A stretch of 64,000 nt of DNA from NCBI RefSeq assembly GCF_900187405.1, contig NZ_LT896716.1, positions 3,224,753 through 3,288,752 of the forward strand. The letters run 5' to 3'. The notes under the pieces were generated by a model, which saw only the letters and a program-made list of their open reading frames with translations, was not told the DNA's origin and made no database searches. The translations under genes and the position numbers were made by a program. Each line of letters begins with the position of its first letter. Within the stretch, counting starts at the first letter, position 1. The DNA comes from Geobacter sp. DSM 9736 (GTDB lineage: Bacteria; Desulfobacterota; Desulfuromonadia; Geobacterales; Geobacteraceae). This document shows, piece by piece, positions 1 to 64,000 of the stretch.

Positions 1-330
1 GCCATCACATTCCATGATGGCGGCCCGCTCGGCCCATTGCGCCCAGAGGTGCTCGATATGGTGACGGTCGTATGCCTCGCAATGCCGGGTGAGCAGCTCC
101 CGCTGCAACGGCAGATTGTCGAAGGTCAGTCCGACAATCGAAGCCACCAGATCGGGAACCACTCCCCGTGTGTGTAATTCTCCGGTTTTGGTCAGCCAGG
201 CTTCCGGTTGGGAAAGTGGTGTCACCTTACCCTGGAGTTTCTCCAGAAGTGCCGGGGGGATCTCGATGATCCGCCCGGCGGGGATGATTCCTCTGGCCGT
301 AGGGAATGGTTCGATTACCAGCGCTCTCAA
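1..330 (-). CDS. Hypothetical protein of the integrated element, partial (C-terminus beyond left edge)
   Basis: An open frame of 110 codons runs on the minus strand from a TTG at 330-328 to the first base of the window without a stop. The TTG overlaps the TGA of the upstream primase-like gene (TTGA), so translation is probably coupled. Fragments of the product read VIEPFPTARG and FDNLPLQRELL. I do not recognise a domain; the family is unknown to me. Its position directly behind a Toprim/DUF3631 gene suggests a replication or accessory role in the same mobile element. The start is uncertain because TTG is rare, but the frame stays open throughout and is cotranscribed. Confidence 0.55.
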   Translation of the reverse strand, partial: MRALVIEPFPTARGIIPAGRIIEIPPALLEKLQGKVTPLSQPEAWLTKTGELHTRGVVPDLVASIVGLTFDNLPLQRELLTRHCEAYDRHHIEHLWAQWAERAAIMECDG

Positions 331-2690
331 GACGGCATCTCCAGATCATCTTCGGTTAAAAATAGTACCCCCTCTCCGGGGATTTTATCCGTAACACCGT
401 CACATACCACACTGGTGGCGGGTTCAGGTGTGACGGATGGCGTGACGGTTTCCGTTACGGGAACAATCGGTAACGATTTATCCGTCACAGCTGAAGCCGC
501 ATGAATACTGACTTGTGACGGTGTTACGGATAATTCAGGGGGGGTAGATAGATATCTGGAAAAGGCTTCTCTGAATTGCTCCAGGGTGTACCCCTTGGCA
601 GTCTCAATGCCGAGACGGATGGTGTGGGAGAGAATGCCGTACTCGCGAAGCCGCTTTGCCACCTGCCGGGGCGAGATGGCCTGGCCCCGATTGAAGGTGG
701 CCCAAGGCTTCTCATCGTCGGCGCACAGGAGCCGGATCAGCTCTGCCGTGGTGATCCGGTCCCGGTCATCTCCGAAAATCTCCTGAATGTCGGCAAGGAG
801 TTCCGTTCCGACAGTCTGCGTTGCACTCTCGCTGCCGGACATCTTCAGCGCTGCCGTTGTGCCAAGTTGAAGCCATTCATTGCCGGCTGACAGGGCAATA
901 GCCAGGAGCGGTTCCCAGTTGTCCTGCGCCCGGTCGTTGAGGCTCTGGGGAAGCGGTGGCCGGGCCTGGCGGACCTGATCGCGGCAATCTTCGGCAAAGC
1001 GGGCCAGCTTGGACCGCAAGTCGGCAAACAGATTCGGCTCGGCATGGCGGATGCGGTCAACCTCTTCGTGGGGCATTTTGCGCCGCAGTTCCAGAATCAC
1101 CGACCGGTCCATCAGGGTATCGGCCACATGGCCGATACCGGCCAGGGCCTTGGCCCCCCAGGTGTTGAACTTGGTCGGGGTGAAATTGTCACCAACGGTG
1201 CGGATGACATAGGCGCTCTCGCGAGTATGGCCGCTGTTCAGAAGTCCCCGCAGCTCTTCATTGTCCTTCATGAAGGCGTCGGCCTCGTCGATCAGGAGCG
1301 TGGGACACCAGGCATCAATTGTTCTATAGAGTGCTGCCGGGGAGATGCTACTCGTGGTGATGGCCCGGGCGGACAGACGACCCAGAAGAAACAGGAGCTG
1401 CGACTTGCCGCAGCGCTTCTCCGGGGCGGTGATGATTGCCAGGGGCGCCACGGGCACGACATCGATGAACCAGGTCATGGCTGCCCACAACGCAACGGCA
1501 TGGGCGGTCTCTTTTTCGCAGACGATGAAACGCCGGACCGTGGCGGCAATGTCGGTTAACAACTGCGTCGGGTCAACTTCGTCCGGCCATGGTTCCACTT
1601 CGACAAAGGGGAGATCGTCGGCAATGGTCCCCTTGCGGGCATCCTTTACCGCGGCATCCAGGGTTGCAGGACGAACCCCGAGTGCTTTTGCTTCCTGACG
1701 GCGCACTTGGTCGTATTGTAACGGAGTAAGTTTCGACAACCGCTCGATGACGGCTTCGAGCGGGAAATCTGAGGCTTCGCTTTCAGGGGATGAGGTTGGT
1801 GAGGCCGCAGCCTCGATACAGCGCTTGACCGACTCCGCCCCTGCCAATCGGGCCAGGTCGTTGAAGTCGGTATCTGCCACATTCCTGGTCGCAGGAAAAC
1901 AGGGGACTACCAGAAGCCCGGACACCGCCTCTGCCGTTTCGATGGCTTTGGTCAAGCCGGGATTGCCTTCGGTGAGATGATCATCATCGGCGCAGATGAC
2001 CAACATCTTATCCGGATATTGTTGGCGTAATGCCTCTGCCACTGGCTTCAGGTTGCCGGCAGTGAAGGCACAGGCCACGGCATGACCAGTGATTTCGTGG
2101 AGCGTGGCGCCGGTGGCGTAGCCTTCGGCAATCAGAATCCTGCCGGTGGGTTTGCCGATGAGATGGTAACAGCCGGAAAGCGCCGTGCCGCTTTTGAATC
2201 TCTTTGTCCCATCAGGCAGGATGAATTGCAGGCCGTGCAGCTCCCAGGCATGATCCTGGACCGGGACCATGAGCGAGTTCCGCAGTTGCTTGATGCCGTG
2301 GGCCTTGACCCTCTTTGCCAGAAGATATGGGTGCTTTGCGGCAACATCCCGGCCTTTCTCCCAGAGGGTAGCCGATTTCTCCCGGCATTCCTGCCGGATC
2401 GCCTGCTCGGACGTGGCGGCCTCTTCCTGTGCCTGTTTCACCCGGACGAGAAAAGATGCCTGTTCTACAAGGTTCCGGTCCGACCTGGCCTGCCAGGTTC
2501 CGGAAACGCCTGAACGCCAACAACCGAAAACGCCCCCTTCGCCATCCTCGAACAGTTTGCACCAGCCGGCCTTATCTCCTTTCCGGTCATTGGTAGCAAA
2601 TCTGATCAGTTTGCCGGGTGTGATCTCAGCATATGAAGGAGTGCCTCCGGTTGATTGCAGGATTGCGTCGCGAAAACTTTCAATATCCAC
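327..2690 (-). CDS. Toprim and DUF3631 domain protein (primase/helicase-like) of the integrated element
   Basis: The 787-residue protein has an N-terminal region of about 180 residues with a Cys-containing segment, then a Toprim domain (motif IAEGYATG with E189; acidic DDD at 235-237). After it comes a P-loop ATPase region (APEKRCGKS at 422-430, Walker B LLIDEAD near 465-471) matching DUF3631. Toprim plus helicase-type ATPase is the layout of replication primases of phages, satellites and ICEs, like the P4 alpha protein. The start is GTG with GAGG five bases upstream. It follows the AlpA-like gene by 12 bases and overlaps the next gene. Inferred role: replication of the excised element. Confidence 0.85.
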   Translation of the reverse strand: MDIESFRDAILQSTGGTPSYAEITPGKLIRFATNDRKGDKAGWCKLFEDGEGGVFGCWRSGVSGTWQARSDRNLVEQASFLVRVKQAQEEAATSEQAIRQECREKSATLWEKGRDVAAKHPYLLAKRVKAHGIKQLRNSLMVPVQDHAWELHGLQFILPDGTKRFKSGTALSGCYHLIGKPTGRILIAEGYATGATLHEITGHAVACAFTAGNLKPVAEALRQQYPDKMLVICADDDHLTEGNPGLTKAIETAEAVSGLLVVPCFPATRNVADTDFNDLARLAGAESVKRCIEAAASPTSSPESEASDFPLEAVIERLSKLTPLQYDQVRRQEAKALGVRPATLDAAVKDARKGTIADDLPFVEVEPWPDEVDPTQLLTDIAATVRRFIVCEKETAHAVALWAAMTWFIDVVPVAPLAIITAPEKRCGKSQLLFLLGRLSARAITTSSISPAALYRTIDAWCPTLLIDEADAFMKDNEELRGLLNSGHTRESAYVIRTVGDNFTPTKFNTWGAKALAGIGHVADTLMDRSVILELRRKMPHEEVDRIRHAEPNLFADLRSKLARFAEDCRDQVRQARPPLPQSLNDRAQDNWEPLLAIALSAGNEWLQLGTTAALKMSGSESATQTVGTELLADIQEIFGDDRDRITTAELIRLLCADDEKPWATFNRGQAISPRQVAKRLREYGILSHTIRLGIETAKGYTLEQFREAFSRYLSTPPELSVTPSQVSIHAASAVTDKSLPIVPVTETVTPSVTPEPATSVVCDGVTDKIPGEGVLFLTEDDLEMPS

Positions 2691-2702
2691 CGATGCCTCA
2701 CC

Positions 2703-2927
2703 TTATTCCGGCTGACCTTCGATCAGTGCCCTTATATCGGAAACTTTCCACACGGTAATTTTGGGTCCTAATTTTTTGACGGGCTGCGGGTAACGGCCGG
2801 ATTTGACCCCGGCCCACCAGGTGCTCTTGGATACCGGAATGATAGGGGGGATGGGGGGATCGGCCTTGGGGTTGCCGATAATGGTGGACAGCCGGACAAA
2901 GCCGGTTTCCGGCAAGGTGGTGCGCAT
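2703..2927 (-). CDS. AlpA-family helix-turn-helix regulator / excisionase-like protein
   Basis: This small protein (74 residues) has the layout of AlpA/MerR-type DNA-binding proteins: a Ser-Lys-Ser-Thr-Trp-Trp segment, a GRYPQPVKKL wing and a C-terminal WKVSDIRALIEG helix. In P4-like and related elements such proteins activate the integrase or act as excision factors. A longer frame exists upstream, but the ATG at 2927-2925 is preceded by a clear GGAGGA site eight bases away, so I chose it. It lies between the integrase and the primase-like gene and is probably cotranscribed with the latter. Confidence 0.85.
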   Translation of the reverse strand: MRTTLPETGFVRLSTIIGNPKADPPIPPIIPVSKSTWWAGVKSGRYPQPVKKLGPKITVWKVSDIRALIEGQPE

Positions 2928-3336
2928 ACAATTTTCCTCCATAGGTTTTGGGGTGATGATTGACGACAGTTCGACAAGGGGAAACAATCCTGTCACTGGC
3001 AGGTTCCAAAGGAATGAGTGACGCAAAATGGTTGCGAGGTCTACTGTGAGAGTGACTGGATAGTATGAAACGAGGGAATTATCTCCACAGCCGATGGTAT
3101 GGCGGCTTGGCAGATAAACACGACTCGGTGGGGGCAAAAAAGGGGCGGGATGCATAGTATTGCGAAGTCTCATACGCTGGTCTCTTATCCCGCCATAACG
3201 GGCGAACTGATCCTGTATGAGACTTCATAATACTATTTCAGAGGAGGTGTCAAGATAAAAACTGTAATAATTTCAACATGATACAGCCAGAAACATTTGG
3301 AAACACTTTGAGCTTTTCACGGGGGGGATGCGTAAT
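2928..3336. other. Non-coding region between the AlpA-like gene and the integrase
   Basis: No convincing gene is visible in these 409 bases. The stretch carries the promoter region of the AlpA/primase operon and a long imperfect inverted repeat (listed separately). A second pair of short complementary arms (GCGGGAT at 3145-3151, ATCCCGC at 3187-3193) interleaves with it. Confidence 0.5.
3156..3234. repeat. 20-bp imperfect inverted repeat with 39-bp spacer
   Basis: The left arm at 3156-3175 and the right arm at 3215-3234 are reverse complements with two mismatches; the arms contain GAAGTCTCATAC and GTATGAGACTTC. The spacer is 39 bases. It lies upstream of the AlpA/primase operon and downstream of the integrase stop. 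It could be an operator, an origin or a protein-binding site for excision; no family is recognised. Confidence 0.75.
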
Positions 3337-4584
3337 TCATTTGGCGGCTGTCCGGTCGGAAATTCTGATGACTTTTGCTCCCGTCTTCAGTCCGTCAAGG
3401 TAATCGGCCCACTGCTGCATCATCTTTTTACGCTCTGTAAGGTGGGAGGTTCGGTTGTAGGCCCTTCCAAGTGGGTCACGAACGGAGTGACTGAGTTGGT
3501 GCTCGATCAGAACAACCGGCATGTGCAGCACTTCGTCAAGAATTGTTCGAGCTGATGCCCTGAACCCATGGGCAGTCGCTTCATCTTTTGTAAACCCCAT
3601 ACGGCGCAGTGCAGCATTGTAAGCATTATCGCTCATGCATCTGAGTGTTGAACGTTGGCAGGGGAAGAGATACTTGCCAAAGCCGGTGAGAGATTGCAGA
3701 GATTCCAGAATGGCTATAGCCTGTTTGGACAGTGGGACAATATGGGGCTGTTTCATTTTCATCCGAGTTGCCGGTATCTCCCAGATTGCTTTATCAAAAT
3801 CAAACTCCGTCCATTCGGCGGCCCTTAGTTCTCCAGGCCTGCAAAAAAACAAGGGAAGGAGTTGGAGAGCGCACTTGACGATATAGCTGCCCTCATAAGC
3901 ATCTATTGCCCTGAGAAGAGGTTGAAGGCTTTGCGGTGTTGTCGGGGCGGCGTGATGTCCATTCTTTACCGCCGGCAAAGCTCCTCTTAAATCGGCTGCG
4001 ATATCACGTTCAGCACGTTCAGTTACAACGGCATAGCGAAAGATCATTCCGCAATGGTGCCGCAGGCGATGAGCCGTGTCTAGTGCGCCGCGGCTGGCTA
4101 TTCGCTCCAGGACCTTGAGAAGATCCATCGGTTTTATTTCTGATATTGGGCGGGAGCCGAGCGGGGGAAAGATATCCTTTTCAAGCCGATGTAGAATATC
4201 GGCGGCATGGGTTGGTGACCACTTGCCGGCAGAAGAAAATTTCAGGTGCCATTGCCGGGCGATTACTTCAAACGTATTGGCGGCAATATCTTTATCGGTT
4301 GATTTAAGAGCTTTTTTCATCTCCCCCGGGTCAACGCCATTTGCCAGCAGTTTCTTTGCATCCTCTCGACGCTGCCTGGCTTCGGCGAGGGTTATGGAAG
4401 GATAAGCGCCAAAAGCCAGAACCTTGCGTTTGTCACCGTATCGGTAATCAAAGCGCCACAGTTTCCCGTTGGTAGGAGTTACGAGCAGAAAAAGCCCGAA
4501 GCCGTCCATGAGCTTGTAATCTTTTTCCTGCGGTTTTGCGTTCTTGACTTGAATATCAGAAAGTGGCGTGATCCTTTTGGGCAT
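3337..4584 (-). CDS. P4-type tyrosine recombinase (integrase)
   Basis: The 415-residue protein has the N-terminal arm-binding DUF4102 region (LSDIQVKNAKPQ, then GLFLLV, then a YP-S-L-ARQRREDA segment), a central SAM-like domain and a C-terminal catalytic domain. Visible catalytic signatures are CRPGELRAAEW (Arg), HGFRASARTIL (His-x-x-Arg) and the tyrosine in GRAYNRTSHL. It inserts the element by recombination at an att site. A longer frame reaches 4695, but the ATG at 4584 has a GGAG eight bases upstream and matches the usual family N-terminus. It sits next to the 3' end of tRNA-Phe, the usual target of this group, and reads away from it. Confidence 0.95.
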   Translation of the reverse strand: MPKRITPLSDIQVKNAKPQEKDYKLMDGFGLFLLVTPTNGKLWRFDYRYGDKRKVLAFGAYPSITLAEARQRREDAKKLLANGVDPGEMKKALKSTDKDIAANTFEVIARQWHLKFSSAGKWSPTHAADILHRLEKDIFPPLGSRPISEIKPMDLLKVLERIASRGALDTAHRLRHHCGMIFRYAVVTERAERDIAADLRGALPAVKNGHHAAPTTPQSLQPLLRAIDAYEGSYIVKCALQLLPLFFCRPGELRAAEWTEFDFDKAIWEIPATRMKMKQPHIVPLSKQAIAILESLQSLTGFGKYLFPCQRSTLRCMSDNAYNAALRRMGFTKDEATAHGFRASARTILDEVLHMPVVLIEHQLSHSVRDPLGRAYNRTSHLTERKKMMQQWADYLDGLKTGAKVIRISDRTAAK

Positions 4585-4595
4585 GGCTTTTCTCC

Positions 4596-4655
4596 GTTTT
4601 TGGAGGTATCCGTCTTGTTTTGGAGGTAAAACTACCCTATACATACCTCCAAAAC
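4596..4655. promoter_or_regulatory. Three copies of a GTTTTGGAGGTA box in the integrase promoter region
   Basis: Direct copies lie at 4596-4608 (with one extra T) and 4617-4628, and an inverted copy (TACCTCCAAAAC) at 4644-4655. The last two form a perfect 12-bp inverted repeat with a 15-base spacer. They cover the 60 bases just upstream of the integrase start and lie about 110 bases from the tRNA end. They are likely arm-type integrase or AlpA/excisionase sites, or an operator for integrase autoregulation. Confidence 0.65.
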
Positions 4656-4705
4656 TCTTGGATTCTGCCATACCACAAAGGACGAAATAAGACAATAGAT
4701 AAAGA

Positions 4706-4731
4706 AAAAGCCCCTATTTCTAGAGGCTTTT
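4706..4731 (-). terminator. Intrinsic terminator behind tRNA-Phe
   Basis: On the minus strand a stem AAAAGCC/GGCTTTT with a 12-base middle is followed by a T run (TTTTTC). It lies 33 bases past the tRNA 3' end and would end the tRNA transcript before the integrase gene. Confidence 0.7.
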
Positions 4732-4763
4732 CGTACCACGTCGGATGTGGTTGGACTTTCTAA

Positions 4764-4839
<76 letters not shown>

Positions 4840-4853
4840 AAAAACGAACTCAT

Positions 4854-4882
4854 TTTATAGTCCGATTCGCAGTTGGTGTCAA
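4854..4882 (-). promoter_or_regulatory. Sigma-70 type promoter of tRNA-Phe
   Basis: Reading on the minus strand, TTGACA (4882-4877) and TATAAA (4859-4854) are separated by 17 bases, with the tRNA 5' end 14 bases after the -10 box. This is a near-consensus arrangement. Confidence 0.85.
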
Positions 4883-4911
4883 CTGATATTTTCCCCCACT
4901 ATGGCTCCTCG

Positions 4912-5475
4912 TCAAGCACGTGAGATGAAGCGGCTGTCGCGCGTATCGACTTTGATTTTTTCACCGGCCTCCAGATACGGGGGAACCTGCAGCTTGAGGC
5001 CTGTTTCCAGAAGCGCTTCCTTTGTTTGGGCGGTGGCGGTGGCGTTCTTTATGACAGGCGGAGTTTCTGTGATGGTGAGCTCAACTGTCATCGGAAGATC
5101 CACGTTTACCATCCGCCCCTGGAAGAGACCAAGTTGAACCTCAGTTCCATCAAGCAGATAGGGAGAAATCAGCGCGAAGCTCTCCTCTTCCATCTCGAAC
5201 TGCTCGTACGTTTCCATATCCATGAAGACGCCGCGTCCACCGTCGGCATAGAGGTATTGGCCTTTGTGGCGCTCGAAATCCGCTTCTTCCATCTTGTCTC
5301 CGGAGCGGAAGGTTTTCTCCAGGACTTGGGACGTAATTAGGTTCCTGTATTTCGTCTTTACCATTGTGTTCGCCCCGCGGGCGGACGGGGACTGAAAGTT
5401 TACATCAAGGATTATGCAAGGCGCGCCGTCGATCTGTATTACCAGGCCCCGCTTGAAATCGGATGTGCTTATCAT
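4912..5475 (-). CDS. efp: Elongation factor P paralogue, EfpL/YeiP type
   Basis: The 187-residue protein has the three-domain EF-P fold: an N-terminal KOW-like domain, a central OB domain, and a C-terminal OB domain ending PYLEAGEKIKVDTRDSRF. EF-P proteins bind the ribosome between the P and E sites and relieve stalling, chiefly at proline runs. The tip loop reads QSPSARGANT, with Arg33 at the tip. This matches the YeiP/EfpL branch rather than the lysine-tipped EF-P branch. The start is ATG 5475 with AAGGAG seven bases upstream; a TTG six bases earlier is less likely. It is a single gene between tRNA-Phe and a divergent S4-protein gene. I am sure of the family and fairly sure of the subgroup. 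Confidence 0.93.
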   Translation of the reverse strand: MISTSDFKRGLVIQIDGAPCIILDVNFQSPSARGANTMVKTKYRNLITSQVLEKTFRSGDKMEEADFERHKGQYLYADGGRGVFMDMETYEQFEMEEESFALISPYLLDGTEVQLGLFQGRMVNVDLPMTVELTITETPPVIKNATATAQTKEALLETGLKLQVPPYLEAGEKIKVDTRDSRFISRA

Positions 5476-5562
5476 TGGCAATCTCCTTGGGAAAAATCAT
5501 TCTACCTTTAGCAGAAAAGCATGCTAAATTCAACCCGACCCCCACCAGTATTCAGGAGAACC

Positions 5563-5790
5563 ATGAAGATCGATACCGACTACATCAAGCTCGACAGTTT
5601 TCTTAAAATGGTCGATGTTGCGTCCTCGGGAGGGGAGGCAAAGGTCCTGATCGCCACGGGTGCTGTTCGCGTCAACGGTGCCGAAGAGAAAAGGCGCGGC
5701 CGCAAGCTCTATCCAGGGGACAGGGTGGATGCTGCCGGAGAAACTTTTCTCGTCGAAGGCCCATCGCATGGAGAAGCTGATGTGCCTTGA
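5563..5790 (+). CDS. S4-domain RNA-binding protein (YbcJ-like)
   Basis: This 75-residue protein is almost entirely an S4 RNA-binding domain. It has the pattern of an N-terminal FLKM helix, a GGEAKVLIATGAVRVNG core and a GRKLYPGDRV turn. Small free-standing S4 proteins of the YbcJ type are thought to bind ribosomal or other structured RNA; the target is unknown. The frame is open from 5521, but the ATG at 5563 has AGGAG five bases upstream and gives the normal family N-terminus. The end overlaps the next gene by 11 bases, so the two are probably translated together. Confidence 0.9.
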   Translation: MKIDTDYIKLDSFLKMVDVASSGGEAKVLIATGAVRVNGAEEKRRGRKLYPGDRVDAAGETFLVEGPSHGEADVP

Positions 5791-6490
5791 AGATATCAGC
5801 ATCGAGCTTGCCCACCGGCTGGATGAGTTGCGGTTCTCTTCTCCGGTGGCTTACGTCTACAACCCTCTGCTATATGCATGGCAGCCGCACCGGGAGTATC
5901 TGGTGCGGTTCGGCAGAGGGATAAAAGAAGCGGTATTCCTCGGGATGAATCCCGGTCCCTGGGGGATGACCCAGACGGGGGTGCCCTTCGGGGAAATTGC
6001 GGCTGTACGTGATTGGCTGAAGGTAGAGGGGGAGATCGGAAAGCCTTCTTCCGAACACCCGAAAAAGCGCGTGGTTGGGTTGAGTTGCCGCAGAAGCGAA
6101 GTGAGCGGGAGACGGCTCTGGGGGCTGATTCGCCAGCGATTCGGCTCTCCTGAGCCCTTCTTTGAGAGGTTTTTCGTCCTCAACTATTGCCCACTCCTCT
6201 TCCTCGATGAAGGGGGGCGTAACATCACCCCGGACAAGCTGCGCCCAGGGGAGCGGGACCTGCTTCTTGAGGCATGTGACCAGGCTCTTTTCCAAATGAT
6301 CGAGTGCCTGCGCCCGGCTCAGGTAATAGGTGTTGGAAATTTTGCCGCCGAACAGGCACGGAATGCTCTGCATGCGCTTCCTGTCAAGGTGGGAAAGATA
6401 CTTCACCCGAGTCCTTCAAATCCGCTGGCCAACCGTTGCTGGCCGGAAACCGTGCTGCGGCAGCTTCATGAACAGGAAGTAGACTTTTAA
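5780..6490 (+). CDS. Uracil-DNA glycosylase, SMUG1-like
   Basis: The protein carries SMUG1 hallmarks: GMNPGPWGM (about 55-63), a TGVPFG segment just after it, and HPSPSNP near the C-terminus. SMUG1-type enzymes remove uracil and oxidised pyrimidines from DNA as the first step of base-excision repair. The length (236 residues) fits. Two starts are possible, ATG 5768 and ATG 5780; the second has GGAG six bases upstream and is preferred. It overlaps the S4-protein gene by 11 bases and converges on the carbohydrate operon. Confidence 0.88.
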   Translation: MCLEDISIELAHRLDELRFSSPVAYVYNPLLYAWQPHREYLVRFGRGIKEAVFLGMNPGPWGMTQTGVPFGEIAAVRDWLKVEGEIGKPSSEHPKKRVVGLSCRRSEVSGRRLWGLIRQRFGSPEPFFERFFVLNYCPLLFLDEGGRNITPDKLRPGERDLLLEACDQALFQMIECLRPAQVIGVGNFAAEQARNALHALPVKVGKILHPSPSNPLANRCWPETVLRQLHEQEVDF

Positions 6491-6568
6491 ACAGGCGGAG
6501 GAACGATCTCTGTCGCCGACTTCACCTCCTTCCATTGATCCCTTCTCCCCTTTCCTGACAATCCTGCA

Positions 6569-7405
6569 TCAGCTTGTCAATCCATCAGGAGGTTGGATAG
6601 CGTCAGTCACGCATCCTTCTGACGCCGCCGCTGTTCCTGTCGCCGAAAGGTACTCTTCTTTGTTCCACGTGGTGACGCACGATGGCAACTGTGGGTTCGG
6701 CTCGCACAGATATATTTCATCTCCTGGATAGCCGATTATTCGCATGCCGGCAGATCGAAGGAGAGCTTCCACACCGGCGTGATTTAATATCCACCAGTTG
6801 GTGGGGTCCCCGGCAAAGCGGTCCTCGATGAACGCTGCTTTGGGCCAGCCAGGGTCGAGGAGGGTATCCCGCTCGTTTATCCAGTGGTCGGGCTGGAAGT
6901 AGATCTCTTTTCCCGGCATTGTGAGAGTCTGGAATACCATTAGCCGCTTTACCTTCCTGGCAACAATATCGAGCCCGAGGAGAGGGTAGCGCAAGTGGTA
7001 GAGCACTCCTAGAAAGAGGACCAGGTCGAATTCTACGGGATCCCGTGCCAGGTCGTATATCTGCATCTGCCGAAACCGGACGCGCTCTTCCACACCATAC
7101 TGTCGTGCTGCCCACGTCGCCTGGCGCAGATAGTGCGGGTCCACGTCTATCCCTGTTACCCGTGCTCCGCGGCGTGCGAGTTCGAAGGTGTAGAACCCGG
7201 CGTTGCAACCGATGTCTAGGGCATTCCACCCTGTCAGGTCCTCGGGAATAAATGGTGCGAGTTCCTTCCACTTGAACAGGGGGAAGTCTCCGAGGAAATG
7301 GTCCGGCGCGGTCTGCGTCCCATCGGGAAAATGAAGGTTGTGGAACCAGGGAGAAAGCGATGCGATCTCCTCGGGTCGTATTGTGCTTCCTTCAGCGTCA
7401 CCCAT
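6569..7405 (-). CDS. SAM-dependent methyltransferase (TIGR04290/Rta_06860-like)
   Basis: The protein (278 residues) has a class I methyltransferase fold: the SAM-binding motif ALDIGCNAGFYTFEL, the acidic end of strand 2 (GIDVDP) and a DLVLFLGVLYHL motif. It resembles the family I remember as TIGR04290, whose members lie next to CgeB-type glycosyltransferases. It is the last gene of a leftward operon, one base after the previous stop. The acceptor is unknown; by context a sugar hydroxyl of the glycan or glycoside made here, probably in the cytoplasm since no signal peptide is seen. The C-terminal 40 residues after LCEPNPQLPSC look unstructured. Confidence 0.82.
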   Translation of the reverse strand: MGDAEGSTIRPEEIASLSPWFHNLHFPDGTQTAPDHFLGDFPLFKWKELAPFIPEDLTGWNALDIGCNAGFYTFELARRGARVTGIDVDPHYLRQATWAARQYGVEERVRFRQMQIYDLARDPVEFDLVLFLGVLYHLRYPLLGLDIVARKVKRLMVFQTLTMPGKEIYFQPDHWINERDTLLDPGWPKAAFIEDRFAGDPTNWWILNHAGVEALLRSAGMRIIGYPGDEIYLCEPNPQLPSCVTTWNKEEYLSATGTAAASEGCVTDAIQPPDGLTS

Positions 7406-7406
7406 G

Positions 7407-8474
7407 CTACGCAGCCCCCATCGCTTCCGTTATGTATGTTTCCAGTTCTTCTGCGCGCTTTGCTGCGGTGTGCGATAGGAGTACGCGGCGTCTTGCCCGC
7501 TCCCCGATTTCCCGCCGCTCGTTCTCAGGCAGCCCCTGCAGGATTCGTAGGACCTCCCCGGAGTCTGAAGCGAGAAGGATTTCTTCGCCGGGATTGAAAA
7601 ACGTATCGATGCCTTCCCAGCGGTCGCTGATGACAGGGACTGCGCACGCCGCGGCTTCGAAAAGACGGACGCTGGGAGAGAACCCTGCTTTCACCATTTG
7701 CTTCCGGGTCACGTTGAGAGTGTACCTCTGACCGGTATAGAACTCTCCATGGTGGACCGGCGCGAGATGTTCCACTCGTTTGACGTTGTCAGGCCATCGG
7801 ATCGTACCGGGATATTGCGGGCCGGCTACGATGAAACGTCCTTCCTTCCAGGTGGCTGCCGGTTCATTGAGAAGACGATCCAGGGTCGGCTGCCTATCGG
7901 AGCTGTAAGTGCCGAGATATCCCAGATCCCAGGAATGGGTTTCTCCCGATGGACGATGAACGCTGGGATCGACCGAGCAGTAGAGGGGGCGGGCGCCAGG
8001 GGAGCCGTAATGCTCTTCTATGAAACGCAGGGTCGGGCCTCCGGTAAATGAGAGGTAGAGCCTGTAACGTGGGATAAGCTCCAGGTCCAGATAGTCGCAA
8101 TCATCCCGTTCCAGTTTGGCGAGTGTCACTGGAGTGTCGATGTCGTAGAAGGCAGTGAGTCCTTTTGCATGCCTGGTTATCCAGTGTCCCGCTTCGATTC
8201 CTTCGGGGACGTAGGAACCGACAATCACGCAATCCGCCTCCCTGATTTCCTTCCCATGTTCAGCAAAAAGATGGTCGAGTGAGGTGTACAGGATCGTCCG
8301 GCAGTAAGGTGGTTCCGGGAGGTCGCGGTTGGCTGAATACCACGGGGCGTCGCGTTCGAAGAAGACCACGTCGTGCCCCCGTTGTGCCATTTCCCGCAAC
8401 AGCCCCCGATAGGTGGTGGCATGACCGTTGCCCCAAGACGATGTGATAGAAAGTCCCAAGACTGCAAGTTTCAT
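7407..8474 (-). CDS. CgeB-family glycosyltransferase (third of three tandem copies)
   Basis: A GT-B type glycosyltransferase of 355 residues. The N-terminus MKLAVLGLSITSSWGNGHA forms the acceptor half, and the C-terminal half has the Glyco_trans_1_2 signature SPSVRLFEAAACAVPVISD with the sugar-nucleotide-binding Glu. CgeB is named after a Bacillus spore-maturation protein; substrates are not known for this branch. The start overlaps the preceding stop as ATGA (8474-8471), so translation is coupled. It shares N-terminal and C-terminal motifs with its two upstream neighbours, which suggests tandem duplication followed by divergence. Confidence 0.87.
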   Translation of the reverse strand: MKLAVLGLSITSSWGNGHATTYRGLLREMAQRGHDVVFFERDAPWYSANRDLPEPPYCRTILYTSLDHLFAEHGKEIREADCVIVGSYVPEGIEAGHWITRHAKGLTAFYDIDTPVTLAKLERDDCDYLDLELIPRYRLYLSFTGGPTLRFIEEHYGSPGARPLYCSVDPSVHRPSGETHSWDLGYLGTYSSDRQPTLDRLLNEPAATWKEGRFIVAGPQYPGTIRWPDNVKRVEHLAPVHHGEFYTGQRYTLNVTRKQMVKAGFSPSVRLFEAAACAVPVISDRWEGIDTFFNPGEEILLASDSGEVLRILQGLPENERREIGERARRRVLLSHTAAKRAEELETYITEAMGAA

Positions 8475-9571
8475 CCTGCCACCCCCCTGCGGCATGTCGA
8501 TGTGTCGGAGCAGAATATCTCCCCGAACTGCCGTGCCCGGTGACGATATGTATGTTCCCTCCTCACCCTCGCGAATGCCCTCATGCCGACAGCAGCCGCC
8601 TCCTTCTCGGTCAGTTTCTCAAGTATTGCGGCGACTTCATCACCGTTTCCGGCGACAAGAATTTCTTTTCCCGGCTCGAAGAAGTTATCGACGCCGTCCC
8701 ATGCATCCGTGATAATGCAGGCTCCCGCTCCTGCCGCCTCGAATACGCGTGTGGCAGGTGAGAACCCGTAGCTCGCCATGCTTGCACGGCTTATGTTGAG
8801 GATGGCCAGTGCACTGCAATTGAAGGCGTTGTGATCCCCTGTTCCCAGGTGCCCGAGCCACGTTGTGTTGGCGGGGCGGGGCTTGTCTCCCCAGCCGCTT
8901 CCCGCGAAGAGAAACGAGCGATGCGGGAGACGGTGCGCAACGGAAAGAAAGAACTCATCCACACGGGTTTCGCGGTCGGGCAGGCGGTTTCCGAGAAAGG
9001 CAAGGTCGGTCCGGAAGCGCTGCTGCGGCGGGACCGGGAAGTGGGTGTCCGGATCGAGGGCGTTGTATATAGGGATGCATTCCCGGGCTCCGAATGACAG
9101 GTATCGCTCGACCACCGGCCAACCGCCTCCATACGTCAGAATCAGGTCGTAGGCGGGAATGAGGCGGTGAAAAGGATCAGACGGATCGGCAGCGACCCTT
9201 TCAAGGGTTGCCGGTGCGTCCACGTCCCAGAAAACCACCTGCGTGGTTTCCTTCTTGAGCATGAGGACTTCCCGCTCCAGGAATTCGTCGAATACCCCCA
9301 CGCCGCTAGCCTTGACAACCAGATCGGCATCGGCGGCACGTTCCAGGCATTGAGCCGCCGCCTCCTCTGTAGCGGGGTAAACGACCACCGTTGCCCATTC
9401 GGGATTTTCCATGTCGCGGTTCGCCTGCCGGTCGTAAGCATCCGGCTCGAAGAAGGTGACGTGGTGCCCCAGTTCGTGGAGAGCCTTGATGATTCCGCGA
9501 TAGTAGGTGGCTGCGCCGTTCCAGTAGGAGGAGACAAGGCTCGACCCGAAAAATGCTATTGTCAGTCCCAT
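8471..9571 (-). CDS. CgeB-family glycosyltransferase (second of three tandem copies)
   Basis: A 366-residue GT-B protein. The N-terminus GLTIAFFGSSLVSSYWNGAA parallels the neighbouring CgeB proteins, and the C-terminal signature is SPATRVFEAAGAGACIITD followed by WDGVDNFFEPGKEI. No signal peptide or membrane segment is visible, so it acts in the cytoplasm or at the inner face of the membrane. It starts three bases after the upstream stop and overlaps the downstream start by four bases. Donor and acceptor sugars cannot be read from the sequence. Confidence 0.87.
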   Translation of the reverse strand: MGLTIAFFGSSLVSSYWNGAATYYRGIIKALHELGHHVTFFEPDAYDRQANRDMENPEWATVVVYPATEEAAAQCLERAADADLVVKASGVGVFDEFLEREVLMLKKETTQVVFWDVDAPATLERVAADPSDPFHRLIPAYDLILTYGGGWPVVERYLSFGARECIPIYNALDPDTHFPVPPQQRFRTDLAFLGNRLPDRETRVDEFFLSVAHRLPHRSFLFAGSGWGDKPRPANTTWLGHLGTGDHNAFNCSALAILNISRASMASYGFSPATRVFEAAGAGACIITDAWDGVDNFFEPGKEILVAGNGDEVAAILEKLTEKEAAAVGMRAFARVRREHTYRHRARQFGEIFCSDTSTCRRGVAG

Positions 9572-9574
9572 CTC

Positions 9575-10705
9575 CTATCCCTTTCCGCGCAGTTGCTGCG
9601 GTCTTTCGGTGGTATCCATCCCGAGCTCGCGGCATATCTGCAGTAGTTCGTTCACCCGGTGCCCGCAGGTGTGGCGCTCGATGATGGTTCTCCTGCCGTG
9701 GCTCGCAAGTTCCTCAGCGCGTGTCGGATGATGAAGCAGCATGTCCAGCAGTTCTGTTGCCTCGTTTCCGTTGCGGGCTACGAGAAAGTCCTCACCCGGG
9801 GCGAACAGCCCCTCGACGTCATGCCACGGGGCCGACACGAGAGGAATCCCGCAGGATAATGCCTCGAAGGGGCGAATGGTCGGAATCCCCGGGAGCAGAG
9901 TCGCATAGGGGCGACGCGGTATATGAACCGTGACGCGGTGGCGGCTGAAGACCTTCGGTACGTCGAAATTCGGAAGCCACCCTCCGTAGCGGATGCCGGC
10001 CTCCTCCAGCAGCCGGAGCGCCTGCTGCGGATAGCGCACACCATATACCGTCGCCTTAAGTCTAAGGCGCCGCACAGGTTCTATCAGGAACTCCCGGATC
10101 TCCTCGCTCCGTTCCTCGTCACCCCAGTTGCCGACCCAGACGACATCCCCTTCCGGTTCTACAGAAGATTGCGGCGAGAATACGCGAACATCCGCCGCTT
10201 CATGCCATACCCATACATTTTTTGCCCAGCGGGATTTCAGGTAGATATCCCGGATTTTTTTTCCGTAGGCCAGAACGCCGTCGTAGTGGCTGAGATCATA
10301 GGCTGACATCGATTTCGCTTCGGTGACCGACCGGTGGTGGGTGTCGTGGAAAAAAAGGAGGTAACCCCCCTTTTTTCGGTGATGCTCCCCAAGCCTCCGG
10401 ACAAGTTCGTGGTCGTTCCATTCATGGACGATCACTACGTCGGCGCCAGCCAGTAAGCGGTCCGGATCGATCCTGTCCATCCGGTATGTCTTGCCTTCGA
10501 GGAGCGGGTATGTCCTGCGGAACTGGCGGATGGCAATTTCCCCCTGCTCCCGCAACAGATTGGTAAGGCTCCACCCAGCCTCTGGTTCATAGACGTCCAC
10601 ATGATGGCCCCTGGAGATCAACTCGCTCGCGATGCCTCTCAAAAAGTGGGCATTGCCGTGATTCCAGTCGGAGACGATGGAGTGATAGAAGAGCACGAAT
10701 TTCAT
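9575..10705 (-). CDS. CgeB-family glycosyltransferase (first of three tandem copies)
   Basis: A 376-residue GT-B protein beginning MKFVLFYHSIVSDWNHGNAH. The C-terminal half has IRPFEALSCGIPLVSAPWHD and GLFAPGEDFLVARNG, the same pattern as the two following genes, though it is the most diverged of the three. As with other CgeB-like proteins the activity is inferred from the fold, not known. It is preceded by the GT4 gene 66 bases away and followed after three bases by the second CgeB gene. Confidence 0.86.
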   Translation of the reverse strand: MKFVLFYHSIVSDWNHGNAHFLRGIASELISRGHHVDVYEPEAGWSLTNLLREQGEIAIRQFRRTYPLLEGKTYRMDRIDPDRLLAGADVVIVHEWNDHELVRRLGEHHRKKGGYLLFFHDTHHRSVTEAKSMSAYDLSHYDGVLAYGKKIRDIYLKSRWAKNVWVWHEAADVRVFSPQSSVEPEGDVVWVGNWGDEERSEEIREFLIEPVRRLRLKATVYGVRYPQQALRLLEEAGIRYGGWLPNFDVPKVFSRHRVTVHIPRRPYATLLPGIPTIRPFEALSCGIPLVSAPWHDVEGLFAPGEDFLVARNGNEATELLDMLLHHPTRAEELASHGRRTIIERHTCGHRVNELLQICRELGMDTTERPQQLRGKG

Positions 10706-10771
10706 CGATTACCTTTCCGCCGGGTACTTCATCCCGGCATGCCGCCTCTGCGGAGTCTGCAGGAGCTCCCT

Positions 10772-11941
10772 TCAGGCTCTGGCTACCGCGGGTGCGGGCG
10801 CAGCTTTTAGCATAGGTGCCGGATGAAGCGACAGGTAGGCGTCCATGTACTGTGCCGCCATTCGGTCGAGGCTGAAGGACATGCTCCGTTCATATGCTTC
10901 GCCTGCCAGCCGCTCCCGATAAAAGTGATCGGTGCAGAGTTCCTGTAGAGCGTTCTTAAGGGCCTCTGTGTCGTCGGGGGGAACGAAGACCGCCGCACCT
11001 TCCCACAGCTCCCGAAGGGAGGGGATGTCCCCCAGCACCAGAGCACAACGGGACATGGCCGCTTCAAGTATCGAAAGCCCGAAGGGTTCGTACTTTGCGG
11101 GGTGAGCATAGATACCCGCCCGCTCCAACCAAGCGGCCAGCTCCCATGGAGCGATTTTGCCGAGCCGGCTGACATTGCCGACGATAAGCGTTCCCCCTTC
11201 CGGATGCTTCTCCTCTCCGGCGATGTATACCGGCCAGGCCAGATTTGCCGCGGCCCTGGCAACGCTTCCCACATTCTTCGCCTCGTCCCAGATCCGTCCG
11301 ACGCAGAGGATGAACTCTTCCTTTCTTCCCGGCTTGAAGAGCTTGCGGTTGCGGGCGTTGTGGATCACCCGTCCCTTGGGAAGCGGGAGATAGTGCTTTT
11401 CGAGGGCACCCAGCATGGCCCGGGTAGGTGTCACCACAAGCGAAGCGGCGGAAAGGCCCTTGCGCACCCTCTCCCGATAAACGTGATAGGAGGCGGGAAG
11501 TTGCTTTTTGCGCACCGATTCCCACCAGGACAGGACACAGGAGTGCCCTGCGACCAGACAGGGCGCCCGCCAGGGAAGAGCCGCATGCACGTACCCGTTG
11601 AGGTGTACGACATCGGGGCTGAAAGTATCCTCCAGCGACAGGAGCCATTCCCCGGCTCGCTCGATGTCTTCCCATGGGTCGTCCATCCATTCGAGACGGT
11701 GGGCGCTGTCGTGCAGCACCAGATTGCGCACCCGCCGCGCTTCACGCCGCTGCTCCGAGTTGGGTGCTCCACCCATGGTGGCCAGCAGCACCTCTATGCC
11801 GTACCGTGCAAGTCCCTGAGCCACTTCGAGGGCATAGGTCCAGACGCCTCCGACGGTATCGGCGGTCATGAGAACTCTGCGCGGGACTGAAGGGACGCTT
11901 ATCGAATAAAGATCCGAAAGGGCCTGCTGCGAATGTTCCAT
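10772..11941 (-). CDS. GT4-family glycosyltransferase
   Basis: This 389-residue retaining GT-B enzyme has a glycine-rich N-terminal strand-loop (MTADTVGGVWTYALEVAQGL), typical of glycogen- or sucrose-synthase-like GT4 proteins. The donor-binding motif is KYEPFGLSILEAAMSRCALV with its E-x7-E pair. It transfers a sugar from a nucleotide donor; the substrate is unknown. The frame is open to 12067, but ATG 11941 has AGGAG six bases upstream and starts near the conserved domain. It belongs to the leftward operon and precedes the three CgeB genes. Confidence 0.87.
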   Translation of the reverse strand: MEHSQQALSDLYSISVPSVPRRVLMTADTVGGVWTYALEVAQGLARYGIEVLLATMGGAPNSEQRREARRVRNLVLHDSAHRLEWMDDPWEDIERAGEWLLSLEDTFSPDVVHLNGYVHAALPWRAPCLVAGHSCVLSWWESVRKKQLPASYHVYRERVRKGLSAASLVVTPTRAMLGALEKHYLPLPKGRVIHNARNRKLFKPGRKEEFILCVGRIWDEAKNVGSVARAAANLAWPVYIAGEEKHPEGGTLIVGNVSRLGKIAPWELAAWLERAGIYAHPAKYEPFGLSILEAAMSRCALVLGDIPSLRELWEGAAVFVPPDDTEALKNALQELCTDHFYRERLAGEAYERSMSFSLDRMAAQYMDAYLSLHPAPMLKAAPAPAVARA

Positions 11942-12063
11942 ATGTGCTCCTGAAAGTGGGACTGCACGAGGCCGGTCACCGATGCATGCTGCCCTCGTCC
12001 GGCCGATGTGCCGGCGGAAAACGGAAAGGTCGTTTCGCAATTTCTGACGATGGAGCCGGCTGT

Positions 12064-13155
12064 TCAACCCAGCGCGGCGATGCTTCGTTCCCCCTGATCA
12101 CCTGCCCGGCTTATCTCCCTGCACTCACTCTCGGCCGGAAAGCTGGTATCCCTGCCGTACGCGGCGTCGAGGGCAAGCGCGGTGTCGAGGAGGCGTTCCG
12201 CATCAGGGTCGAATCTGCACCCGGTACGGAGTCTTACTGCCCAGGCGACGGCTGCCCTTCCACCCCAGTCGTCCGGCGGCGCCGCCAGTTGCTGGCAGCT
12301 GGTGCCCTGGAAGCGTTCGGCGGTGAAGTCGTAGAATGAGCCATTCACGTTGCGGAAGCAGGCTCCTCCTTCGGTGCCGTAAAAGGTGGAACTGATGACG
12401 GCATCCCGGCCGGCGGGCAGGTTCCAGGAGCATGCGAGGCGGATTATCGCGCCATTTTCCAGTACGAAAGAGACATCGGCGAAATCCTCCACTGCTCCCG
12501 TTACATTCTCCAGAAGCTTCCCCTTGGCGTATATGGAGCGCGAAACGGTTCGTATGTTGGGGAAGTCGAAGACCCAGAGCCCAAGATCGACCAGATGGCT
12601 TCCCAGGTCCATGAGGCAGCCCCCGCCCGATAGTTCCGGATCGTAAAACCAAGACTTGTCGGGGCCGTAGGCGTTATGGAAGACCAGGTCTGCGCTGTAA
12701 AGCTCTCCCAGTTCGCCTCTTCTGACAAGATCGTGGATTTTACGGATGCCTTCGGTGAAACGGTAGGAGTAATCAACGGCCAGGAGCCGGTCTGCACGAC
12801 GCGCAGCCGTCACCACCGCTGCCGTTTCCGCTGCATTTCGAGCGAGGGGTTTCTGGCAGAAAACCGCCATTCCCCGCTCCAGCGCACGTATCGACTGCTC
12901 GGCGTGACCCGCGCTCGGAGTGGCAATCACAATGCCGTCGAGATCCATATCGAGGAGCTCATCATAGGAACCGGCAATGATAGCGCCCGGAGCGGCGGCT
13001 GCGGCCGCTTCGGCGTTCCCGGCGCTGATATCCGCAATCGCTGCTACTTCCGCTTCTCCCGACGCTGCTATGGCTTCCATCCTGTGCCGGCCGATCCACC
13101 CCGTCCCGAGAAACCCCAATCTTGGGAGGCTCCTGTTTCTTGCGGCTATTTTCAC
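12064..13155 (-). CDS. Gfo/Idh/MocA-family oxidoreductase
   Basis: The N-terminal Rossmann domain has LGFLGTGWIGRHRMEAI. A catalytic-type EKP analogue is present as FCQKPLARNAAET, with Lys in the usual place, and a GGG-x-LMDLGSHLVDL segment marks the C-terminal substrate domain. These enzymes oxidise or reduce sugar hydroxyls with NAD(P). The start is taken as GTG 13155 because AAGGAG lies five bases upstream; an upstream ATG at 13191 lacks a good site. Its place among glycosyltransferases and epimerases suggests a nucleotide-sugar or inositol-type substrate. Confidence 0.88.
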   Translation of the reverse strand: MKIAARNRSLPRLGFLGTGWIGRHRMEAIAASGEAEVAAIADISAGNAEAAAAAAPGAIIAGSYDELLDMDLDGIVIATPSAGHAEQSIRALERGMAVFCQKPLARNAAETAAVVTAARRADRLLAVDYSYRFTEGIRKIHDLVRRGELGELYSADLVFHNAYGPDKSWFYDPELSGGGCLMDLGSHLVDLGLWVFDFPNIRTVSRSIYAKGKLLENVTGAVEDFADVSFVLENGAIIRLACSWNLPAGRDAVISSTFYGTEGGACFRNVNGSFYDFTAERFQGTSCQQLAAPPDDWGGRAAVAWAVRLRTGCRFDPDAERLLDTALALDAAYGRDTSFPAESECREISRAGDQGERSIAALG

Positions 13156-13199
13156 GTCGTCTCCTTGGTTACAGTAGGATGTTGTGTGCAATAGGGGGC

Positions 13200-14159
13200 C
13201 TACGGGTGGATGCTGACAATGCCTTTTATGAACCCTTCCGGTCGTTCGGTCAGCATTGCATACGCTTCATTGAGGCTGTCCAGCCCGAAACTGTGTGTGA
13301 CGAGACCTTCCAGGTCGAACGCTCTTCCGGCAGCCGCTTCGACGCCCGCGGCGATGCCTTCCACATAAATTCTAGCTTCGCGCTCGTGAGCGTTTATGAC
13401 GTCCAGCCCCTTCCAGTTCCACTGCTGCATGTTCACTTGCCGGGGCCCGTCCTGATGGTAGCCCGCAATCACCATGCGCCCCCTCTCTTTCACCAGTTCA
13501 CCCGAGAGGTCCAAAGGCCACTGGTGCCCCGTCGCTTCCACAACCACATCGCAACCCGCGGGGCCCGCAAGCTCTTTCATCTTTTCGATCACTCGCCAAT
13601 GGTCGTCCATTGAAACTGCTTCGGCTGCACCATACGAAAGGGCAAGGTCGAGGGGGTGCTGCCGGCGGGACAGGGCGATGACACGTGCGCCTGCACGTGA
13701 GGCAAGGGCAGTGAATATGATGCCCAGAAAACCCGCTCCTACGACGGCGACTGTGTCCCCGGCACGAATGGCGCTGCGGCGAAAGACGTTGACGGCGCAC
13801 CCGACTGCTTCGCCGGGAAAGGGAAGACCTTCGAGTTCCGCCGGCAGCTTGACGGCTGCTTCGGCGGTAATAGTGTCGTACTCTGCGTAAGCATGGTCCG
13901 ACAGGAAAGTAACCCTGTCTCCTTCGGCAAAGCCGGCCACACCCTTGCCTACAGCGCAAACGCGTCCCCATCCCTCATGCCCCGGGGTGCCGGGAGGAAT
14001 CGGATAATTGAACCACGGCCTTCCTTCCCATAGTGGGAGGTTGGAAGGGCACACTCCGCACCCTTCCACCCGTATCAGGAGTTCACCCGCTTTAGGATCC
14101 TGCAGTGGGGATTCCCGCACTTCGACCTTTCCGGGTGACGTAATGACTGCCGCCTGCAT
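13200..14159 (-). CDS. Zinc-binding MDR dehydrogenase (short form)
   Basis: A 319-residue medium-chain dehydrogenase. The catalytic-zinc ligands are visible as GCGVCPSNLPLW and PGTPGHEGWG, and the nucleotide-binding motif is VAVVGAGFLGIIFTALA. The four-cysteine structural zinc loop of classical alcohol dehydrogenases is absent, as in shorter sorbitol- or threonine-dehydrogenase relatives. The start is ATG 14159; the frame is open further upstream but overlaps the preceding gene. It follows that gene by eight bases. Substrate unknown; a sugar alcohol or an aminosugar is plausible from context. Confidence 0.87.
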   Translation of the reverse strand: MQAAVITSPGKVEVRESPLQDPKAGELLIRVEGCGVCPSNLPLWEGRPWFNYPIPPGTPGHEGWGRVCAVGKGVAGFAEGDRVTFLSDHAYAEYDTITAEAAVKLPAELEGLPFPGEAVGCAVNVFRRSAIRAGDTVAVVGAGFLGIIFTALASRAGARVIALSRRQHPLDLALSYGAAEAVSMDDHWRVIEKMKELAGPAGCDVVVEATGHQWPLDLSGELVKERGRMVIAGYHQDGPRQVNMQQWNWKGLDVINAHEREARIYVEGIAAGVEAAAGRAFDLEGLVTHSFGLDSLNEAYAMLTERPEGFIKGIVSIHP

Positions 14160-14167
14160 CGTTCGCT

Positions 14168-16246
14168 TCACCTTATCGCCTCCATGACCGAAGATAGGTA
14201 TTTTTCCTCCTGATACCAGGCAGCAGGACTCGATTGCCGGGGCAGATTGAGCATGGAAGCGAGCCACTGGTATAGCTTGGCTACCCCCTCTTCGACCGAG
14301 AAGCGGGGTGTCCATCCGGCAGCCTCCCTGAACTTGCGTGTATCGGAGACATAGTAGCGCTGGTCGCCGGTCCGCCATTCCCCGTACCTGATCTGGGGCA
14401 GGGTTCCGTTCAACTTCTGGAGCAGCTGCAACAGCTCCACGAGGCTTACCGATCGCTCGGGGCCGCCGCCGATGTTGAATGCCTGCCCCGAGATTCTCGG
14501 CATGATCTGCCGGGCACGTTCAAGCGCATCGACCAAGTCCTCCACGAAGAGGATGTCACGGACCTGGCACCCGTCGCCATAGAGGGTTATAGGACAACTG
14601 CAGAGGGTGCGGATGGCAAAATGCGCCACCCAGCCCTGATCCTCCGTGCCGAACTGATGTGGTCCATAGATGCAGCTCATCCTGAAAACCGCCGTACTGA
14701 GTCCGTAGCTACGGGAATAGTCCAGGACATACTGATCCACCGATCCCTTCGAGCAGCCGTAGGGGCTGAGGAAGTCGAGGGGAAGCTGTTCGTGGAGGCC
14801 GTTTTTGCGCAGGGATGTTTCAACCGGCTCGTACCGGTAGCTGTTACGTTCTACCGCTACGTCGGCTATGCCGCCGTACACTTTGTTAGTTGATGTGTAG
14901 AGTAAGGATGGAGGTTCTGCTGCCTTCCTGATTGTTTCCAAAAGGCCGAATGTGCCGGACGCATTTATCTCGAAATCCATTGAAGGATTGTCGACACTGG
15001 TAGTAACGGCGACTTGGGCAGCGAAGTGGTAGACATGCTTCGATTCAGCGACGGCCTGTTCGAGAAGCTGAGTATTCCTGATATCCGCGATCCTGATATC
15101 GAGCTGGTCGCCGTACTTGTCGTGCAGCCAGAGGAGGTTTTTCTCCACTCCCGGACGTGACAGGTTGTCATACACGATCACCCGCTCCCCTTCCGCGAGA
15201 AGCCTGTCTACTACATTGGTTCCGATAAATCCTGCGCCGCCGGTAACCAGGACGGCCTTTTCCGGAGAGGGCCTGCGCTTCCCGCTGCCCGCTATCGCAT
15301 CGAGTGCCCGTACCCCCTCGACTCCTCCATGTTCCAGAAGGCGGAAGAGGAGTTTCGGCACTCCGTCGGCTTTCCGGAGACCGAAGTAATATTCCCTTTC
15401 GTCAAGGTGAAACCGGTCTACGGCGGCCAGGGCAGGGTCAAGATCGTCGATCCCGTACCAGTAAATCCTGGTCGCGGGAGCTTCCAGAAATTCCAGGAAC
15501 ACCCGCATCTGCTTCCGCTCATCGTGCTGCCAGGTGGAAAATCCTGCTTCTGTCACCCAAATCTCGCAGGAACTGTTGCGCTCCCGCAGGACTTCGTGCG
15601 TCAGGGCGATCGTTCGCTCCCATCCCTTCCAGGTGTAGTCGAAAATGTCGGGGAAACCGTGAATCCCTACGACGTCGATGTGGTCCATCACACCGAGTTC
15701 GAACATCCGCGAGAGCCACTGCCCATCCACGGGGCTCATCCCCCCAAGCACCGTCTTTTTACCTCGTTGACGTGCCCAGTAAGCCGCGCCTCCGATCATC
15801 TCTCCGAATTTCGTCCAATGAACATCCAGCGTCCAGTCCCATTCGCTCAGGTTGTTCGGCTCGTTCCAGAGCTCGATGTAGTCGAAGTGTTCGCCGAACC
15901 GGCTGATAAGGATGTCCACGAAGTCTGCGTAGTCCTGAAGCCGACGTGGAGGAGCGGAAGTTTTGTTTTCCTCCCCGATCGATGGAGGTGTGTATAGAAC
16001 GCATGGCAGAAACTCCACCTGGGCCGCTATTCGCGGAATCAGCCACTCGTACCATTTTTCGCCGCTTCTGCCGTGCCAGTCGGCCCAGGATATTCCGGTT
16101 CTCAGCCGACGCACGCCGATCTTCTTGAGGTCGGCCAGCACCCGGTCCACACGTGCATATTCTCCCGGGCGGAACCATTCAACGATCCCGCAATGGTCGG
16201 GAAGTTTCTGTACCGCAGGACGTATCTTCAGCTGTTCGGCGCTCAT
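14168..16246 (-). CDS. Fusion: glycoside-hydrolase-like TIM barrel + NAD-dependent sugar-nucleotide epimerase (SDR)
   Basis: The 692-residue protein joins two enzymes. Residues 1-310 form a clan-A glycosidase-type barrel with acid/base Glu129 (WNEP) and nucleophile Glu233 (WVTEAGF). Residues 330-690 form an extended SDR with GGAGFIG (336-342) and a Y496-x3-K500 pair, closest in feel to CDP-paratose 2-epimerase or UDP-glucose epimerase-like proteins. Both active sites appear intact. No signal peptide is seen, so the hydrolase half is cytoplasmic. The start ATG overlaps the upstream stop as ATGA (16246-16243). The combination suggests coupling of glycan trimming to sugar-nucleotide conversion; the exact substrates are unknown. 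Confidence 0.87.
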   Translation of the reverse strand: MSAEQLKIRPAVQKLPDHCGIVEWFRPGEYARVDRVLADLKKIGVRRLRTGISWADWHGRSGEKWYEWLIPRIAAQVEFLPCVLYTPPSIGEENKTSAPPRRLQDYADFVDILISRFGEHFDYIELWNEPNNLSEWDWTLDVHWTKFGEMIGGAAYWARQRGKKTVLGGMSPVDGQWLSRMFELGVMDHIDVVGIHGFPDIFDYTWKGWERTIALTHEVLRERNSSCEIWVTEAGFSTWQHDERKQMRVFLEFLEAPATRIYWYGIDDLDPALAAVDRFHLDEREYYFGLRKADGVPKLLFRLLEHGGVEGVRALDAIAGSGKRRPSPEKAVLVTGGAGFIGTNVVDRLLAEGERVIVYDNLSRPGVEKNLLWLHDKYGDQLDIRIADIRNTQLLEQAVAESKHVYHFAAQVAVTTSVDNPSMDFEINASGTFGLLETIRKAAEPPSLLYTSTNKVYGGIADVAVERNSYRYEPVETSLRKNGLHEQLPLDFLSPYGCSKGSVDQYVLDYSRSYGLSTAVFRMSCIYGPHQFGTEDQGWVAHFAIRTLCSCPITLYGDGCQVRDILFVEDLVDALERARQIMPRISGQAFNIGGGPERSVSLVELLQLLQKLNGTLPQIRYGEWRTGDQRYYVSDTRKFREAAGWTPRFSVEEGVAKLYQWLASMLNLPRQSSPAAWYQEEKYLSSVMEAIR

Positions 16247-17361
16247 AGTGTCAACCCCCGGGCGGAAAGTTCGGCATGTGCTTTCGTGACATAATCGACC
16301 GCTATCTGTTCTGTCAGCCAACCCGCCAGATCCACCAGCCCTTCCTCCAGGGAAATCTTGGGTTGATACCCGAGGAGCTCGCGAGCTGCTGCAATATCTG
16401 CGAAGCAGTGCCGTATGTCCCCCGTCCGGTAGCTCCCGGTGATGCAGGGTTCGATATCTTCACGGTTCAGCAGCCTGGCGAGCCTCCGGGAGACCTCATT
16501 CACCGTGTGGCTCGTCCCGCTGCCGATATTGAGGACCCGTCCGTCGGCCCGGTCATTTTCAAGTGCAAGCCGGCAGGCCTTCGCGACATCGTGGACGCTC
16601 ACGAAGTCCCGCTGCTGAAGGCCGTCTTCGAAAATACGCGGGCTGTTCCCGTTCAGAAGCCTCGACGCGAAGATAGCCAGGACACCTGTGTAAGGGTTCG
16701 ATAGCGCCTGGCGCGTTCCGTAGACGTTGAAGAAACGGAGAGCAACGACGGGAATGCGATAGGCGCTCCCCACGATGAGACTCATGACCTCCTGGTCATA
16801 CTTGGAAAGCGCATATACCGAAGCGAGGGAAGGGACCTTGCTTTCCGGGGTCGGCAAGGGAGCGAGCGGTTGCCGTTTGTCATCGTAAAGCTCCCATACG
16901 CCGTCACGCAGTTGGGACAGGGGCCGTTGGAGTCCCTGCCTGATCTCTCCCCGGCTGTCCCGGTAGAGACCTTCCCCGTATATGCTCATGCTGGAGGCGA
17001 CCACAAGCTTCGCGCATCCTGCTGCCGCCACCGCTTCCAGGAGGACCGCGGTTCCATGATTATTGACCGAGGTATACTTTTCGATCTCGTACATGCTCTG
17101 GCCTACCCCTACCAGGGCTGCAAAATGGTAGACGGCGTCGATTCCCCGGAGCGCCTTCTTCACTGTTTCAGGATCCCGCACGTCCCCCTTGACCAGCTCG
17201 ACTTCCGGGTCCAGGTAGGCGGGGCGCTTCCCGTTCGGGCCGTGCACCTGCGGCACGAGTGAGTCCAGAGCCCGGACGCGGTAGCCGTGCCGGAGCAGTT
17301 CGTCCGCAAGGTGCGATCCTATGAAGCCCGCTCCACCCGTGATCAGCACGCTACAAGCCAT
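16243..17361 (-). CDS. NAD-dependent epimerase/dehydratase (extended SDR)
   Basis: A 372-residue sugar-nucleotide SDR with ITGGAGFIGSHLADELL at the N-terminus, a VASSMSIYGEG serine segment, and SVYALSKYDQE carrying the Tyr-x3-Lys pair. The C-terminal GTSHTVNEV and RTGDIRHC segments are typical of dTDP-rhamnose or UDP-sugar 4-epimerase-like enzymes. It is the first gene of the leftward operon, with a strong promoter about 150 bases upstream, and it overlaps the next gene by four bases. The precise nucleotide sugar cannot be told from sequence. Confidence 0.88.
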   Translation of the reverse strand: MACSVLITGGAGFIGSHLADELLRHGYRVRALDSLVPQVHGPNGKRPAYLDPEVELVKGDVRDPETVKKALRGIDAVYHFAALVGVGQSMYEIEKYTSVNNHGTAVLLEAVAAAGCAKLVVASSMSIYGEGLYRDSRGEIRQGLQRPLSQLRDGVWELYDDKRQPLAPLPTPESKVPSLASVYALSKYDQEVMSLIVGSAYRIPVVALRFFNVYGTRQALSNPYTGVLAIFASRLLNGNSPRIFEDGLQQRDFVSVHDVAKACRLALENDRADGRVLNIGSGTSHTVNEVSRRLARLLNREDIEPCITGSYRTGDIRHCFADIAAARELLGYQPKISLEEGLVDLAGWLTEQIAVDYVTKAHAELSARGLTL

Positions 17362-17511
17362 ACGAATCCTCCTCCAGACACCGGGCCGGATCTGTTGTCA
17401 GACGCTTTTCACAGGATTGCGTTCCCGGGGAGCCCCGGAGCGTGTGGAAGAGCGAAGAGAGATGGGCACAGGCGTCGGCTCTTATAAGGTAACTTTAATA
17501 AGATTATTATC

Positions 17512-17539
17512 ATTTTAGCAGGGGGTATAGGGCTGTCAA
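17512..17539 (-). promoter_or_regulatory. Sigma-70 type promoter of the glycosyltransferase operon
   Basis: On the minus strand TTGACA (17539-17534) and TAAAAT (17517-17512) are separated by 16 bases. This is the best promoter match upstream of the leftward operon. Transcription would start near 17505, giving a leader of about 145 bases. Confidence 0.75.
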
Positions 17540-17699
17540 ATTTTTTCCTGAAAAGGGGGTCGTGAGGATGCATGGATATGCACGCAGGGAGATTCGGCAA
17601 CAATACGGCTGGGAGTGGAGGGGTTGCTGCGGGATCAGGAGTCTGTAGTGGTGCTGTTTATCTGTGTTCTTGGGGAATCGAGGCGGCGGATAAAGAATT

Positions 17700-17733
17700 G
17701 GGGCCTATTCTCGGCGAATAAGCCCCGTTTTTT
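17700..17733. terminator. Stem-loop terminator downstream of the hemerythrin gene
   Basis: An 11-bp stem with one mismatch (17700-17710 with 17716-17726) encloses a 5-base loop and is followed on the plus strand by six T. On the minus strand the tail is only AATTCTTTAT. It lies 20 bases behind the hemerythrin stop. The T run fits plus-strand transcription best, so it may be bidirectional or shield the operon from readthrough. Confidence 0.55.
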
Positions 17734-17746
17734 CAAAGGAGACTCC

Positions 17747-18241
17747 CTACGGACGCGCTTCTTTCCGCGGCTGCTTGGTGGTGCTCTTCTGCTTCTTTTC
17801 GGGCGCTGCAGCCAGCTGCTCCTTCTCTTCCTTCACCTGCTGGAATATCTGCTTTAACTGGGCGTCACTGAGGACTTCCTTGCATTGAGGGAAAATCTGC
17901 TCCTCCTCGTCTTCTACATGGTGAAGCACGCCCTCCTGCATCTGCTCGAGAGTCTCCATCCACTGGTCGGAGTTCATGCTGGTTTTGTTCAGTTTCTGCA
18001 GGAGTTTTTTCGTTTCCTGGTGTTCGTGAAGGGCGTCTTCCACGAGCTCCTGCATTGATTCCTCATCCTTGATAAGGGGGTAGAAGTATTTTTCCTCGAG
18101 CTGCATGTGCTGCGTAAGAGACGAGTTCAACCGCTCGAAAACCTCCTGCCGCTGCTCCTCATCCCCCTCCACAAGTTTGTCCATCAGCTGCTCAACGAGA
18201 CGGTGGTCCTTCTTCAGGAGTTCGAATAGCTGCTGTGCCAT
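17747..18241 (-). CDS. Hemerythrin/HHE domain protein
   Basis: The 164-residue protein is a four-helix HHE cation-binding domain. Likely iron ligands are His13 (KKDHRLVEQ), His45/Glu49 (QHMQLEE), His74 (HEHQ) and His108/Glu112 (HHVEDEEE). A lysine-rich low-complexity tail follows from about residue 145. Such proteins bind a diiron centre and sense or buffer oxygen, NO or iron. GGAGGA lies upstream of the ATG. It is the last gene of a block that begins with the cytochrome c and SRPBCC genes, which looks like a stress or redox cassette. Confidence 0.92.
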   Translation of the reverse strand: MAQQLFELLKKDHRLVEQLMDKLVEGDEEQRQEVFERLNSSLTQHMQLEEKYFYPLIKDEESMQELVEDALHEHQETKKLLQKLNKTSMNSDQWMETLEQMQEGVLHHVEDEEEQIFPQCKEVLSDAQLKQIFQQVKEEKEQLAAAPEKKQKSTTKQPRKEARP

Positions 18242-18288
18242 ACAATTCCTCCTTCCAGTGATAGTGTTCTGAAACCGCCGATGCGGCC

Positions 18289-19503
18289 CTATGCCGTACC
18301 GAACGGGGTGGCCGACAGGGTGCGATAGGCATTCCCCGGGTTCATCACGATCTTGATGCAGTCTTCCTGTTTGTTCGCGAATATCTCATAACCCCTTGGC
18401 GCATCTTCAAGGGCCATCCGGTGGGAGATGATGAAGGTCGTGTCGATCTGGCCGCTCTCGATCAGGTGGATGAGGTGCCGAAGATGCTTTTGGACATGGG
18501 TCTGGCCGGTCCGGATGGTCAATCCCTTGGCAAAGACGGCCCCCATCGGCATTTTGTCGACGAAACCGCTGTAGACGCCGGGGATCGAAAGCGTCCCCCC
18601 CTTACGGCATGACTTGATGGCCTGGCGAAGCGCCATCGGTCGATCCTGCTCGATACGCAAGGTCTGCTTGATGTTATCGTAGGCGGCTTCCAGTCCCGTC
18701 CCCTGGGCTTCCATGCCGACCGAATCAATGCAGGAGTCGGGGCCCCGCCCACCAGTCATCTGATGGAGTTCTTCCGAAACATCACACTCCTCATAGTTGA
18801 GAACTTCTGCTCCGCACTTGCTGCGTGCGATTTCGAGCCGATCGGGGAACCGGTCTATGGCCACTACCTTCTCGGCACCGAGATGATAGGCGCACTTTAT
18901 TGCGAGAAGTCCGACGGGGCCGCACCCCCAGATGGCAACGGTGTCCCCCTTGTTGATGTTGCAATTTTCTGCAGCCTGGTACGCCGTCGGGAAGATATCG
19001 GTCAGGAAGAGAACCTGCTCGTCGCTCAGGCTCTCCGGCACCTTGTGAGGCCCTACGTCAGCGTACGGGACTCTTACGTATTCCGCCTGACCGCCTGCAT
19101 ATCCACCATAGAGGTGGGAATACCCAAAAATACCTGCGCCGGTGTCACCGAACGTCTTCTCCATGATGAAGGAATTCGGGTTGGAGTTGTCGCACAGGGA
19201 CCAGAGGTCGTGCTGGCAGTACCAGCAGTTGCCGCAGGAGATGGGAAACGGTACCACCACACGGTCACCACGCTTCAGGTTGGTGACGGCGGGACCGACC
19301 TCGGCAACCTCTCCCATGAATTCGTGACCCAGGATGTCTCCTTCTTTCATTCCGGGTATATAGCCATTGTAAAGATGAAGATCGGAACCGCAGATGGCCG
19401 TGAGGTTGACTTTAATAACGGCGTCGCGAGGGTTTATGATTCCGGGGTCGGGAACGGTGTCAACCTGGATATTCCGTTTCCCATGCCAGCAAACAGCTTT
19501 CAT
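18289..19503 (-). CDS. Zinc-dependent alcohol dehydrogenase (formaldehyde-dehydrogenase-like)
   Basis: A 404-residue MDR enzyme with catalytic zinc residues in CGSDLHLYNG and GHEFMGEV. The structural zinc loop CGNCWYCQHDLWSLC has four Cys, and the NAD-binding motif is AIWGCGPVGLLAIK. The length and the NPNSFIMEKTFGDTGAGIFGYSHLYGG-type insertion region resemble glutathione-independent formaldehyde dehydrogenases and related enzymes common in stress gene clusters. It lies between the SRPBCC and hemerythrin genes on the same strand. Substrate unproven. Confidence 0.9.
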   Translation of the reverse strand: MKAVCWHGKRNIQVDTVPDPGIINPRDAVIKVNLTAICGSDLHLYNGYIPGMKEGDILGHEFMGEVAEVGPAVTNLKRGDRVVVPFPISCGNCWYCQHDLWSLCDNSNPNSFIMEKTFGDTGAGIFGYSHLYGGYAGGQAEYVRVPYADVGPHKVPESLSDEQVLFLTDIFPTAYQAAENCNINKGDTVAIWGCGPVGLLAIKCAYHLGAEKVVAIDRFPDRLEIARSKCGAEVLNYEECDVSEELHQMTGGRGPDSCIDSVGMEAQGTGLEAAYDNIKQTLRIEQDRPMALRQAIKSCRKGGTLSIPGVYSGFVDKMPMGAVFAKGLTIRTGQTHVQKHLRHLIHLIESGQIDTTFIISHRMALEDAPRGYEIFANKQEDCIKIVMNPGNAYRTLSATPFGTA

Positions 19504-19586
19504 GATTTCCTCCCTTGAGGGTTATGGGTGCTAGGTGAGACCGCCCGGTCCAGGAAAAGGGGGACCGATGGCCTGGTCTGTCGCAC

Positions 19587-20378
19587 TTATCGGGGCACTG
19601 CCCCTCCGCCGGGCATGAACGAGCGAACCGCTTGTTTTTGGGCATGCGTCGCGGATGTGGCGGTTTCTCCAGTTTCCAGTATTTGCTTGAACCTTTTCAG
19701 GTCCTCCTCGATCTGCTGGGCCGTAATCTGGTTCAGGATCTTCCCTGCAACCTTTCCCACCGCGCCAGCCGGCGGGGTATAAGCGATGCGCACTTTCATC
19801 TCGGTGCCGCGCCCTCCGGATGCCTCGCGGAATTCGACAGTGCCCTGATTGGGGACCTGGGCTCCCTCAAGGGAGCGCCAGCTGATCCGGCCGGGATGAT
19901 CTTCCGTCGTCTCGGCGTCCCATTCGACCGTGGTTCCCCGAGGTCCAGAGGCTTTCCAGTGGGAGGTCCGCTCTCCAGTTCTCTGCACCGAATCGACATG
20001 CCGCATGAATCGGGGAATGTTTTCCAGGTGACGCCAGAATTCGTACACCTCCTGTGGCGACCTGTTGATAGTCACGCTCTTCTCGAACTCCAGGCCTGTA
20101 TCGGAAGTTCCGGCCGTGTTGACTCCAAGTGTTTCGTACATGTCGCAGTGGCCAGTCTTGCCACGGTAGAAAACCATGCCCCCAGCAGCGAGCATCGCGA
20201 GCCCGGGGAGAAAGCGACCTTTTGAAATCCGCGAGATTCCGGCCAGAGCCAGCGTGGCGCCACCTACCATTGAAGCCTTCCGTTCGGTACGACCTACATT
20301 TATTTTTCTGCCGGTCGTTTCCTGTTGCTCTTCACCGCCGAACTGACGGGAATGAGCCGCAGCTTGCGAAGTTGCCAT
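19587..20378 (-). CDS. SRPBCC (polyketide cyclase/dehydrase-like) membrane-associated protein
   Basis: The 263-residue protein starts with a disordered Gln/Ser-rich stretch. About residues 40-90 contain a glycine-rich hydrophobic hairpin of DUF2892 type (GGATLALAGISRI, LPGLAMLAAGGMVFY). An SRPBCC domain follows from about 110 (SVTINRSPQEVYEFWRHLEN, then WKASGP and RISWRSLEG). Such domains bind hydrophobic ligands; none is known for this family. ATG 20378 has AAGGAGG seven bases upstream; a further 17 codons upstream are unlikely. It precedes the alcohol dehydrogenase gene by 83 bases. Confidence 0.88.
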   Translation of the reverse strand: MATSQAAAHSRQFGGEEQQETTGRKINVGRTERKASMVGGATLALAGISRISKGRFLPGLAMLAAGGMVFYRGKTGHCDMYETLGVNTAGTSDTGLEFEKSVTINRSPQEVYEFWRHLENIPRFMRHVDSVQRTGERTSHWKASGPRGTTVEWDAETTEDHPGRISWRSLEGAQVPNQGTVEFREASGGRGTEMKVRIAYTPPAGAVGKVAGKILNQITAQQIEEDLKRFKQILETGETATSATHAQKQAVRSFMPGGGAVPR

Positions 20379-20570
20379 GTCTGTGCCTCCTTGTGTGCCA
20401 GCGTGAGGTTGATTATTAGCAGATGCCAAGCTTCTCAGGTAATTTTTACATAGAGGGCTGGGAATGCAACAGGGAGGGGGATGTCTTAATACGTGACACC
20501 TGTAGCGAAGAACATGCTCGCAAAGCAGTGGAAGGCGTTGTTATACCACGGAAGTTCAAAGAGGAGCAGG

Positions 20571-20975
20571 TCAGGAGGCAGGGGAGGGACGAAGTGCGTC
20601 GATGATCGCCATCATTTCTTTGTTGTTTAGGGACTTCACCGGGTGTTCCGCTTCCTTTTTCGTCAAGGCCGAGCTGAGCTGTGAGAAGCGGATGCCGCGG
20701 ATTTCCGAGGTTGTCTGGATGCCGTGGCAATCGGAACAATGCTGCCGGTACAGGTTCGATCCATCTACGAGAGGCATCATTTCTATTTTCGCGACCTCCG
20801 GATACCGGAGTGTCTGAAGGGGAGGGAACTGCATCATTCTGATAGGCACTTCATGCGGAATATTCCCCTGTATGAGCGGGGAGACGCCGTTGAGGCGCGG
20901 ATGGTTTTCCCCTGCAACTCCAGCGGGAATAAGCAGAAAGAGAGATAGCGGTAGAAGCCAGGTCGATGGTTTCAT
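20571..20975 (-). CDS. Secreted monohaem cytochrome c
   Basis: The N-terminus (LLPLSLFLLIPAGVAGE) is a signal peptide with cleavage near residue 22. A single haem-binding motif CSDCH lies at 80-84 of 134 residues, followed by a short helical domain ending NNKEMMAIIDALRPS. It would be a periplasmic electron carrier. The 55-residue stretch between signal and haem motif is unusual and of unknown role. It heads the group SRPBCC, dehydrogenase, hemerythrin, with a gap of 192 bases that may hold a separate promoter. Confidence 0.9.
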   Translation of the reverse strand: MKPSTWLLPLSLFLLIPAGVAGENHPRLNGVSPLIQGNIPHEVPIRMMQFPPLQTLRYPEVAKIEMMPLVDGSNLYRQHCSDCHGIQTTSEIRGIRFSQLSSALTKKEAEHPVKSLNNKEMMAIIDALRPSPAS

Positions 20976-21282
20976 GGCCGTGTTCCTCCACGATACATGA
21001 TGCCTCGGAATGAAAAATGGGAGCTTGTCGGGAAGCCTGCGGAAAATGGGGCAGGGGCGAGGGCATCGGATTATTCTCCGTAGCTCGGCAGAGCGGGTTT
21101 GCCTGCCTTTTCTCCGGAGGTCGTTTTGACGTTGTTCTAATCCTGCCCTAGATGGTGGATGGAAAGCAAACTTTTTAGCGTTATTTTGTCTTCATGGATG
21201 CCAAATAATTATTCAAATTCAGCTATTTACGCTAGGGGGCTGGATGGGCTAGAAGGGAACCACGCCGGAAAAGGCAATTCTA
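20976..21282. other. Intergenic region, no gene seen
   Basis: These 307 bases between the cytochrome c gene and galE, both leftward, are AT-richer around 21160-21230. They probably contain the cytochrome promoter. I found no convincing terminator, RNA or ORF. Confidence 0.4.
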
Positions 21283-22263
21283 CTACCTGCGGGTCAGCTT
21301 TTGTTCCCAGCGCCACGCATCGGCTACGATAGTTCGCAGGTCGTCGAACTTCGGCTGCCAATGCAGCACACTCCGGGCCCTGTCGGCTTTGGCCACCAGG
21401 ATAGCCGGATCTCCTTCACGCCGAGCTGATTCCTTTACGGTAAAATCTACGCCGCTAACTTCCTTTACAATCCCGATAACTTCACGCACGCTCGCGCCAC
21501 GTCCGTAACCGACGTTGATGACCGATGTCTCTCCACCTTTATTCAGGTAGTCGAGGGCGGCAAGGTGGGCGGAGGCGAGATCCTCCACATGAATGTAATC
21601 TCGGATGCAGGTGCCGTCGGGGGTCGGGTAGTCGGTGCCGAAGATGTCCATGTGGGGGCGCATTCCGAGGGCTGCCTGACACGCTACCTTGATCAGATGT
21701 GTTGCCTCTGGGGTACGCTGCCCCATACGCGCCTCCCGATCTGCCCCTGCCACATTGAAGTAGCGAAGCGCCACGTAGGGGAGTGAGTGCGCACGGGAGG
21801 TCTCACGAAGCATATACTCGCTCATCAACTTGGACAGCCCGTATGGGTTGATGGGAAGTGTCGGACTGTCTTCCGAGGCGATTCCCCCCTCGGGCAAACC
21901 GTACACAGCCGCCGTGCTGGAAAAGATGAACCGCTCCACCCGGTGTTTTACGGCAGCCCTCAGCAGGTTGAGGGTCTTGCAGGTATTGTTGCCGAAGTAC
22001 TTGAGTGGATCGGAAACCGATTCAGGAGCAACGATGGAGGCGGCAAAGTGAAGAACCGTCCTGCAGCCGTACTCGCCGAAAACCTTGTCCAGCTTCTCCG
22101 CATCTCCCACATCTCCAGTCACGAGGCGCTCCCCGTGTACGAGGGCATCGGCGAATCCTGTGGAAAGATTGTCGTAGACGATGACTTCGTGTCCTGCTTC
22201 AGACAATTGTCGCACCACATGGCTTCCAATGTAGCCGCAACCTCCGGTTACGAGTATCGGCAT
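21283..22263 (-). CDS. galE: UDP-glucose 4-epimerase
   Basis: A 326-residue extended SDR with GGCGYIGSH (7-15), FSSTAAVYG serine segment and catalytic Tyr141-x3-Lys145 (NPYGLSKLM). The substrate-binding region reads RYFNVAGAD and the end is typical of GalE. It interconverts UDP-glucose and UDP-galactose, closing the Leloir pathway with galT and galK found further on. The start ATG 22263 has AGGAGA seven bases upstream; an upstream extension of 25 codons is not conserved-looking. It is divergent from the glycosyltransferase-mutase fusion gene. Confidence 0.95.
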   Translation of the reverse strand: MPILVTGGCGYIGSHVVRQLSEAGHEVIVYDNLSTGFADALVHGERLVTGDVGDAEKLDKVFGEYGCRTVLHFAASIVAPESVSDPLKYFGNNTCKTLNLLRAAVKHRVERFIFSSTAAVYGLPEGGIASEDSPTLPINPYGLSKLMSEYMLRETSRAHSLPYVALRYFNVAGADREARMGQRTPEATHLIKVACQAALGMRPHMDIFGTDYPTPDGTCIRDYIHVEDLASAHLAALDYLNKGGETSVINVGYGRGASVREVIGIVKEVSGVDFTVKESARREGDPAILVAKADRARSVLHWQPKFDDLRTIVADAWRWEQKLTRR

Positions 22264-22655
22264 GGCGTCTCTCCTGTCAACATGGGCTTTTGCAGCATAT
22301 CCAGCCTTCGGCGGGATTTTCTCCGGTAAGAGTAGCATGCTCCCCGGTATTCCTCAATATCTGACTCGTCCAGCTTGATGGCTTGGGCTGCCCGGGGAGC
22401 ACGACCGGCAGCAGTGCAGCGCTCTTCACCTGCCGCGTTTTTCGCTTCGGCCCCCGAGCTTTCTTTTAACCATTCGTGTGTTAAAATTTTTTGGAAGTCT
22501 TCTCCAGTGCAGTTCCAGTTGGCGATCTCATTTACGGAGAAACGCCCGTCCATTTAGTCGCAAAAGAACATCGGGTTTTCAAATCCCAGCTGAAATTTGC
22601 ATATGGAACAGCATCCGAAGCGACACGAAACCGAGCCGCCGAAGGAGACAACTCT
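22264..22655. other. Divergent promoter region of galE and the GT-mutase fusion
   Basis: The region holds the two ribosome-binding sites, an inverted repeat at 22464-22486, and no gene I can support. A 101-codon minus-strand frame across it was rejected. Confidence 0.45.
22464..22486. promoter_or_regulatory. Inverted repeat TTTTAAC-N9-GTTAAAA, candidate operator
   Basis: Perfect 7-bp arms lie at 22464-22470 and 22480-22486 in the AT-rich centre of the divergent galE/fusion-gene intergenic region. The layout fits a dimeric repressor site that could govern both directions. No regulator gene is adjacent. Confidence 0.45.
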
Positions 22656-25232
22656 ATGACCCAGACCCTCATCGTGTTTTCGCATCTCCGCTGGAACTTC
22701 GTGTACCAACGCCCGCAGCACCTGCTGACCCGGATGGCGCGTTCCAGGCAGGTGATTTTTTTTGAGGAGCCTGTCTTCAGTGAGAAGGTTGAGCCGTTTC
22801 TGGAGGAAAGCGTCCCGGAGCCGAACGTAACGGTATGCAGGCCCCATACTCCTTCATCGAAGTCCGGCTATCACGACGAGCAGCTGACGTACCTTGCGCC
22901 TTTGCTTAAGAAGCTGATCCGCGACAAGGGGTTGACCGACTATAGCGTCTGGTTCTATACCCCCATGGCGCTCCCTCTCGCCCAGAACCTCTCGCCGCAG
23001 GCCATCGTTTACGACTGCATGGATGAACTCTCCGCATTCAAGGGGGCACCCCGGCAGGTGGTGCAGCGGGAGTCGGCTCTCCTGAAGGTTGCCGATGTTG
23101 TCTTTACCGGCGGACCGAGCCTCTACCGGGCCAAGCGGGATCATCACCCGGAGGTCCACTGCTTTCCGAGCAGCGTCGACGCCGGCCACTTTTCGCGCGC
23201 AAAAGACATGACGCTGGAGCATGAAGCACAAAAGGGACTCCCTCGCCCTCGCCTCGGCTATTTCGGCGTCATCGACGAGCGGCTCGATCTGAACCTGATC
23301 GATGCCATGGCCGCTGCCCATCCGGAATGGCAGATCGTCATGGTGGGCCCGGTGGTGAAGATAGACCCGGCCACTCTCCCGCGCCATCCAAATATTCACT
23401 ACTTCGGGCAGCGGGAGTACGCCGATCTCCCGTCATTTCTCTCGGGATGGGATGTATGTCTGATCCCCTTCGCGATTAACGAATCGACGCGCTTCATCAG
23501 CCCCACCAAAACCCTGGAATACATGGCGGCCGAAAAGCCGGTAGTAAGCACTCCAATCACCGACGTTGCCGAGCCTTACGGGGACATCGTTTTCATCGGC
23601 CACAGCCACGATGCGTTCATCTCTTTCTGCAGGGACGCTCTGGCGCTGAGTCAGGCCCAATATGACCAGCGGATTGCCGGGATGCGGAAGGTTCTCGCGA
23701 GCACTTCCTGGGATGCCACGGCACGGGGGATGAACGAGTTGCTTGATCGCGTGCTGGAAGAAGGGGGAAAGGTATCCGAAAAGCGGGTTCGAGCGGAGGT
23801 GTCGCAGAGGGTCCCGGGAAAGTTGCCGCACCTGGTGGTGGGGGCCGGACCGACGGGACTAAGCGCCGCCTACCACCTGGGAGAGAACGCACTGCTCATC
23901 GAACAGCATGGGAAGGTCGGCGGCTGGTGCCGCTCCATCGAGGAGAAGGGGTTCACCTTCGACTATGCAGGCCACATCATGTTCTCCAATGACCCCTACG
24001 TCCACCGGATGTACGAAATGCTTCTCGGTGAGAACGTCCACTGGCAGGAGCGGGAGGCCTGGATCCACAGCAAGGGTGTCTACACCCGCTATCCCTTCCA
24101 GGGTGCACTCTACGGGTTACCCCCCGAGGTAATCAAGGAGTGCATCGTCGGCGCCATCGAGTCACGGTACGGAAAGATCGGGAAGGAGGCTCCTCCCGGA
24201 GGTGAAGCCGGCGATCACCACATCCTGCCGCTGACCCATCGCAGGGAAGAGCCGAAGAACTTCGAGGAGTTCATCTACCGCGTGTGGGGTGCGGGGATTG
24301 CAAAGCATTTTGCCATCCCCTACAACAGGAAGCTTTGGGGGCTTCCCCTTACCGAGATGGAGACGTCCTGGCTCGGCGGACGAGTGCCGCTCCCCGATTT
24401 GGATGAGATGATCGAAGGGGCGCTCCACCCGGTGCCGAAGCCGATGGGTCCCAACGCCCGCTTCGGCTATCCCCTCCACGGCGGCTTTCAATCCCTCATG
24501 GATGGGTTCCTTCCCCACCTCCAGGGGAGGGTCAAAACCGGCTCGCCAGTCATCAAGGTCTCTCCCCGTTTGAAGACCGTCACCGTCAGAGGGGGCACCG
24601 AGTACTGCTACGAAACCCTCATCAGCACGATGCCCCTTCCCGAGCTCATCAGGATGATAGGCGACGAAGCGCCGCCGAAGGTCCACCTGGCGGCGGCGAA
24701 ACTCCGCTACCTCTCCATCCGCAACGTGAACCTCGGCATAGCACGCCCCGACGTGACGGAAAAACACTGGATTTACCTTCCCGAGACGCCGGTGTCGCAC
24801 CGCATCTTCGTCCAGGGGAATGCCAGCCCCCATTGCAACCCGCCTGGCGGATTCGGGCTCACCCTTGAGATCAGTTACTCCGACCTGAAACCGCTTCCGT
24901 GCGAAGGGGAGGAACTCATCAAGCGCTGCATCGGCGACATGCGGAAGATAGGGATGCTTCGCCCGCGGGACAAGGTGATTACTGCAAACGAGCTCGACAT
25001 GCCCTACGCCTACGTCATCTACGATCACACGAGATCGGAGAACGTGGCGGTGATCCGCAGCTGGCTCGAAGAGCATGGTATATTCCCCTCCGGGCGTTAT
25101 GGCGAATGGGAGTACTACAACTCGGACCACGCGCTCCTCGCCGGAAGGAAGGCGGCGGAGAAGGCGCTCCAGTATGCGGCGGATACAGCTTCAGAGAAGC
25201 CGGAGCGGCGCAGGGTGCAACGGCGCACATAA
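22656..25232 (+). CDS. Fusion: GT-B glycosyltransferase + UDP-galactopyranose-mutase-like flavoprotein
   Basis: An 858-residue protein. Residues 1-370 are a GT-B glycosyltransferase with an N-terminal LRWNFVYQRPQHLLTRMA segment and donor motif SPTKTLEYMAAEKPVVSTP (282-300). From about 390 an FAD-binding domain begins with HLVVGAGPTGLSAAYHL, then EQHGKVGGWCRS and FDYAGHIMFS. These and the later FAIPYNRKLWGLPLTEM segment resemble UDP-galactopyranose mutase and protoporphyrinogen-oxidase-type flavoproteins. Inferred: supply and transfer of a rearranged galactose, such as galactofuranose. The start is ATG 22656 with GAAGGAG upstream. It is the only rightward gene of the carbohydrate locus. Confidence 0.86.
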   Translation: MTQTLIVFSHLRWNFVYQRPQHLLTRMARSRQVIFFEEPVFSEKVEPFLEESVPEPNVTVCRPHTPSSKSGYHDEQLTYLAPLLKKLIRDKGLTDYSVWFYTPMALPLAQNLSPQAIVYDCMDELSAFKGAPRQVVQRESALLKVADVVFTGGPSLYRAKRDHHPEVHCFPSSVDAGHFSRAKDMTLEHEAQKGLPRPRLGYFGVIDERLDLNLIDAMAAAHPEWQIVMVGPVVKIDPATLPRHPNIHYFGQREYADLPSFLSGWDVCLIPFAINESTRFISPTKTLEYMAAEKPVVSTPITDVAEPYGDIVFIGHSHDAFISFCRDALALSQAQYDQRIAGMRKVLASTSWDATARGMNELLDRVLEEGGKVSEKRVRAEVSQRVPGKLPHLVVGAGPTGLSAAYHLGENALLIEQHGKVGGWCRSIEEKGFTFDYAGHIMFSNDPYVHRMYEMLLGENVHWQEREAWIHSKGVYTRYPFQGALYGLPPEVIKECIVGAIESRYGKIGKEAPPGGEAGDHHILPLTHRREEPKNFEEFIYRVWGAGIAKHFAIPYNRKLWGLPLTEMETSWLGGRVPLPDLDEMIEGALHPVPKPMGPNARFGYPLHGGFQSLMDGFLPHLQGRVKTGSPVIKVSPRLKTVTVRGGTEYCYETLISTMPLPELIRMIGDEAPPKVHLAAAKLRYLSIRNVNLGIARPDVTEKHWIYLPETPVSHRIFVQGNASPHCNPPGGFGLTLEISYSDLKPLPCEGEELIKRCIGDMRKIGMLRPRDKVITANELDMPYAYVIYDHTRSENVAVIRSWLEEHGIFPSGRYGEWEYYNSDHALLAGRKAAEKALQYAADTASEKPERRRVQRRT

Positions 25233-25291
25233 CCTGGAGCAACGGCGCACACTGAGAACGATTTTCGTGAGGCTCCAAACTGAGAAAGAGG

Positions 25292-25325
25292 AAAAGACTT
25301 CCCGGCATGTCGCGGGAGGTCTTTT
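25292..25325. terminator. Bidirectional intrinsic terminator between convergent genes
   Basis: A 13-bp stem with one G-U type mismatch (25292-25304 with 25313-25325) encloses an 8-base loop and has A and T tracts on both sides (CTTTTCTTTG on plus, GTCTTTTCCTC on minus). It lies between the convergent fusion genes. Confidence 0.8.
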
Positions 25326-25419
25326 CTTTGCCCTTGTTTTTGGCGCGATTCCTCTTCATGGAAAGAGGGGCGGATGGGTCTGGGAAGAGGAGGGAATGAA
25401 ACAGAAGCTTTTCCGGAGA

Positions 25420-27624
25420 TCAAACCAACGGCACTGAGCACTCCGCAAAGTAGCGCTGCAGGGCGTCATCAAGGGGAGGAAGTACGATCCCGCGCTCGCT
25501 CTTTAGCACGCTGTGCACGGGGCGCTTCGCCTGAAAGCCCAGCTCCGCCGCCGTGCAGCGGATTACCCCCTTTTCGTCAATGTTGGCCATCCGGGCGCAG
25601 GAGGCGGCCAGTTCAGCCCAATTAACGTTTCCGTCGTTGCTCACGTGCCAGATGCCCGATTCCTGATCCATCAGCAGGTCGAGGCAGGTGTGGATCAGGT
25701 CCGGCACGTAGGTGGGGGAGACGACCATGTCGGCGGCCGCGCGGACATGGTCCCCCCTTGCCAGCCGGGCCAGCGACATGGTGACGAAATTATACTTGTC
25801 CCATGGCCCGAAGAAGGCGCTCGTCCGGATCATGAGCGCTTCGGGAAAGAGACTGAGGACGTGGCGCTCGGCGTCTGCCTTGCTCTTCCCGTAAACGTTC
25901 AGCGGTGCTATCGGGTCGCTCTCCAGATAGGCACTTCCTTTTCCTCCATCGAAGACGAGGTCCGAGGAGAAGGAGAGGAGAGCCACCCCCTGTTCGCGAC
26001 ATGCTGCGGCGAGGGTCATCGGGCCCAGGGTGTTCTCCCTGAAACATGCCTGGAAATCTTCTTCCGCCTCGTCCACCCGGACATATCCGGCTGCGTTGAC
26101 GACCGCCCAAGGCCGGTACGTCTCAAGAGCATAGTTTACTGCTGCCGACGAAGCGATGTCGATGTCCTGCCGGGAGAGGAGGATGTGGTGGAGCCCCCGC
26201 AATTCGCAGATGCGGGCGAAGCCCTGGCCGAGGGTGCCGGTACGACCCACGACGAGGAGGGGCCTTTCCCTGGACGACTCCTTTTTTGCCGCAAAGGGAG
26301 AGATGACCGAGGAGCGGCAGTCCTCGTGAAAAAAACGATCATCCCTGCGCCACCAGCCGGGGGCGGTGAGGACCGGGTGGTCGAAGGTCCCGGATTTCGA
26401 CAGGCTGCGGAGCATCCTCCCCAGTGCCGTACATCTTGGTGCCTGCCCACGCACGTCGTATACCCCCGGCTCGTAGAAGCCCTTTTCTTCCCGGAGGAGC
26501 CGGTTCCAGTCGAAGGCTCCCAGGAGCGACCAAGCGGTCACAGCGCGAACCTCCACCCCTGAATTCTTGAGCTTCACTGCTGCTTGCCACGCCTCCAAGA
26601 ACCACCGAAGTTGCCCTTCCCTATTACCTCCCAAGTGCACCTCGGTAAGCGCTACAGCGGTTCGGTATCGCTCCCACGCACTGCGAAGGACTTCTGCGTG
26701 CCCCAGAATCCCTTCCGGCCAGGCGCGCACAGCTTCTACATCCGCATAACAGTGCCGTCCGTTCCCGCCGTGCCGGTCCTCCGGGTAAAGATGCATCCGT
26801 TCATCGAGAACTCTGTCGCTCGTCAGGTAGTAGTTGAGTCCGACGACATCCGGTCGAACCGGTGACTCCAGGTATTGCTCAAGCTCCTTTTCCAAAGCGC
26901 CGTAACGCAGAAGCCAGGATCGGAGCGGGTGGTCTCTGTCGATCCTGCCGAAGAGCAGATCGAGGCTCAACCAGCGCCGCATGTTTTCGAAGTCCGCCTG
27001 GTACTGGAGGAGCGGGATGGCGAAGGTGCGCCCCATATCTTCGGTGATGACGAGTCTTGCGTTCGGAATCACCTCGCGGATAGCTTCCATTGCAGTAATG
27101 GTTCCCCGGCATTGCTGCAGCAGGCAGCGCACGAAAGTCAGGTTGTCACGACCATGTGGGAACCATATTCCATAGAGGCCGCTGAACCGCCCTGTGGTAA
27201 GCGGCTCATTCACCGGAGTGAACCACTCGAGCCATGGGTAACGCTCGGCCACCATGCCTGCATACCGCGCCAGCTTCTCCGGGAACTGCGGGTCGGTGAG
27301 GCTCGTGTAGCGTGGGCCGCTACCATGGTGTAGGAGGGTCAGGACGGGGGTGATGCCCAGGTCCCGCAGCATGTGGAGCCGCTCGTCAGGCCAGCTCCAG
27401 TCAGGATGGTCGAGCCCGTCCGGCGCGACCTGTTCCCAGAGAACCGGATAACGCAGGGTCTTTAACCCGAGCTCTGCGAACATCATCAGATCTTCTGGAC
27501 GGGTGAGGTGTCCGTTCCGCTCCAACTGGCGGAAGTACTTGTCGCCAACGCGGTTGATGGTGCATTCGATCCCTCCCCAGATTTCAGGGAGGGACCTGGC
27601 CTTCGACATGTCAGTAATCTCCAT
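25420..27624 (-). CDS. Fusion: GH1-like glycoside hydrolase + RmlD-like sugar-nucleotide reductase
   Basis: A 734-residue protein. Residues 10-410 are a GH1-type barrel with acid/base Glu140 (TPVNEPL) and a nucleophile candidate Glu328 (ALTEVHL). From about 455 an SDR of the dTDP-4-dehydrorhamnose reductase (RmlD) type starts with VVGRTGTLGQGFA, has VVNAAGYVRVDEAE, and Tyr578-x3-Lys582 (YGKSK). There is no signal peptide. It has the same logic as the barrel-SDR fusion at 14168-16246. The start ATG 27624 has GGAG six bases upstream. It lies downstream of galK in a leftward gene series and converges on the GT-mutase fusion. Confidence 0.87.
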   Translation of the reverse strand: MEITDMSKARSLPEIWGGIECTINRVGDKYFRQLERNGHLTRPEDLMMFAELGLKTLRYPVLWEQVAPDGLDHPDWSWPDERLHMLRDLGITPVLTLLHHGSGPRYTSLTDPQFPEKLARYAGMVAERYPWLEWFTPVNEPLTTGRFSGLYGIWFPHGRDNLTFVRCLLQQCRGTITAMEAIREVIPNARLVITEDMGRTFAIPLLQYQADFENMRRWLSLDLLFGRIDRDHPLRSWLLRYGALEKELEQYLESPVRPDVVGLNYYLTSDRVLDERMHLYPEDRHGGNGRHCYADVEAVRAWPEGILGHAEVLRSAWERYRTAVALTEVHLGGNREGQLRWFLEAWQAAVKLKNSGVEVRAVTAWSLLGAFDWNRLLREEKGFYEPGVYDVRGQAPRCTALGRMLRSLSKSGTFDHPVLTAPGWWRRDDRFFHEDCRSSVISPFAAKKESSRERPLLVVGRTGTLGQGFARICELRGLHHILLSRQDIDIASSAAVNYALETYRPWAVVNAAGYVRVDEAEEDFQACFRENTLGPMTLAAACREQGVALLSFSSDLVFDGGKGSAYLESDPIAPLNVYGKSKADAERHVLSLFPEALMIRTSAFFGPWDKYNFVTMSLARLARGDHVRAAADMVVSPTYVPDLIHTCLDLLMDQESGIWHVSNDGNVNWAELAASCARMANIDEKGVIRCTAAELGFQAKRPVHSVLKSERGIVLPPLDDALQRYFAECSVPLV

Positions 27625-27747
27625 TGATCTCTCCATAGGTGAACGACCCGGCGTTGGAGGGGGCTGCGGAATCCTCCAGGTCTTAAAGGCCCCGGCACCG
27701 CCTGTCACCGCCAATGTTTACGAATCAGTAACTGTGCCATTTCCCAG

Positions 27748-28815
27748 CTATGGCACGAGCAGGCGCCCCTCGCCCCCCCGCTGATGGTAACCGGCGAGGG
27801 CCTCTTCGGCTACTGTCTGTGCACACCCATTTTTGACCAATGCGACGCAGGCGCCACCGAACCCGGCACCGGTAAGCCGCGCGCCGAAGGTTGCCGGGTG
27901 TTTCTGGAGGAGCCGGACGAGGAGGTCGAGGGGCGGAATCGATACCTCGAAATCATCTCTCAGGCTTGCGTGCGATTCATTCATCATCTCCCCGAAACGG
28001 CGTGTGTCGACTCCACGTGCAGCCTCCAGGACCCGGGCGTTCTCGGTCACTACGTGCCGCGCGCGCCGCTGGAGGAGGGGTGGCAGGATGGAGAGGGTCC
28101 CCGGATCGCTCACATCCCGCAGAGCCGGCACCTTGAGGAACCGGGCTGCCTCCTCGCATTCAGTCCTGCGTTCGTTGTATTTGCTGCCGGCAAGGGTCCG
28201 GGGGACTCCGCTGTCCGCTACAAGCAGTTCTGCTCCTTGCGGAATGGGCAAGAGCCGCCGTTCGAGGCTCCGCGTGTCCAGGAAGAGCATATGCTCGGCA
28301 TCTGCAAGGCTCGATGCCATCTGATCCATGATCCCGCAGTTGACGCCAGCAAATCGAATCTCCGCTCGCTGGGCGAGGCGGGCTACTCTGACGTCGTCCA
28401 GATCCAGGTGAAAGAGCAGGCGCAGAGCGCGCAGCATTGCGACTTCCAGGGCTGCACTGCTGGAAAGTCCGGCTCCCATGGGTACATCCGACATCACCAT
28501 TGCGGAGACCGGAGCAACCCGAAAGTTCTCTTCCTTGAGCACCCGCAGGCATCCGACCAGGTACCTTGCAAATCCCTCAGGGACCATGCCTTCGATTCCG
28601 CATGACACCGTTTCCCCGAGCTCTGCAGCATGGAAGTGGTTGAGGTGGTCCAAGCTGTGGGCCAGCTCTATGCGGGTGAAGCGTGGGATGGCGGTTGGGA
28701 GCACGAACCCGTCGTTGTAGTCGGTATGTTCGCCGAGGAGGTTCACCCTTCCGGGGGCCGCTGCCGATGTCTCGGGAGGAAAGCCGAATATTTCTGAGAA
28801 GTTCGCTGAAGTCAT
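27748..28815 (-). CDS. galK: Galactokinase
   Basis: A 355-residue GHMP kinase. The galactokinase signature GRVNLLGEHTDYNDG lies at 22-36, the ATP-binding motif GAGLSSSAALEVA near 115, and the C-terminal GARLTGAGFGGACVAL motif is intact. It phosphorylates galactose at C1 using ATP. It lies between the M24-type gene (12-base gap) and the GH1-RmlD fusion, in an operon with galT. Length is normal. Confidence 0.95.
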   Translation of the reverse strand: MTSANFSEIFGFPPETSAAAPGRVNLLGEHTDYNDGFVLPTAIPRFTRIELAHSLDHLNHFHAAELGETVSCGIEGMVPEGFARYLVGCLRVLKEENFRVAPVSAMVMSDVPMGAGLSSSAALEVAMLRALRLLFHLDLDDVRVARLAQRAEIRFAGVNCGIMDQMASSLADAEHMLFLDTRSLERRLLPIPQGAELLVADSGVPRTLAGSKYNERRTECEEAARFLKVPALRDVSDPGTLSILPPLLQRRARHVVTENARVLEAARGVDTRRFGEMMNESHASLRDDFEVSIPPLDLLVRLLQKHPATFGARLTGAGFGGACVALVKNGCAQTVAEEALAGYHQRGGEGRLLVP

Positions 28816-28827
28816 AAGGGCACCCGG

Positions 28828-29919
28828 TTATGAACGCTCCAGGGCGACAGGGCGTTCTATGCCGTTGACCTCGATGGTCGGCCACCTTTCGTCCCTTGTA
28901 AGGTTGTCGATCCCCCCTGCCGTAACAAGGAAGGTGTCCTCAATTTTTGCTCCGACAAGGCTTGGGTTCCATGCCACTACTGACCCTTCGCTGAGGATGT
29001 CGGTGCACCCAGGTGTGGCAACGCTCTCCCGAGAGAGGTATCCGGTTGTTCCGCCTTGGTGGTGCTCCCGTATCGCCTCCGGATGTCCCAGCTCCTGATA
29101 GGCGCGGGCAAGGGTTTCGAAGGCGGTGCTTAGCCTGGTGCCGGGGCGGCTGATAGCCAGAACCCGTGCCTCGACTTCCCGTACCTGCAGGTGGAGCTCG
29201 GCAAGATAGTGCGGGAGCTTTCCGAAGCTCACGAATCGGGTGAGGTTTGCATAGAGGCCGTATCCGCGGGCGCAGAAAACCAGCATTGCCAAGCTGCCGA
29301 TTTTCTCCTGCTTCGGCATGGGGTGGCGGTAGAGCTGAAGACGCCGGTCTCCTGCCGCCATAACAAGGGCCGGATCGAGACCACGTGCCAGAAGTGCCGC
29401 AGCACCGGCTCCTGCCAGTTCAAGCTCAGTCCACCCCGGCTCCGCTTTCAGCAGGGTTTCCGTCATTGCTTTGGCGGCCTCCGCTCCCACCTCACGATAT
29501 CTGGCCACTTCGGGTGATGTCATCTGCCGTTTCGCAGCCACGAGAAGCGTGGGTAGTTCCTCTTCCCCGGGGGCCGGCCGATCCGACATCACTGCACTTC
29601 TTCCAGTGACTTCGCTGACGAAATGTTCCCTGGACTGCGGATCGCTCCATCCAGCAGCATGAAGTGAGAATTGATCCGGTAGCTCCTCGTCCTGGAGGCG
29701 CTTAGCTTCTATTTCGTCGGTGATGACAAGGGCAGCGGTGGGGGTGATGATGATTTCTGCAATGCCGGTCTCCGCTGCAAGCAGCACGTTACTGGACCCG
29801 CCTCCCGTGGCCCAGGCGAACCAGTCGATGCCACGCAGGCGGACAGTACGCCCCTTCGCCAGCCTGCGCACAAGGTCGAGTTTGCGGATGACTTCATCCC
29901 GGCGTGCCTCGGATTTCAC
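28828..29919 (-). CDS. M24-family (aminopeptidase P-like) protein with degenerate metal site
   Basis: A 363-residue protein with the creatinase/aminopeptidase P fold: a small N-terminal domain and a pita-bread C-terminal domain. The usual dimetal ligands are largely missing. The first Asp is replaced in MLVFCARGYG, the second is Asn225 (YANLTRF) and the first Glu is Asn318 (AWNPS). His286/287 (HHQGGTTGY) and Glu327 (KIEDTFLV) remain. It is probably not a normal metallopeptidase. Its start overlaps the galT stop as ATGA, so it is co-translated with the Leloir genes, which is an odd context for a peptidase. Function unknown. Confidence 0.85.
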   Translation of the reverse strand: MKSEARRDEVIRKLDLVRRLAKGRTVRLRGIDWFAWATGGGSSNVLLAAETGIAEIIITPTAALVITDEIEAKRLQDEELPDQFSLHAAGWSDPQSREHFVSEVTGRSAVMSDRPAPGEEELPTLLVAAKRQMTSPEVARYREVGAEAAKAMTETLLKAEPGWTELELAGAGAAALLARGLDPALVMAAGDRRLQLYRHPMPKQEKIGSLAMLVFCARGYGLYANLTRFVSFGKLPHYLAELHLQVREVEARVLAISRPGTRLSTAFETLARAYQELGHPEAIREHHQGGTTGYLSRESVATPGCTDILSEGSVVAWNPSLVGAKIEDTFLVTAGGIDNLTRDERWPTIEVNGIERPVALERS

Positions 29920-31001
29920 AACGATACCGCCACGTCCTGAAGCTCGCGGGCCTTCTGTTCGGGCAGGGCATCGTTTGCAAACATCCCGGCTGCCAGTTCG
30001 GTTCCTGCCAGAAACTTCAGCCGGTCGCTGCTTCGGTAGGGTGGATAGAACTCGGCATGAAGATGCGATTCAGGGTGCGGCTCCCCATCCGATGGCGCTT
30101 GATACCATGCCATCAGGTAAGGGAAGGAACGCTGCCACAGTCCGTCGTACTTCAGGAGGGTAGTCTTCAGCGCTCTTGCGAGATCTGCCCGGACCTCCGG
30201 GCGCAGCTTTGCGAATTCGGGCACTGCCTGAATCGGGGCCACCCATACCTCATAAGGATATCGCGCCCATGCCGGGACGAAGGAGACAGCATGCTCCCCT
30301 CTGTAGAGGAGTCGGGCTCCATCCTTCAGCTCCGCCAGAATCAGCTCCTGCAGGAGAGGCTGCCCTGTGCTGCGGTAATGGGCGGCTTCATGGGAGTTCA
30401 TCCGCTGCGGTACCGGCGGCACGAACGGGTATGCGTATATCTGCCCATGGGGGTGATGTAGCGTCACCCCCACCTCGACCCCTTTGTTTTCGAAGGGCAG
30501 AACGTACTTGATGCCTCTGTTGGCCGCCAGGGCTCTGGTGCGTTCGCCCCATACCTCAAACAGCAGCTCCATGTGATCTAGCGTCAGTGTCGCCAGCGTC
30601 ACTTTGGGGTTCTGTGTAAAGACGACGACTTCACATTTGCCGGCAGCTGGAAGCGTGTCCACGATTGACGGAGGAGGATCGTGAGCCGACAGGCTCAAAG
30701 AAGGGAAACGGTTGTCGAAAACGGCTATGTCGTAATCTCCTTCAGGCAATTCAGTCGGGTTTTTCGGATCGGTTGTGGGAGCAAGCGGATTGTATTCGGG
30801 AGGAGGCATGAAAGTGCGCCCCTGCCGATAGGCGGCGTAGGCTACCCACTCCCCCCGCAGCGGATGCCAGCGCAGATGCGGGTTTGCCGTCAGCGGCTCC
30901 CGATCCGGACTCGGGGCTTCCAGCCCGCGAGGAATCGGCCTCCGGCTATAGAGGGTCAGGCTGCGTCCGTCGGTCTTGGTCAGGTCCTGTATGTAAAGCA
31001 T
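29916..31001 (-). CDS. galT: Galactose-1-phosphate uridylyltransferase
   Basis: A 361-residue HIT-superfamily protein with the catalytic His-Pro-His at 183-185 ([13 protein letters not shown]), an N-terminal [13 protein letters not shown] segment and a C-terminal [11 protein letters not shown] metal or substrate segment. It exchanges galactose-1-phosphate with UDP-glucose. The start has GAGCGAGG upstream. It follows the GH2 gene by 27 bases and overlaps the M24-like gene by four, so galT, the M24-like gene and galK form one unit. Confidence 0.94.
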
Positions 31002-31028
31002 GGCGACCTCGCTCAGATCAGGTGAGAT

Positions 31029-32816
31029 TCAGACCGATTCCCAGTACAGAGCTCCCGGCTCAATTTTCCCACGAACAGCGGTATAGATCCGTTCGATCGG
31101 AATCTTGGGCGTCCGGTCTGCATAGAGAAGCCCGTTTGCTTCCTGAAAAGTATCTGCGAACTGCGTATAGCAGAAGCCGCTGAACATGCCGGTGGTGCGG
31201 GCGACTTCGATGAGAGAGAGTGTCTGGGCTTCGAACTCTTCAATTGAATCCCGTCGCACGTAACCCCATGCTTTCTTGTGGAACTCGTCTTCTTCCCGTG
31301 CGTAGGCAACTCCACCGAATTCCGTGAGGATGATCGGCTGACCCCGGTGCGGGAAGCCGTCGAGGGTCAATATCCTGCCTCCAGGGCGGCGCCGGTCGAA
31401 GAGTTCTTCCGGCTTTACCTGCGGGCCGTAGCGCTCCCGCAGCGTAACGTGGTTGCTATCGTAGTCATGAATGCCGATGATGTCGGTGGCCGAACTCTCC
31501 CATCCGTCATTGCCGATTACGGGCCTCGTGGGGTCGAGGGTCTTAGTCAGGTAGTAGAGTGCATGAACAGCGTCCCGATGGGCCTGTGTAGCAGTAAGAT
31601 CCGGAACCCCCCATGACTCGTTGAAAGGGACCCATACGATTATGCATGGGTGGCTGAAGTCCCGCTCGATGGCCTCTATCCATTCCCGCATGAGGCGTTT
31701 CATGGAGCGGGTGGTGAACCGGTAGGCGCTCGGCATTTCATCCCAAACCACCAGGCCGAGGGTGTCCGCCCAGAAGAGGTACCGTGGGTCTTCCAGCTTC
31801 TGGTGTTTGCGGACGCCGTTGAACCCCATTGCTTTCGCCAGTTCGACATCCCGCCGAAGAGCCTCGTCCGACGGGGCCGTCATGAGCGTGTCTGGCCAGT
31901 ACCCCTGATCGAGAACGAGGCGAAGCTGGTAGGGACGGCCGTTGAGGAGGAACCTGTCCCGATGCACCCTTACGGAGCGTAGCGCCGAGTAGGACGTTAC
32001 CTCGTCGATTACGGTACAATCACGCATCAGCTTTATCTCTGCATTGATGATGGTTGGATGTTCGGGAGACCAGAGGAGGTCGTTGCGGAAGTCTTCTATT
32101 CCTGGGTCGGATAGAGCAATGCGGCGGTGAACCTCTCCGCTGATAACCTTATAGCTGTCCTGGACGAGGACCTGCTCCCCTCTCGTGAGCTTTACGAATA
32201 CCTCCATTTCATCAGCGATGGGGCCGTAGATGAATGCCTCAAAACCTATTTCCCACCGCTCCAGGTGCGGAGTCCAGCGCAGCCGCCTGATGTAGGTTTC
32301 CGGCACGTTTTCGAGCCAAACCGTCTGCCAGATGCCGGTTGTCCGGTAGTACCAGATGGAATGCGGATCAAGTTTCCAGTCCTGCTTGCCCCGCGGTTTT
32401 TCAAGATCCTCCGGATCGTCCTCCACGCGCACGGTGATCTGCTGCTTTCCGTTTCTGTCAAGGGCATGCGTGATGTCGGCGGTGAAGGGGGTGTGTCCTC
32501 CCCTGTGGCGTCCTACCAGCATGTCATTTACCCACACGTGGGCAAGATAATCGACGGCGCCGAAATGAAGGAGGGTTCTTCCCTGAGTGGGGAGCTCGAA
32601 AGCAAGGTCGCGCTGATACCAGCAGACTCGGTGAAATCCTGTATCGCCAATGCCGCTACGGCTGCACTCCGGGGCGAACGGGACCTCGATCTTCTGCGGC
32701 CATTCCTTGATGTCGGCCGGCAATCCATAATGCGCTTCGTCGTCGAACTTGAATCTCCATATGCCGTTCAGAGAGATCCAGTCGGAACGCTGCAACTGGG
32801 GTCTGGGGTAGTCCAT
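31029..32816 (-). CDS. GH2-family glycoside hydrolase (beta-galactosidase/glucuronidase-like)
   Basis: A 595-residue GH2 protein with sugar-binding domain (SLNGIWRFKFDD, FGAVDYLAHVWVN), an immunoglobulin-like domain and a TIM barrel. Acid/base Glu400 (VPFNESWG) and nucleophile Glu499 (ILTEFGG) are both present. There is no signal peptide, so it acts in the cytoplasm. In an operon ahead of galT and galK it probably frees galactose or another hexose from an internal oligosaccharide. It is shorter than LacZ because it lacks the C-terminal domain. Substrate specificity cannot be assigned. Confidence 0.9.
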   Translation of the reverse strand: MDYPRPQLQRSDWISLNGIWRFKFDDEAHYGLPADIKEWPQKIEVPFAPECSRSGIGDTGFHRVCWYQRDLAFELPTQGRTLLHFGAVDYLAHVWVNDMLVGRHRGGHTPFTADITHALDRNGKQQITVRVEDDPEDLEKPRGKQDWKLDPHSIWYYRTTGIWQTVWLENVPETYIRRLRWTPHLERWEIGFEAFIYGPIADEMEVFVKLTRGEQVLVQDSYKVISGEVHRRIALSDPGIEDFRNDLLWSPEHPTIINAEIKLMRDCTVIDEVTSYSALRSVRVHRDRFLLNGRPYQLRLVLDQGYWPDTLMTAPSDEALRRDVELAKAMGFNGVRKHQKLEDPRYLFWADTLGLVVWDEMPSAYRFTTRSMKRLMREWIEAIERDFSHPCIIVWVPFNESWGVPDLTATQAHRDAVHALYYLTKTLDPTRPVIGNDGWESSATDIIGIHDYDSNHVTLRERYGPQVKPEELFDRRRPGGRILTLDGFPHRGQPIILTEFGGVAYAREEDEFHKKAWGYVRRDSIEEFEAQTLSLIEVARTTGMFSGFCYTQFADTFQEANGLLYADRTPKIPIERIYTAVRGKIEPGALYWESV

Positions 32817-33045
32817 ATGCGCTCATTTGTTCGGACTTGGAATGTGATTATTGTGTAAGCGTAGCAAAAGGAGGCGCCGTTACAAGTCCGCCCTGTGGCT
32901 GAAAGGCGGAGGCTCGGCACCCGGGATAGGGATCGGTTGGACGAAACGCCATGGATTCCATGACCTTCTGTAGAGACATGGTATACTTTCTCGCAGAGCC
33001 CAAATGGAGAGGTTTCTCTCCTTATATCAATGAAAGGAGCGGACT

Positions 33046-33315
33046 ATGATGACGGAGACCGAAAAAACGATGGGGTCCATGACATTCCTGTCCTTCTTTG
33101 CCGGAGCACTGGTCGGCGCCGGGCTTGCCCTGCTTTACGCGCCGAAAACGGGAAGGGAAATAAGGGAGAGAATGGGCGGGTATACCGATGAGGCCATGAG
33201 CAAGCTTAAGGAGTATGGCAACATGGCTCAGGAGAAGATGAAAACCTTCCGGAGCAAGGCAGAAGAAGCAGCTGAGGGTTCTGCTTCCCGCGGGGACGAG
33301 GCTACGTTCCACTGA
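33046..33315 (+). CDS. YtxH-domain general stress-type protein
   Basis: An 89-residue protein with one N-terminal membrane helix (FLSFFAGALVGAGLALLYAP) followed by the YtxH hallmark APKTGREIRERM and a charged amphipathic helix. YtxH proteins are induced by general stress in other bacteria; their function is unknown. AAAGGAG lies seven bases before the ATG. A -10 like TATACT is at 32982-32987. It is divergent from the GH2 gene and followed by its own terminator. Confidence 0.88.
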   Translation: MMTETEKTMGSMTFLSFFAGALVGAGLALLYAPKTGREIRERMGGYTDEAMSKLKEYGNMAQEKMKTFRSKAEEAAEGSASRGDEATFH

Positions 33316-33350
33316 CCCGGTCGGTAGTACTGATTGATCAATTGCAATGC

Positions 33351-33387
33351 AGCCGCCGCACCCTTTGGTACGGCGGCTTTAGTTTTT
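33351..33387 (+). terminator. Intrinsic terminator of the ytxH-like gene
   Basis: A perfect 8-bp stem AGCCGCCG/CGGCGGCT (33351-33358 with 33371-33378) with a 12-base loop is followed by TTAGTTTTT. Confidence 0.85.
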
Positions 33388-33451
33388 GCGCCCCGCCGAC
33401 CGGGCGCAAGTTGCCAATAACGCAGGGAATTCGTCAATACGTATTCTCGCT

Positions 33452-34462
33452 TCAGTACCCGAGAAAGCTGCTGAGTCCGCCGATTTCCTTCATCAGTTTT
33501 TCAAAACCTTGAAATGTCAGTGACTGCGGGCCATCGGAGAGGGCTTTCTCTGGTTCAGGGTGAACTTCCACCAGAATTCCGTGAGCCCCCGCCACCAGGG
33601 CGGCTTTCGCCATGGGTGGTACGAGGCTGCGCTTTCCTGTGGCATGGGATGGATCCACCATCACCGGGAGGTGCGACAGTTCAGCTATGAGCGGAACTAC
33701 AGCCAGATCCAGGGTGTTGCGGGTTGCCGTCTCAAAGGTGCGGATTCCCCTCTCGCAAAGGATCACCTGGGAGTTTCCTTCGGTAAGTATATATTCTGCG
33801 GCGGCCAGAAATTCCTCGATGGTCGCGCTCATGCCTCTTTTGAGGAGTACCGGTTTCCTGATCCTGCCGAGTTCCCGCAACAGGTCGAAGTTCTGCATGT
33901 TTCTTGCGCCCACCTGAAGAAGGTCTGCATGCTCGGCTACTAGTCCAACATTGTCCGGACTCATCACTTCCGTCACTATCGGCAGGCCCACGGCTTTGCC
34001 GGCTGCAGCAAGGTATTTCAACCCTTCCTCCTTCAGCCCCTGGAATGTGTGCGGACCGGTGCGTGGCTTGAAAGCACCACCGCGAAGAAGATCTGCCCCC
34101 GCAGCCTTGACTCCTTTCGCAGTCCGCAGGATATGCTCCTCCCCCTCGACCGCGCAAGGTCCGGCGGCAACTACCGGCCGCCTTCCCGCACCTATTTCGA
34201 TATTGCCGACCTTCACTATGCTGTTGCGTGGATGGAAATCCCGCGACACCAGCTTGTAAGGCTTCGATACGTGGATCACTTCCTGGACTCCCGGCAGGTC
34301 CCTGATGGTGGAGTCGTCCACGTATCCCTTGTTGCCCAGGACTCCGATTGCAGTACGTTCGCTCCCCGGTATCGGAGCGGCCTGAAGTCCCATAGCCTCC
34401 ACTGCCCGCACGACTGCGTCGACCTGCTTCTGTCCGGCCTTGTGATGCATGACGATAAGCAT
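33452..34462 (-). CDS. aroF: 3-deoxy-7-phosphoheptulonate (DAHP) synthase, type I beta
   Basis: The 336-residue protein has an N-terminal ferredoxin-like regulatory domain (1-70) and the DAHP/KDO8P synthase barrel: [41 protein letters not shown] and [12 protein letters not shown]. It condenses erythrose-4-phosphate with phosphoenolpyruvate, the first step of the shikimate pathway. ATG 34462 has GGAGGA six bases upstream; the frame open to 34642 has no better start. It is a single gene divergent from the DUF507 pair. Confidence 0.95.
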
Positions 34463-34567
34463 GAATTCCTCCGCCGATGAGAATCTGTTTAAAGAGGTGC
34501 CTACCATAGCAGGGGAGACCGGTCCGGTCAATACGGCTGTGAGGTTGGCAGTGACTGGGGGAATCGG

Positions 34568-34595
34568 TTGCAATTTTACAAGGATGCAGTACAAT
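34568..34595 (+). promoter_or_regulatory. Sigma-70 type promoter of the DUF507 genes
   Basis: TTGCAA (34568-34573) and TACAAT (34590-34595) are spaced by 16 bases, 46 bases before the first DUF507 start. Confidence 0.6.
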
Positions 34596-34640
34596 GGCCG
34601 TCCACCGAGCTTTATAGAATCTCGTTCCACGGGAGAGGCC

Positions 34641-34925
34641 ATGCGGCTGAAGGAAGATCAGATCAACCGTCTTGCGGAGAAGGTCCTTGCGGATCTCACG
34701 TCGGCAAAACTCATCAGCCTGAAGAAGGAACGTGGTGCCGTTCTCGCAGGGATCCGCGAGGCGATCGCCGCCGACATCAAAGGAGAGGAGGCCCTTGAAA
34801 AAGATGCGGAACTCCTTCTCGAACAGACGCTCCGGTCGATGGGGGGCGCTGCCGGTATAGACCGGCACAAGATGCTGAAGATGATCAAGGAGAAACTTGC
34901 GAAAGACAGAAAGATAGTACTTTAG
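34641..34925 (+). CDS. DUF507 family protein (first copy)
   Basis: A 94-residue helical protein beginning MRLKEDQINRLAEKVLADL, the usual start of DUF507 proteins. These are typical of Deltaproteobacteria and Aquificales and have no known function. GGGAGA lies upstream of ATG 34641. It is followed nine bases later by a second DUF507 gene, so the two probably make a heteromeric or paralogous pair. Confidence 0.9.
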   Translation: MRLKEDQINRLAEKVLADLTSAKLISLKKERGAVLAGIREAIAADIKGEEALEKDAELLLEQTLRSMGGAAGIDRHKMLKMIKEKLAKDRKIVL

Positions 34926-34934
34926 GAGTATCCT

Positions 34935-35207
34935 ATGCGCGTTTCTGAAGATCGAATCTCACACATAGCCCATAAGATAATCGACCGGCTCTGGCGGGAC
35001 GACCTGGCTGACTTCTCCGATGAACCTCGGGCATTGCAATCGGTAAAAAATTCCGTCTCCGGCTACTTCACCGTTGCCGAGGAGGTGGACGATGCGGTGA
35101 GAAAGAAGCTTTCCTCCTATTCCCAGGCGAAGGTCCCCGGGAGCAGAGAGTGGGAGATTCTCTACCAGAAGTTTTACCAGGAAGAGATGGCAAAGAGGAA
35201 ATGGTGA
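34935..35207 (+). CDS. DUF507 family protein (second copy)
   Basis: A 90-residue paralogue of the preceding gene, beginning MRVSEDRISHIAHKIIDRLW. The C-terminal half (EWEILYQKFYQEEMAKRKW) is the conserved DUF507 tail. Its TGA overlaps the GTG of the downstream lipoprotein gene, so the three are one translational unit. Function unknown. Confidence 0.9.
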   Translation: MRVSEDRISHIAHKIIDRLWRDDLADFSDEPRALQSVKNSVSGYFTVAEEVDDAVRKKLSSYSQAKVPGSREWEILYQKFYQEEMAKRKW

Positions 35208-35758
35208 AATTCGGCGTCCTTGTTACATCAATGCGCCGAATGCTGGTGGCGTTTCCGATTCTGCTGCTGATTGCCGGTTGTGCACCCTCCGCCCGTGTCT
35301 CGTCCCCCCCGGGGTTCGTGCTGCCCGAGCAGGAGGTGATGTTCGTTGCTCCCTTCATCTCCACACTTGTTCCCGAAGCGGTTTCGGGGCCGGTCTTCGA
35401 TGATTTCGTCGACATCCTCAACGCACGACAGAGCGTCCCGGGCGTGAAGTTCTTCTCTATAATCAAGGACGACCTTTCGGAATTAGATTCCGAGTGGCTT
35501 GCCAAGAATGCATACATAACAGGGGAGCTCTGGAGCTACATAGAAAACTCCGGCTGCTGTTCGACAGAGCTCCGCATCAAGGCCCGCATCAGTGTTCACA
35601 GGCCGGGAGAGAATGAAACGCTCGACATTTTCGTGCCCCTCGAAGGCTTCTTCGAGCACGACCGTTCCACCATCGAGGTGGAGCGAGCGCGCTTGGCCCG
35701 ACGGCTTGCAAGCGAGCTTGCCAACCGGCTGATTTCCTCCCTTGCTTCTCCCATCTGA
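35204..35758 (+). CDS. Putative lipoprotein, family unknown
   Basis: The protein starts with a hydrophobic signal and a lipobox (LLLIAGC, Cys26), so it is likely lipidated and outside the cytoplasm. About 155 residues follow with a mixed alpha/beta pattern (VMFVAPFISTLVPEAV) and a helical C-terminus (RLARRLASELANRLISSL). I do not recognise the family. The GTG at 35204 overlaps the previous stop as GTGA with GAGGA four bases upstream; ATG 35231 is an alternative that keeps the lipobox. Confidence 0.75.
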   Translation: MKFGVLVTSMRRMLVAFPILLLIAGCAPSARVSSPPGFVLPEQEVMFVAPFISTLVPEAVSGPVFDDFVDILNARQSVPGVKFFSIIKDDLSELDSEWLAKNAYITGELWSYIENSGCCSTELRIKARISVHRPGENETLDIFVPLEGFFEHDRSTIEVERARLARRLASELANRLISSLASPI

Positions 35759-35812
35759 CACTCCTTTTTTCTTCCCCTTCAAGAATCCTGAAATTTTTTT
35801 CCATAACATGAC

Positions 35813-35841
35813 TTGATTTTTGACGGTCATGTGCTTATATT
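35813..35841 (+). promoter_or_regulatory. Sigma-70 type promoter of groESL
   Basis: TTGATT (35813-35818) and TATATT (35836-35841) are separated by 17 bases. The CIRCE element starts 10 bases further on, the expected place for repression. Confidence 0.85.
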
Positions 35842-35851
35842 AACCCCATGA

Positions 35852-35878
35852 TTAGCACTCAGCAGAAGTGAGTGCTAT
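35852..35878. promoter_or_regulatory. CIRCE element (HrcA operator)
   Basis: TTAGCACTC, nine bases, GAGTGCTAT: 8 of 9 positions of the right arm match the consensus inverted repeat bound by HrcA. It overlaps the transcription start region of groES-groEL. hrcA is not in the window. Confidence 0.95.
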
Positions 35879-35928
35879 TATTTTTTTGAATTGAAAACCG
35901 TTATTACTCAACGAAAGGAGAAGCAGGT

Positions 35929-36219
35929 ATGAAGCTGAGACCGATGCAGGACCGGATCATCGTGAAGAGGGTTGAGGAAGAAGCCAAGACCGCAGGCGGA
36001 ATTTTCATCCCGGAGACCGCGAAGGAGAAGCCCCAGCAGGGCGAAGTAGTGGCGGTCGGCAAGGGTAAGGTCACCGAAGACGGAAAAGTCCTCCCTCTCG
36101 ATGTCAAGGTCGGCGACAAGGTGCTCTTCGGCAAGTATGCCGGCACTGAGATCAAGCTCGAAGGGGAAGAGTTCCTTATCATGCGCGAAGACGACATCCT
36201 CGGCGTCGTGGAGAAGTAA
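35929..36219 (+). CDS. groES: Co-chaperonin GroES
   Basis: A 96-residue Cpn10 protein with the start [18 protein letters not shown], a mobile loop containing [16 protein letters not shown] and the end [13 protein letters not shown]. It forms the heptameric lid on GroEL. AAGGAG precedes the ATG. It is controlled by the CIRCE element upstream and followed after 53 bases by groEL. Confidence 0.98.
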
Positions 36220-36269
36220 GAGCCGCCCGTTTCAGCCAATCCCAACCCAATAATCCAAGGAGGATATAG

Positions 36270-37916
<1,647 letters not shown>

Positions 37917-37975
37917 TCCAGCCGGCCGAGCCTTTTCCGCCCTGCGTTCGTCAGCCTTCGCGAGTGCTTGTGCGA

Positions 37976-37998
37976 CGTGGCGCTGCCACGCCTCCGCG
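37976..37998. repeat. 23-bp GC-rich repeat, left copy
   Basis: An exact reverse complement of 43435-43457. The core is itself a stem, CGTGGC-GCT-GCCACG. A short outer match (TCGTCAGC) is also shared between the copies. The two copies face each other around the kdpDE-like and first kup genes. Confidence 0.8.
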
Positions 37999-38056
37999 CA
38001 CCTCGCTCGGCTTCCTGCCCAGGACGAAAAAATCTCGACCGGAGCCGCAGCAACAA

Positions 38057-38096
38057 AAAAAGGGAGTGGACATCGAGTCCACTCCCTTTTTCTTTT
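38057..38096 (+). terminator. Intrinsic terminator of groES-groEL
   Basis: A perfect 15-bp stem (38057-38071 with 38077-38091) with a 5-base loop is followed by TCTTTT. It also has an A tract on the left, so it could work in both directions. Confidence 0.92.
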
Positions 38097-38107
38097 ACAG
38101 TGGTCAT

Positions 38108-38146
38108 TTCTTGATACCTTCTTGAGCAGATTCTCCTGAATCTTGA
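38108..38146 (+). promoter_or_regulatory. Tandem TTCTTGA repeats upstream of the KdpD-like gene, candidate response-regulator site
   Basis: TTCTTGA occurs at 38108-38114 and 38119-38125, exactly 11 bases apart, with a related ATCTTGA at 38140-38146. Eleven-base direct repeats are typical for OmpR/PhoB-family regulators. The same pattern occurs upstream of kup (41332-41380). The downstream KdpE-like regulator is the natural candidate binder. Confidence 0.6.
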
Positions 38147-38264
38147 GCCCGTTTTTATGCGAGGTACGCTAAACTGAGGGTTCGCACGACCCGTGTGTTG
38201 CAAGGCGTCGGAACACACATGACAATGTGCTTGAATTGAGCCGTTAACTGGATAAACTGGCGAA

Positions 38265-40253
38265 ATGAACTGCACCGAAGGAAACAGTCCCTGTCTTGAA
38301 GCTTTACCCCAGAAGGAGTCGCGGTCGATCCCCGGCCTCTGCCCGGAGGTGGAGCGGCTCATGGTCTGCATCAGCGGCAGCCCGTTCAGCGAGAGGCTGA
38401 TCAGGATAACGCACCGCCTCGCGGTCGAAATGAAGGTGCCGTGGACGACGATGTATGTGGAAACGCCGAGTGGAGGAAGGCACCAGCAGGAAAACCGGGA
38501 GCGCGTCTGGAAAGAGCTTCGGCTCGCCGAGAGTCTCGGAGCCGACGTTGCCACGGTCACAGCCAGTTCAGTGGCTGACGCCGCGATCGGCTATGCAAAA
38601 AGACACAGCGTTACGAAGATCGTCGTCGGCAAGCCGAGAAAGCCCCGGTGGCGGGAGTTCCTGCGCCAGCCACTGGTGGATCAGCTGATACGCTTGAGCG
38701 GAGTCATCGATGTGTATGTCGTCAGCATCGAGCCCGTGGAGAAACGCCTGGCCGCCCGGGCCGCCGCCGCGCGCCGGCAACCTGTTGTCAACGGGATCGG
38801 GTACCTCAAAAGCCTCCTTCTCGTGGCAGCGTCGACGGCAGCCGGTGAAGTTTTCCACCGCTTCATCGAACCCACAAATCTTGTGATGCTGTACCTCCTC
38901 GCCGTCGTTCTAGCGGCAGTGCGGCTAGGGCTGAAACCCGCAATGGCGACAGCATTCCTGAGCATTCTCGCCTTCGACTTTTTCTTCGTCCCACCGCGAT
39001 TCACCTTTGCAGTCTCCGACAAGGACTACCTCATCACATTCGCTTCACTGCTGTCGGTAGGAGTCGTAATAAGCAGGCTCGTCACCAAGGTGAAGGAGCA
39101 GGCCGTGGCGGTCAGGGAGAGGGAAGTTCAGACAGCCAGCCTCTACCACCTCAGCCGCGATCTTGCCGCCGCCGCCAACGTGGAGGCGGTTGTGGCGGCG
39201 GTCATCAGAAACATTGCTGAATCCCTGGAGGCAAAAACGGCTATCCTGCTTCCGGACGGAGAGCGCTTGAGGGTAGTGGGAGGGAGCCCGGGATTCGAAC
39301 TCGACGACAGAGAGATCGCCGTGGCGGACCGGGCATTCAGGAACGGCGAGCCGACGGGGTGCGGCACGGAGACGCTCAATTTGTCGGAGGCACTTTACCT
39401 CGTACTCCAGACTCCGGGGAGGAGGCTCGGAGTGATGGGGGTAAAGCTTGCTGCTGCTACCGACTACGCGGCTCCTCAGATCCGGCGTCTTCTCGAAGCA
39501 TTTGCGACCCAGACGGCAATGGCTCTCGAACGGGTGGAGCTGTCTCACCAGGCGGAGCAGGCGCAGGTGCTCGAAGCAAGGGAAAAACTTGAACGCGCGC
39601 TGCTCAACTCCGTATCCCACGACCTGAGAACCCCTCTCGTATCGATAACCGGTGCGTTGACCACCCTTAAGGAGGAGGTGTCCCTGCCAAACCAAGCAGC
39701 GCGGGGAGATCTGCTCGATGCAGCACTGGAAGAGGCGGAAAGGCTCAACCGCTTCGTCGGGAACCTCCTCGACATGACACGACTGGAGGCGGGAGAGCTC
39801 AAATTGAAGGAAGAACTGGTCGATGTAGAGGACCTCGTCGGCTGCGCCCTTGCGCCTCTCGGCAGCAGACTCGAAGGGAGAAAGGTTGAGATCATGCTCT
39901 CTTCGGGGCTCCCCCTGGTGAAGATGGATATGGCGTTCATGACCCAGGTCCTCGTCAACCTGCTCGATAATGCGGTAAAGTACTCTCCTATGGGTACACC
40001 TCTCCAGATATCCGCCGGCGTTGAGGCGCAGGCTCTCGTCCTTGCCGTTGCCGACCGCGGTCCAGGAGTCCCGGAGGCTGATCTGGACCGGATATTCGGA
40101 AAGTTCTACAGAGTCCCGGTTCCCGAAGGAAAGGGGGGAACAGGCCTCGGGCTTTCCATCTGCAAGGGGATCGTTGAAGCTCACGGTGGGACGATCAAGG
40201 CAGAGAATCGCGATGGAGGAGGATTGCTGGTCGTGGTGAAATTGCCGCTCTAG
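38265..40253 (+). CDS. KdpD-like sensor histidine kinase lacking the KdpD input domain
   Basis: A 662-residue kinase. A Usp-like domain lies at about 28-155 (LMVCISGSPFSERLI, VVGKPRKPRW), and four membrane helices of DUF4118 type at 183-275. A GAF-like domain follows at 290-425, then HisKA with His452 (SHDLRTPL) and an HATPase domain (NLLDNAVKYSP, GTGLGLSICKGIV). E. coli KdpD has an extra N-terminal Walker-type KdpD domain that is absent here. It is probably a turgor or K+ related sensor that phosphorylates the regulator encoded 14 bases downstream. No kdpFABC genes are in view; kup genes are. Confidence 0.9.
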   Translation: MNCTEGNSPCLEALPQKESRSIPGLCPEVERLMVCISGSPFSERLIRITHRLAVEMKVPWTTMYVETPSGGRHQQENRERVWKELRLAESLGADVATVTASSVADAAIGYAKRHSVTKIVVGKPRKPRWREFLRQPLVDQLIRLSGVIDVYVVSIEPVEKRLAARAAAARRQPVVNGIGYLKSLLLVAASTAAGEVFHRFIEPTNLVMLYLLAVVLAAVRLGLKPAMATAFLSILAFDFFFVPPRFTFAVSDKDYLITFASLLSVGVVISRLVTKVKEQAVAVREREVQTASLYHLSRDLAAAANVEAVVAAVIRNIAESLEAKTAILLPDGERLRVVGGSPGFELDDREIAVADRAFRNGEPTGCGTETLNLSEALYLVLQTPGRRLGVMGVKLAAATDYAAPQIRRLLEAFATQTAMALERVELSHQAEQAQVLEAREKLERALLNSVSHDLRTPLVSITGALTTLKEEVSLPNQAARGDLLDAALEEAERLNRFVGNLLDMTRLEAGELKLKEELVDVEDLVGCALAPLGSRLEGRKVEIMLSSGLPLVKMDMAFMTQVLVNLLDNAVKYSPMGTPLQISAGVEAQALVLAVADRGPGVPEADLDRIFGKFYRVPVPEGKGGTGLGLSICKGIVEAHGGTIKAENRDGGGLLVVVKLPL

Positions 40254-40267
40254 TTGAGGAGAAACAA

Positions 40268-40960
40268 ATGTCGAGTGAATCTGTCGCACGAATCCTGGTG
40301 GTCGATGACGAGGTAGCTATCCAACGCTTCCTGCGTGCCGCTCTGGATACCGGCGAGTACCTGTTGCATCAGGCGCAGGACGGGCACACTGCCCTTGCTG
40401 CAGCAACTGCAACGCGACCGGATGTAATTCTGCTCGATCTGGGTCTGCCCGACATGGATGGGGTCGAGGTGATAAGGAGAATACGGGAATGGTCGCAGGT
40501 GCCGATCATCGTGTTGTCGGTGAGGGAGCGGGAGGATGACAAGGTGAAGGCGCTCGATGCCGGGGCGGATGACTATCTCACCAAACCTTTCGGCATTGCG
40601 GAGCTGACAGCAAGGATACGAGTGGCATTGCGGCGATCACAGCAGCAGGCGCCGGAGCCCGTTCACCGGATCGATGAGCTGGAGGTGGATCTCTCCCGCC
40701 GGATCGTCCGGGTGCGGGGGGAGGAAATTCAGGTGACCCCCACCGAGTGGGACATCCTGCGGCTTCTCGTTGTTCATGCCGGAAAGGTCCTTACCCACGG
40801 CCAGATTCTCAGGCAGATATGGGGCGTGGCGTATCTGGAGCAGCCGCACGTACTGCGCGTCAACATCAGCAACCTGCGCCACAAGATCGAGAAGGACCCT
40901 TCCCGCCCCCGTTACATCGTAACGGAGCCGGGGGTGGGATACCGGCTGAAGGCCGAGTAG
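40268..40960 (+). CDS. kdpE: KdpE-like response regulator (OmpR family)
   Basis: The 230-residue protein has a receiver domain (VVDDE at 11-15, phosphoacceptor Asp57 in ILLDLGLPD, Lys in YLTKPF) and a C-terminal winged helix of the OmpR/PhoB type (TPTEWDILRLLV, GYRLKAE). It is closest in feel to KdpE. GAGGAG lies upstream of the ATG. It is cotranscribed with the KdpD-like kinase and is followed by convergent gene 40963-41208 after two bases. Likely targets are the TTCTTGA repeats here and upstream of kup. Confidence 0.92.
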   Translation: MSSESVARILVVDDEVAIQRFLRAALDTGEYLLHQAQDGHTALAAATATRPDVILLDLGLPDMDGVEVIRRIREWSQVPIIVLSVREREDDKVKALDAGADDYLTKPFGIAELTARIRVALRRSQQQAPEPVHRIDELEVDLSRRIVRVRGEEIQVTPTEWDILRLLVVHAGKVLTHGQILRQIWGVAYLEQPHVLRVNISNLRHKIEKDPSRPRYIVTEPGVGYRLKAE

Positions 40961-40962
40961 CG

Positions 40963-41208
40963 TCATTCCCTACCTTCAGGAATGATCTCGTCAACGGACA
41001 TCAAGGCTGGCAAAGCCCCCTGTGGAATTACCCTCCAGCGCTCCTCACCCTCGTCGTAGACCGCTATCTCGCCCCTTCGAAGAGAGGGTGGCGCAACCGT
41101 CGTCGCGTCGGGAGGCACTAAATCCGCTCCTCGGTACGTCGCTGCCTCGTCCGCAAAATCTTCTCCGAGATATACCCCGCTTTCCGGGTTGAACAGGTAG
41201 ATTTTCAT
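40963..41208 (-). CDS. Small protein resembling phage tail-fibre-associated N-terminal domain
   Basis: An 81-residue protein with the pattern MKIYLFNPESGVYLGEDFAD, PDATTVAPPSLRRGEIAVY and EERWRVIP. This resembles small tail-fibre assembly type proteins of phages, whose N-terminus reads MKIY-x-DP-x-TGEYLGE. No other phage gene is nearby, so it may be a domesticated orphan. ATG 41208 is preferred over TTG 41235; AGAGG lies about 11 bases upstream, which is a long spacing. Function unknown. Confidence 0.65.
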   Translation of the reverse strand: MKIYLFNPESGVYLGEDFADEAATYRGADLVPPDATTVAPPSLRRGEIAVYDEGEERWRVIPQGALPALMSVDEIIPEGRE

Positions 41209-41331
41209 ACAGCTCGCATCCTCTCTTGAACTCAAATCAACTGTACGCGGATTTGCATAAAGGGAGGGTCAATATCCAGGAGAAAAGCATCAAAAAAGCA
41301 TAAATAGATCTATTTTCAGCAAAGGTCTCAT

Positions 41332-41380
41332 TTTTTGATAACTTCTTGATACAGAGCCCGCGATCTTGACTCTTTCTTGA
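41332..41380 (+). promoter_or_regulatory. Tandem TTCTTGA repeats upstream of kup, candidate KdpE-like site
   Basis: TTTTTGA 41332-41338 and TTCTTGA 41343-41349 are 11 bases apart; ATCTTGA 41363-41369 and TTCTTGA 41374-41380 are also 11 apart. A -10 like TATCAT lies near 41393, so the last repeat overlaps the -35 region, as expected for an activator of the PhoB type. Confidence 0.6.
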
Positions 41381-41418
41381 TGTGCATGAGGGTATCATGC
41401 ATGAAGATGGTAACAGCG

Positions 41419-41448
41419 AAAGCCGCCGGTCAAACTTCGGCGGCTTTT
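41419..41448 (+). terminator. Terminator-like hairpin in the kup leader (possible attenuator)
   Basis: A perfect 10-bp stem (41419-41428 with 41438-41447) with a 9-base loop is followed by TTTTC, 33 bases before the kup start codon and inside its presumed leader. It could stop transcription early or stabilise the 5' end. I could not match the leader to a known riboswitch class. Confidence 0.5.
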
Positions 41449-41480
41449 CGGCATCTTGGCTGGGGAGGAAAAGTAGCGGC

Positions 41481-43304
41481 ATGAAACCGGCATCAACTGA
41501 GCCGTTCTGGAAGGGGATAGTGAAGTCTCTCGGGCTGGTGTTCGGCGATATCGGCACCAGCCCGATTTATACGCTCACCGTCATTTTTGCGCTGACGAAA
41601 CCTACACCGGACAACGTGATGGGGATTCTCTCTCTCGTTTTCTGGACGATGACCATCCTCGTCACCGCCGAGTACGCATGGCTCGCCATGAGCCTCGGGA
41701 GAAAGGGGGAGGGGGGCACTATAGTCCTGAGGGAGATCCTCGTCCGGCTCCTGAAGCCGGGAAGGAAGATGGCGTTCGTCACCTTCCTCTCCTACGTCGG
41801 GGTCTCGTTGCTTCTGGGGGACGGAGTGATAACCCCTGCCATAAGCATACTTTCTGCCGTGGAAGGGATGATCCTCATTCCCGGACTGGAGTCGCTCCAC
41901 CAGGGCGCCCTCATCCTGATCGCGGCAGTCATTGCGGTGCTCCTTTTCATATTCCAGCATCGGGGAACTGACCGGATGGCGGGTGCATTCGGACCGATTA
42001 TGGTCCTCTGGTTCCTCTCGCTGGCCGTATCGGGGGTGGTTTCCGTCGTAACTCACGATCCGGGAGTCGTCAAGGCGGTCAGTCCCCTGTACGCGCTGAG
42101 GTTCATGATGGAGAACGGCTTCTCTTCCTTTTTCGTTCTCTCCGAAGTGATCCTCTGTGCTACCGGCGGGGAGGCTCTGTATGCCGATATGGGGCACCTC
42201 GGGCGAAAACCAATTATTCGGGCATGGTCGTTCGTTTTCTTTGCGCTCGTCATCAATTACCTCGGCCAGGGTGCTTACGTTGTCAGCCACGGCGGAGGGA
42301 AGAACCTCCTGTTCGGGATGGTCCAGGAGATGGCGCCGTCCCTCTACATCCCCTTTCTCATCCTTACGATAGTCGCCACCGTCATAGCCTCCCAAGCCAT
42401 GATCAGCGGCGTGTTCTCCGTTGTTTATCAGGGGATAACGACGAGAATGATGCCTCTCCTGAAGGTGGACTACACCTCGAGCCACCTCAAATCGCAGATC
42501 TACATCGGATCGGTGAACTGGATGCTTCTCGTGGCGGTCATCTGCATCATGCTCATCTTCAGGAGGTCGGAGAACCTGGCGGCAGCCTACGGGCTGGCGG
42601 TAACGGGAACCATGACGCTTACCGGGATCATGATCACGATGATTTACCGCCGCACCACCCGGAAGTGGAAGGTCCCGTTTGCGGTGCTCGTGACGGCGGT
42701 GGACATCGTGTTTCTCGCGGCATGCCTTAACAAGATCCCCCATGGCGGCTACTGGTCGATCATCCTCGCCGCGATCCCTTTCGCCGTGATCCTGATATGG
42801 ACCCGAGGGCAGCGGGCGCTTTACCGGGCACTGCGGCCGCTCGATCTCGACACCTTCCTCGTCTCGTACGGCCAGATTTACCACAAGAGCAGCAACATTC
42901 CCGGCACCGCCCTCTTCTTCACGAGGGAGAAGGAGGTAGTCCCCCCATACGTCGTTCACAACATCATATCGAGCAACATTATCTACCAGCGCAATATTTT
43001 CGTTTCCATCGTGCGCACCGACGAGCCGTTCGGCGTGAAGTACAAGCTTACGGAACAGCTCGGGCCGGGGCTTGACGCCCTGGAGGTCCTGGCGGGGTAC
43101 AAGGAAATCATCGACCTGGAGAAGCTGCTGAAGAAGAGCGGCATTCAGGAAAAGGTGATTTTCTACGGGATCGAGGACATCGTGACCAACAACGTCGTCT
43201 GGCGGCTTTTCAGCTTCATCAAGAGGCAGACGCCGAATTTCGTCAAGTTCTACAAGCTCCCTCCGAGCAAGCTCCACGGGGTGGTGACGAGGGTCGAGAT
43301 GTAA
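41481..43304 (+). CDS. kup: Kup-type potassium transporter (first copy)
   Basis: A KUP/HAK/KT membrane protein of 607 residues with about twelve helices. It opens FWKGIVKSLGLVFGDIGTSP, the family signature GDIGTSPIYTL being intact, and ends in a long cytoplasmic domain (from about 440). It imports K+ with protons. The frame is open from 41382, but ATG 41481 starts at the family position; GGAGG lies 13 bases upstream, longer than usual. It is preceded by the TTCTTGA repeats and converges on a second kup. Confidence 0.94.
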   Translation: MKPASTEPFWKGIVKSLGLVFGDIGTSPIYTLTVIFALTKPTPDNVMGILSLVFWTMTILVTAEYAWLAMSLGRKGEGGTIVLREILVRLLKPGRKMAFVTFLSYVGVSLLLGDGVITPAISILSAVEGMILIPGLESLHQGALILIAAVIAVLLFIFQHRGTDRMAGAFGPIMVLWFLSLAVSGVVSVVTHDPGVVKAVSPLYALRFMMENGFSSFFVLSEVILCATGGEALYADMGHLGRKPIIRAWSFVFFALVINYLGQGAYVVSHGGGKNLLFGMVQEMAPSLYIPFLILTIVATVIASQAMISGVFSVVYQGITTRMMPLLKVDYTSSHLKSQIYIGSVNWMLLVAVICIMLIFRRSENLAAAYGLAVTGTMTLTGIMITMIYRRTTRKWKVPFAVLVTAVDIVFLAACLNKIPHGGYWSIILAAIPFAVILIWTRGQRALYRALRPLDLDTFLVSYGQIYHKSSNIPGTALFFTREKEVVPPYVVHNIISSNIIYQRNIFVSIVRTDEPFGVKYKLTEQLGPGLDALEVLAGYKEIIDLEKLLKKSGIQEKVIFYGIEDIVTNNVVWRLFSFIKRQTPNFVKFYKLPPSKLHGVVTRVEM

Positions 43305-43434
43305 ATCTCGTGGCGGAATTGATGAAGGCGAAGCATAAGAGAGAAGACTGTTCGAGTCCGCTCCCATTTTTTTTTACGATTCGAGCAACTCGGCTGAGAG
43401 ATTTACGTCAGATCGTCGCACCCGCAGGAGGCGC

Positions 43435-43457
43435 CGCGGAGGCGTGGCAGCGCCACG
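43435..43457. repeat. 23-bp GC-rich repeat, right copy (inverted)
   Basis: Reverse complement of 37976-37998 without mismatch. It lies in the 211-base region between the convergent kup genes. Together the two copies form inverted repeats around a 5.4-kb segment. Confidence 0.8.
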
Positions 43458-43515
43458 CCGCACCAGGCTGCTGACGAGGACGGCGTCGAGATGGCGTGAA
43501 GATCGCAGCCGCCCC

Positions 43516-45333
43516 TCACATTTCTACGCGGGTGACTACTCCCTGAATCTTACTGGCCGGCAGCTTGTTGAACTGGACGAAATTGGGGGTGAGCTTCTTG
43601 ATGAGGGAAAAGACCCTCCACACCGGGTTCACCGTCGAGATGTCCTCGATGCCGTAGAAGATGACCTTTTCGTGGATCCCGTTATTCTTCAGCAGCTTCT
43701 CGATATCCACCACTTCCATGTACCCCGCCCTGATCTCGAACGCATCGAGCCCCGGACCGATACCGGACCTGAGGTGGGTCTTGACGCCGAAGGGATCGTC
43801 GGTGCGGATGAGGGAGATGAAGACGTTCCGCTCATAGATGATGTTGCTTCTGATAATGCAGTGGATGACGTAGGGGGGGACAATGTTCCACTCTCTCGTG
43901 AAGAAGAGACCCGTTCCAGGGATGTTCTTATCTTTGGCGAAAATCTGTTCGTAGCTCACGAGGAACGTATCGATATCTAGAGGGCGAAGAGCCCGGTAGA
44001 GTGCGCGTTGCCCTTTGGTCCAGATCATGATGGTTATGAACGGGATCGCCGCGAGGATGATCGACCAGTAGGCGCCGTGGGGAATCTTGGAGAAGGTGGA
44101 GAGGAGGTAGAGAAGATCGATCACGGCGATGACTGCAACGATCGGGACCTTCCACTTCTTGGTCGTGTGGGAGAAGACGATGATCATCATGATCGCCGTA
44201 ATGGTCATCGACCCGGTAACCGCCATACCGTACGCTGCCGCGAGGTTCCCGGACTTGCGGAAGATGAGCATGACGAGGATCACCGCACACATGAGGAACC
44301 AGTTGACGGCGCCGATGTAGATCTGGGACTGGAGATGTGCAGATGTATAATCGACCCGCATGAGGGGCATCAGGCGTGTGGTGATTCCCTGATAGACGAT
44401 GGAGAAGACGCCGCTGATGATGGCCTGCGACGCGATAATCGTCGCGCATATCGTCAGGAAGAGGAAGGGGACGTAGAATAGTGGCGCCTGCCCCTGGATC
44501 ATCCCGAAAAGAAGGTTTTTTGTTTCCGGGTGCTGGAGCAGGTACGCCCCCTGCCCGAGGTAGTTGATGATGAGCGCCGTAAATACGAAGTACCATGCGC
44601 GGATTATTGGGCGCTTACCCAGGTGTCCCATGTCGGCGTATAGTGCTTCACCGCCGGTGGAGCAGAGGATGACCTCCGATAGTACGAAAAATCCGGAAAG
44701 CCCGTTGGCCTCGAAGAAGCGGACAGCGTAGAGCGGGTTTATGGCGGTGACTATGGAGGGCATTTCGGAAATCGAAGCCAGGCCCGAGACAAGAAGGGCT
44801 CCGAAATAGATCACCATAACCGGGCCGAAGATCCCGGCTACCTTGTCGGTCCCGTGGGACTGGAAGAAGAAGAGAGTGATGGCAATGAGGGCTGCTATCA
44901 GTACCAGGATGTGGTGAGAGATGTGCTCAAGCCCGGGAACCAGCAGCAGACCTTCCACAGCGGAAAGAATACTGATGGCGGGAGTAATGACGCCGTCTCC
45001 CAGCAGGAGCGACACCCCGAGAAACGAGAGGAATCCGGCGAAGGCGAGAAGACGCCCCTGCTTGAGGAGCTTGATGAGGATCTCCCGCAGGACGATCTCC
45101 CCCCCCTGTCCCTTCCTGCCTAAGCTCATGGCGAGCCAGGCATATTCTCCGGTGACGAGGATGGTCATGGTCCAGAAGACCAGGGAGAGGATGCCGTAGA
45201 CATTCTCGGGAGTGGGTTTCGTAAGGGTGAATATAACGGTGAGGGTATAGATGGGACTCGTGCCGATGTCACCGAATACCAGCCCCAGCGCCTTTACGAT
45301 CCCTCCCCAGAAACTGTCCGTTTGTTTTTTCAT
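43516..45333 (-). CDS. kup: Kup-type potassium transporter (second copy)
   Basis: A 605-residue paralogue of the convergent kup gene, opening DSFWGGIVKALGLVFGDIGT. It is highly similar along its whole length, including the C-terminal KVIFYGIEDI and the final GVVTRVEM. ATG 45333 has CAGGAG five bases upstream; a TTG-to-ATG extension to 45348 is unlikely. No TTCTTGA repeats are seen upstream, so the two copies are probably regulated differently. It is divergent from ileS. Confidence 0.94.
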   Translation of the reverse strand: MKKQTDSFWGGIVKALGLVFGDIGTSPIYTLTVIFTLTKPTPENVYGILSLVFWTMTILVTGEYAWLAMSLGRKGQGGEIVLREILIKLLKQGRLLAFAGFLSFLGVSLLLGDGVITPAISILSAVEGLLLVPGLEHISHHILVLIAALIAITLFFFQSHGTDKVAGIFGPVMVIYFGALLVSGLASISEMPSIVTAINPLYAVRFFEANGLSGFFVLSEVILCSTGGEALYADMGHLGKRPIIRAWYFVFTALIINYLGQGAYLLQHPETKNLLFGMIQGQAPLFYVPFLFLTICATIIASQAIISGVFSIVYQGITTRLMPLMRVDYTSAHLQSQIYIGAVNWFLMCAVILVMLIFRKSGNLAAAYGMAVTGSMTITAIMMIIVFSHTTKKWKVPIVAVIAVIDLLYLLSTFSKIPHGAYWSIILAAIPFITIMIWTKGQRALYRALRPLDIDTFLVSYEQIFAKDKNIPGTGLFFTREWNIVPPYVIHCIIRSNIIYERNVFISLIRTDDPFGVKTHLRSGIGPGLDAFEIRAGYMEVVDIEKLLKNNGIHEKVIFYGIEDISTVNPVWRVFSLIKKLTPNFVQFNKLPASKIQGVVTRVEM

Positions 45334-45465
45334 TCTGCTCCTGTCCAAACGCGCATTACAACAGGCACTGTCCGGCTGGTTGTCCCACCTGCGTCGCTTT
45401 CTGAAGGCCAGCGAGACCTTATATCATCAAGCCCCTGTAATTACAATTCAATTTCCCCTTTAGCC

Positions 45466-45494
45466 TTGACTTTTCAATGGGTTCCCTGTAGCTT
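45466..45494 (+). promoter_or_regulatory. Sigma-70 type promoter of ileS-lspA
   Basis: TTGACT (45466-45471) and TAGCTT (45489-45494) are 17 bases apart, 52 bases before the ileS start. The -10 box is weak. Confidence 0.5.
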
Positions 45495-45545
45495 TAAGCG
45501 CTTCTCGGTCAGAGAAACGGTAAAGATTCCCCGGAGGCTTCCTAG

Positions 45546-48317
45546 ATGGATTACAAAGATACGCTCAATCTGCCGGTGACCGGCTTTCCAATGAAGGCGA
45601 ACCTGACGCAGAAGGAGCTGGAAATACTGGACGAGTGGGAGAAGTCCGGGCTCTACGCTAAAATAGCCGAGTCGGGCAAAGAAAAGCCGCTGTACGTCCT
45701 TCACGACGGTCCGCCATACGCCAATGGCCATATTCACATCGGCCACGCTCTAAACAAGATTTTGAAGGACATTATCCTCAAAAGCAAACGGATGGCCGGT
45801 TTCCGTGCTCCCTACACGCCAGGTTGGGACTGTCACGGGCTCCCGATAGAGCTGCAGGTGGAGAAGAACCTGGGGTCGAAGAAACATGAAGTGACCAAGC
45901 TGCAGATGCGCAAGCAGTGCCGGGAGTATGCCGCCAAGTTCGTCGAGATCCAGAAGAAGGAATTCGAGCGGCTGGGTGTCCTCGGGGATTGGAAAGAACC
46001 ATATCTCACCATGAATTATGTATATGAGGGCATTACCGCCCGCGAGCTTGCGCGATTCGCGGAAAACGGTTCCCTCTACCGGGGAAAGAAGCCGGTCCAC
46101 TGGTGTTCCTCCTGTGTTACAGCCCTTGCCGAGGCGGAAGTAGAGTACGCCGATCATAAATCTCCGTCGGTTTATGTGAAGTTCCCGCTCCAGGAAGATA
46201 TTTCCGCCACCGTTCCGGCGCTGGCAGGGAAAAATGTTTCCCTCGTCATATGGACCACCACCCCCTGGACCCTTCCGGCTAACCTGGCTATCTCCCTGCA
46301 CCCGGAATTCACCTATGTTGCGCTGGAGACGGGGGATGATGTCCTTGTAGTCGCAGAGGGGCTCAAGGAGCCGTTCGAGAAGGCTACGGGGGTGCAGGGC
46401 AAGGTCATAGCATCATTCACTGCAGATATCCTCGATCACAGGAAGTGCCGCCATCCCTTCTACGACCGCGACTCGGTGATCCTCCTTGGTGAGCACGTGA
46501 CGCTTGAAGCCGGCACCGGCTGCGTCCACACTGCGCCAGGCCACGGCCAGGACGACTACGAGATCGGCCTTCGGGAAGGCCTGGATATTTACAATCCCGT
46601 CGATAACCGGGGGCGCTTCCTTCAGAACGTGGAGTTCTTCGGCGGCCAGTACGTTTTCGAGGCAAACGCACAGGTGATCGAGAAGCTGAAAGAGGTGGGG
46701 GCGCTGGTCGGAAGCGGCGAGATCAGCCATTCCTACCCCCACTGCTGGCGCTGCAAGAAGCCGATCATCTTCCGCGCCACCGAGCAGTGGTTTATCGGGA
46801 TGGAGCAGAACGACCTTCGAAAGCGTGCGCTGGACGAGATCAACAAGGTCAGCTGGATTCCCCGCTGGGGGAAGGAGCGGATCTATGGGATGGTGGAAAA
46901 CCGCCCTGACTGGTGCATCTCCCGCCAGCGGAGCTGGGGTGTCCCCATCACCGCCTTTTACTGCACCTCGTGCGGAGAGGTCCTTGCTGAAGGAAAGCTG
47001 ATGCACCACGTGGCGGACCTGTTTGTTGAGCACGGCTCCGACATCTGGTACGACTGGGATGCATCCCGCCTGCTTCCGGAGGGTACGACCTGCGGGTGCG
47101 GCGCGACGTCTTTCGAGAAGGAGATGGATATCCTCGATGTCTGGTTCGACTCGGGGGTCTCCCACGCGGCTGTTCTTGAGCAGAATCCGGCGCTTTCGTC
47201 ACCGGCCGACATGTATCTGGAGGGTAGCGACCAGCACCGCGGCTGGTTCCACTCCTCTCTCCTTGCCAGCGTGGGCACCCGTGGCAGAGCTCCCTACCGG
47301 GAGGTCCTCACTCACGGCTTCGTGGTCGACGGGCAGGGAAGGAAGATGAGCAAATCTGTGGGCAATGTCGTAGCCCCCGAGGAGGTGATCAAGAAGTATG
47401 GCGCCGAGATACTGCGCCTCTGGGTTGCGGCCCAGGATTACCGCGACGACATCCGGATCTCCCAGGAGATCCTCACCCGGCTTTCCGAGGCGTACCGCCG
47501 CATCCGCAACACCTGCCGCTACATCCTCGGCAATATCAGCGATTTCGACCCGGCAAACGACTCCGTTCCCGTGGAGAAGATGCCCGAGATCGACCGCTGG
47601 GCCCTCCACCAGTTGGAGCTCCTCAAGGAGAAGGTGTTCCGGGCCTACGACGAATACGAGTTCCACATCCTCTACCACGCGGTGAACGGCTTCTGCACCG
47701 TGGAGATGAGCGCTTTTTACCTCGACATCCTCAAGGACCGGGTCTACACGAGCCGTAAGGACTCCGTAGAGCGGAGAAGTGCGCAGACAGCCATGTACCT
47801 CATTCTCGAAACCATCGTGAAGGTAATGGCGCCGGTTCTGTCATTCACCGCCGATGAGGTCTGGAAGTACATGCCTAAGCGGAGAGAAGAGAGCGTGCAC
47901 CTGAGCGAGTTCCCGCCGCTTCGGCCGGAGCACCGTGACGACTCCCTCGTTGAGCGCTGGGACCGCATCATGAAGGTCCGGGGAGAGGTTTCCAAGGCGC
48001 TGGAGCAAGCCCGGGTACAGAAGGTGATCGGCCATTCTCTGGACGCCGCGGTGTCCATCTCCGCACCTGCCGATCTGCTGGAGTTCCTTCAGGGATATGC
48101 AAAGGAGTTGAAGAGCATCTTCATCGTCTCGCGTGTGGATCTGGTGGAGACGTTGGGAGAGGCGGCGTACGAGGCGGAAGGGCTACCCGGATTAAGGATC
48201 CGTGTAACCGCCGCGCCCGGTGCAAAGTGCGAGCGCTGCTGGGGGTACGACGAGGAGATCGGCAGGGACAGCGAGCACGCTACCATCTGCCCCAAATGTC
48301 TGGCTGCGGTAAAATAA
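45546..48317 (+). CDS. ileS: Isoleucyl-tRNA synthetase
   Basis: A 923-residue class I synthetase with HIGH at 64-67 (GHIHIGHALN) and KMSKS at 600-604. An editing domain lies between them (WTTTPWTLPANLAI, GTGCVHTAPGHG). The C-terminal zinc-binding region has CERCWGYDEE and CPKCLAAVK. It charges tRNA-Ile with isoleucine. It is followed by lspA after 35 bases, the usual ileS-lspA order. Confidence 0.98.
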   Translation: MDYKDTLNLPVTGFPMKANLTQKELEILDEWEKSGLYAKIAESGKEKPLYVLHDGPPYANGHIHIGHALNKILKDIILKSKRMAGFRAPYTPGWDCHGLPIELQVEKNLGSKKHEVTKLQMRKQCREYAAKFVEIQKKEFERLGVLGDWKEPYLTMNYVYEGITARELARFAENGSLYRGKKPVHWCSSCVTALAEAEVEYADHKSPSVYVKFPLQEDISATVPALAGKNVSLVIWTTTPWTLPANLAISLHPEFTYVALETGDDVLVVAEGLKEPFEKATGVQGKVIASFTADILDHRKCRHPFYDRDSVILLGEHVTLEAGTGCVHTAPGHGQDDYEIGLREGLDIYNPVDNRGRFLQNVEFFGGQYVFEANAQVIEKLKEVGALVGSGEISHSYPHCWRCKKPIIFRATEQWFIGMEQNDLRKRALDEINKVSWIPRWGKERIYGMVENRPDWCISRQRSWGVPITAFYCTSCGEVLAEGKLMHHVADLFVEHGSDIWYDWDASRLLPEGTTCGCGATSFEKEMDILDVWFDSGVSHAAVLEQNPALSSPADMYLEGSDQHRGWFHSSLLASVGTRGRAPYREVLTHGFVVDGQGRKMSKSVGNVVAPEEVIKKYGAEILRLWVAAQDYRDDIRISQEILTRLSEAYRRIRNTCRYILGNISDFDPANDSVPVEKMPEIDRWALHQLELLKEKVFRAYDEYEFHILYHAVNGFCTVEMSAFYLDILKDRVYTSRKDSVERRSAQTAMYLILETIVKVMAPVLSFTADEVWKYMPKRREESVHLSEFPPLRPEHRDDSLVERWDRIMKVRGEVSKALEQARVQKVIGHSLDAAVSISAPADLLEFLQGYAKELKSIFIVSRVDLVETLGEAAYEAEGLPGLRIRVTAAPGAKCERCWGYDEEIGRDSEHATICPKCLAAVK

Positions 48318-48352
48318 ACTGAAGGGGGCGCAAGTCCCCGTCCCTGGTCGCT

Positions 48353-48841
48353 ATGAAATCGAAATACATTATTCTATCTGCTATTTCCCTGCCGGTACTG
48401 ATTCTTGATCAGATCACCAAGGTCTACATCGACCGGACCATGGACCTGCACACGTCGATCACGGTCATCGAAAACTTCTTCAACATCACCTACATGCGGA
48501 ACAAGGGGGCTGCCTTCAGCTTTCTTGCAAACTTCAGCTACCGGCTCCCCTTCTTCATCCTCATCTCGCTGATCGCGGCAATCGTAATCATCGTCGTGAT
48601 ACGGCGGCTGCGTCCGGACCAGAAATTCGCTGCAGCTTCGCTCTCCCTCATATTCTCGGGAGCCATCGGAAACCTCATCGACCGGGTCAGGCTGGGGGAG
48701 GTGATAGATTTCCTCGACGTTCACTGGTACGGCCATCACTGGCCGGCCTTCAACGTTGCTGACTCCGCTATCTGCGTCGGCGTTTTTCTTCTTGCCATAG
48801 ACATGTTCATCGAGGAACGCAGGCAAAAATCCCTCAAGTAA
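48353..48841 (+). CDS. lspA: Lipoprotein signal peptidase (signal peptidase II)
   Basis: A 162-residue inner-membrane aspartic protease with four hydrophobic helices. Catalytic Asp119 (VIDFLDVHW) and Asp137 (FNVADSAI) are present, as is the conserved NLIDRVRLGEV. It cleaves prolipoproteins before the lipidated Cys. No good ribosome-binding site precedes the ATG; translation may depend on ileS. A GC-rich hairpin (48324-48340) lies in the gap but has no T run. Confidence 0.97.
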   Translation: MKSKYIILSAISLPVLILDQITKVYIDRTMDLHTSITVIENFFNITYMRNKGAAFSFLANFSYRLPFFILISLIAAIVIIVVIRRLRPDQKFAAASLSLIFSGAIGNLIDRVRLGEVIDFLDVHWYGHHWPAFNVADSAICVGVFLLAIDMFIEERRQKSLK

Positions 48842-48851
48842 GACCCAGGCA

Positions 48852-49682
48852 CTACAGCTGCTTCACCAGGTTCTTCAGCCCCTTCTTGAGCGGTTGGACC
48901 ATTTCCGCCATGTGGTCCGTCCGGGCTTCGTCTCCCTCTGCTTGATTCAGAGTGACAAGAACCACTTCCGGTTTTGCATTGTACCTTACAGGGATCGAAG
49001 TCTCGCCCAGGCCGCTTGTAACGACCATATTGGTCGAGGAGCTTCTGTAGAGGCCGTAACTCCAACGGGGGAAAAATCCTTGACGGGGAACGTACGGTGC
49101 CCCGAGGAAAGGGAGCCGGATCTGACCTCCGTGGGTATGCCCGGCAAGGACAAGATCGACTTGATTACGCGCCGCATCCGGAAAAATGTATGGTACATGT
49201 GAAAGAAGTATGCGCACGTCATTTTCAGGAATTCCGGCGAGGGCATCCTCCAGCCGGCATTCTCCGCCTACCGGATCTTCTATGCCGGCCAGCCAGAGCT
49301 GCTCTCTTCCCCGCTGGATCCGGTTACCTTCGTTCCTCAGAACCATTGCCCCTGCCTTTTCAAATGAGCGGGTTATCTGTTCCTGCTTCCCCGAACCCCA
49401 TTCATGGTTGCCGCTGACGAAGTAGATGGGGCGGTTTCTGAGCGCTTCTATGATTTCGAGCGTGGGTCGCAGCTGAACGTTGCCTGCAGTGACCATGTCA
49501 CCTGTCAGCGCCACGACATCGAATGACAGGCCGGCGATGAGGTCCAGTAGCATGGCCTGCCCGTCGCCGAACTGCTTGCAGTGGAGGTCGCTCAGGTGGA
49601 GTATGGTGAAGCCGCGAAATTGAGGGCTCAGCCTGGGAACATGCACCCGATGACGGGTCAAGGTGAGGGTCGAACGGTCCAA
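48852..49682 (-). CDS. Metallophosphoesterase (YkuE/YaeI-like), probably with a longer N-terminus
   Basis: A calcineurin-type phosphoesterase with metal-ligand motifs LSDLHC, TGDMV, GNHEW and GHTHGGQ in order. The first canonical start in frame is TTG 49682. The frame continues upstream to 49751 and encodes TRRAFLLGGLATAACLPL, a clear twin-arginine signal peptide. There is no ATG, GTG or TTG for it; a strong AGGAGG is followed by TCA-GTC-ATC. The real protein may start at ATC 49745, or the signal may be lost in this strain. It converges on lspA with a 10-base gap. Confidence 0.85.
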   Translation of the reverse strand: MDRSTLTLTRHRVHVPRLSPQFRGFTILHLSDLHCKQFGDGQAMLLDLIAGLSFDVVALTGDMVTAGNVQLRPTLEIIEALRNRPIYFVSGNHEWGSGKQEQITRSFEKAGAMVLRNEGNRIQRGREQLWLAGIEDPVGGECRLEDALAGIPENDVRILLSHVPYIFPDAARNQVDLVLAGHTHGGQIRLPFLGAPYVPRQGFFPRWSYGLYRSSSTNMVVTSGLGETSIPVRYNAKPEVVLVTLNQAEGDEARTDHMAEMVQPLKKGLKNLVKQL

Positions 49683-49779
49683 AGGGAGACAGGCTGCGGT
49701 TGCGAGGCCCCCCAGCAGGAAGGCGCGGCGAGTAAGGGGGGCGATGACTGATTACCTCCTCGTATCGTTTATGAGGGCG

Positions 49780-50784
49780 CTACGTGACACAGACAAAATC
49801 ATACCCTTCCCGCAGCCCTGCCGCAACCGCCCATGCCCTTATCCCGTCCCGCGCCCCACGGGTGCCTATCGTGACGAGCATTTTACCCGAATCAGCACGA
49901 ATTTGGTCTGGCGGAATAACGGGAGAGCCATGGAGCACCCGGCCGATCTTGCGCGGGTCCACATCGACCCAGCACCGTACACCTATTCCCGCTGCAGCGA
50001 GGGCGGCTCTCCAGCGCCGGCCTTCCATTCCGGCGCCGGCCAGCACCACTTCATCCACCCCGGAGAGAAAACCTTTTTGCAGGTGATGGAGTTTGCACGC
50101 ACGGAATGCCTCTGCCGAGTATTCAATCATTGTGCGGGTGGCGCGTTCATGCCGATCCCTCCAGAAAAAGAGAGTTTGGGGCAGGCGTTCGAAACGGGCA
50201 CCCGCAGCGGCCAATCGCTGCCACAGATCGTAATCCTCCGCCCATCCCATATCACGGTATCCTCCAACCTGCAGTACCGCCTCTTTCCGGAACATCACGC
50301 TGGGGTGAACGAAGGGGGATTCTACGAACAGGTCGCGCAGCGCCTCTTCATGGTCCGACAGGGAGTTCTGCCACTTCTCGTAGGCAAGCATGCCTATCCG
50401 CAGGTTCTGCCGGGGGAAGTGGCGGAAATTGCATGCAACGAGAGCGACCTCCGGGTGCTGTTCCATGAATGCATGCTGCAGTTCGAGGCGGCGGGGGTGG
50501 GAGATGTCATCCCCATCCATGCGCGCTACTAGAGGGGCGGTGCAGAAGGCAAGACCGGCATTGAGTGCAGGAACAAGCCCACGCTCCGGTGCTGCCACGA
50601 GGCGCACCCGTGTGTCTTCTCGCGCAGCTGCATGGAGTATTTCCGCCGTCTCGTCGGTTGAGCCGTCGTCAACCGCGACGAGTTCCCAATCTCTGAATGT
50701 CTGACGAAAGATGGAGGACAGCGCCGGGGGCAGAAAGCGTGCTTCATTGCGGACCGGGAGAAGTATCGATATGCGGGCGTTCAT
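49780..50784 (-). CDS. GT2 glycosyltransferase with C-terminal Rossmann-like domain
   Basis: A 334-residue protein. Residues 1-235 are a GT2 family glycosyltransferase: ISILLPVRNEARFLPPAL, VDDGSTDET, metal motif RMDGDD and WAEDYDLW. From about 245 a second domain begins (VVLAGAGMEGRRWRAALA, then CWVDVDPRKIGRVLHGSPVI), like the N-terminal Rossmann domain of PglD-type proteins. The fusion is unusual; the second domain may bind a nucleotide. The ATG overlaps the stop of a truncated thioesterase gene as ATGA. Confidence 0.88.
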   Translation of the reverse strand: MNARISILLPVRNEARFLPPALSSIFRQTFRDWELVAVDDGSTDETAEILHAAAREDTRVRLVAAPERGLVPALNAGLAFCTAPLVARMDGDDISHPRRLELQHAFMEQHPEVALVACNFRHFPRQNLRIGMLAYEKWQNSLSDHEEALRDLFVESPFVHPSVMFRKEAVLQVGGYRDMGWAEDYDLWQRLAAAGARFERLPQTLFFWRDRHERATRTMIEYSAEAFRACKLHHLQKGFLSGVDEVVLAGAGMEGRRWRAALAAAGIGVRCWVDVDPRKIGRVLHGSPVIPPDQIRADSGKMLVTIGTRGARDGIRAWAVAAGLREGYDFVCVT

Positions 50785-50966
50785 GGTGCAGTGAGAGCCC
50801 CAACCCTCACCACCGGGAATATGTATCCCTCCTCGTGAAGGTCCTTCACCGATAGTTCCAGGTCGCGCAGAAACTCGGTCCTTCCCCGCTCGAAGTAGCC
50901 GAGGTAATTGGCGTGGTAGACTACCCCGCCGGCGTCGGTATCCTCGTAGTAAACCCGAAAATCCAT
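50781..50966 (-). pseudogene. Truncated YbgC-like acyl-CoA thioesterase
   Basis: The 61-residue product begins MDFRVYYEDTDAGGVVYHAN, the hot-dog thioesterase N-terminus of the YbgC/4-hydroxybenzoyl-CoA family with the catalytic Asp in YEDTDAGG. It follows the family as far as FPVVRV and then ends with GALTAP and a stop. Normal members have about 130 residues, so the second half of the fold is missing. The ATG at 50966 has GGAGG five bases upstream. The stop overlaps the GT2 start, which suggests a deletion or fusion junction. It is probably inactive. Confidence 0.8.
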
Positions 50967-51005
50967 ATGCTCCTCCATCATTTCATCCCAGCTAAACTAC
51001 CGGCA

Positions 51006-54000
51006 TCACTCTTCCCACTTGAATTCGGTCTCCGCCGGTGCAGGTTCTGCTCCCCCCTTGACAGCCCGGCCGCGAGTGGCGGCTTCTCCGATGGCGTTAA
51101 TCAGGTGATCGAGGGATATCCTGTTCTGAATGGGAGCCACCGACACGCTCAGGTCGCGAACACCGAAGATGTTAGTGTGGGAAATGTCGAGCAGGTCGAA
51201 TGTCAGATACCCTTTGTCGAGGGACGCCCTTATGGCTCCTGTATCATAAGGGCGGTCATTCCTGAAAAAGATGCCGCGCAGCTTCTGGCCTGCCAGCTTC
51301 TGAAGAAACTCCTTGCTCACAAGCCTTTTCTCCTGCCGGGATTCCCTCGTCCACAGATCGACGAAGCCATGCATCTTTTCCATTCCCTTTCCCGAAGAGA
51401 AGAGCTGCATCATACCATCTACGCGTCCCGACAGGTACCCTCTGATGTTCGGGTAGGCGTTGCACAACTCCCGAAGGCTTACGTCATTGACCAGGAGGTC
51501 CAGGGAATAGGATGTGCCGGAGCCCGGGCTGATCCCAGCTCTGCCGAGTAGCTCTCCACCGGCAAAGGGGGCATGGAGAGATGCAACGCTTATAGTCCCG
51601 TCCCGCGCATCGAGGAGCATCGTCATGGGGCCGAAGTCCAGCGGTCCGAAACGAAGAGTTCCGATGTTCAACGTATTGAGCCTGGGTGGAGGGTGGCGCA
51701 GCCCTTCCAGGAGCAGGGTGTAGCTCTGTTTTCCATAGGTCAGAGGAGTTCGTCTTACCGTCGGGGATGACGGCGCGATCGAAAAGGGGACTGTCCCGTC
51801 GATGGCAGCAACGGCAAGTTTCTGTGAGGGCATCTCTATCCTGCCATCGGCGAAGGCCAGAGTGCCATCAAGGTTGACCTTCTTACCCTGAAGGCGGATA
51901 AAGGCATTGGCTGCGACCGTTCCTTTCACTGTCGCATCCTGAACCTTGCGGGGGAGCATATTGATAGCTGCATCGAAGATGGCATCAATGGGTGTGACGG
52001 GTACTGAGAAGGCGAAATTACCAGAAGGCGATGCTGATGAAATGCCGTCGACTGCGCCGGAGATGGTTGCAGCTACTCCATTCCCGGTGGCCACACTCCC
52101 CTTGGTTATGGTCACCTTCGACCCATCGAGTAAGGCTTCTGCCGTCAGGCCTATTCCGGAGGCCAGGGTGCGATTACCCATTCCGGTGATGGTGATGTCG
52201 GAACCGGCGATGGAGAGAAGGCAGGAAGGTCCGTGCCTTTTGTTGTAGCGACCATCGCATGAAAGATCCAACCTGCCCCCGGAGGGGTATGCACTGCCTG
52301 CGCGAGAGAAGAGAAGGGAAAGTCGTTGCAGCTCGACTCCTTTCATGTCAACTGCGTATGTGGCGTCCGCTGTGGCGTCGAAAGGATCGAATGTGAGACT
52401 GGCAGAGCTTTTGCCGCCGAGCAGGTCGCCGGTCAGGTCGGCTTTGCTCCTTTGCGGCGTGAAGGTGAATCGGCCGGCAAGGGAGGCTATTTCCGATTTG
52501 CGCATGAAGAGGTCGAGCCGGGTCAGTTCTGCGCTCCCCGTCAGCATGGGTTTCTCTGTAGCGAGCATTGCCGATATGCTTCCCGCTCCCTCCCGGAAGG
52601 AGTAACTGCCCTGCTCTCCCCTGACTCCGGAAAACATCAGCTGAAGTGGGAAATATCCCTCCTTGTTCCGCAGTGGCAGGGCACCGCCTGCTTCCAGGAA
52701 CCGGAGGTTCAGGTCGTCATGCCTGAGCATCCCGTCCCTGAGGTGAAAGGTCCGGCCACTCACAGCGTAGCCGAAGGAAGCAGCAATCTTTTTACCGGCC
52801 AGAGCGGCTTCATCGAGCTTCAAATCACCGGAGGCCCGCACTCCTTCTTTGTCTGCTTCTATGAGGGCGTCTCCGGTTAGTGTGTGGACCTGGAATTTGT
52901 GCGTACCGGCGTAACCCTCAGCTTCACGCAGACTCAGGCGGATCTTTCCTGCGAAACTCCGGGAATCCCTTCCCGCTCCGTCTATTTCCGCCGTGACGGT
53001 TCCCGACGAGAATGAGGCGCCCTTATTTATGTAGCGATTGGCGAGCGTCAGGGGTGCGCCGGCGATATGGAGATTAGCTGCGAAGGGTGCAGGGTCAGCA
53101 TGGTCATAAGTTAGCGATCCGGTTACGGATGCCGTGGAAACCTGAGCGGAAACCTCCGGCACCATGAGCCGAAGCAGGCGCAGCCGGTAGGAAATAAGCC
53201 CGGAAAATGCGGCACTTCTGATCCTGAGCAGGTCGTTGCCTTCCGGTTGATTGAGCCGTCCGCGAACCTCTATTCCGGCCAACGTTTTGGATGCTGTAAC
53301 GTCTGCTGAGACTCCTGATATTATGGATGTTCCACTCCGGCTCGCGCCTGCTTCCCGCAGCGATACATTGCCGAGAGCGGCGGTTATTCTGTTTCCACTT
53401 CCGGCTAGATGAAGCGATGCGGGCAGTATCATCCCGGCAGGAGCAATGTCATTACGAAGAGTACCGGGGAGGTATTGCCGTATGGCTGTAATCGAGACTG
53501 GGGCCGTGGAGAGGTCGACCGTGAAGTCCCGTGATGTCCTGAGCCGCAGCACGTGGCCATTTCCGGTCATTTTGAACAGGTTGTTGATGCCGACCTGGAA
53601 ACGCTCAATATCCAGCCTGTCGGAGCGGCTGTCGTAGCGGACAGTTGTGCCAAGCGCTCCACGGAGGGGCACAGTACTCTTGCCGATTTGCATCTTGATA
53701 TGATCTGCTCGCAGCTCGGTTTCGGCCTGCAGCACCCCTCCTCGGAGCCTTCCTCTTACAAGGATATTGCCGATGCCGTGACTTAGGTTGAGAGTAGATG
53801 CAGGTATCCTTATCTCCCGCAGCGAGAGCGATCCTGCATCGAGTACCAGGTCTCCATGGGAATCCCGGCCCGGTCTATAGCTCCCTTCCAGGCGAAATTT
53901 ACCTCCTGCGGCTTTTCCTGCGACTTTGAAAGTGGCGACGGTCGATCCGGCAGTGGATATGTCCCGTATTTGAGCTGAAACCTCCCGGACCCCATGCCCT

Positions 54001-54485
54001 TGGATCAGCAACGACATTTCCTTCACGTCTATGTACCGGATCGTCACGTCGGCACCGGCGGGGGCTGCCGTATCCCTTGCAGGGGGGAGGGATACATTCC
54101 ATTCTCCCCGCGCGTTTCGCATTGGAATCACGTTCAGGCCCCTTACATCAATCTTCCTGATAGAACGCTTTCCGAGAAGCAGTGCTCCCCATTCAGGCCT
54201 GACTGACAGGACGCGCACCGACGCGGCACGGCCTTTGGGAAAGCCTGCAGGATTCCCTATGACGAGTCCGGCGATGCGTATGGTTGCACCCGAAAGCTGA
54301 ATGCTTTGCACCCGCACCGGCTTCATGAGTAGGCGGGAGAGAAGACGTTCTGTAAAGTCTGCGGCCTGCGGAGATGCGAAGATGATGTCGATAAGGGCGT
54401 AGATGCCCGCGACGAACAGAAGCAGAATTCCGATGATCACGTACCGGCGCTGCAAGCGAGGTTTGTGGGGCGGGGTTGCTTCCAT
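51006..54485 (-). CDS. AsmA-like/TamB-like repetitive periplasmic protein
   Basis: A 1159-residue protein with one N-terminal membrane helix (YVIIGILLLFVAGIYALIDI, about 15-35) followed by the AsmA-type ADFTERLLSRLLMKPVRVQSI segment. A very long beta-rich repeat region follows, up to a YSLDLLVNDVSLRELC type C-terminal AsmA domain. AsmA-like proteins form lipid-conducting bridges between inner and outer membrane. Start ATG 54485. It is a single large gene upstream of the thioesterase fragment. Which AsmA subgroup it belongs to is unclear. Confidence 0.85.
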   Translation of the reverse strand: MEATPPHKPRLQRRYVIIGILLLFVAGIYALIDIIFASPQAADFTERLLSRLLMKPVRVQSIQLSGATIRIAGLVIGNPAGFPKGRAASVRVLSVRPEWGALLLGKRSIRKIDVRGLNVIPMRNARGEWNVSLPPARDTAAPAGADVTIRYIDVKEMSLLIQGHGVREVSAQIRDISTAGSTVATFKVAGKAAGGKFRLEGSYRPGRDSHGDLVLDAGSLSLREIRIPASTLNLSHGIGNILVRGRLRGGVLQAETELRADHIKMQIGKSTVPLRGALGTTVRYDSRSDRLDIERFQVGINNLFKMTGNGHVLRLRTSRDFTVDLSTAPVSITAIRQYLPGTLRNDIAPAGMILPASLHLAGSGNRITAALGNVSLREAGASRSGTSIISGVSADVTASKTLAGIEVRGRLNQPEGNDLLRIRSAAFSGLISYRLRLLRLMVPEVSAQVSTASVTGSLTYDHADPAPFAANLHIAGAPLTLANRYINKGASFSSGTVTAEIDGAGRDSRSFAGKIRLSLREAEGYAGTHKFQVHTLTGDALIEADKEGVRASGDLKLDEAALAGKKIAASFGYAVSGRTFHLRDGMLRHDDLNLRFLEAGGALPLRNKEGYFPLQLMFSGVRGEQGSYSFREGAGSISAMLATEKPMLTGSAELTRLDLFMRKSEIASLAGRFTFTPQRSKADLTGDLLGGKSSASLTFDPFDATADATYAVDMKGVELQRLSLLFSRAGSAYPSGGRLDLSCDGRYNKRHGPSCLLSIAGSDITITGMGNRTLASGIGLTAEALLDGSKVTITKGSVATGNGVAATISGAVDGISSASPSGNFAFSVPVTPIDAIFDAAINMLPRKVQDATVKGTVAANAFIRLQGKKVNLDGTLAFADGRIEMPSQKLAVAAIDGTVPFSIAPSSPTVRRTPLTYGKQSYTLLLEGLRHPPPRLNTLNIGTLRFGPLDFGPMTMLLDARDGTISVASLHAPFAGGELLGRAGISPGSGTSYSLDLLVNDVSLRELCNAYPNIRGYLSGRVDGMMQLFSSGKGMEKMHGFVDLWTRESRQEKRLVSKEFLQKLAGQKLRGIFFRNDRPYDTGAIRASLDKGYLTFDLLDISHTNIFGVRDLSVSVAPIQNRISLDHLINAIGEAATRGRAVKGGAEPAPAETEFKWEE

Positions 54486-54605
54486 GGGACCTTGCCGATC
54501 GGAGAGAGTGCTGGAAGTATAGCATCCTTCCAGGACAGCTTACAATTATATCGCTGTGAGGCAGGAGGAGGGTCGGGAAGAGACTCCGGGGGGAGAACGA
54601 AAGAA

Positions 54606-54636
54606 AGGAGAAGACCGTACATGCGGCTTCTCCTTC
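54606..54636 (-). terminator. Intrinsic terminator of the HU gene
   Basis: On the minus strand a 9-bp stem AAGGAGAAG/CTTCTCCTT, extended inside by CCG/CGG, is followed by TCTTTC. It lies about 80 bases behind the HU stop. Confidence 0.65.
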
Positions 54637-54715
54637 TATTCCTGCAACACCTGGCGATCAGGCTTCGTGCAGGGGGGGCAGAATATAACTTAAATAATAA
54701 ACAATGACAGCAGCA

Positions 54716-54997
54716 TTACTTCTTCTTGGCGACGGCATCCTTGAGTGCTTTGCCCGGACGGAACTTGGGTACTTTGGCAGCGGAAATCTTGATCTCCTTG
54801 CCGGTCTGGGGGTTCCTGCCGGTGCGGGCTTTCCGGTTGGCGACTTCGAAGCTGCCGAAGCCGACCAGGGTTACCCGATCACCTTTCTTCAGGGCGCCGC
54901 TTACCGTTGAAATGAAAGCGCCTACGGCTTTCTCTGCTGCAGCTTTGGACAGGCTGGCAGACTTTGCAACGGCTTCAACAAGTTCTGCTTTCGTCAT
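54716..54997 (-). CDS. hup: HU-family DNA-binding protein
   Basis: A 93-residue HU protein. It has the helical dimer part [20 protein letters not shown], the GFGSFEV turn and the DNA-binding arm [20 protein letters not shown] with a Pro at the tip, ending [12 protein letters not shown]. It compacts and bends DNA. AAAGGAGG lies upstream of the ATG. It has its own promoter and terminator and is therefore monocistronic. Confidence 0.97.
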
Positions 54998-55030
54998 GGT
55001 TTACCCTCCTTTGGATTATGATAGCGCCAT

Positions 55031-55058
55031 AATATAATCGGAAAATCAGAGTTTGCAA
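55031..55058 (-). promoter_or_regulatory. Sigma-70 type promoter of hup
   Basis: On the minus strand TTGCAA (55058-55053) and TATATT (55036-55031) are 16 bases apart, about 30 bases before the HU start codon. Confidence 0.7.
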
Positions 55059-55226
55059 GGGATTATTTAACATCGAGCAATTTTTTTTAAGCTGGTAGCA
55101 GGTTGACGCTCCTTTTACTCCGCATTCTCGCTGCTGATAACCCGTTTCCAGGAGTGGCAGCCATCCCACCGCTGCATCTGTGGTACCAGAACCATACACC
55201 TATGTATACGCAAGTCAGCGGCTAGT

Positions 55227-57683
55227 TCAGGGGGAAGTGCTCACCGGTACCAGCCCCTTTGGCGGCTCCACGCCGTAACTTGTTGGCTCCGTTCCGGAAA
55301 TGAAACATTCCGTTACGGCGCCGTCACTTCCCTCCTTCGCCAGAAAACCGGTCCTGCTGTCGATAAGGGCAAAGGTTACATTGGGCGGAACCGTGAAATC
55401 CTGAAGCGGGATACCCGACACCGCGCGCTGCATGAATTCCGTCCATATCGGTGCCGCGGCCTGGCCCCCGGAGCCACTGTAGCCGAGAGAGCGTTCCTGG
55501 TCATATCCGACCCATACACCTGCCACCAGTTGAGGGATATATCCTACGAACCATGCGTCTTTCATGTCGTTGGTGGTTCCGGTCTTTCCGGCAACGGGCC
55601 GGCCCAGCGCCCTCGCTCTTTGACCCGTCCCGCTTGTAACGACACTCTCCATCAGGTTCGTTATGATATAGGATGTTTCGGGCGAGATTGCCTGCAAGGG
55701 GGCCAGTCCCGTTGGAGAGGGGTTATCCGCGCTATCGCCGGTCTCACCCGCAGCAGATGTTGCAGCGGTAAACACCGGGACCTGGGGCGGGGACGTTTCT
55801 TCGAGCACGCGCCCTTCCTGATCGACTACTTTCGTGATGAGGTAAGGTGTGACACGGTAACCTCCGGAAGCAAAGGTAGCGTAGGCAGTGGTAAGCTCGA
55901 TGGGTGTTATGCTGGAAGAGCCCAGAGCCAGGGTCAGATTGTTTGAGAGGGGTGAGGTGATTCCGACCTTCTTGGCAAAATCTATGGCATAGTTGACCCC
56001 GATGGTTTCGAGTATTTTGACGCTCACTACATTGATTGAGTTGGTGAGGGCTTCCCGCATGGTGACCGCCCCCCGGTAGATGTTGTCATAGTTTTTGGGT
56101 TTCCAGGCCTTTTCCTTGCCACTTTCGTACTCGACTGGTGCATCATCGAAAAGCGTTGCGGTGGTTATCCCTTTTTCAATGGCGGCTGCATAGATCAGCG
56201 GCTTGAATGCGGACCCGGGATTTCTGCGCGCCTGTACGGCACGGTTGAACTGGCTCTTCCTGAAGTCGTAGCCTCCAACCATCGCCTTCACGCTGCCGTT
56301 GCGGGGGTCGACGGCCACCAGGGCGGCCTGGGCCTCAGGCATCTGTTCCAGCGCGAAGCGGGCTCCAGTCTTGTTAGTGTCGGCGGTCAGCACCGAGACT
56401 TCCACCACGGAGCCGAGGGTAATCGGCTTTGTCTTACCTTCGGGGCGGGTAAAGGATTCGACCAACTGGACCTTCCCTGCCCATGTCATGTCCCTGCGGC
56501 TCAGGGTGCCGGTCCGCTCTCCGACTCTTACAGTGATGTCGCCGCGGGTGGGGTTAATGGCTGTAACAACTCCCTGGTAGGTGGCTCCCGTTTTCAGAGA
56601 AGCGCCTTCGATTCCGTCTTCCACCTGTTTGCAGAACGCCTCCACCTCGCTTTCCGCCAGGTACTTCAGCGGTCCCCGGTATCCCTGCCGTTTGTCGAGG
56701 GCCTTGAGGCCGTTGACGACTCCGTCGTAGGCCGCTTTCTGCATTTCGGCGTTCATGGTGGTGTAGATCTTCAGGCCTTCCTTGTAGAGGCGGTCTTCCC
56801 CGTACTTCTCTTCCAGCTGGATCCGTATCTGCTCGAGGAAATATGCCGATTGCTCGCCGTTCACCTTCTTCTTCGCATGAATTACGATAGGGGTGTTCCT
56901 GGCATGGAGGGCTTCTGCCGGGGTTATGTATCCCTGCTTCACCATCCGTTCCAGAACGTAAGCCTGCCGCTCCCGCGCTTTGTCCATGCGTTTGATGGGT
57001 GAATATGTGTTGGGCGCCTTGGGAAGCCCCGCCAGCATGGCCATTTCCGCAAGGGTCAGGTTCTCCACGTCCTTTCCGAAATAGGTTTCAGCGGCCAGTT
57101 GCACTCCGTAGGCGCCGGCCCCCATGTAGATCTGATTGAGGTATATGTAGAGGATTTCGTCCTTGCTGAGCTGCTTTTCCATCCTGGTTGCAAGGATGGC
57201 CTCCTTGATCTTGCGCGAGAAGCTTTTTTCGGGAGTCAGGAGCATCGACTTCGCCACCTGTTGTGTAATGGTGGAAGCTCCCTCCTTTTTGCGCATGGAG
57301 AGAACATTTTTGATTGCTGCCCGAACTATCCCGAAGTAATCGATACCCTTGTGCTGGAAGAAATTGGCGTCCTCTGCCGCGACGAATGCCTGGATCAGCT
57401 TCCGGGGGAGCTTGTCTACCGGAACCACAGTTCGACGCTCAAGATAAAACTCACCGACCAGGCTTCCATCGTCGCCAAACACCTGGGACACGATGGGGGG
57501 CTTGTAGTCGGCTAGCCGGTCAACCTTCGGAAGTGTCGCCAGGAGATAAGAGAAATAGCCGGCAAAGGCGAGAATGCCGACTGCCGCAAGTGAGGCTATG
57601 ATGATGACGATTTTCTTCGCCCAGCCCCCTTTTTGTCTTCGCTGCGTTCGCTGGTTATGCTGTTTGCCCTGGTAGAGTTGCAT
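55227..57683 (-). CDS. mrcA: Penicillin-binding protein 1A (bifunctional)
   Basis: An 818-residue class A PBP. One N-terminal membrane helix (about 25-47) precedes the GT51 transglycosylase domain (AFVAAEDANFFQHKGID, GASTITQQVAKSML, IYLNQIYMGAGAYG). An OB-like insert follows, then the transpeptidase with SAFK (catalytic Ser), SIN and KTGTT boxes. It polymerises and cross-links peptidoglycan in the periplasm. Length is normal for PBP1A. It is divergent from the TraF-like gene. Confidence 0.95.
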   Translation of the reverse strand: MQLYQGKQHNQRTQRRQKGGWAKKIVIIIASLAAVGILAFAGYFSYLLATLPKVDRLADYKPPIVSQVFGDDGSLVGEFYLERRTVVPVDKLPRKLIQAFVAAEDANFFQHKGIDYFGIVRAAIKNVLSMRKKEGASTITQQVAKSMLLTPEKSFSRKIKEAILATRMEKQLSKDEILYIYLNQIYMGAGAYGVQLAAETYFGKDVENLTLAEMAMLAGLPKAPNTYSPIKRMDKARERQAYVLERMVKQGYITPAEALHARNTPIVIHAKKKVNGEQSAYFLEQIRIQLEEKYGEDRLYKEGLKIYTTMNAEMQKAAYDGVVNGLKALDKRQGYRGPLKYLAESEVEAFCKQVEDGIEGASLKTGATYQGVVTAINPTRGDITVRVGERTGTLSRRDMTWAGKVQLVESFTRPEGKTKPITLGSVVEVSVLTADTNKTGARFALEQMPEAQAALVAVDPRNGSVKAMVGGYDFRKSQFNRAVQARRNPGSAFKPLIYAAAIEKGITTATLFDDAPVEYESGKEKAWKPKNYDNIYRGAVTMREALTNSINVVSVKILETIGVNYAIDFAKKVGITSPLSNNLTLALGSSSITPIELTTAYATFASGGYRVTPYLITKVVDQEGRVLEETSPPQVPVFTAATSAAGETGDSADNPSPTGLAPLQAISPETSYIITNLMESVVTSGTGQRARALGRPVAGKTGTTNDMKDAWFVGYIPQLVAGVWVGYDQERSLGYSGSGGQAAAPIWTEFMQRAVSGIPLQDFTVPPNVTFALIDSRTGFLAKEGSDGAVTECFISGTEPTSYGVEPPKGLVPVSTSP

Positions 57684-57803
57684 CTTTATGAAATCTCCGT
57701 TGTCTTGGCACGTTGCGAGGGCCTCATTATCTTCTCAACGCCGGTCCAATTCAAGCAGATAATCCTTTGCCTGAAGGAGCTGCATTTTCTCTCAAGAGGG
57801 GTT

Positions 57804-57832
57804 TTGAAAGTCCGATGGGTTAAAAGAATACT
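57804..57832 (+). promoter_or_regulatory. Sigma-70 type promoter of the traF-like gene
   Basis: TTGAAA (57804-57809) and AATACT (57827-57832) are 17 bases apart, 27 bases before the start codon. Confidence 0.6.
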
Positions 57833-57858
57833 TTCAGCAGCAAAGAAAAGGAGTCAAT

Positions 57859-59331
57859 ATGCGCAATAGGATCATACTCAATTCACTTCTGTTGCTCCTC
57901 ACGGCAGCTCCCTGCTCAGCCCTCGAGTTTCAGCCGGTCGGTTCGCTCGGCATCGGGGGAGCCGGCGTCGCCAGGACAACCAACGCCTATGCAGGGTACT
58001 GGAACCCTGCGGGACTCGCCTTCTCCGAGACTGCCTTCTCTTCGAGGCTCAACATTGGAGCCGGGGTTAGGATCAACTCCACCATGGCGGAAAATGTAGA
58101 CAAGATCGGAAAGCTGGACATCGAGGAGTTGGACGACATCAACATCAACGCGAGCGGCCTCACTCCCGCACTGATCACCCAGAACAGGGAGTTTGCCGGC
58201 AAGGCGGTGCAGTTTGTCGGCATTCTCGACAACCTGAGCAAAGAAGACGGGAACCTTACAGTAAATGCCGACGCGATCCTTGCGTTCCAGTACCGGCGCT
58301 TCGCCATCGGCGGCTTTTCCACGGCTGAACTGGCTGCCGTGCCGAGGACGGAGACGACGGCGATCCGCTTCGGCGGTACGACGACCATGAATGACTTCGC
58401 ACTCGGGATCGGGTCTTTGAATGCGGTCCGGGGGGGGACACAGTTACTCGGAGACTACTACGGTCAAGTTGTTACTGCTTTTGGGGGAGGGCAGCAGGCA
58501 GAGGAGATCGTAAGCACCCTCGAAGCTGAGCTGGTAAGGTCGAACCCTACAAGTATGACTTCGGAGCAGGCGAGGGATGCCCTGATTCTGATGGGCAACG
58601 CACTTCGGAACCAGGCGCCGAGCCTGGAAGACAACCAGTCGAAACTTGAGTACACCGGAATCATCCTCATCGATTTCCCTATCTCCTATGGCCATCAGAT
58701 CGATCTCGGCAGTTTCGGCAAGCTTGGTGTCGGCGGCTCCTTAAAAGTGATCCAGGCCCGGACATTCATCGGGGAAAGCCAGATAGTGAAACTTGAGGAC
58801 TCGGGAGACATCGTCGAAGAAATCACCGACCACTATAAGGATTCTACCGGTTTCGGCGTGGACCTGGGAGCTCTCTGGCGGTACGGCGACTGGCTGAGCG
58901 TCGGTATCGTGGGCAAGAACCTGAACTCCCCCTCGTTCGATACCCCGGTAATAGCTGGAATCGCCACACGGAGCATAAAGGTGAAACCGCAGGTCCGGAC
59001 GGGTGTGGCGGTTGAACCTTTTTCATGGCTTACCCTGGCTGCCGACCTTGACTTGACGGAAAACGACACTATCCTCGTGGGGAGGAAAAGCAGGAACTTC
59101 GGTGGCGGCCTTGAACTTCACCCCTTCACGTGGCTGAAATTCCGTGCCGGCGCATATGAAAACCTCGCCGATGGTGATGTCGGGATTGTCGGGACTGCCG
59201 GACTTACCATCGGTACCAAGTGGCTCAGTCTCGACATTGACGGTGCGGCTTCTCCGGAGACCGGAAAATTCGAGGATTCCAAGTACCCGAAGGAAGCAAG
59301 AATTCAGACGAGCCTCAATATTCAGTTCTAG
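57859..59331 (+). CDS. TraF-like (TraF_2) outer-membrane beta-barrel protein
   Basis: A 490-residue protein with a signal peptide (ILNSLLLLLTAAPCSA). The motif GGAGVARTTNAYAGYWNPAGLA is shared by FadL-type and TraF_2 proteins. Alternating-hydrophobicity strands run to a C-terminal Phe (SLNIQF), typical of outer-membrane barrels. The family name comes from conjugation genes, but no conjugation genes are nearby. AAGGAG lies upstream. The following DUF3187 gene is 15 bases downstream and probably cotranscribed. Confidence 0.85.
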   Translation: MRNRIILNSLLLLLTAAPCSALEFQPVGSLGIGGAGVARTTNAYAGYWNPAGLAFSETAFSSRLNIGAGVRINSTMAENVDKIGKLDIEELDDININASGLTPALITQNREFAGKAVQFVGILDNLSKEDGNLTVNADAILAFQYRRFAIGGFSTAELAAVPRTETTAIRFGGTTTMNDFALGIGSLNAVRGGTQLLGDYYGQVVTAFGGGQQAEEIVSTLEAELVRSNPTSMTSEQARDALILMGNALRNQAPSLEDNQSKLEYTGIILIDFPISYGHQIDLGSFGKLGVGGSLKVIQARTFIGESQIVKLEDSGDIVEEITDHYKDSTGFGVDLGALWRYGDWLSVGIVGKNLNSPSFDTPVIAGIATRSIKVKPQVRTGVAVEPFSWLTLAADLDLTENDTILVGRKSRNFGGGLELHPFTWLKFRAGAYENLADGDVGIVGTAGLTIGTKWLSLDIDGAASPETGKFEDSKYPKEARIQTSLNIQF

Positions 59332-59346
59332 TGGCGGAGGGTGGTG

Positions 59347-60372
59347 ATGATTCAGAGGAATCGGATCGGGGCGCACGCAAGTGCGCCCTTTCTTTGCATG
59401 TTCATGGTGCTGACCGCCGCATGTAGCTGCCTTGGTGCCGAGATCACTCCCTTCTACACCTCGAATCAGAGTCCGATCGTGCAGATATTCGGGCTTCCGG
59501 CGGCAGAGAGCGCAATACTTTCCCCGGTGGGGAAAGGTAAGGGGACGCTCATCCTCGACATAGCCAATAACTTCTCTGTCAACCGCCAGGGAGCCGAGGA
59601 GATCCTGCTCGATGGCGAAAGTTACCGCACGACCCTTGCGCTGCGGTACGGTATAGCCGACAGGCTGGAAGCGGGGCTCGACGTTCCGGTTGTAGGACAT
59701 GCGGGGGGCATATTCGATAGCTTCATCGAGGGGTGGCACGAGTTCTTTTCACTGCCGGAAGGAGGCCGAAAGGATGAGCCGCGCGACCGGGTTCTTTACC
59801 GGTACCAACGCGGGGGAGAGAACCGTCTGCTCAACGCTGATTCAAGTTTTGGAATCGGAGATATCCGCATATCCGGCGCGTGGCAGTTGTATAATGATCG
59901 ACAGCAGAACCCGCGGGCAGTAGCACTGCGGGGAAGCCTCAAACTGCCGACAGGTGAGAGCGGCCGGCTCCACGGCAGCGGCAGTACCGATTTCTCGCTC
60001 TGGCTTACCGGCAGCGATGACTATGCGCTGGCTTTCGGCCATGCCACGCTTTTCGGTGCAGCCGGCGGAATGGTTATGACGGGAGGAGACATTCTCCCCG
60101 GCCAGCAGAGGAAGATAGCCGGTTTCGGCTCCCTTGGCGCAGGCTGGTCCCCGCTCGACTGGATAGCCTTCAAGGCCCAGCTCTCGGGCCACACCCCATT
60201 CTTCCGGGGAAGCGGGCTTAGAGAGTTGAGCAGCGCGGCACTCCAGTTGCTGATTGGCGGAACCCTCGCCTTTTCTGAAAGAATATCACTCGACATCGGC
60301 GTTTCCGAAGATGTCGCTGTCGGCACGTCTCCCGATATTGCCCTTCACCTTGCGCTGCGGCGCCAGTTCTGA
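59347..60372 (+). CDS. DUF3187 family outer-membrane protein
   Basis: A 341-residue protein with a signal peptide (FLCMFMVLTAACSCLGA) and a DUF3187 layout. It has an N-terminal TSNQSPIVQIFGLPAAES, a LRYGIADRLEAGLDVPV strand pair, LRGSLKLPTGES, and a C-terminal Phe (LRRQF) of a beta-barrel. Function unknown. ATG 59347 has GGAGG six bases upstream; GTG codons at 59341 and 59344 are weaker. It pairs with the TraF-like gene and converges on the DMT transporter. Confidence 0.87.
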   Translation: MIQRNRIGAHASAPFLCMFMVLTAACSCLGAEITPFYTSNQSPIVQIFGLPAAESAILSPVGKGKGTLILDIANNFSVNRQGAEEILLDGESYRTTLALRYGIADRLEAGLDVPVVGHAGGIFDSFIEGWHEFFSLPEGGRKDEPRDRVLYRYQRGGENRLLNADSSFGIGDIRISGAWQLYNDRQQNPRAVALRGSLKLPTGESGRLHGSGSTDFSLWLTGSDDYALAFGHATLFGAAGGMVMTGGDILPGQQRKIAGFGSLGAGWSPLDWIAFKAQLSGHTPFFRGSGLRELSSAALQLLIGGTLAFSERISLDIGVSEDVAVGTSPDIALHLALRRQF

Positions 60373-60375
60373 CTC

Positions 60376-61302
60376 TCAATCCGCAGCAATCTCTCCGGTG
60401 GGGTAGGCAGCTGTTGAACGCTCTTCCCGCATGCGGCGGACGAGAAGCGGAACCACCACCGCTGCGAATATCAGCCCGCAGCCGATCCATTCCCTGCTAG
60501 TCAGCCTTTCTCCCAGCAGTGCCATTCCTCCCAACATGCTCCATACCGGGTCCAGCGTGTAGATGAGGCCGGCGCGCGTCGGCGTGGTATACCTCTGATA
60601 GGTGTTTTGAAGTGTAAAACAGATCACCGTCGGGAAGATCGCGCAGTAGCCGAGAGCTCCTGCGGATGCTGCTGTAAACCGGAAGGGCTGTCCGGGAAGG
60701 ATCATGAACAGAATACCCCCCACCGTTGCGACCGTCGCGAACTGGACGAGGCTTACAAGGTAGATGTCCTCGTTGCGAAGCACCCGTGATACGACGATGA
60801 TGTGGAGGGCGATGAAAAAAGCGCATATGGTGGAAAGAAGGTCGCCGCGGTTGAAGCCTTCCAGGCCTCCCTGGGCCAGCTGCCAGAGACCTGCGAATGC
60901 GAGAAAAAGCCCCGCCAGAGTCCAGCGGTCGAACCGCTCCCGCCAGAACAGGTAGCAGAGCAGGGGGATGAGGAGCACGAAGAGGTTGTTGAGAAACCCG
61001 GCGCGGGATGCGCTCGTCCCGCTCACACCGAGGACGAAGGTCAAATTTGTGGCTGCGAGCGCGACACCGACGATGAGGCCGTTTTTCAGGATCTCCCTGT
61101 CAAACCTCCGGAACCGCGGCAGGCAGACGATTCCCATGATTAGCGTAGCAAGGGAAAACCGTAGAAACAGGAAAGTAACGGGCGGAATGTCGCGGAAGCC
61201 GATCTTGTTGAAAACGAAACTGCCTCCCCAGAAGAGGGTGGTGAGGACCAGCATGAATGTGACGCGGCTGTCGGAGACCGAACTGTTGCGGGAATTGTGC
61301 AT
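60376..61302 (-). CDS. EamA-family (DMT) transporter
   Basis: A 308-residue membrane protein with ten predicted helices in two EamA repeats. The first starts LVLTTLFWGGSFVFNKIGF, and the second contains LSTICAFFIALHIIVVSRV and the PVWSMLGGMALLGERLT motif. These proteins export metabolites or amino acids; the substrate is unknown. No good ribosome-binding site precedes ATG 61302, and ATG 61254 is a possible alternative. It is a single gene with a 3-base gap to the convergent DUF3187 gene. Confidence 0.9.
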   Translation of the reverse strand: MHNSRNSSVSDSRVTFMLVLTTLFWGGSFVFNKIGFRDIPPVTFLFLRFSLATLIMGIVCLPRFRRFDREILKNGLIVGVALAATNLTFVLGVSGTSASRAGFLNNLFVLLIPLLCYLFWRERFDRWTLAGLFLAFAGLWQLAQGGLEGFNRGDLLSTICAFFIALHIIVVSRVLRNEDIYLVSLVQFATVATVGGILFMILPGQPFRFTAASAGALGYCAIFPTVICFTLQNTYQRYTTPTRAGLIYTLDPVWSMLGGMALLGERLTSREWIGCGLIFAAVVVPLLVRRMREERSTAAYPTGEIAAD

Positions 61303-61551
61303 ACAGCATTTAAGACCGGCCTGAGCGGGGAAGTCAAGGGGAGTTTCCGTGAGCAGCCGGAATCAACCGCTCTGGGAGCGAAAAGACGGGAGGGGATATT
61401 TTTTTCAAGCGGTATTGCTTCCGTACTGGTGAGGAGAGGAGGGTCACGGTAAACTAACGCTTGATTGGAACGGACAAAGGTATTACTGTGCGGCCAAGTG
61501 CTGAAGTACCTGTTTTCTCGTTTTTATCTGATGTTTTAGCAGGGGGGGCTT

Positions 61552-64000
61552 ATGGAATTGGTGTCGATACGTCGTTTCCTCGTTTGCCTTGTATGTTTTG
61601 CGTTGCCCGTGCACACAGGTTACGCGGCATTAAGCGAACCTCCGGTTAAGGCTGAAGTGACAGCGGGAACTGCAGGCGGGCTTACAGTTGCAGGAAAATC
61701 TGGAAAGCCGGTGAAACAGGATGAGATCCTCGTCAAATTCAGGGAAAATGTTTCAGAAGTAACCCGGCAGAAAGTTCACCTCAAGCACGGTTCGAAAAAG
61801 ATCAGGGAATTTCTTTCGAAGCGCCTCCATCACGTCAAGATCAAGGCGGGAATAAGCATTGAGGATGCAATACGGCACTACGAAAGCGATCCTGAAGTCG
61901 AATACGCCGAGCCCGATTTTCTCTACTCACACCATCTGGTCCCCAATGATTCGGGGTACAGCCAGCAGTGGGGGTTGATGAAGATAGACGCCCCGACGGC
62001 GTGGGATACTGCTACGGGGAGCAATGCGACGGTCGTTGCCGTGATAGACAGCGGGGTCGACTACACGCATCCCGACCTGGCGCCGAACATGTGGACCAAT
62101 TCAGGGGAGATAGCCGGGAACGGATTGGATGACGACGGCAATGGATATGTGGATGACATTTACGGCATCAATCCTTTTTCGGGTACCAGCGACCCAATGG
62201 ACGAGAATGGGCACGGGACGCATGTAGCCGGAATAATCGGGGCTGCAGGGAATAACGGGGAAGGGGTAGCGGGAGTTACCTGGAACACGAAAATATTGGC
62301 ATGCAAGGCGGGTGATGCAGCGGAGAGTATAAGCACGAGCAGCGTCATTGCATGTCTTAACTACCTCAAGACGATGAAGAGCAGGGGAGTTAACATCGTT
62401 GCAAGCAACAACAGCTGGGGAGGATGGGGCTACTCCAAATCACTATACGAAGCGATAAAAGCGCAGACAGATATCCTTTTCATTGCTTCGGCAGGTAATG
62501 ATACCGGAGACAACGACAAGATACCGGTCTACCCTTCCGGATTCAACCTTCCTAACGTAATTTCCGTCACTGCAACCGACGGCGGTGACGGCAAAGCCAG
62601 GTTCTCCAATTACGGAAAAAAGAGTGTCCATATAGCGGCTCCCGGGGAGTCCATCTACAGCACGAGGCCGGGAGATAGCTATGGGAGCGGGTCGGGAACG
62701 TCATTGGCGGCTCCATTCGTAACCGGTCTGGCCGGTCTGATAAAATCTCACTACCCCGATTCAACCGGGGCGAGGATCAAGAACCTCATCCTTGCGGGTG
62801 GTGACCCCGTCGCCGAAATGACCGAGGTGTCCATAACCGGAAGACGGATCAACGCAGCCCGCTCCCTTGCCTGCGTTGACCGCCCTGTTTTCTCGGTCAT
62901 CGATTACCCTTCTCCACCCGTCACCGGAGTAGCTGCTACCCTTTCGGTGCTGAGCATCAACTGCGATTCCCCGGCAGGGCCGGTTGTGGTAACTACAGCC
63001 TCCGGTCAGAGCATCACCCTCCTCGATGATGGAGCAGCCCCTGATTCTGCTGCTTCAGACGGCATCTTTACGGGGACGTGGGTCCCTCAGCGGGAAGGGG
63101 AGTACCTGACATTCACTTCTCCGGCCGGCGCAGAGGGGGTGGAAACTCCGGCCCTTACCATCGCATCCACCTACATTGCAGAAGGCAATACCAGGACCAC
63201 CTACAGCTTTTTACTCCGGGCACAGGGAGGAATGCCGCCATACAGGTGGGACGTTCTAAGCGGAAATCTTCCCCCCGGCCTTTCACTGAACAGCACCAGC
63301 GGAGAGATATCCGGCATTCCAGCTACCCCAGGCACATACAGCTTCAACCTCCAGGTCACGGATGGTCTGAACAGAGCGGTTTCGATCGATACCCTCATAA
63401 AGGTGGTGGATGCTCCTGTGGTAGAGCGGTGGGCAAACACATTCGATAACGGCTATGCCGAAACGGGGCGTGGCGTCGTGTCTGACGGAAACGGTAATGT
63501 GCACGTGGGCGTGGATTCCTCCAGTGCAGGCGACTTGACCGGCAACTACGTCACATTCAAGTACGATGCATCGGGTAACGTAGTATGGAGGGAGGACTAC
63601 TCGCCGAGCCAGTACATCACGGCGCACGGTATCGCCATCGACGGTTTCCGCAATACCTATGTCACCGGGTATCTCTTCAGCGGCAAGTGTCTGACCTTGA
63701 AACGGGACTCGCTCGGGAACCTTCTCTGGTCTAAGACGATCGAGGACATGAACTGCTATGGGGTCGCTACCGATCAGTCGGATGGCATCTATCTGGCCGG
63801 ATATTCCAATGGGACCACGAGCGATGCAGCTCTGGTCAAACTGGATGCCGCCGGCAACGTAATATGGACCAAGAAGTTCGATAGCGGCTCCAGCGACCAG
63901 TTCAATGCCGTTACTGTCGACAGGGAAGGCAACATACTGGCAACCGGATCGAAGGGGGGGCTGAATACCGACTGCATCACCAACAAATACGACGGGAGCG
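61552..64000 (+). CDS. Secreted S8 (subtilase) peptidase with Ig-like and beta-propeller repeats, partial
   Basis: The frame is open to the right edge (816 codons seen). A signal peptide (FLVCLVCFALPVHTGYAA) is followed by an I9-type propeptide (EILVKFRENVSE, about 58-128). The catalytic domain has Asp166 (VIDSGVD), His221 (NGHGTHVAG) and Ser384 (GTSLAAP). Then come an Ig-like domain with LDDGAAPDSAASDGIFTG, a putative Ig domain (GGMPPYRWDVLSGNLPPGLS) and at least four SBBP-type propeller repeats (GNVVW, GNLLW, GNVIW). AGGGGGG lies before the ATG. It is probably exported to the surface or medium. Confidence 0.93.
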   Translation, partial: MELVSIRRFLVCLVCFALPVHTGYAALSEPPVKAEVTAGTAGGLTVAGKSGKPVKQDEILVKFRENVSEVTRQKVHLKHGSKKIREFLSKRLHHVKIKAGISIEDAIRHYESDPEVEYAEPDFLYSHHLVPNDSGYSQQWGLMKIDAPTAWDTATGSNATVVAVIDSGVDYTHPDLAPNMWTNSGEIAGNGLDDDGNGYVDDIYGINPFSGTSDPMDENGHGTHVAGIIGAAGNNGEGVAGVTWNTKILACKAGDAAESISTSSVIACLNYLKTMKSRGVNIVASNNSWGGWGYSKSLYEAIKAQTDILFIASAGNDTGDNDKIPVYPSGFNLPNVISVTATDGGDGKARFSNYGKKSVHIAAPGESIYSTRPGDSYGSGSGTSLAAPFVTGLAGLIKSHYPDSTGARIKNLILAGGDPVAEMTEVSITGRRINAARSLACVDRPVFSVIDYPSPPVTGVAATLSVLSINCDSPAGPVVVTTASGQSITLLDDGAAPDSAASDGIFTGTWVPQREGEYLTFTSPAGAEGVETPALTIASTYIAEGNTRTTYSFLLRAQGGMPPYRWDVLSGNLPPGLSLNSTSGEISGIPATPGTYSFNLQVTDGLNRAVSIDTLIKVVDAPVVERWANTFDNGYAETGRGVVSDGNGNVHVGVDSSSAGDLTGNYVTFKYDASGNVVWREDYSPSQYITAHGIAIDGFRNTYVTGYLFSGKCLTLKRDSLGNLLWSKTIEDMNCYGVATDQSDGIYLAGYSNGTTSDAALVKLDAAGNVIWTKKFDSGSSDQFNAVTVDREGNILATGSKGGLNTDCITNKYDGS

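Follow-up and report, generated by a model that had tools for sequence, protein, structure and literature searches.

What product would call for two nucleotide-sugar epimerases, a redox pair, four glycosyltransferases and a methyltransferase in one operon, with no export gene visible beside them? The question is raised by nine genes (g1-g9) of Geobacter sp. DSM 9736, a member of the Geobacteraceae whose genome is a single contig of 3.96 Mb, within a stretch of 64,000 nucleotides that was analysed as a whole and is referred to here as the window. A sequence-only reading had described these genes as a glycosylation-methylation operon behind a strong promoter, making a short, modified and methylated sugar chain or glycoside in the cytoplasm.

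The nine-gene operon

All nine open reading frames proved intact and lie where they were first listed, on the minus strand from 17361 down to 6569 (Table 1), and Pfam and NCBIfam agreed with the families that the sequence-only reading had named. While the reading frames are real, three of the listed starts are too early: most likely so for g2, where the start given in Table 1 creates a 4-base ATGA overlap with g1; likely so for g3, where the later start falls 8 bases past the end of g2; and likely so for g5, which would start near 11941. The proposed promoter was confirmed as a pattern, with 11 of 12 matches and an extended -10; it is the top-scoring site within 13 kb, and four further genera of Geobacteraceae (five in all) have a TTTGACA-16/17-TG(C/T)TA-type site ahead of g1. 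A terminator-like stem parts the operon from the hemerythrin-like gene upstream.

Table 1. Genes and boundary elements of the operon (positions in the window)
Feature	Position	Strand	Assignment	Basis or remark
g1	16243..17361	-	Extended SDR nucleotide-sugar epimerase (GalE/TviC/WbpP-like), 372 aa	Pfam/NCBIfam; orthologue first in complete cassettes
g2	14168..16246	-	GH39/PslG-like domain (residues ~1-320) fused to SDR nearest CDP-tyvelose 2-epimerase	Start most likely; listed ORF start 16321
g3	13200..14159	-	MDR dehydrogenase (zinc-type alcohol dehydrogenase family)	Start likely; listed ORF 13200-14378
g4	12064..13191	-	Gfo/Idh/MocA oxidoreductase	Nearest solved relatives named DgpA
g5	10772..12067	-	GT4 family glycosyltransferase	Listed ORF; Pfam/NCBIfam
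g6	9575..10705	-	CgeB-type glycosyltransferase 1	PF13524; own orthologous line across phyla
g7	8471..9571	-	CgeB-type glycosyltransferase 2	PF13524; own orthologous line across phyla
g8	7407..8495	-	CgeB-type glycosyltransferase 3	PF13524
g9	6569..7405	-	SAM-dependent methyltransferase TIGR04290, last gene	NCBIfam, 337.7 bits
Sigma-70-like promoter	17512..17539	-	TTGACA-16-TAAAAT, extended -10 (TGC)	~150-180 bases before g1
Intrinsic-terminator-like stem-loop	17700..17726	-	Upstream operon boundary	After hemerythrin-like gene

The C-terminus of g2 is nearest the CDP-tyvelose 2-epimerases, with which it has the STNKVYG and SPYGCSKG motifs in common and whose solved members scored ~297-299 bits (9rl0) and ~275-277 bits (1orr), as against at most 136 bits for other solved SDRs; a 2-epimerisation activity is predicted on this ground. 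The N-terminus was modelled as a GH-A barrel with a pLDDT of 91.9, and its best fold match was PslG (E 2.3e-17), with GH39 beta-xylosidases also among the matches. By sequence profile, the same region gave no Pfam GH match up to E 0.001 and reached PDB sequences only at E 0.14. The predicted catalytic glutamates of this domain, E129 and E233, are invariant in 35 aligned sequences, its alphaproteobacterial homologues are annotated as beta-xylosidases, and no signal peptide was seen on it. In many lineages g2 occurs without the GH domain, often with a related GH gene nearby, and some cassettes hold no detected GH domain at all.

The NCBIfam matches of g5 (MshA, IagA/BgsA, GlcN-PG synthase) were weak and all far under their cut-offs, and those of g3, g4 and g5 include inositol enzymes, again weak and generic. 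PF13524 scored 128-131 bits on g6-g8, and the model of g8 has a GT-B fold nearest to sucrose-phosphate synthase (SPS), BshA and MshA, with an MMP mannosyltransferase also among the nearest folds. The three CgeB lines are retained as separate orthologues in most cassettes, implying three fixed linkages. The g9 score lies above the curated TIGR04290 cut-off of 300; TIGR04290 and TIGR04295, a family that fills the g3/g4 slot in some relatives, are both 'hypothetical equivalogs' of NCBIfam without a product. Literature searches on TIGR04290 and on CgeB gene clusters with desiccation found no paper in the library covered, and a search of viral contigs returned distant methyltransferases only. A second, divergent pair of CgeB and TIGR04290 genes in Ramlibacter alkalitolerans (L127:11654-14406; 44% identical to g8 and 46% to g9) hints at a wider family of such clusters.

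Several other features of the window were noted on either side of the operon. A uracil-DNA-glycosylase superfamily gene (5660-6490) is convergent with g9; it has no close homologue in the other cassette loci, and on a plasmid of Agrobacterium fabrum, too, the methyltransferase is followed by a UdgX-family gene. Further on, a tyrosine integrase by tRNA-Phe and a Toprim/DUF3631 primase-like gene (327-4839) form the probable edge of an integrated element. On the other side lies an adjacent sugar locus (21283-32816) encoding an SDR epimerase, a GT4 fused to an amine-oxidase/UGM-like domain, a GH1-RmlD protein, galactokinase, an M24 peptidase, GalT and GH2. The GH1-RmlD gene (25420-27714) is a second cytoplasmic glycosidase-SDR fusion, GH1-like plus RmlD, and its full-length form occurs in 11 of 22 cassette-bearing versus none of 26 cassette-free Geobacteraceae genomes, as well as in several cassette genomes of other phyla.

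Conservation, spread and neighbourhood of the cassette

The sequence-only reading had stated that CgeB proteins co-occur with TIGR04290-like methyltransferases. When one genome per species (84,980) was scanned with a methyltransferase alignment, 317 relatives were found, of which the best 80 were kept with their flanks and searched with the nine window proteins. The co-occurrence held, and the conserved core turned out to be larger than had been noted, comprising all nine genes. The exact order g1-g9 on one strand was present in 49 of these best 80 loci, most of the others being cut by contig ends, and was kept over six phyla (Thermodesulfobacteriota, Bacteroidota, Pseudomonadota, Gemmatimonadota, Actinomycetota and Verrucomicrobiota); parts of the cassette also occur in Acidobacteriota, Planctomycetota, Armatimonadota, Cyanobacteriota and Chloroflexota, making eleven phyla in all. 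Because the same order recurs so widely and dN/dS lies between 0.02 and 0.24 across all nine genes, which is the mark of purifying selection, the nine-gene set is not a product of chance.

Among Geobacteraceae, the methyltransferase is found in 22 of 48 species and five of 14 genera. Simple vertical inheritance was ruled out by comparison with RecA (28 genomes; RecA was not extracted for two). Between phyla the median identities are 62% for the cassette versus 59.5% for RecA, whereas within phyla RecA averages 80% and the cassette proteins 53-70%; as cassette similarity does not track that of RecA (Spearman 0.03), the block has spread horizontally. In a concatenated cassette tree most loci grouped by phylum, with Acidobacteriota, Pseudomonadota and Gemmatimonadota split, and transfer between phyla is therefore mostly old. 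The methyltransferase is also found on plasmids (133 records, mostly from Sinorhizobium, Rhizobium, Roseomonas, Paracoccus and Azospirillum). The first genes are gone from two Geomonas copies (L024, L025); the copy of Geomonas diazotrophica (L025/L009) has lost g1-g3 and most of g4 and carries internal deletions in g6 and g7, and is either a decaying cassette or an assembly fault.

The absence of export and lipid-linked initiator genes from the operon, as first described, was borne out. No O-antigen or capsule flippase, polymerase or exporter was found in the operon or among the window ORFs scanned with Pfam (a part of all ORFs), and no Pfam match to a lipid-linked initiating transferase was found in the operon. 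A conserved association with such genes in relatives had been named as the finding that would point to an ordinary capsule or O-antigen. Across ~70 loci no Wzx, Wzy, ABC or initiator gene is conserved beside the cassette, which speaks against either. Accessory genes excepted (UXS, Ino1, a phosphatase and others, described below), flanking genes are not common to phyla, and apparently conserved neighbours are mostly lineage-specific, the exception being an additional SDR gene that precedes g1 both in Bacteroidota and in a single gammaproteobacterial MAG. By a simple hydropathy count, only 23 ORFs with five or more predicted membrane segments were found in 71 loci (638 kb, mostly downstream flank), and the upstream flanks of 23 loci and six Geobacteraceae loci added few more polytopic ORFs. 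Those scanned with Pfam differ from one another: two are amino-acid permeases, and the rest comprise a sodium symporter, an MFS protein and a single ABC exporter. Likewise, the annotated clusters of Sinorhizobium, Paracoccus, Roseomonas, Rhizobium and Xanthomonas hold no polysaccharide export gene.

Gene replacement, accessory genes and stress-type promoter motifs

The redox pair is replaced in some cassettes. DgpA, the nearest solved relative of g4, catalyses C3 oxidation of a glycoside. Neither g3 nor g4 is present in the cassettes of one acidobacterium, a Bradyrhizobium plasmid and a cyanobacterium; there a TIGR04295 B12 radical-SAM gene stands before g5, as it does in a truncated acidobacterial locus. 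Across the loci, g3 and g4 occur together in 68 (a count that includes some overlapping fetches of one genome), g3 occurs alone in four, and in none are g3/g4 accompanied by TIGR04295. We infer that the pair and the TIGR04295 enzyme carry out the same modification step. A comparable interchange is known from aminocyclitol pathways, where the radical-SAM enzyme BtrN, which is not a B12 enzyme, and a Zn/NAD dehydrogenase alternate at one step. The name "B12_rSAM_oligo" of the family occupying the g3/g4 slot suggests that the NCBI curators, who had probably noticed the cluster, suspected oligosaccharide synthesis. Two cassettes are without g3, g4 and the radical-SAM enzyme altogether and, since others hold no detected GH domain, the product is not identical everywhere.

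Alphaproteobacterial clusters, which sit on pSymB and other plasmids, encode orthologues of g1-g9 that are mostly 47-63% identical to those of the window (34-44% for g5). To these they add a UDP-glucuronate decarboxylase-like protein (UDP-xylose synthase, UXS) and, in most clusters, inositol-3-phosphate synthase (Ino1), a histidine phosphatase, a separate GH39-like gene and an unknown protein. Beta-, gamma-, acidobacterial, gemmatimonad or verrucomicrobial loci variously have UXS, Ino1, the phosphatase and the unknown protein close to the cassette, and Ino1 is found with the phosphatase in alpha, beta and verrucomicrobial loci and in one Desulfuromonadales locus. As a marker of the cassette UXS was discarded for the Geobacteraceae, where homologues in 44 of 48 species, with or without the cassette, make it uninformative. 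Another recurrent neighbour, found in loci from alpha, beta, gemmatimonad and Chloroflexi members, is a 582-aa protein without a Pfam or NCBIfam match (L142:2001-3749). In a Bradyrhizobium cluster the methyltransferase is flanked by genes for a nucleotidyltransferase and a phosphopentomutase-like protein (L180:13198-16911). A literature search on the Sinorhizobium meliloti cluster, with locus tags guessed from position, gave as its sole match a sugar-binding protein that probably lies outside the cluster.

The rhizobial clusters also offer a clue to regulation. The general-stress (EcfG) promoter motif of rhizobia is GGAAC-N16-CGTT (PMC3892343), and a relaxed form (GGAAC-N16-19-GTT) precedes g1 in every one of the 10 Rhizobiaceae clusters examined; in nine of them it lies 55-68 bases from where g1 is estimated to start. 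All ten also have it ahead of the divergent g3(/g4) unit, and the six with an Ino1 unit have it ahead of that unit too. By chance the relaxed motif occurs in 7% of 350-base stretches, and shuffled upstream regions averaged 0.19 of 10, although the ten clusters are related to one another and so are not ten independent trials. The finding is limited to Rhizobiaceae: the motif was not found upstream of g1 in the Paracoccus and Roseomonas clusters, and the promoter of the window's operon is sigma-70-like. In S. meliloti 1021 general-stress promoter motifs precede the cluster, which lies on pSymB with its methyltransferase at 242427-243197. An mshA-like glycosyltransferase and a galE1, either of which may be a cluster gene, are named in a salt-tolerance GWAS of that species (PMC12855168).

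The proposed product and its rivals

Our preferred reading, to which we give about an even chance, is that this mobile block directs the synthesis of a single soluble, methylated oligosaccharide or glycoside of fixed structure, which is built in the cytoplasm and stays there to protect the cell under stress; we infer the product, its acceptor, the order of steps, its cytoplasmic fate and its protective role. UDP-sugars, including UDP-xylose from a decarboxylase encoded in the cluster or elsewhere, would be converted by g1 and the 2-epimerase-like g2; g5 would attach the first sugar to a small soluble acceptor, and the distinct CgeB-type transferases g6-g8 would add one residue each. The g3 and g4 enzymes may oxidise and then re-reduce one hydroxyl, a step that the B12 radical-SAM enzyme would take over in some lineages, g9 would methylate the product, and the GH39-like domain could trim, transglycosylate or recycle it. 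The short, modified and methylated chain first proposed fits all of these findings, its cytoplasmic location and glycosidic nature being putative. The desiccation, heat and osmotic survival that the sequence-only reading singled out for testing gain weight as candidates from the general-stress promoters of rhizobia. Counting against a protectant, several cassette hosts are sediment or paddy-soil anaerobes that are not obviously desiccation-prone.

Two kinds of known system resemble such a product. Soluble stress glycosides (glucosylglycerate, mannosylglucosylglycerate, glucosylglycerol and trehalose systems) are likewise made by small soluble transferases without an exporter and under stress regulation, for which the cassette offers a motif in rhizobia only; however, these systems need two or three genes, whereas the cassette has nine, of which four encode transferases, two epimerases, two the redox pair and one a methyltransferase. 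The mycobacterial MGLP and MMP are also cytoplasmic methylated sugar chains, and the fold of the CgeB model recalls the MMP mannosyltransferase, but no operon orthology was seen, and the cassette differs in its wide phylum range, its epimerases and its Gfo/Idh pair. More tentatively, we suggest that the product, a methylated pseudo-oligosaccharide of near-constant structure over eleven phyla, represents an as yet undescribed class of stress protectants inside the cell; it would be encoded by a mobile nine-gene operon whose order survives horizontal transfer and in which an NAD-dependent and a B12 radical-SAM step are interchangeable.

The main rival, which we consider unlikely, is that the cassette supplies a component of LPS or of a surface polysaccharide, with export left to generic, unlinked machinery; an unlinked flippase or ABC exporter may indeed serve the product. 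In favour of this, the GH domain folds most like PslG, a component of an exopolysaccharide system, a pyruvyl transferase lies near the Paracoccus and S. meliloti clusters, and many cassette hosts make abundant EPS. Psl and Wzx/Wzy or ABC loci also share with the cassette a GH39-like fold, sugar-nucleotide enzymes and transferases, yet the cassette lacks their flippase, polymerase, ABC exporter and lipid-linked initiator, none of which is conserved in the ~70 loci, and its GH domain, unlike PslG, is fused to an epimerase and has no visible signal peptide. Moreover, its enzymes are 50-65% identical across phyla, Actinomycetota and Chloroflexota loci included, unlike strain-variable surface glycans.

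That inositol is the core acceptor everywhere, and the product a glycosylated inositol, is improbable. The positions of Ino1 and its phosphatase near the cassette, the stress motif that Ino1 shares in Rhizobiaceae and the inositol enzymes among the family matches of g3, g4 and g5 favour it, but those matches are weak and generic, and Ino1 was found in none of the 22 cassette-bearing Geobacteraceae, the window's genome included, and in 14 of 24 genomes of a wider sample (absent from 10). Inositol is therefore not a general acceptor, and for the window's genome is contradicted, unless it is imported. It is still more doubtful that the cassette builds a glycolipid head group, with the GT4 starting on a membrane lipid and the CgeB enzymes extending it: the matches of g5 to lipid GT4s (IagA/BgsA, GlcN-PG synthase) that would favour it all fall far under cut-offs, no lipid-synthesis gene is linked, and the CgeB model folds nearest to enzymes with soluble acceptors. 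Least probable is direct glycosylation of a protein in the cytoplasm (flagellin-, pilin- or crust-like O-glycosylation), for although the transferases are soluble and would need no exporter, and CgeB, whose PF13524 domain they share, is associated with spore-surface glycosylation (cgeAB of Bacillus subtilis), no conserved acceptor protein lies by the cassette across phyla, alpha clusters instead bring inositol and UDP-xylose supply genes, and three CgeB paralogues stand in one conserved operon without a sporulation context, in hosts that are mostly non-sporulating and have no common flagellar or spore system.

The gene content of sugar clusters commonly differs between strains. That this cassette keeps its nine-gene order over six phyla points to one product of use to many kinds of cell. 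The role of that product can be tested directly in laboratory strains such as S. meliloti 1021 and, if it is indeed a general stress solute, it would belong to a previously unknown class.
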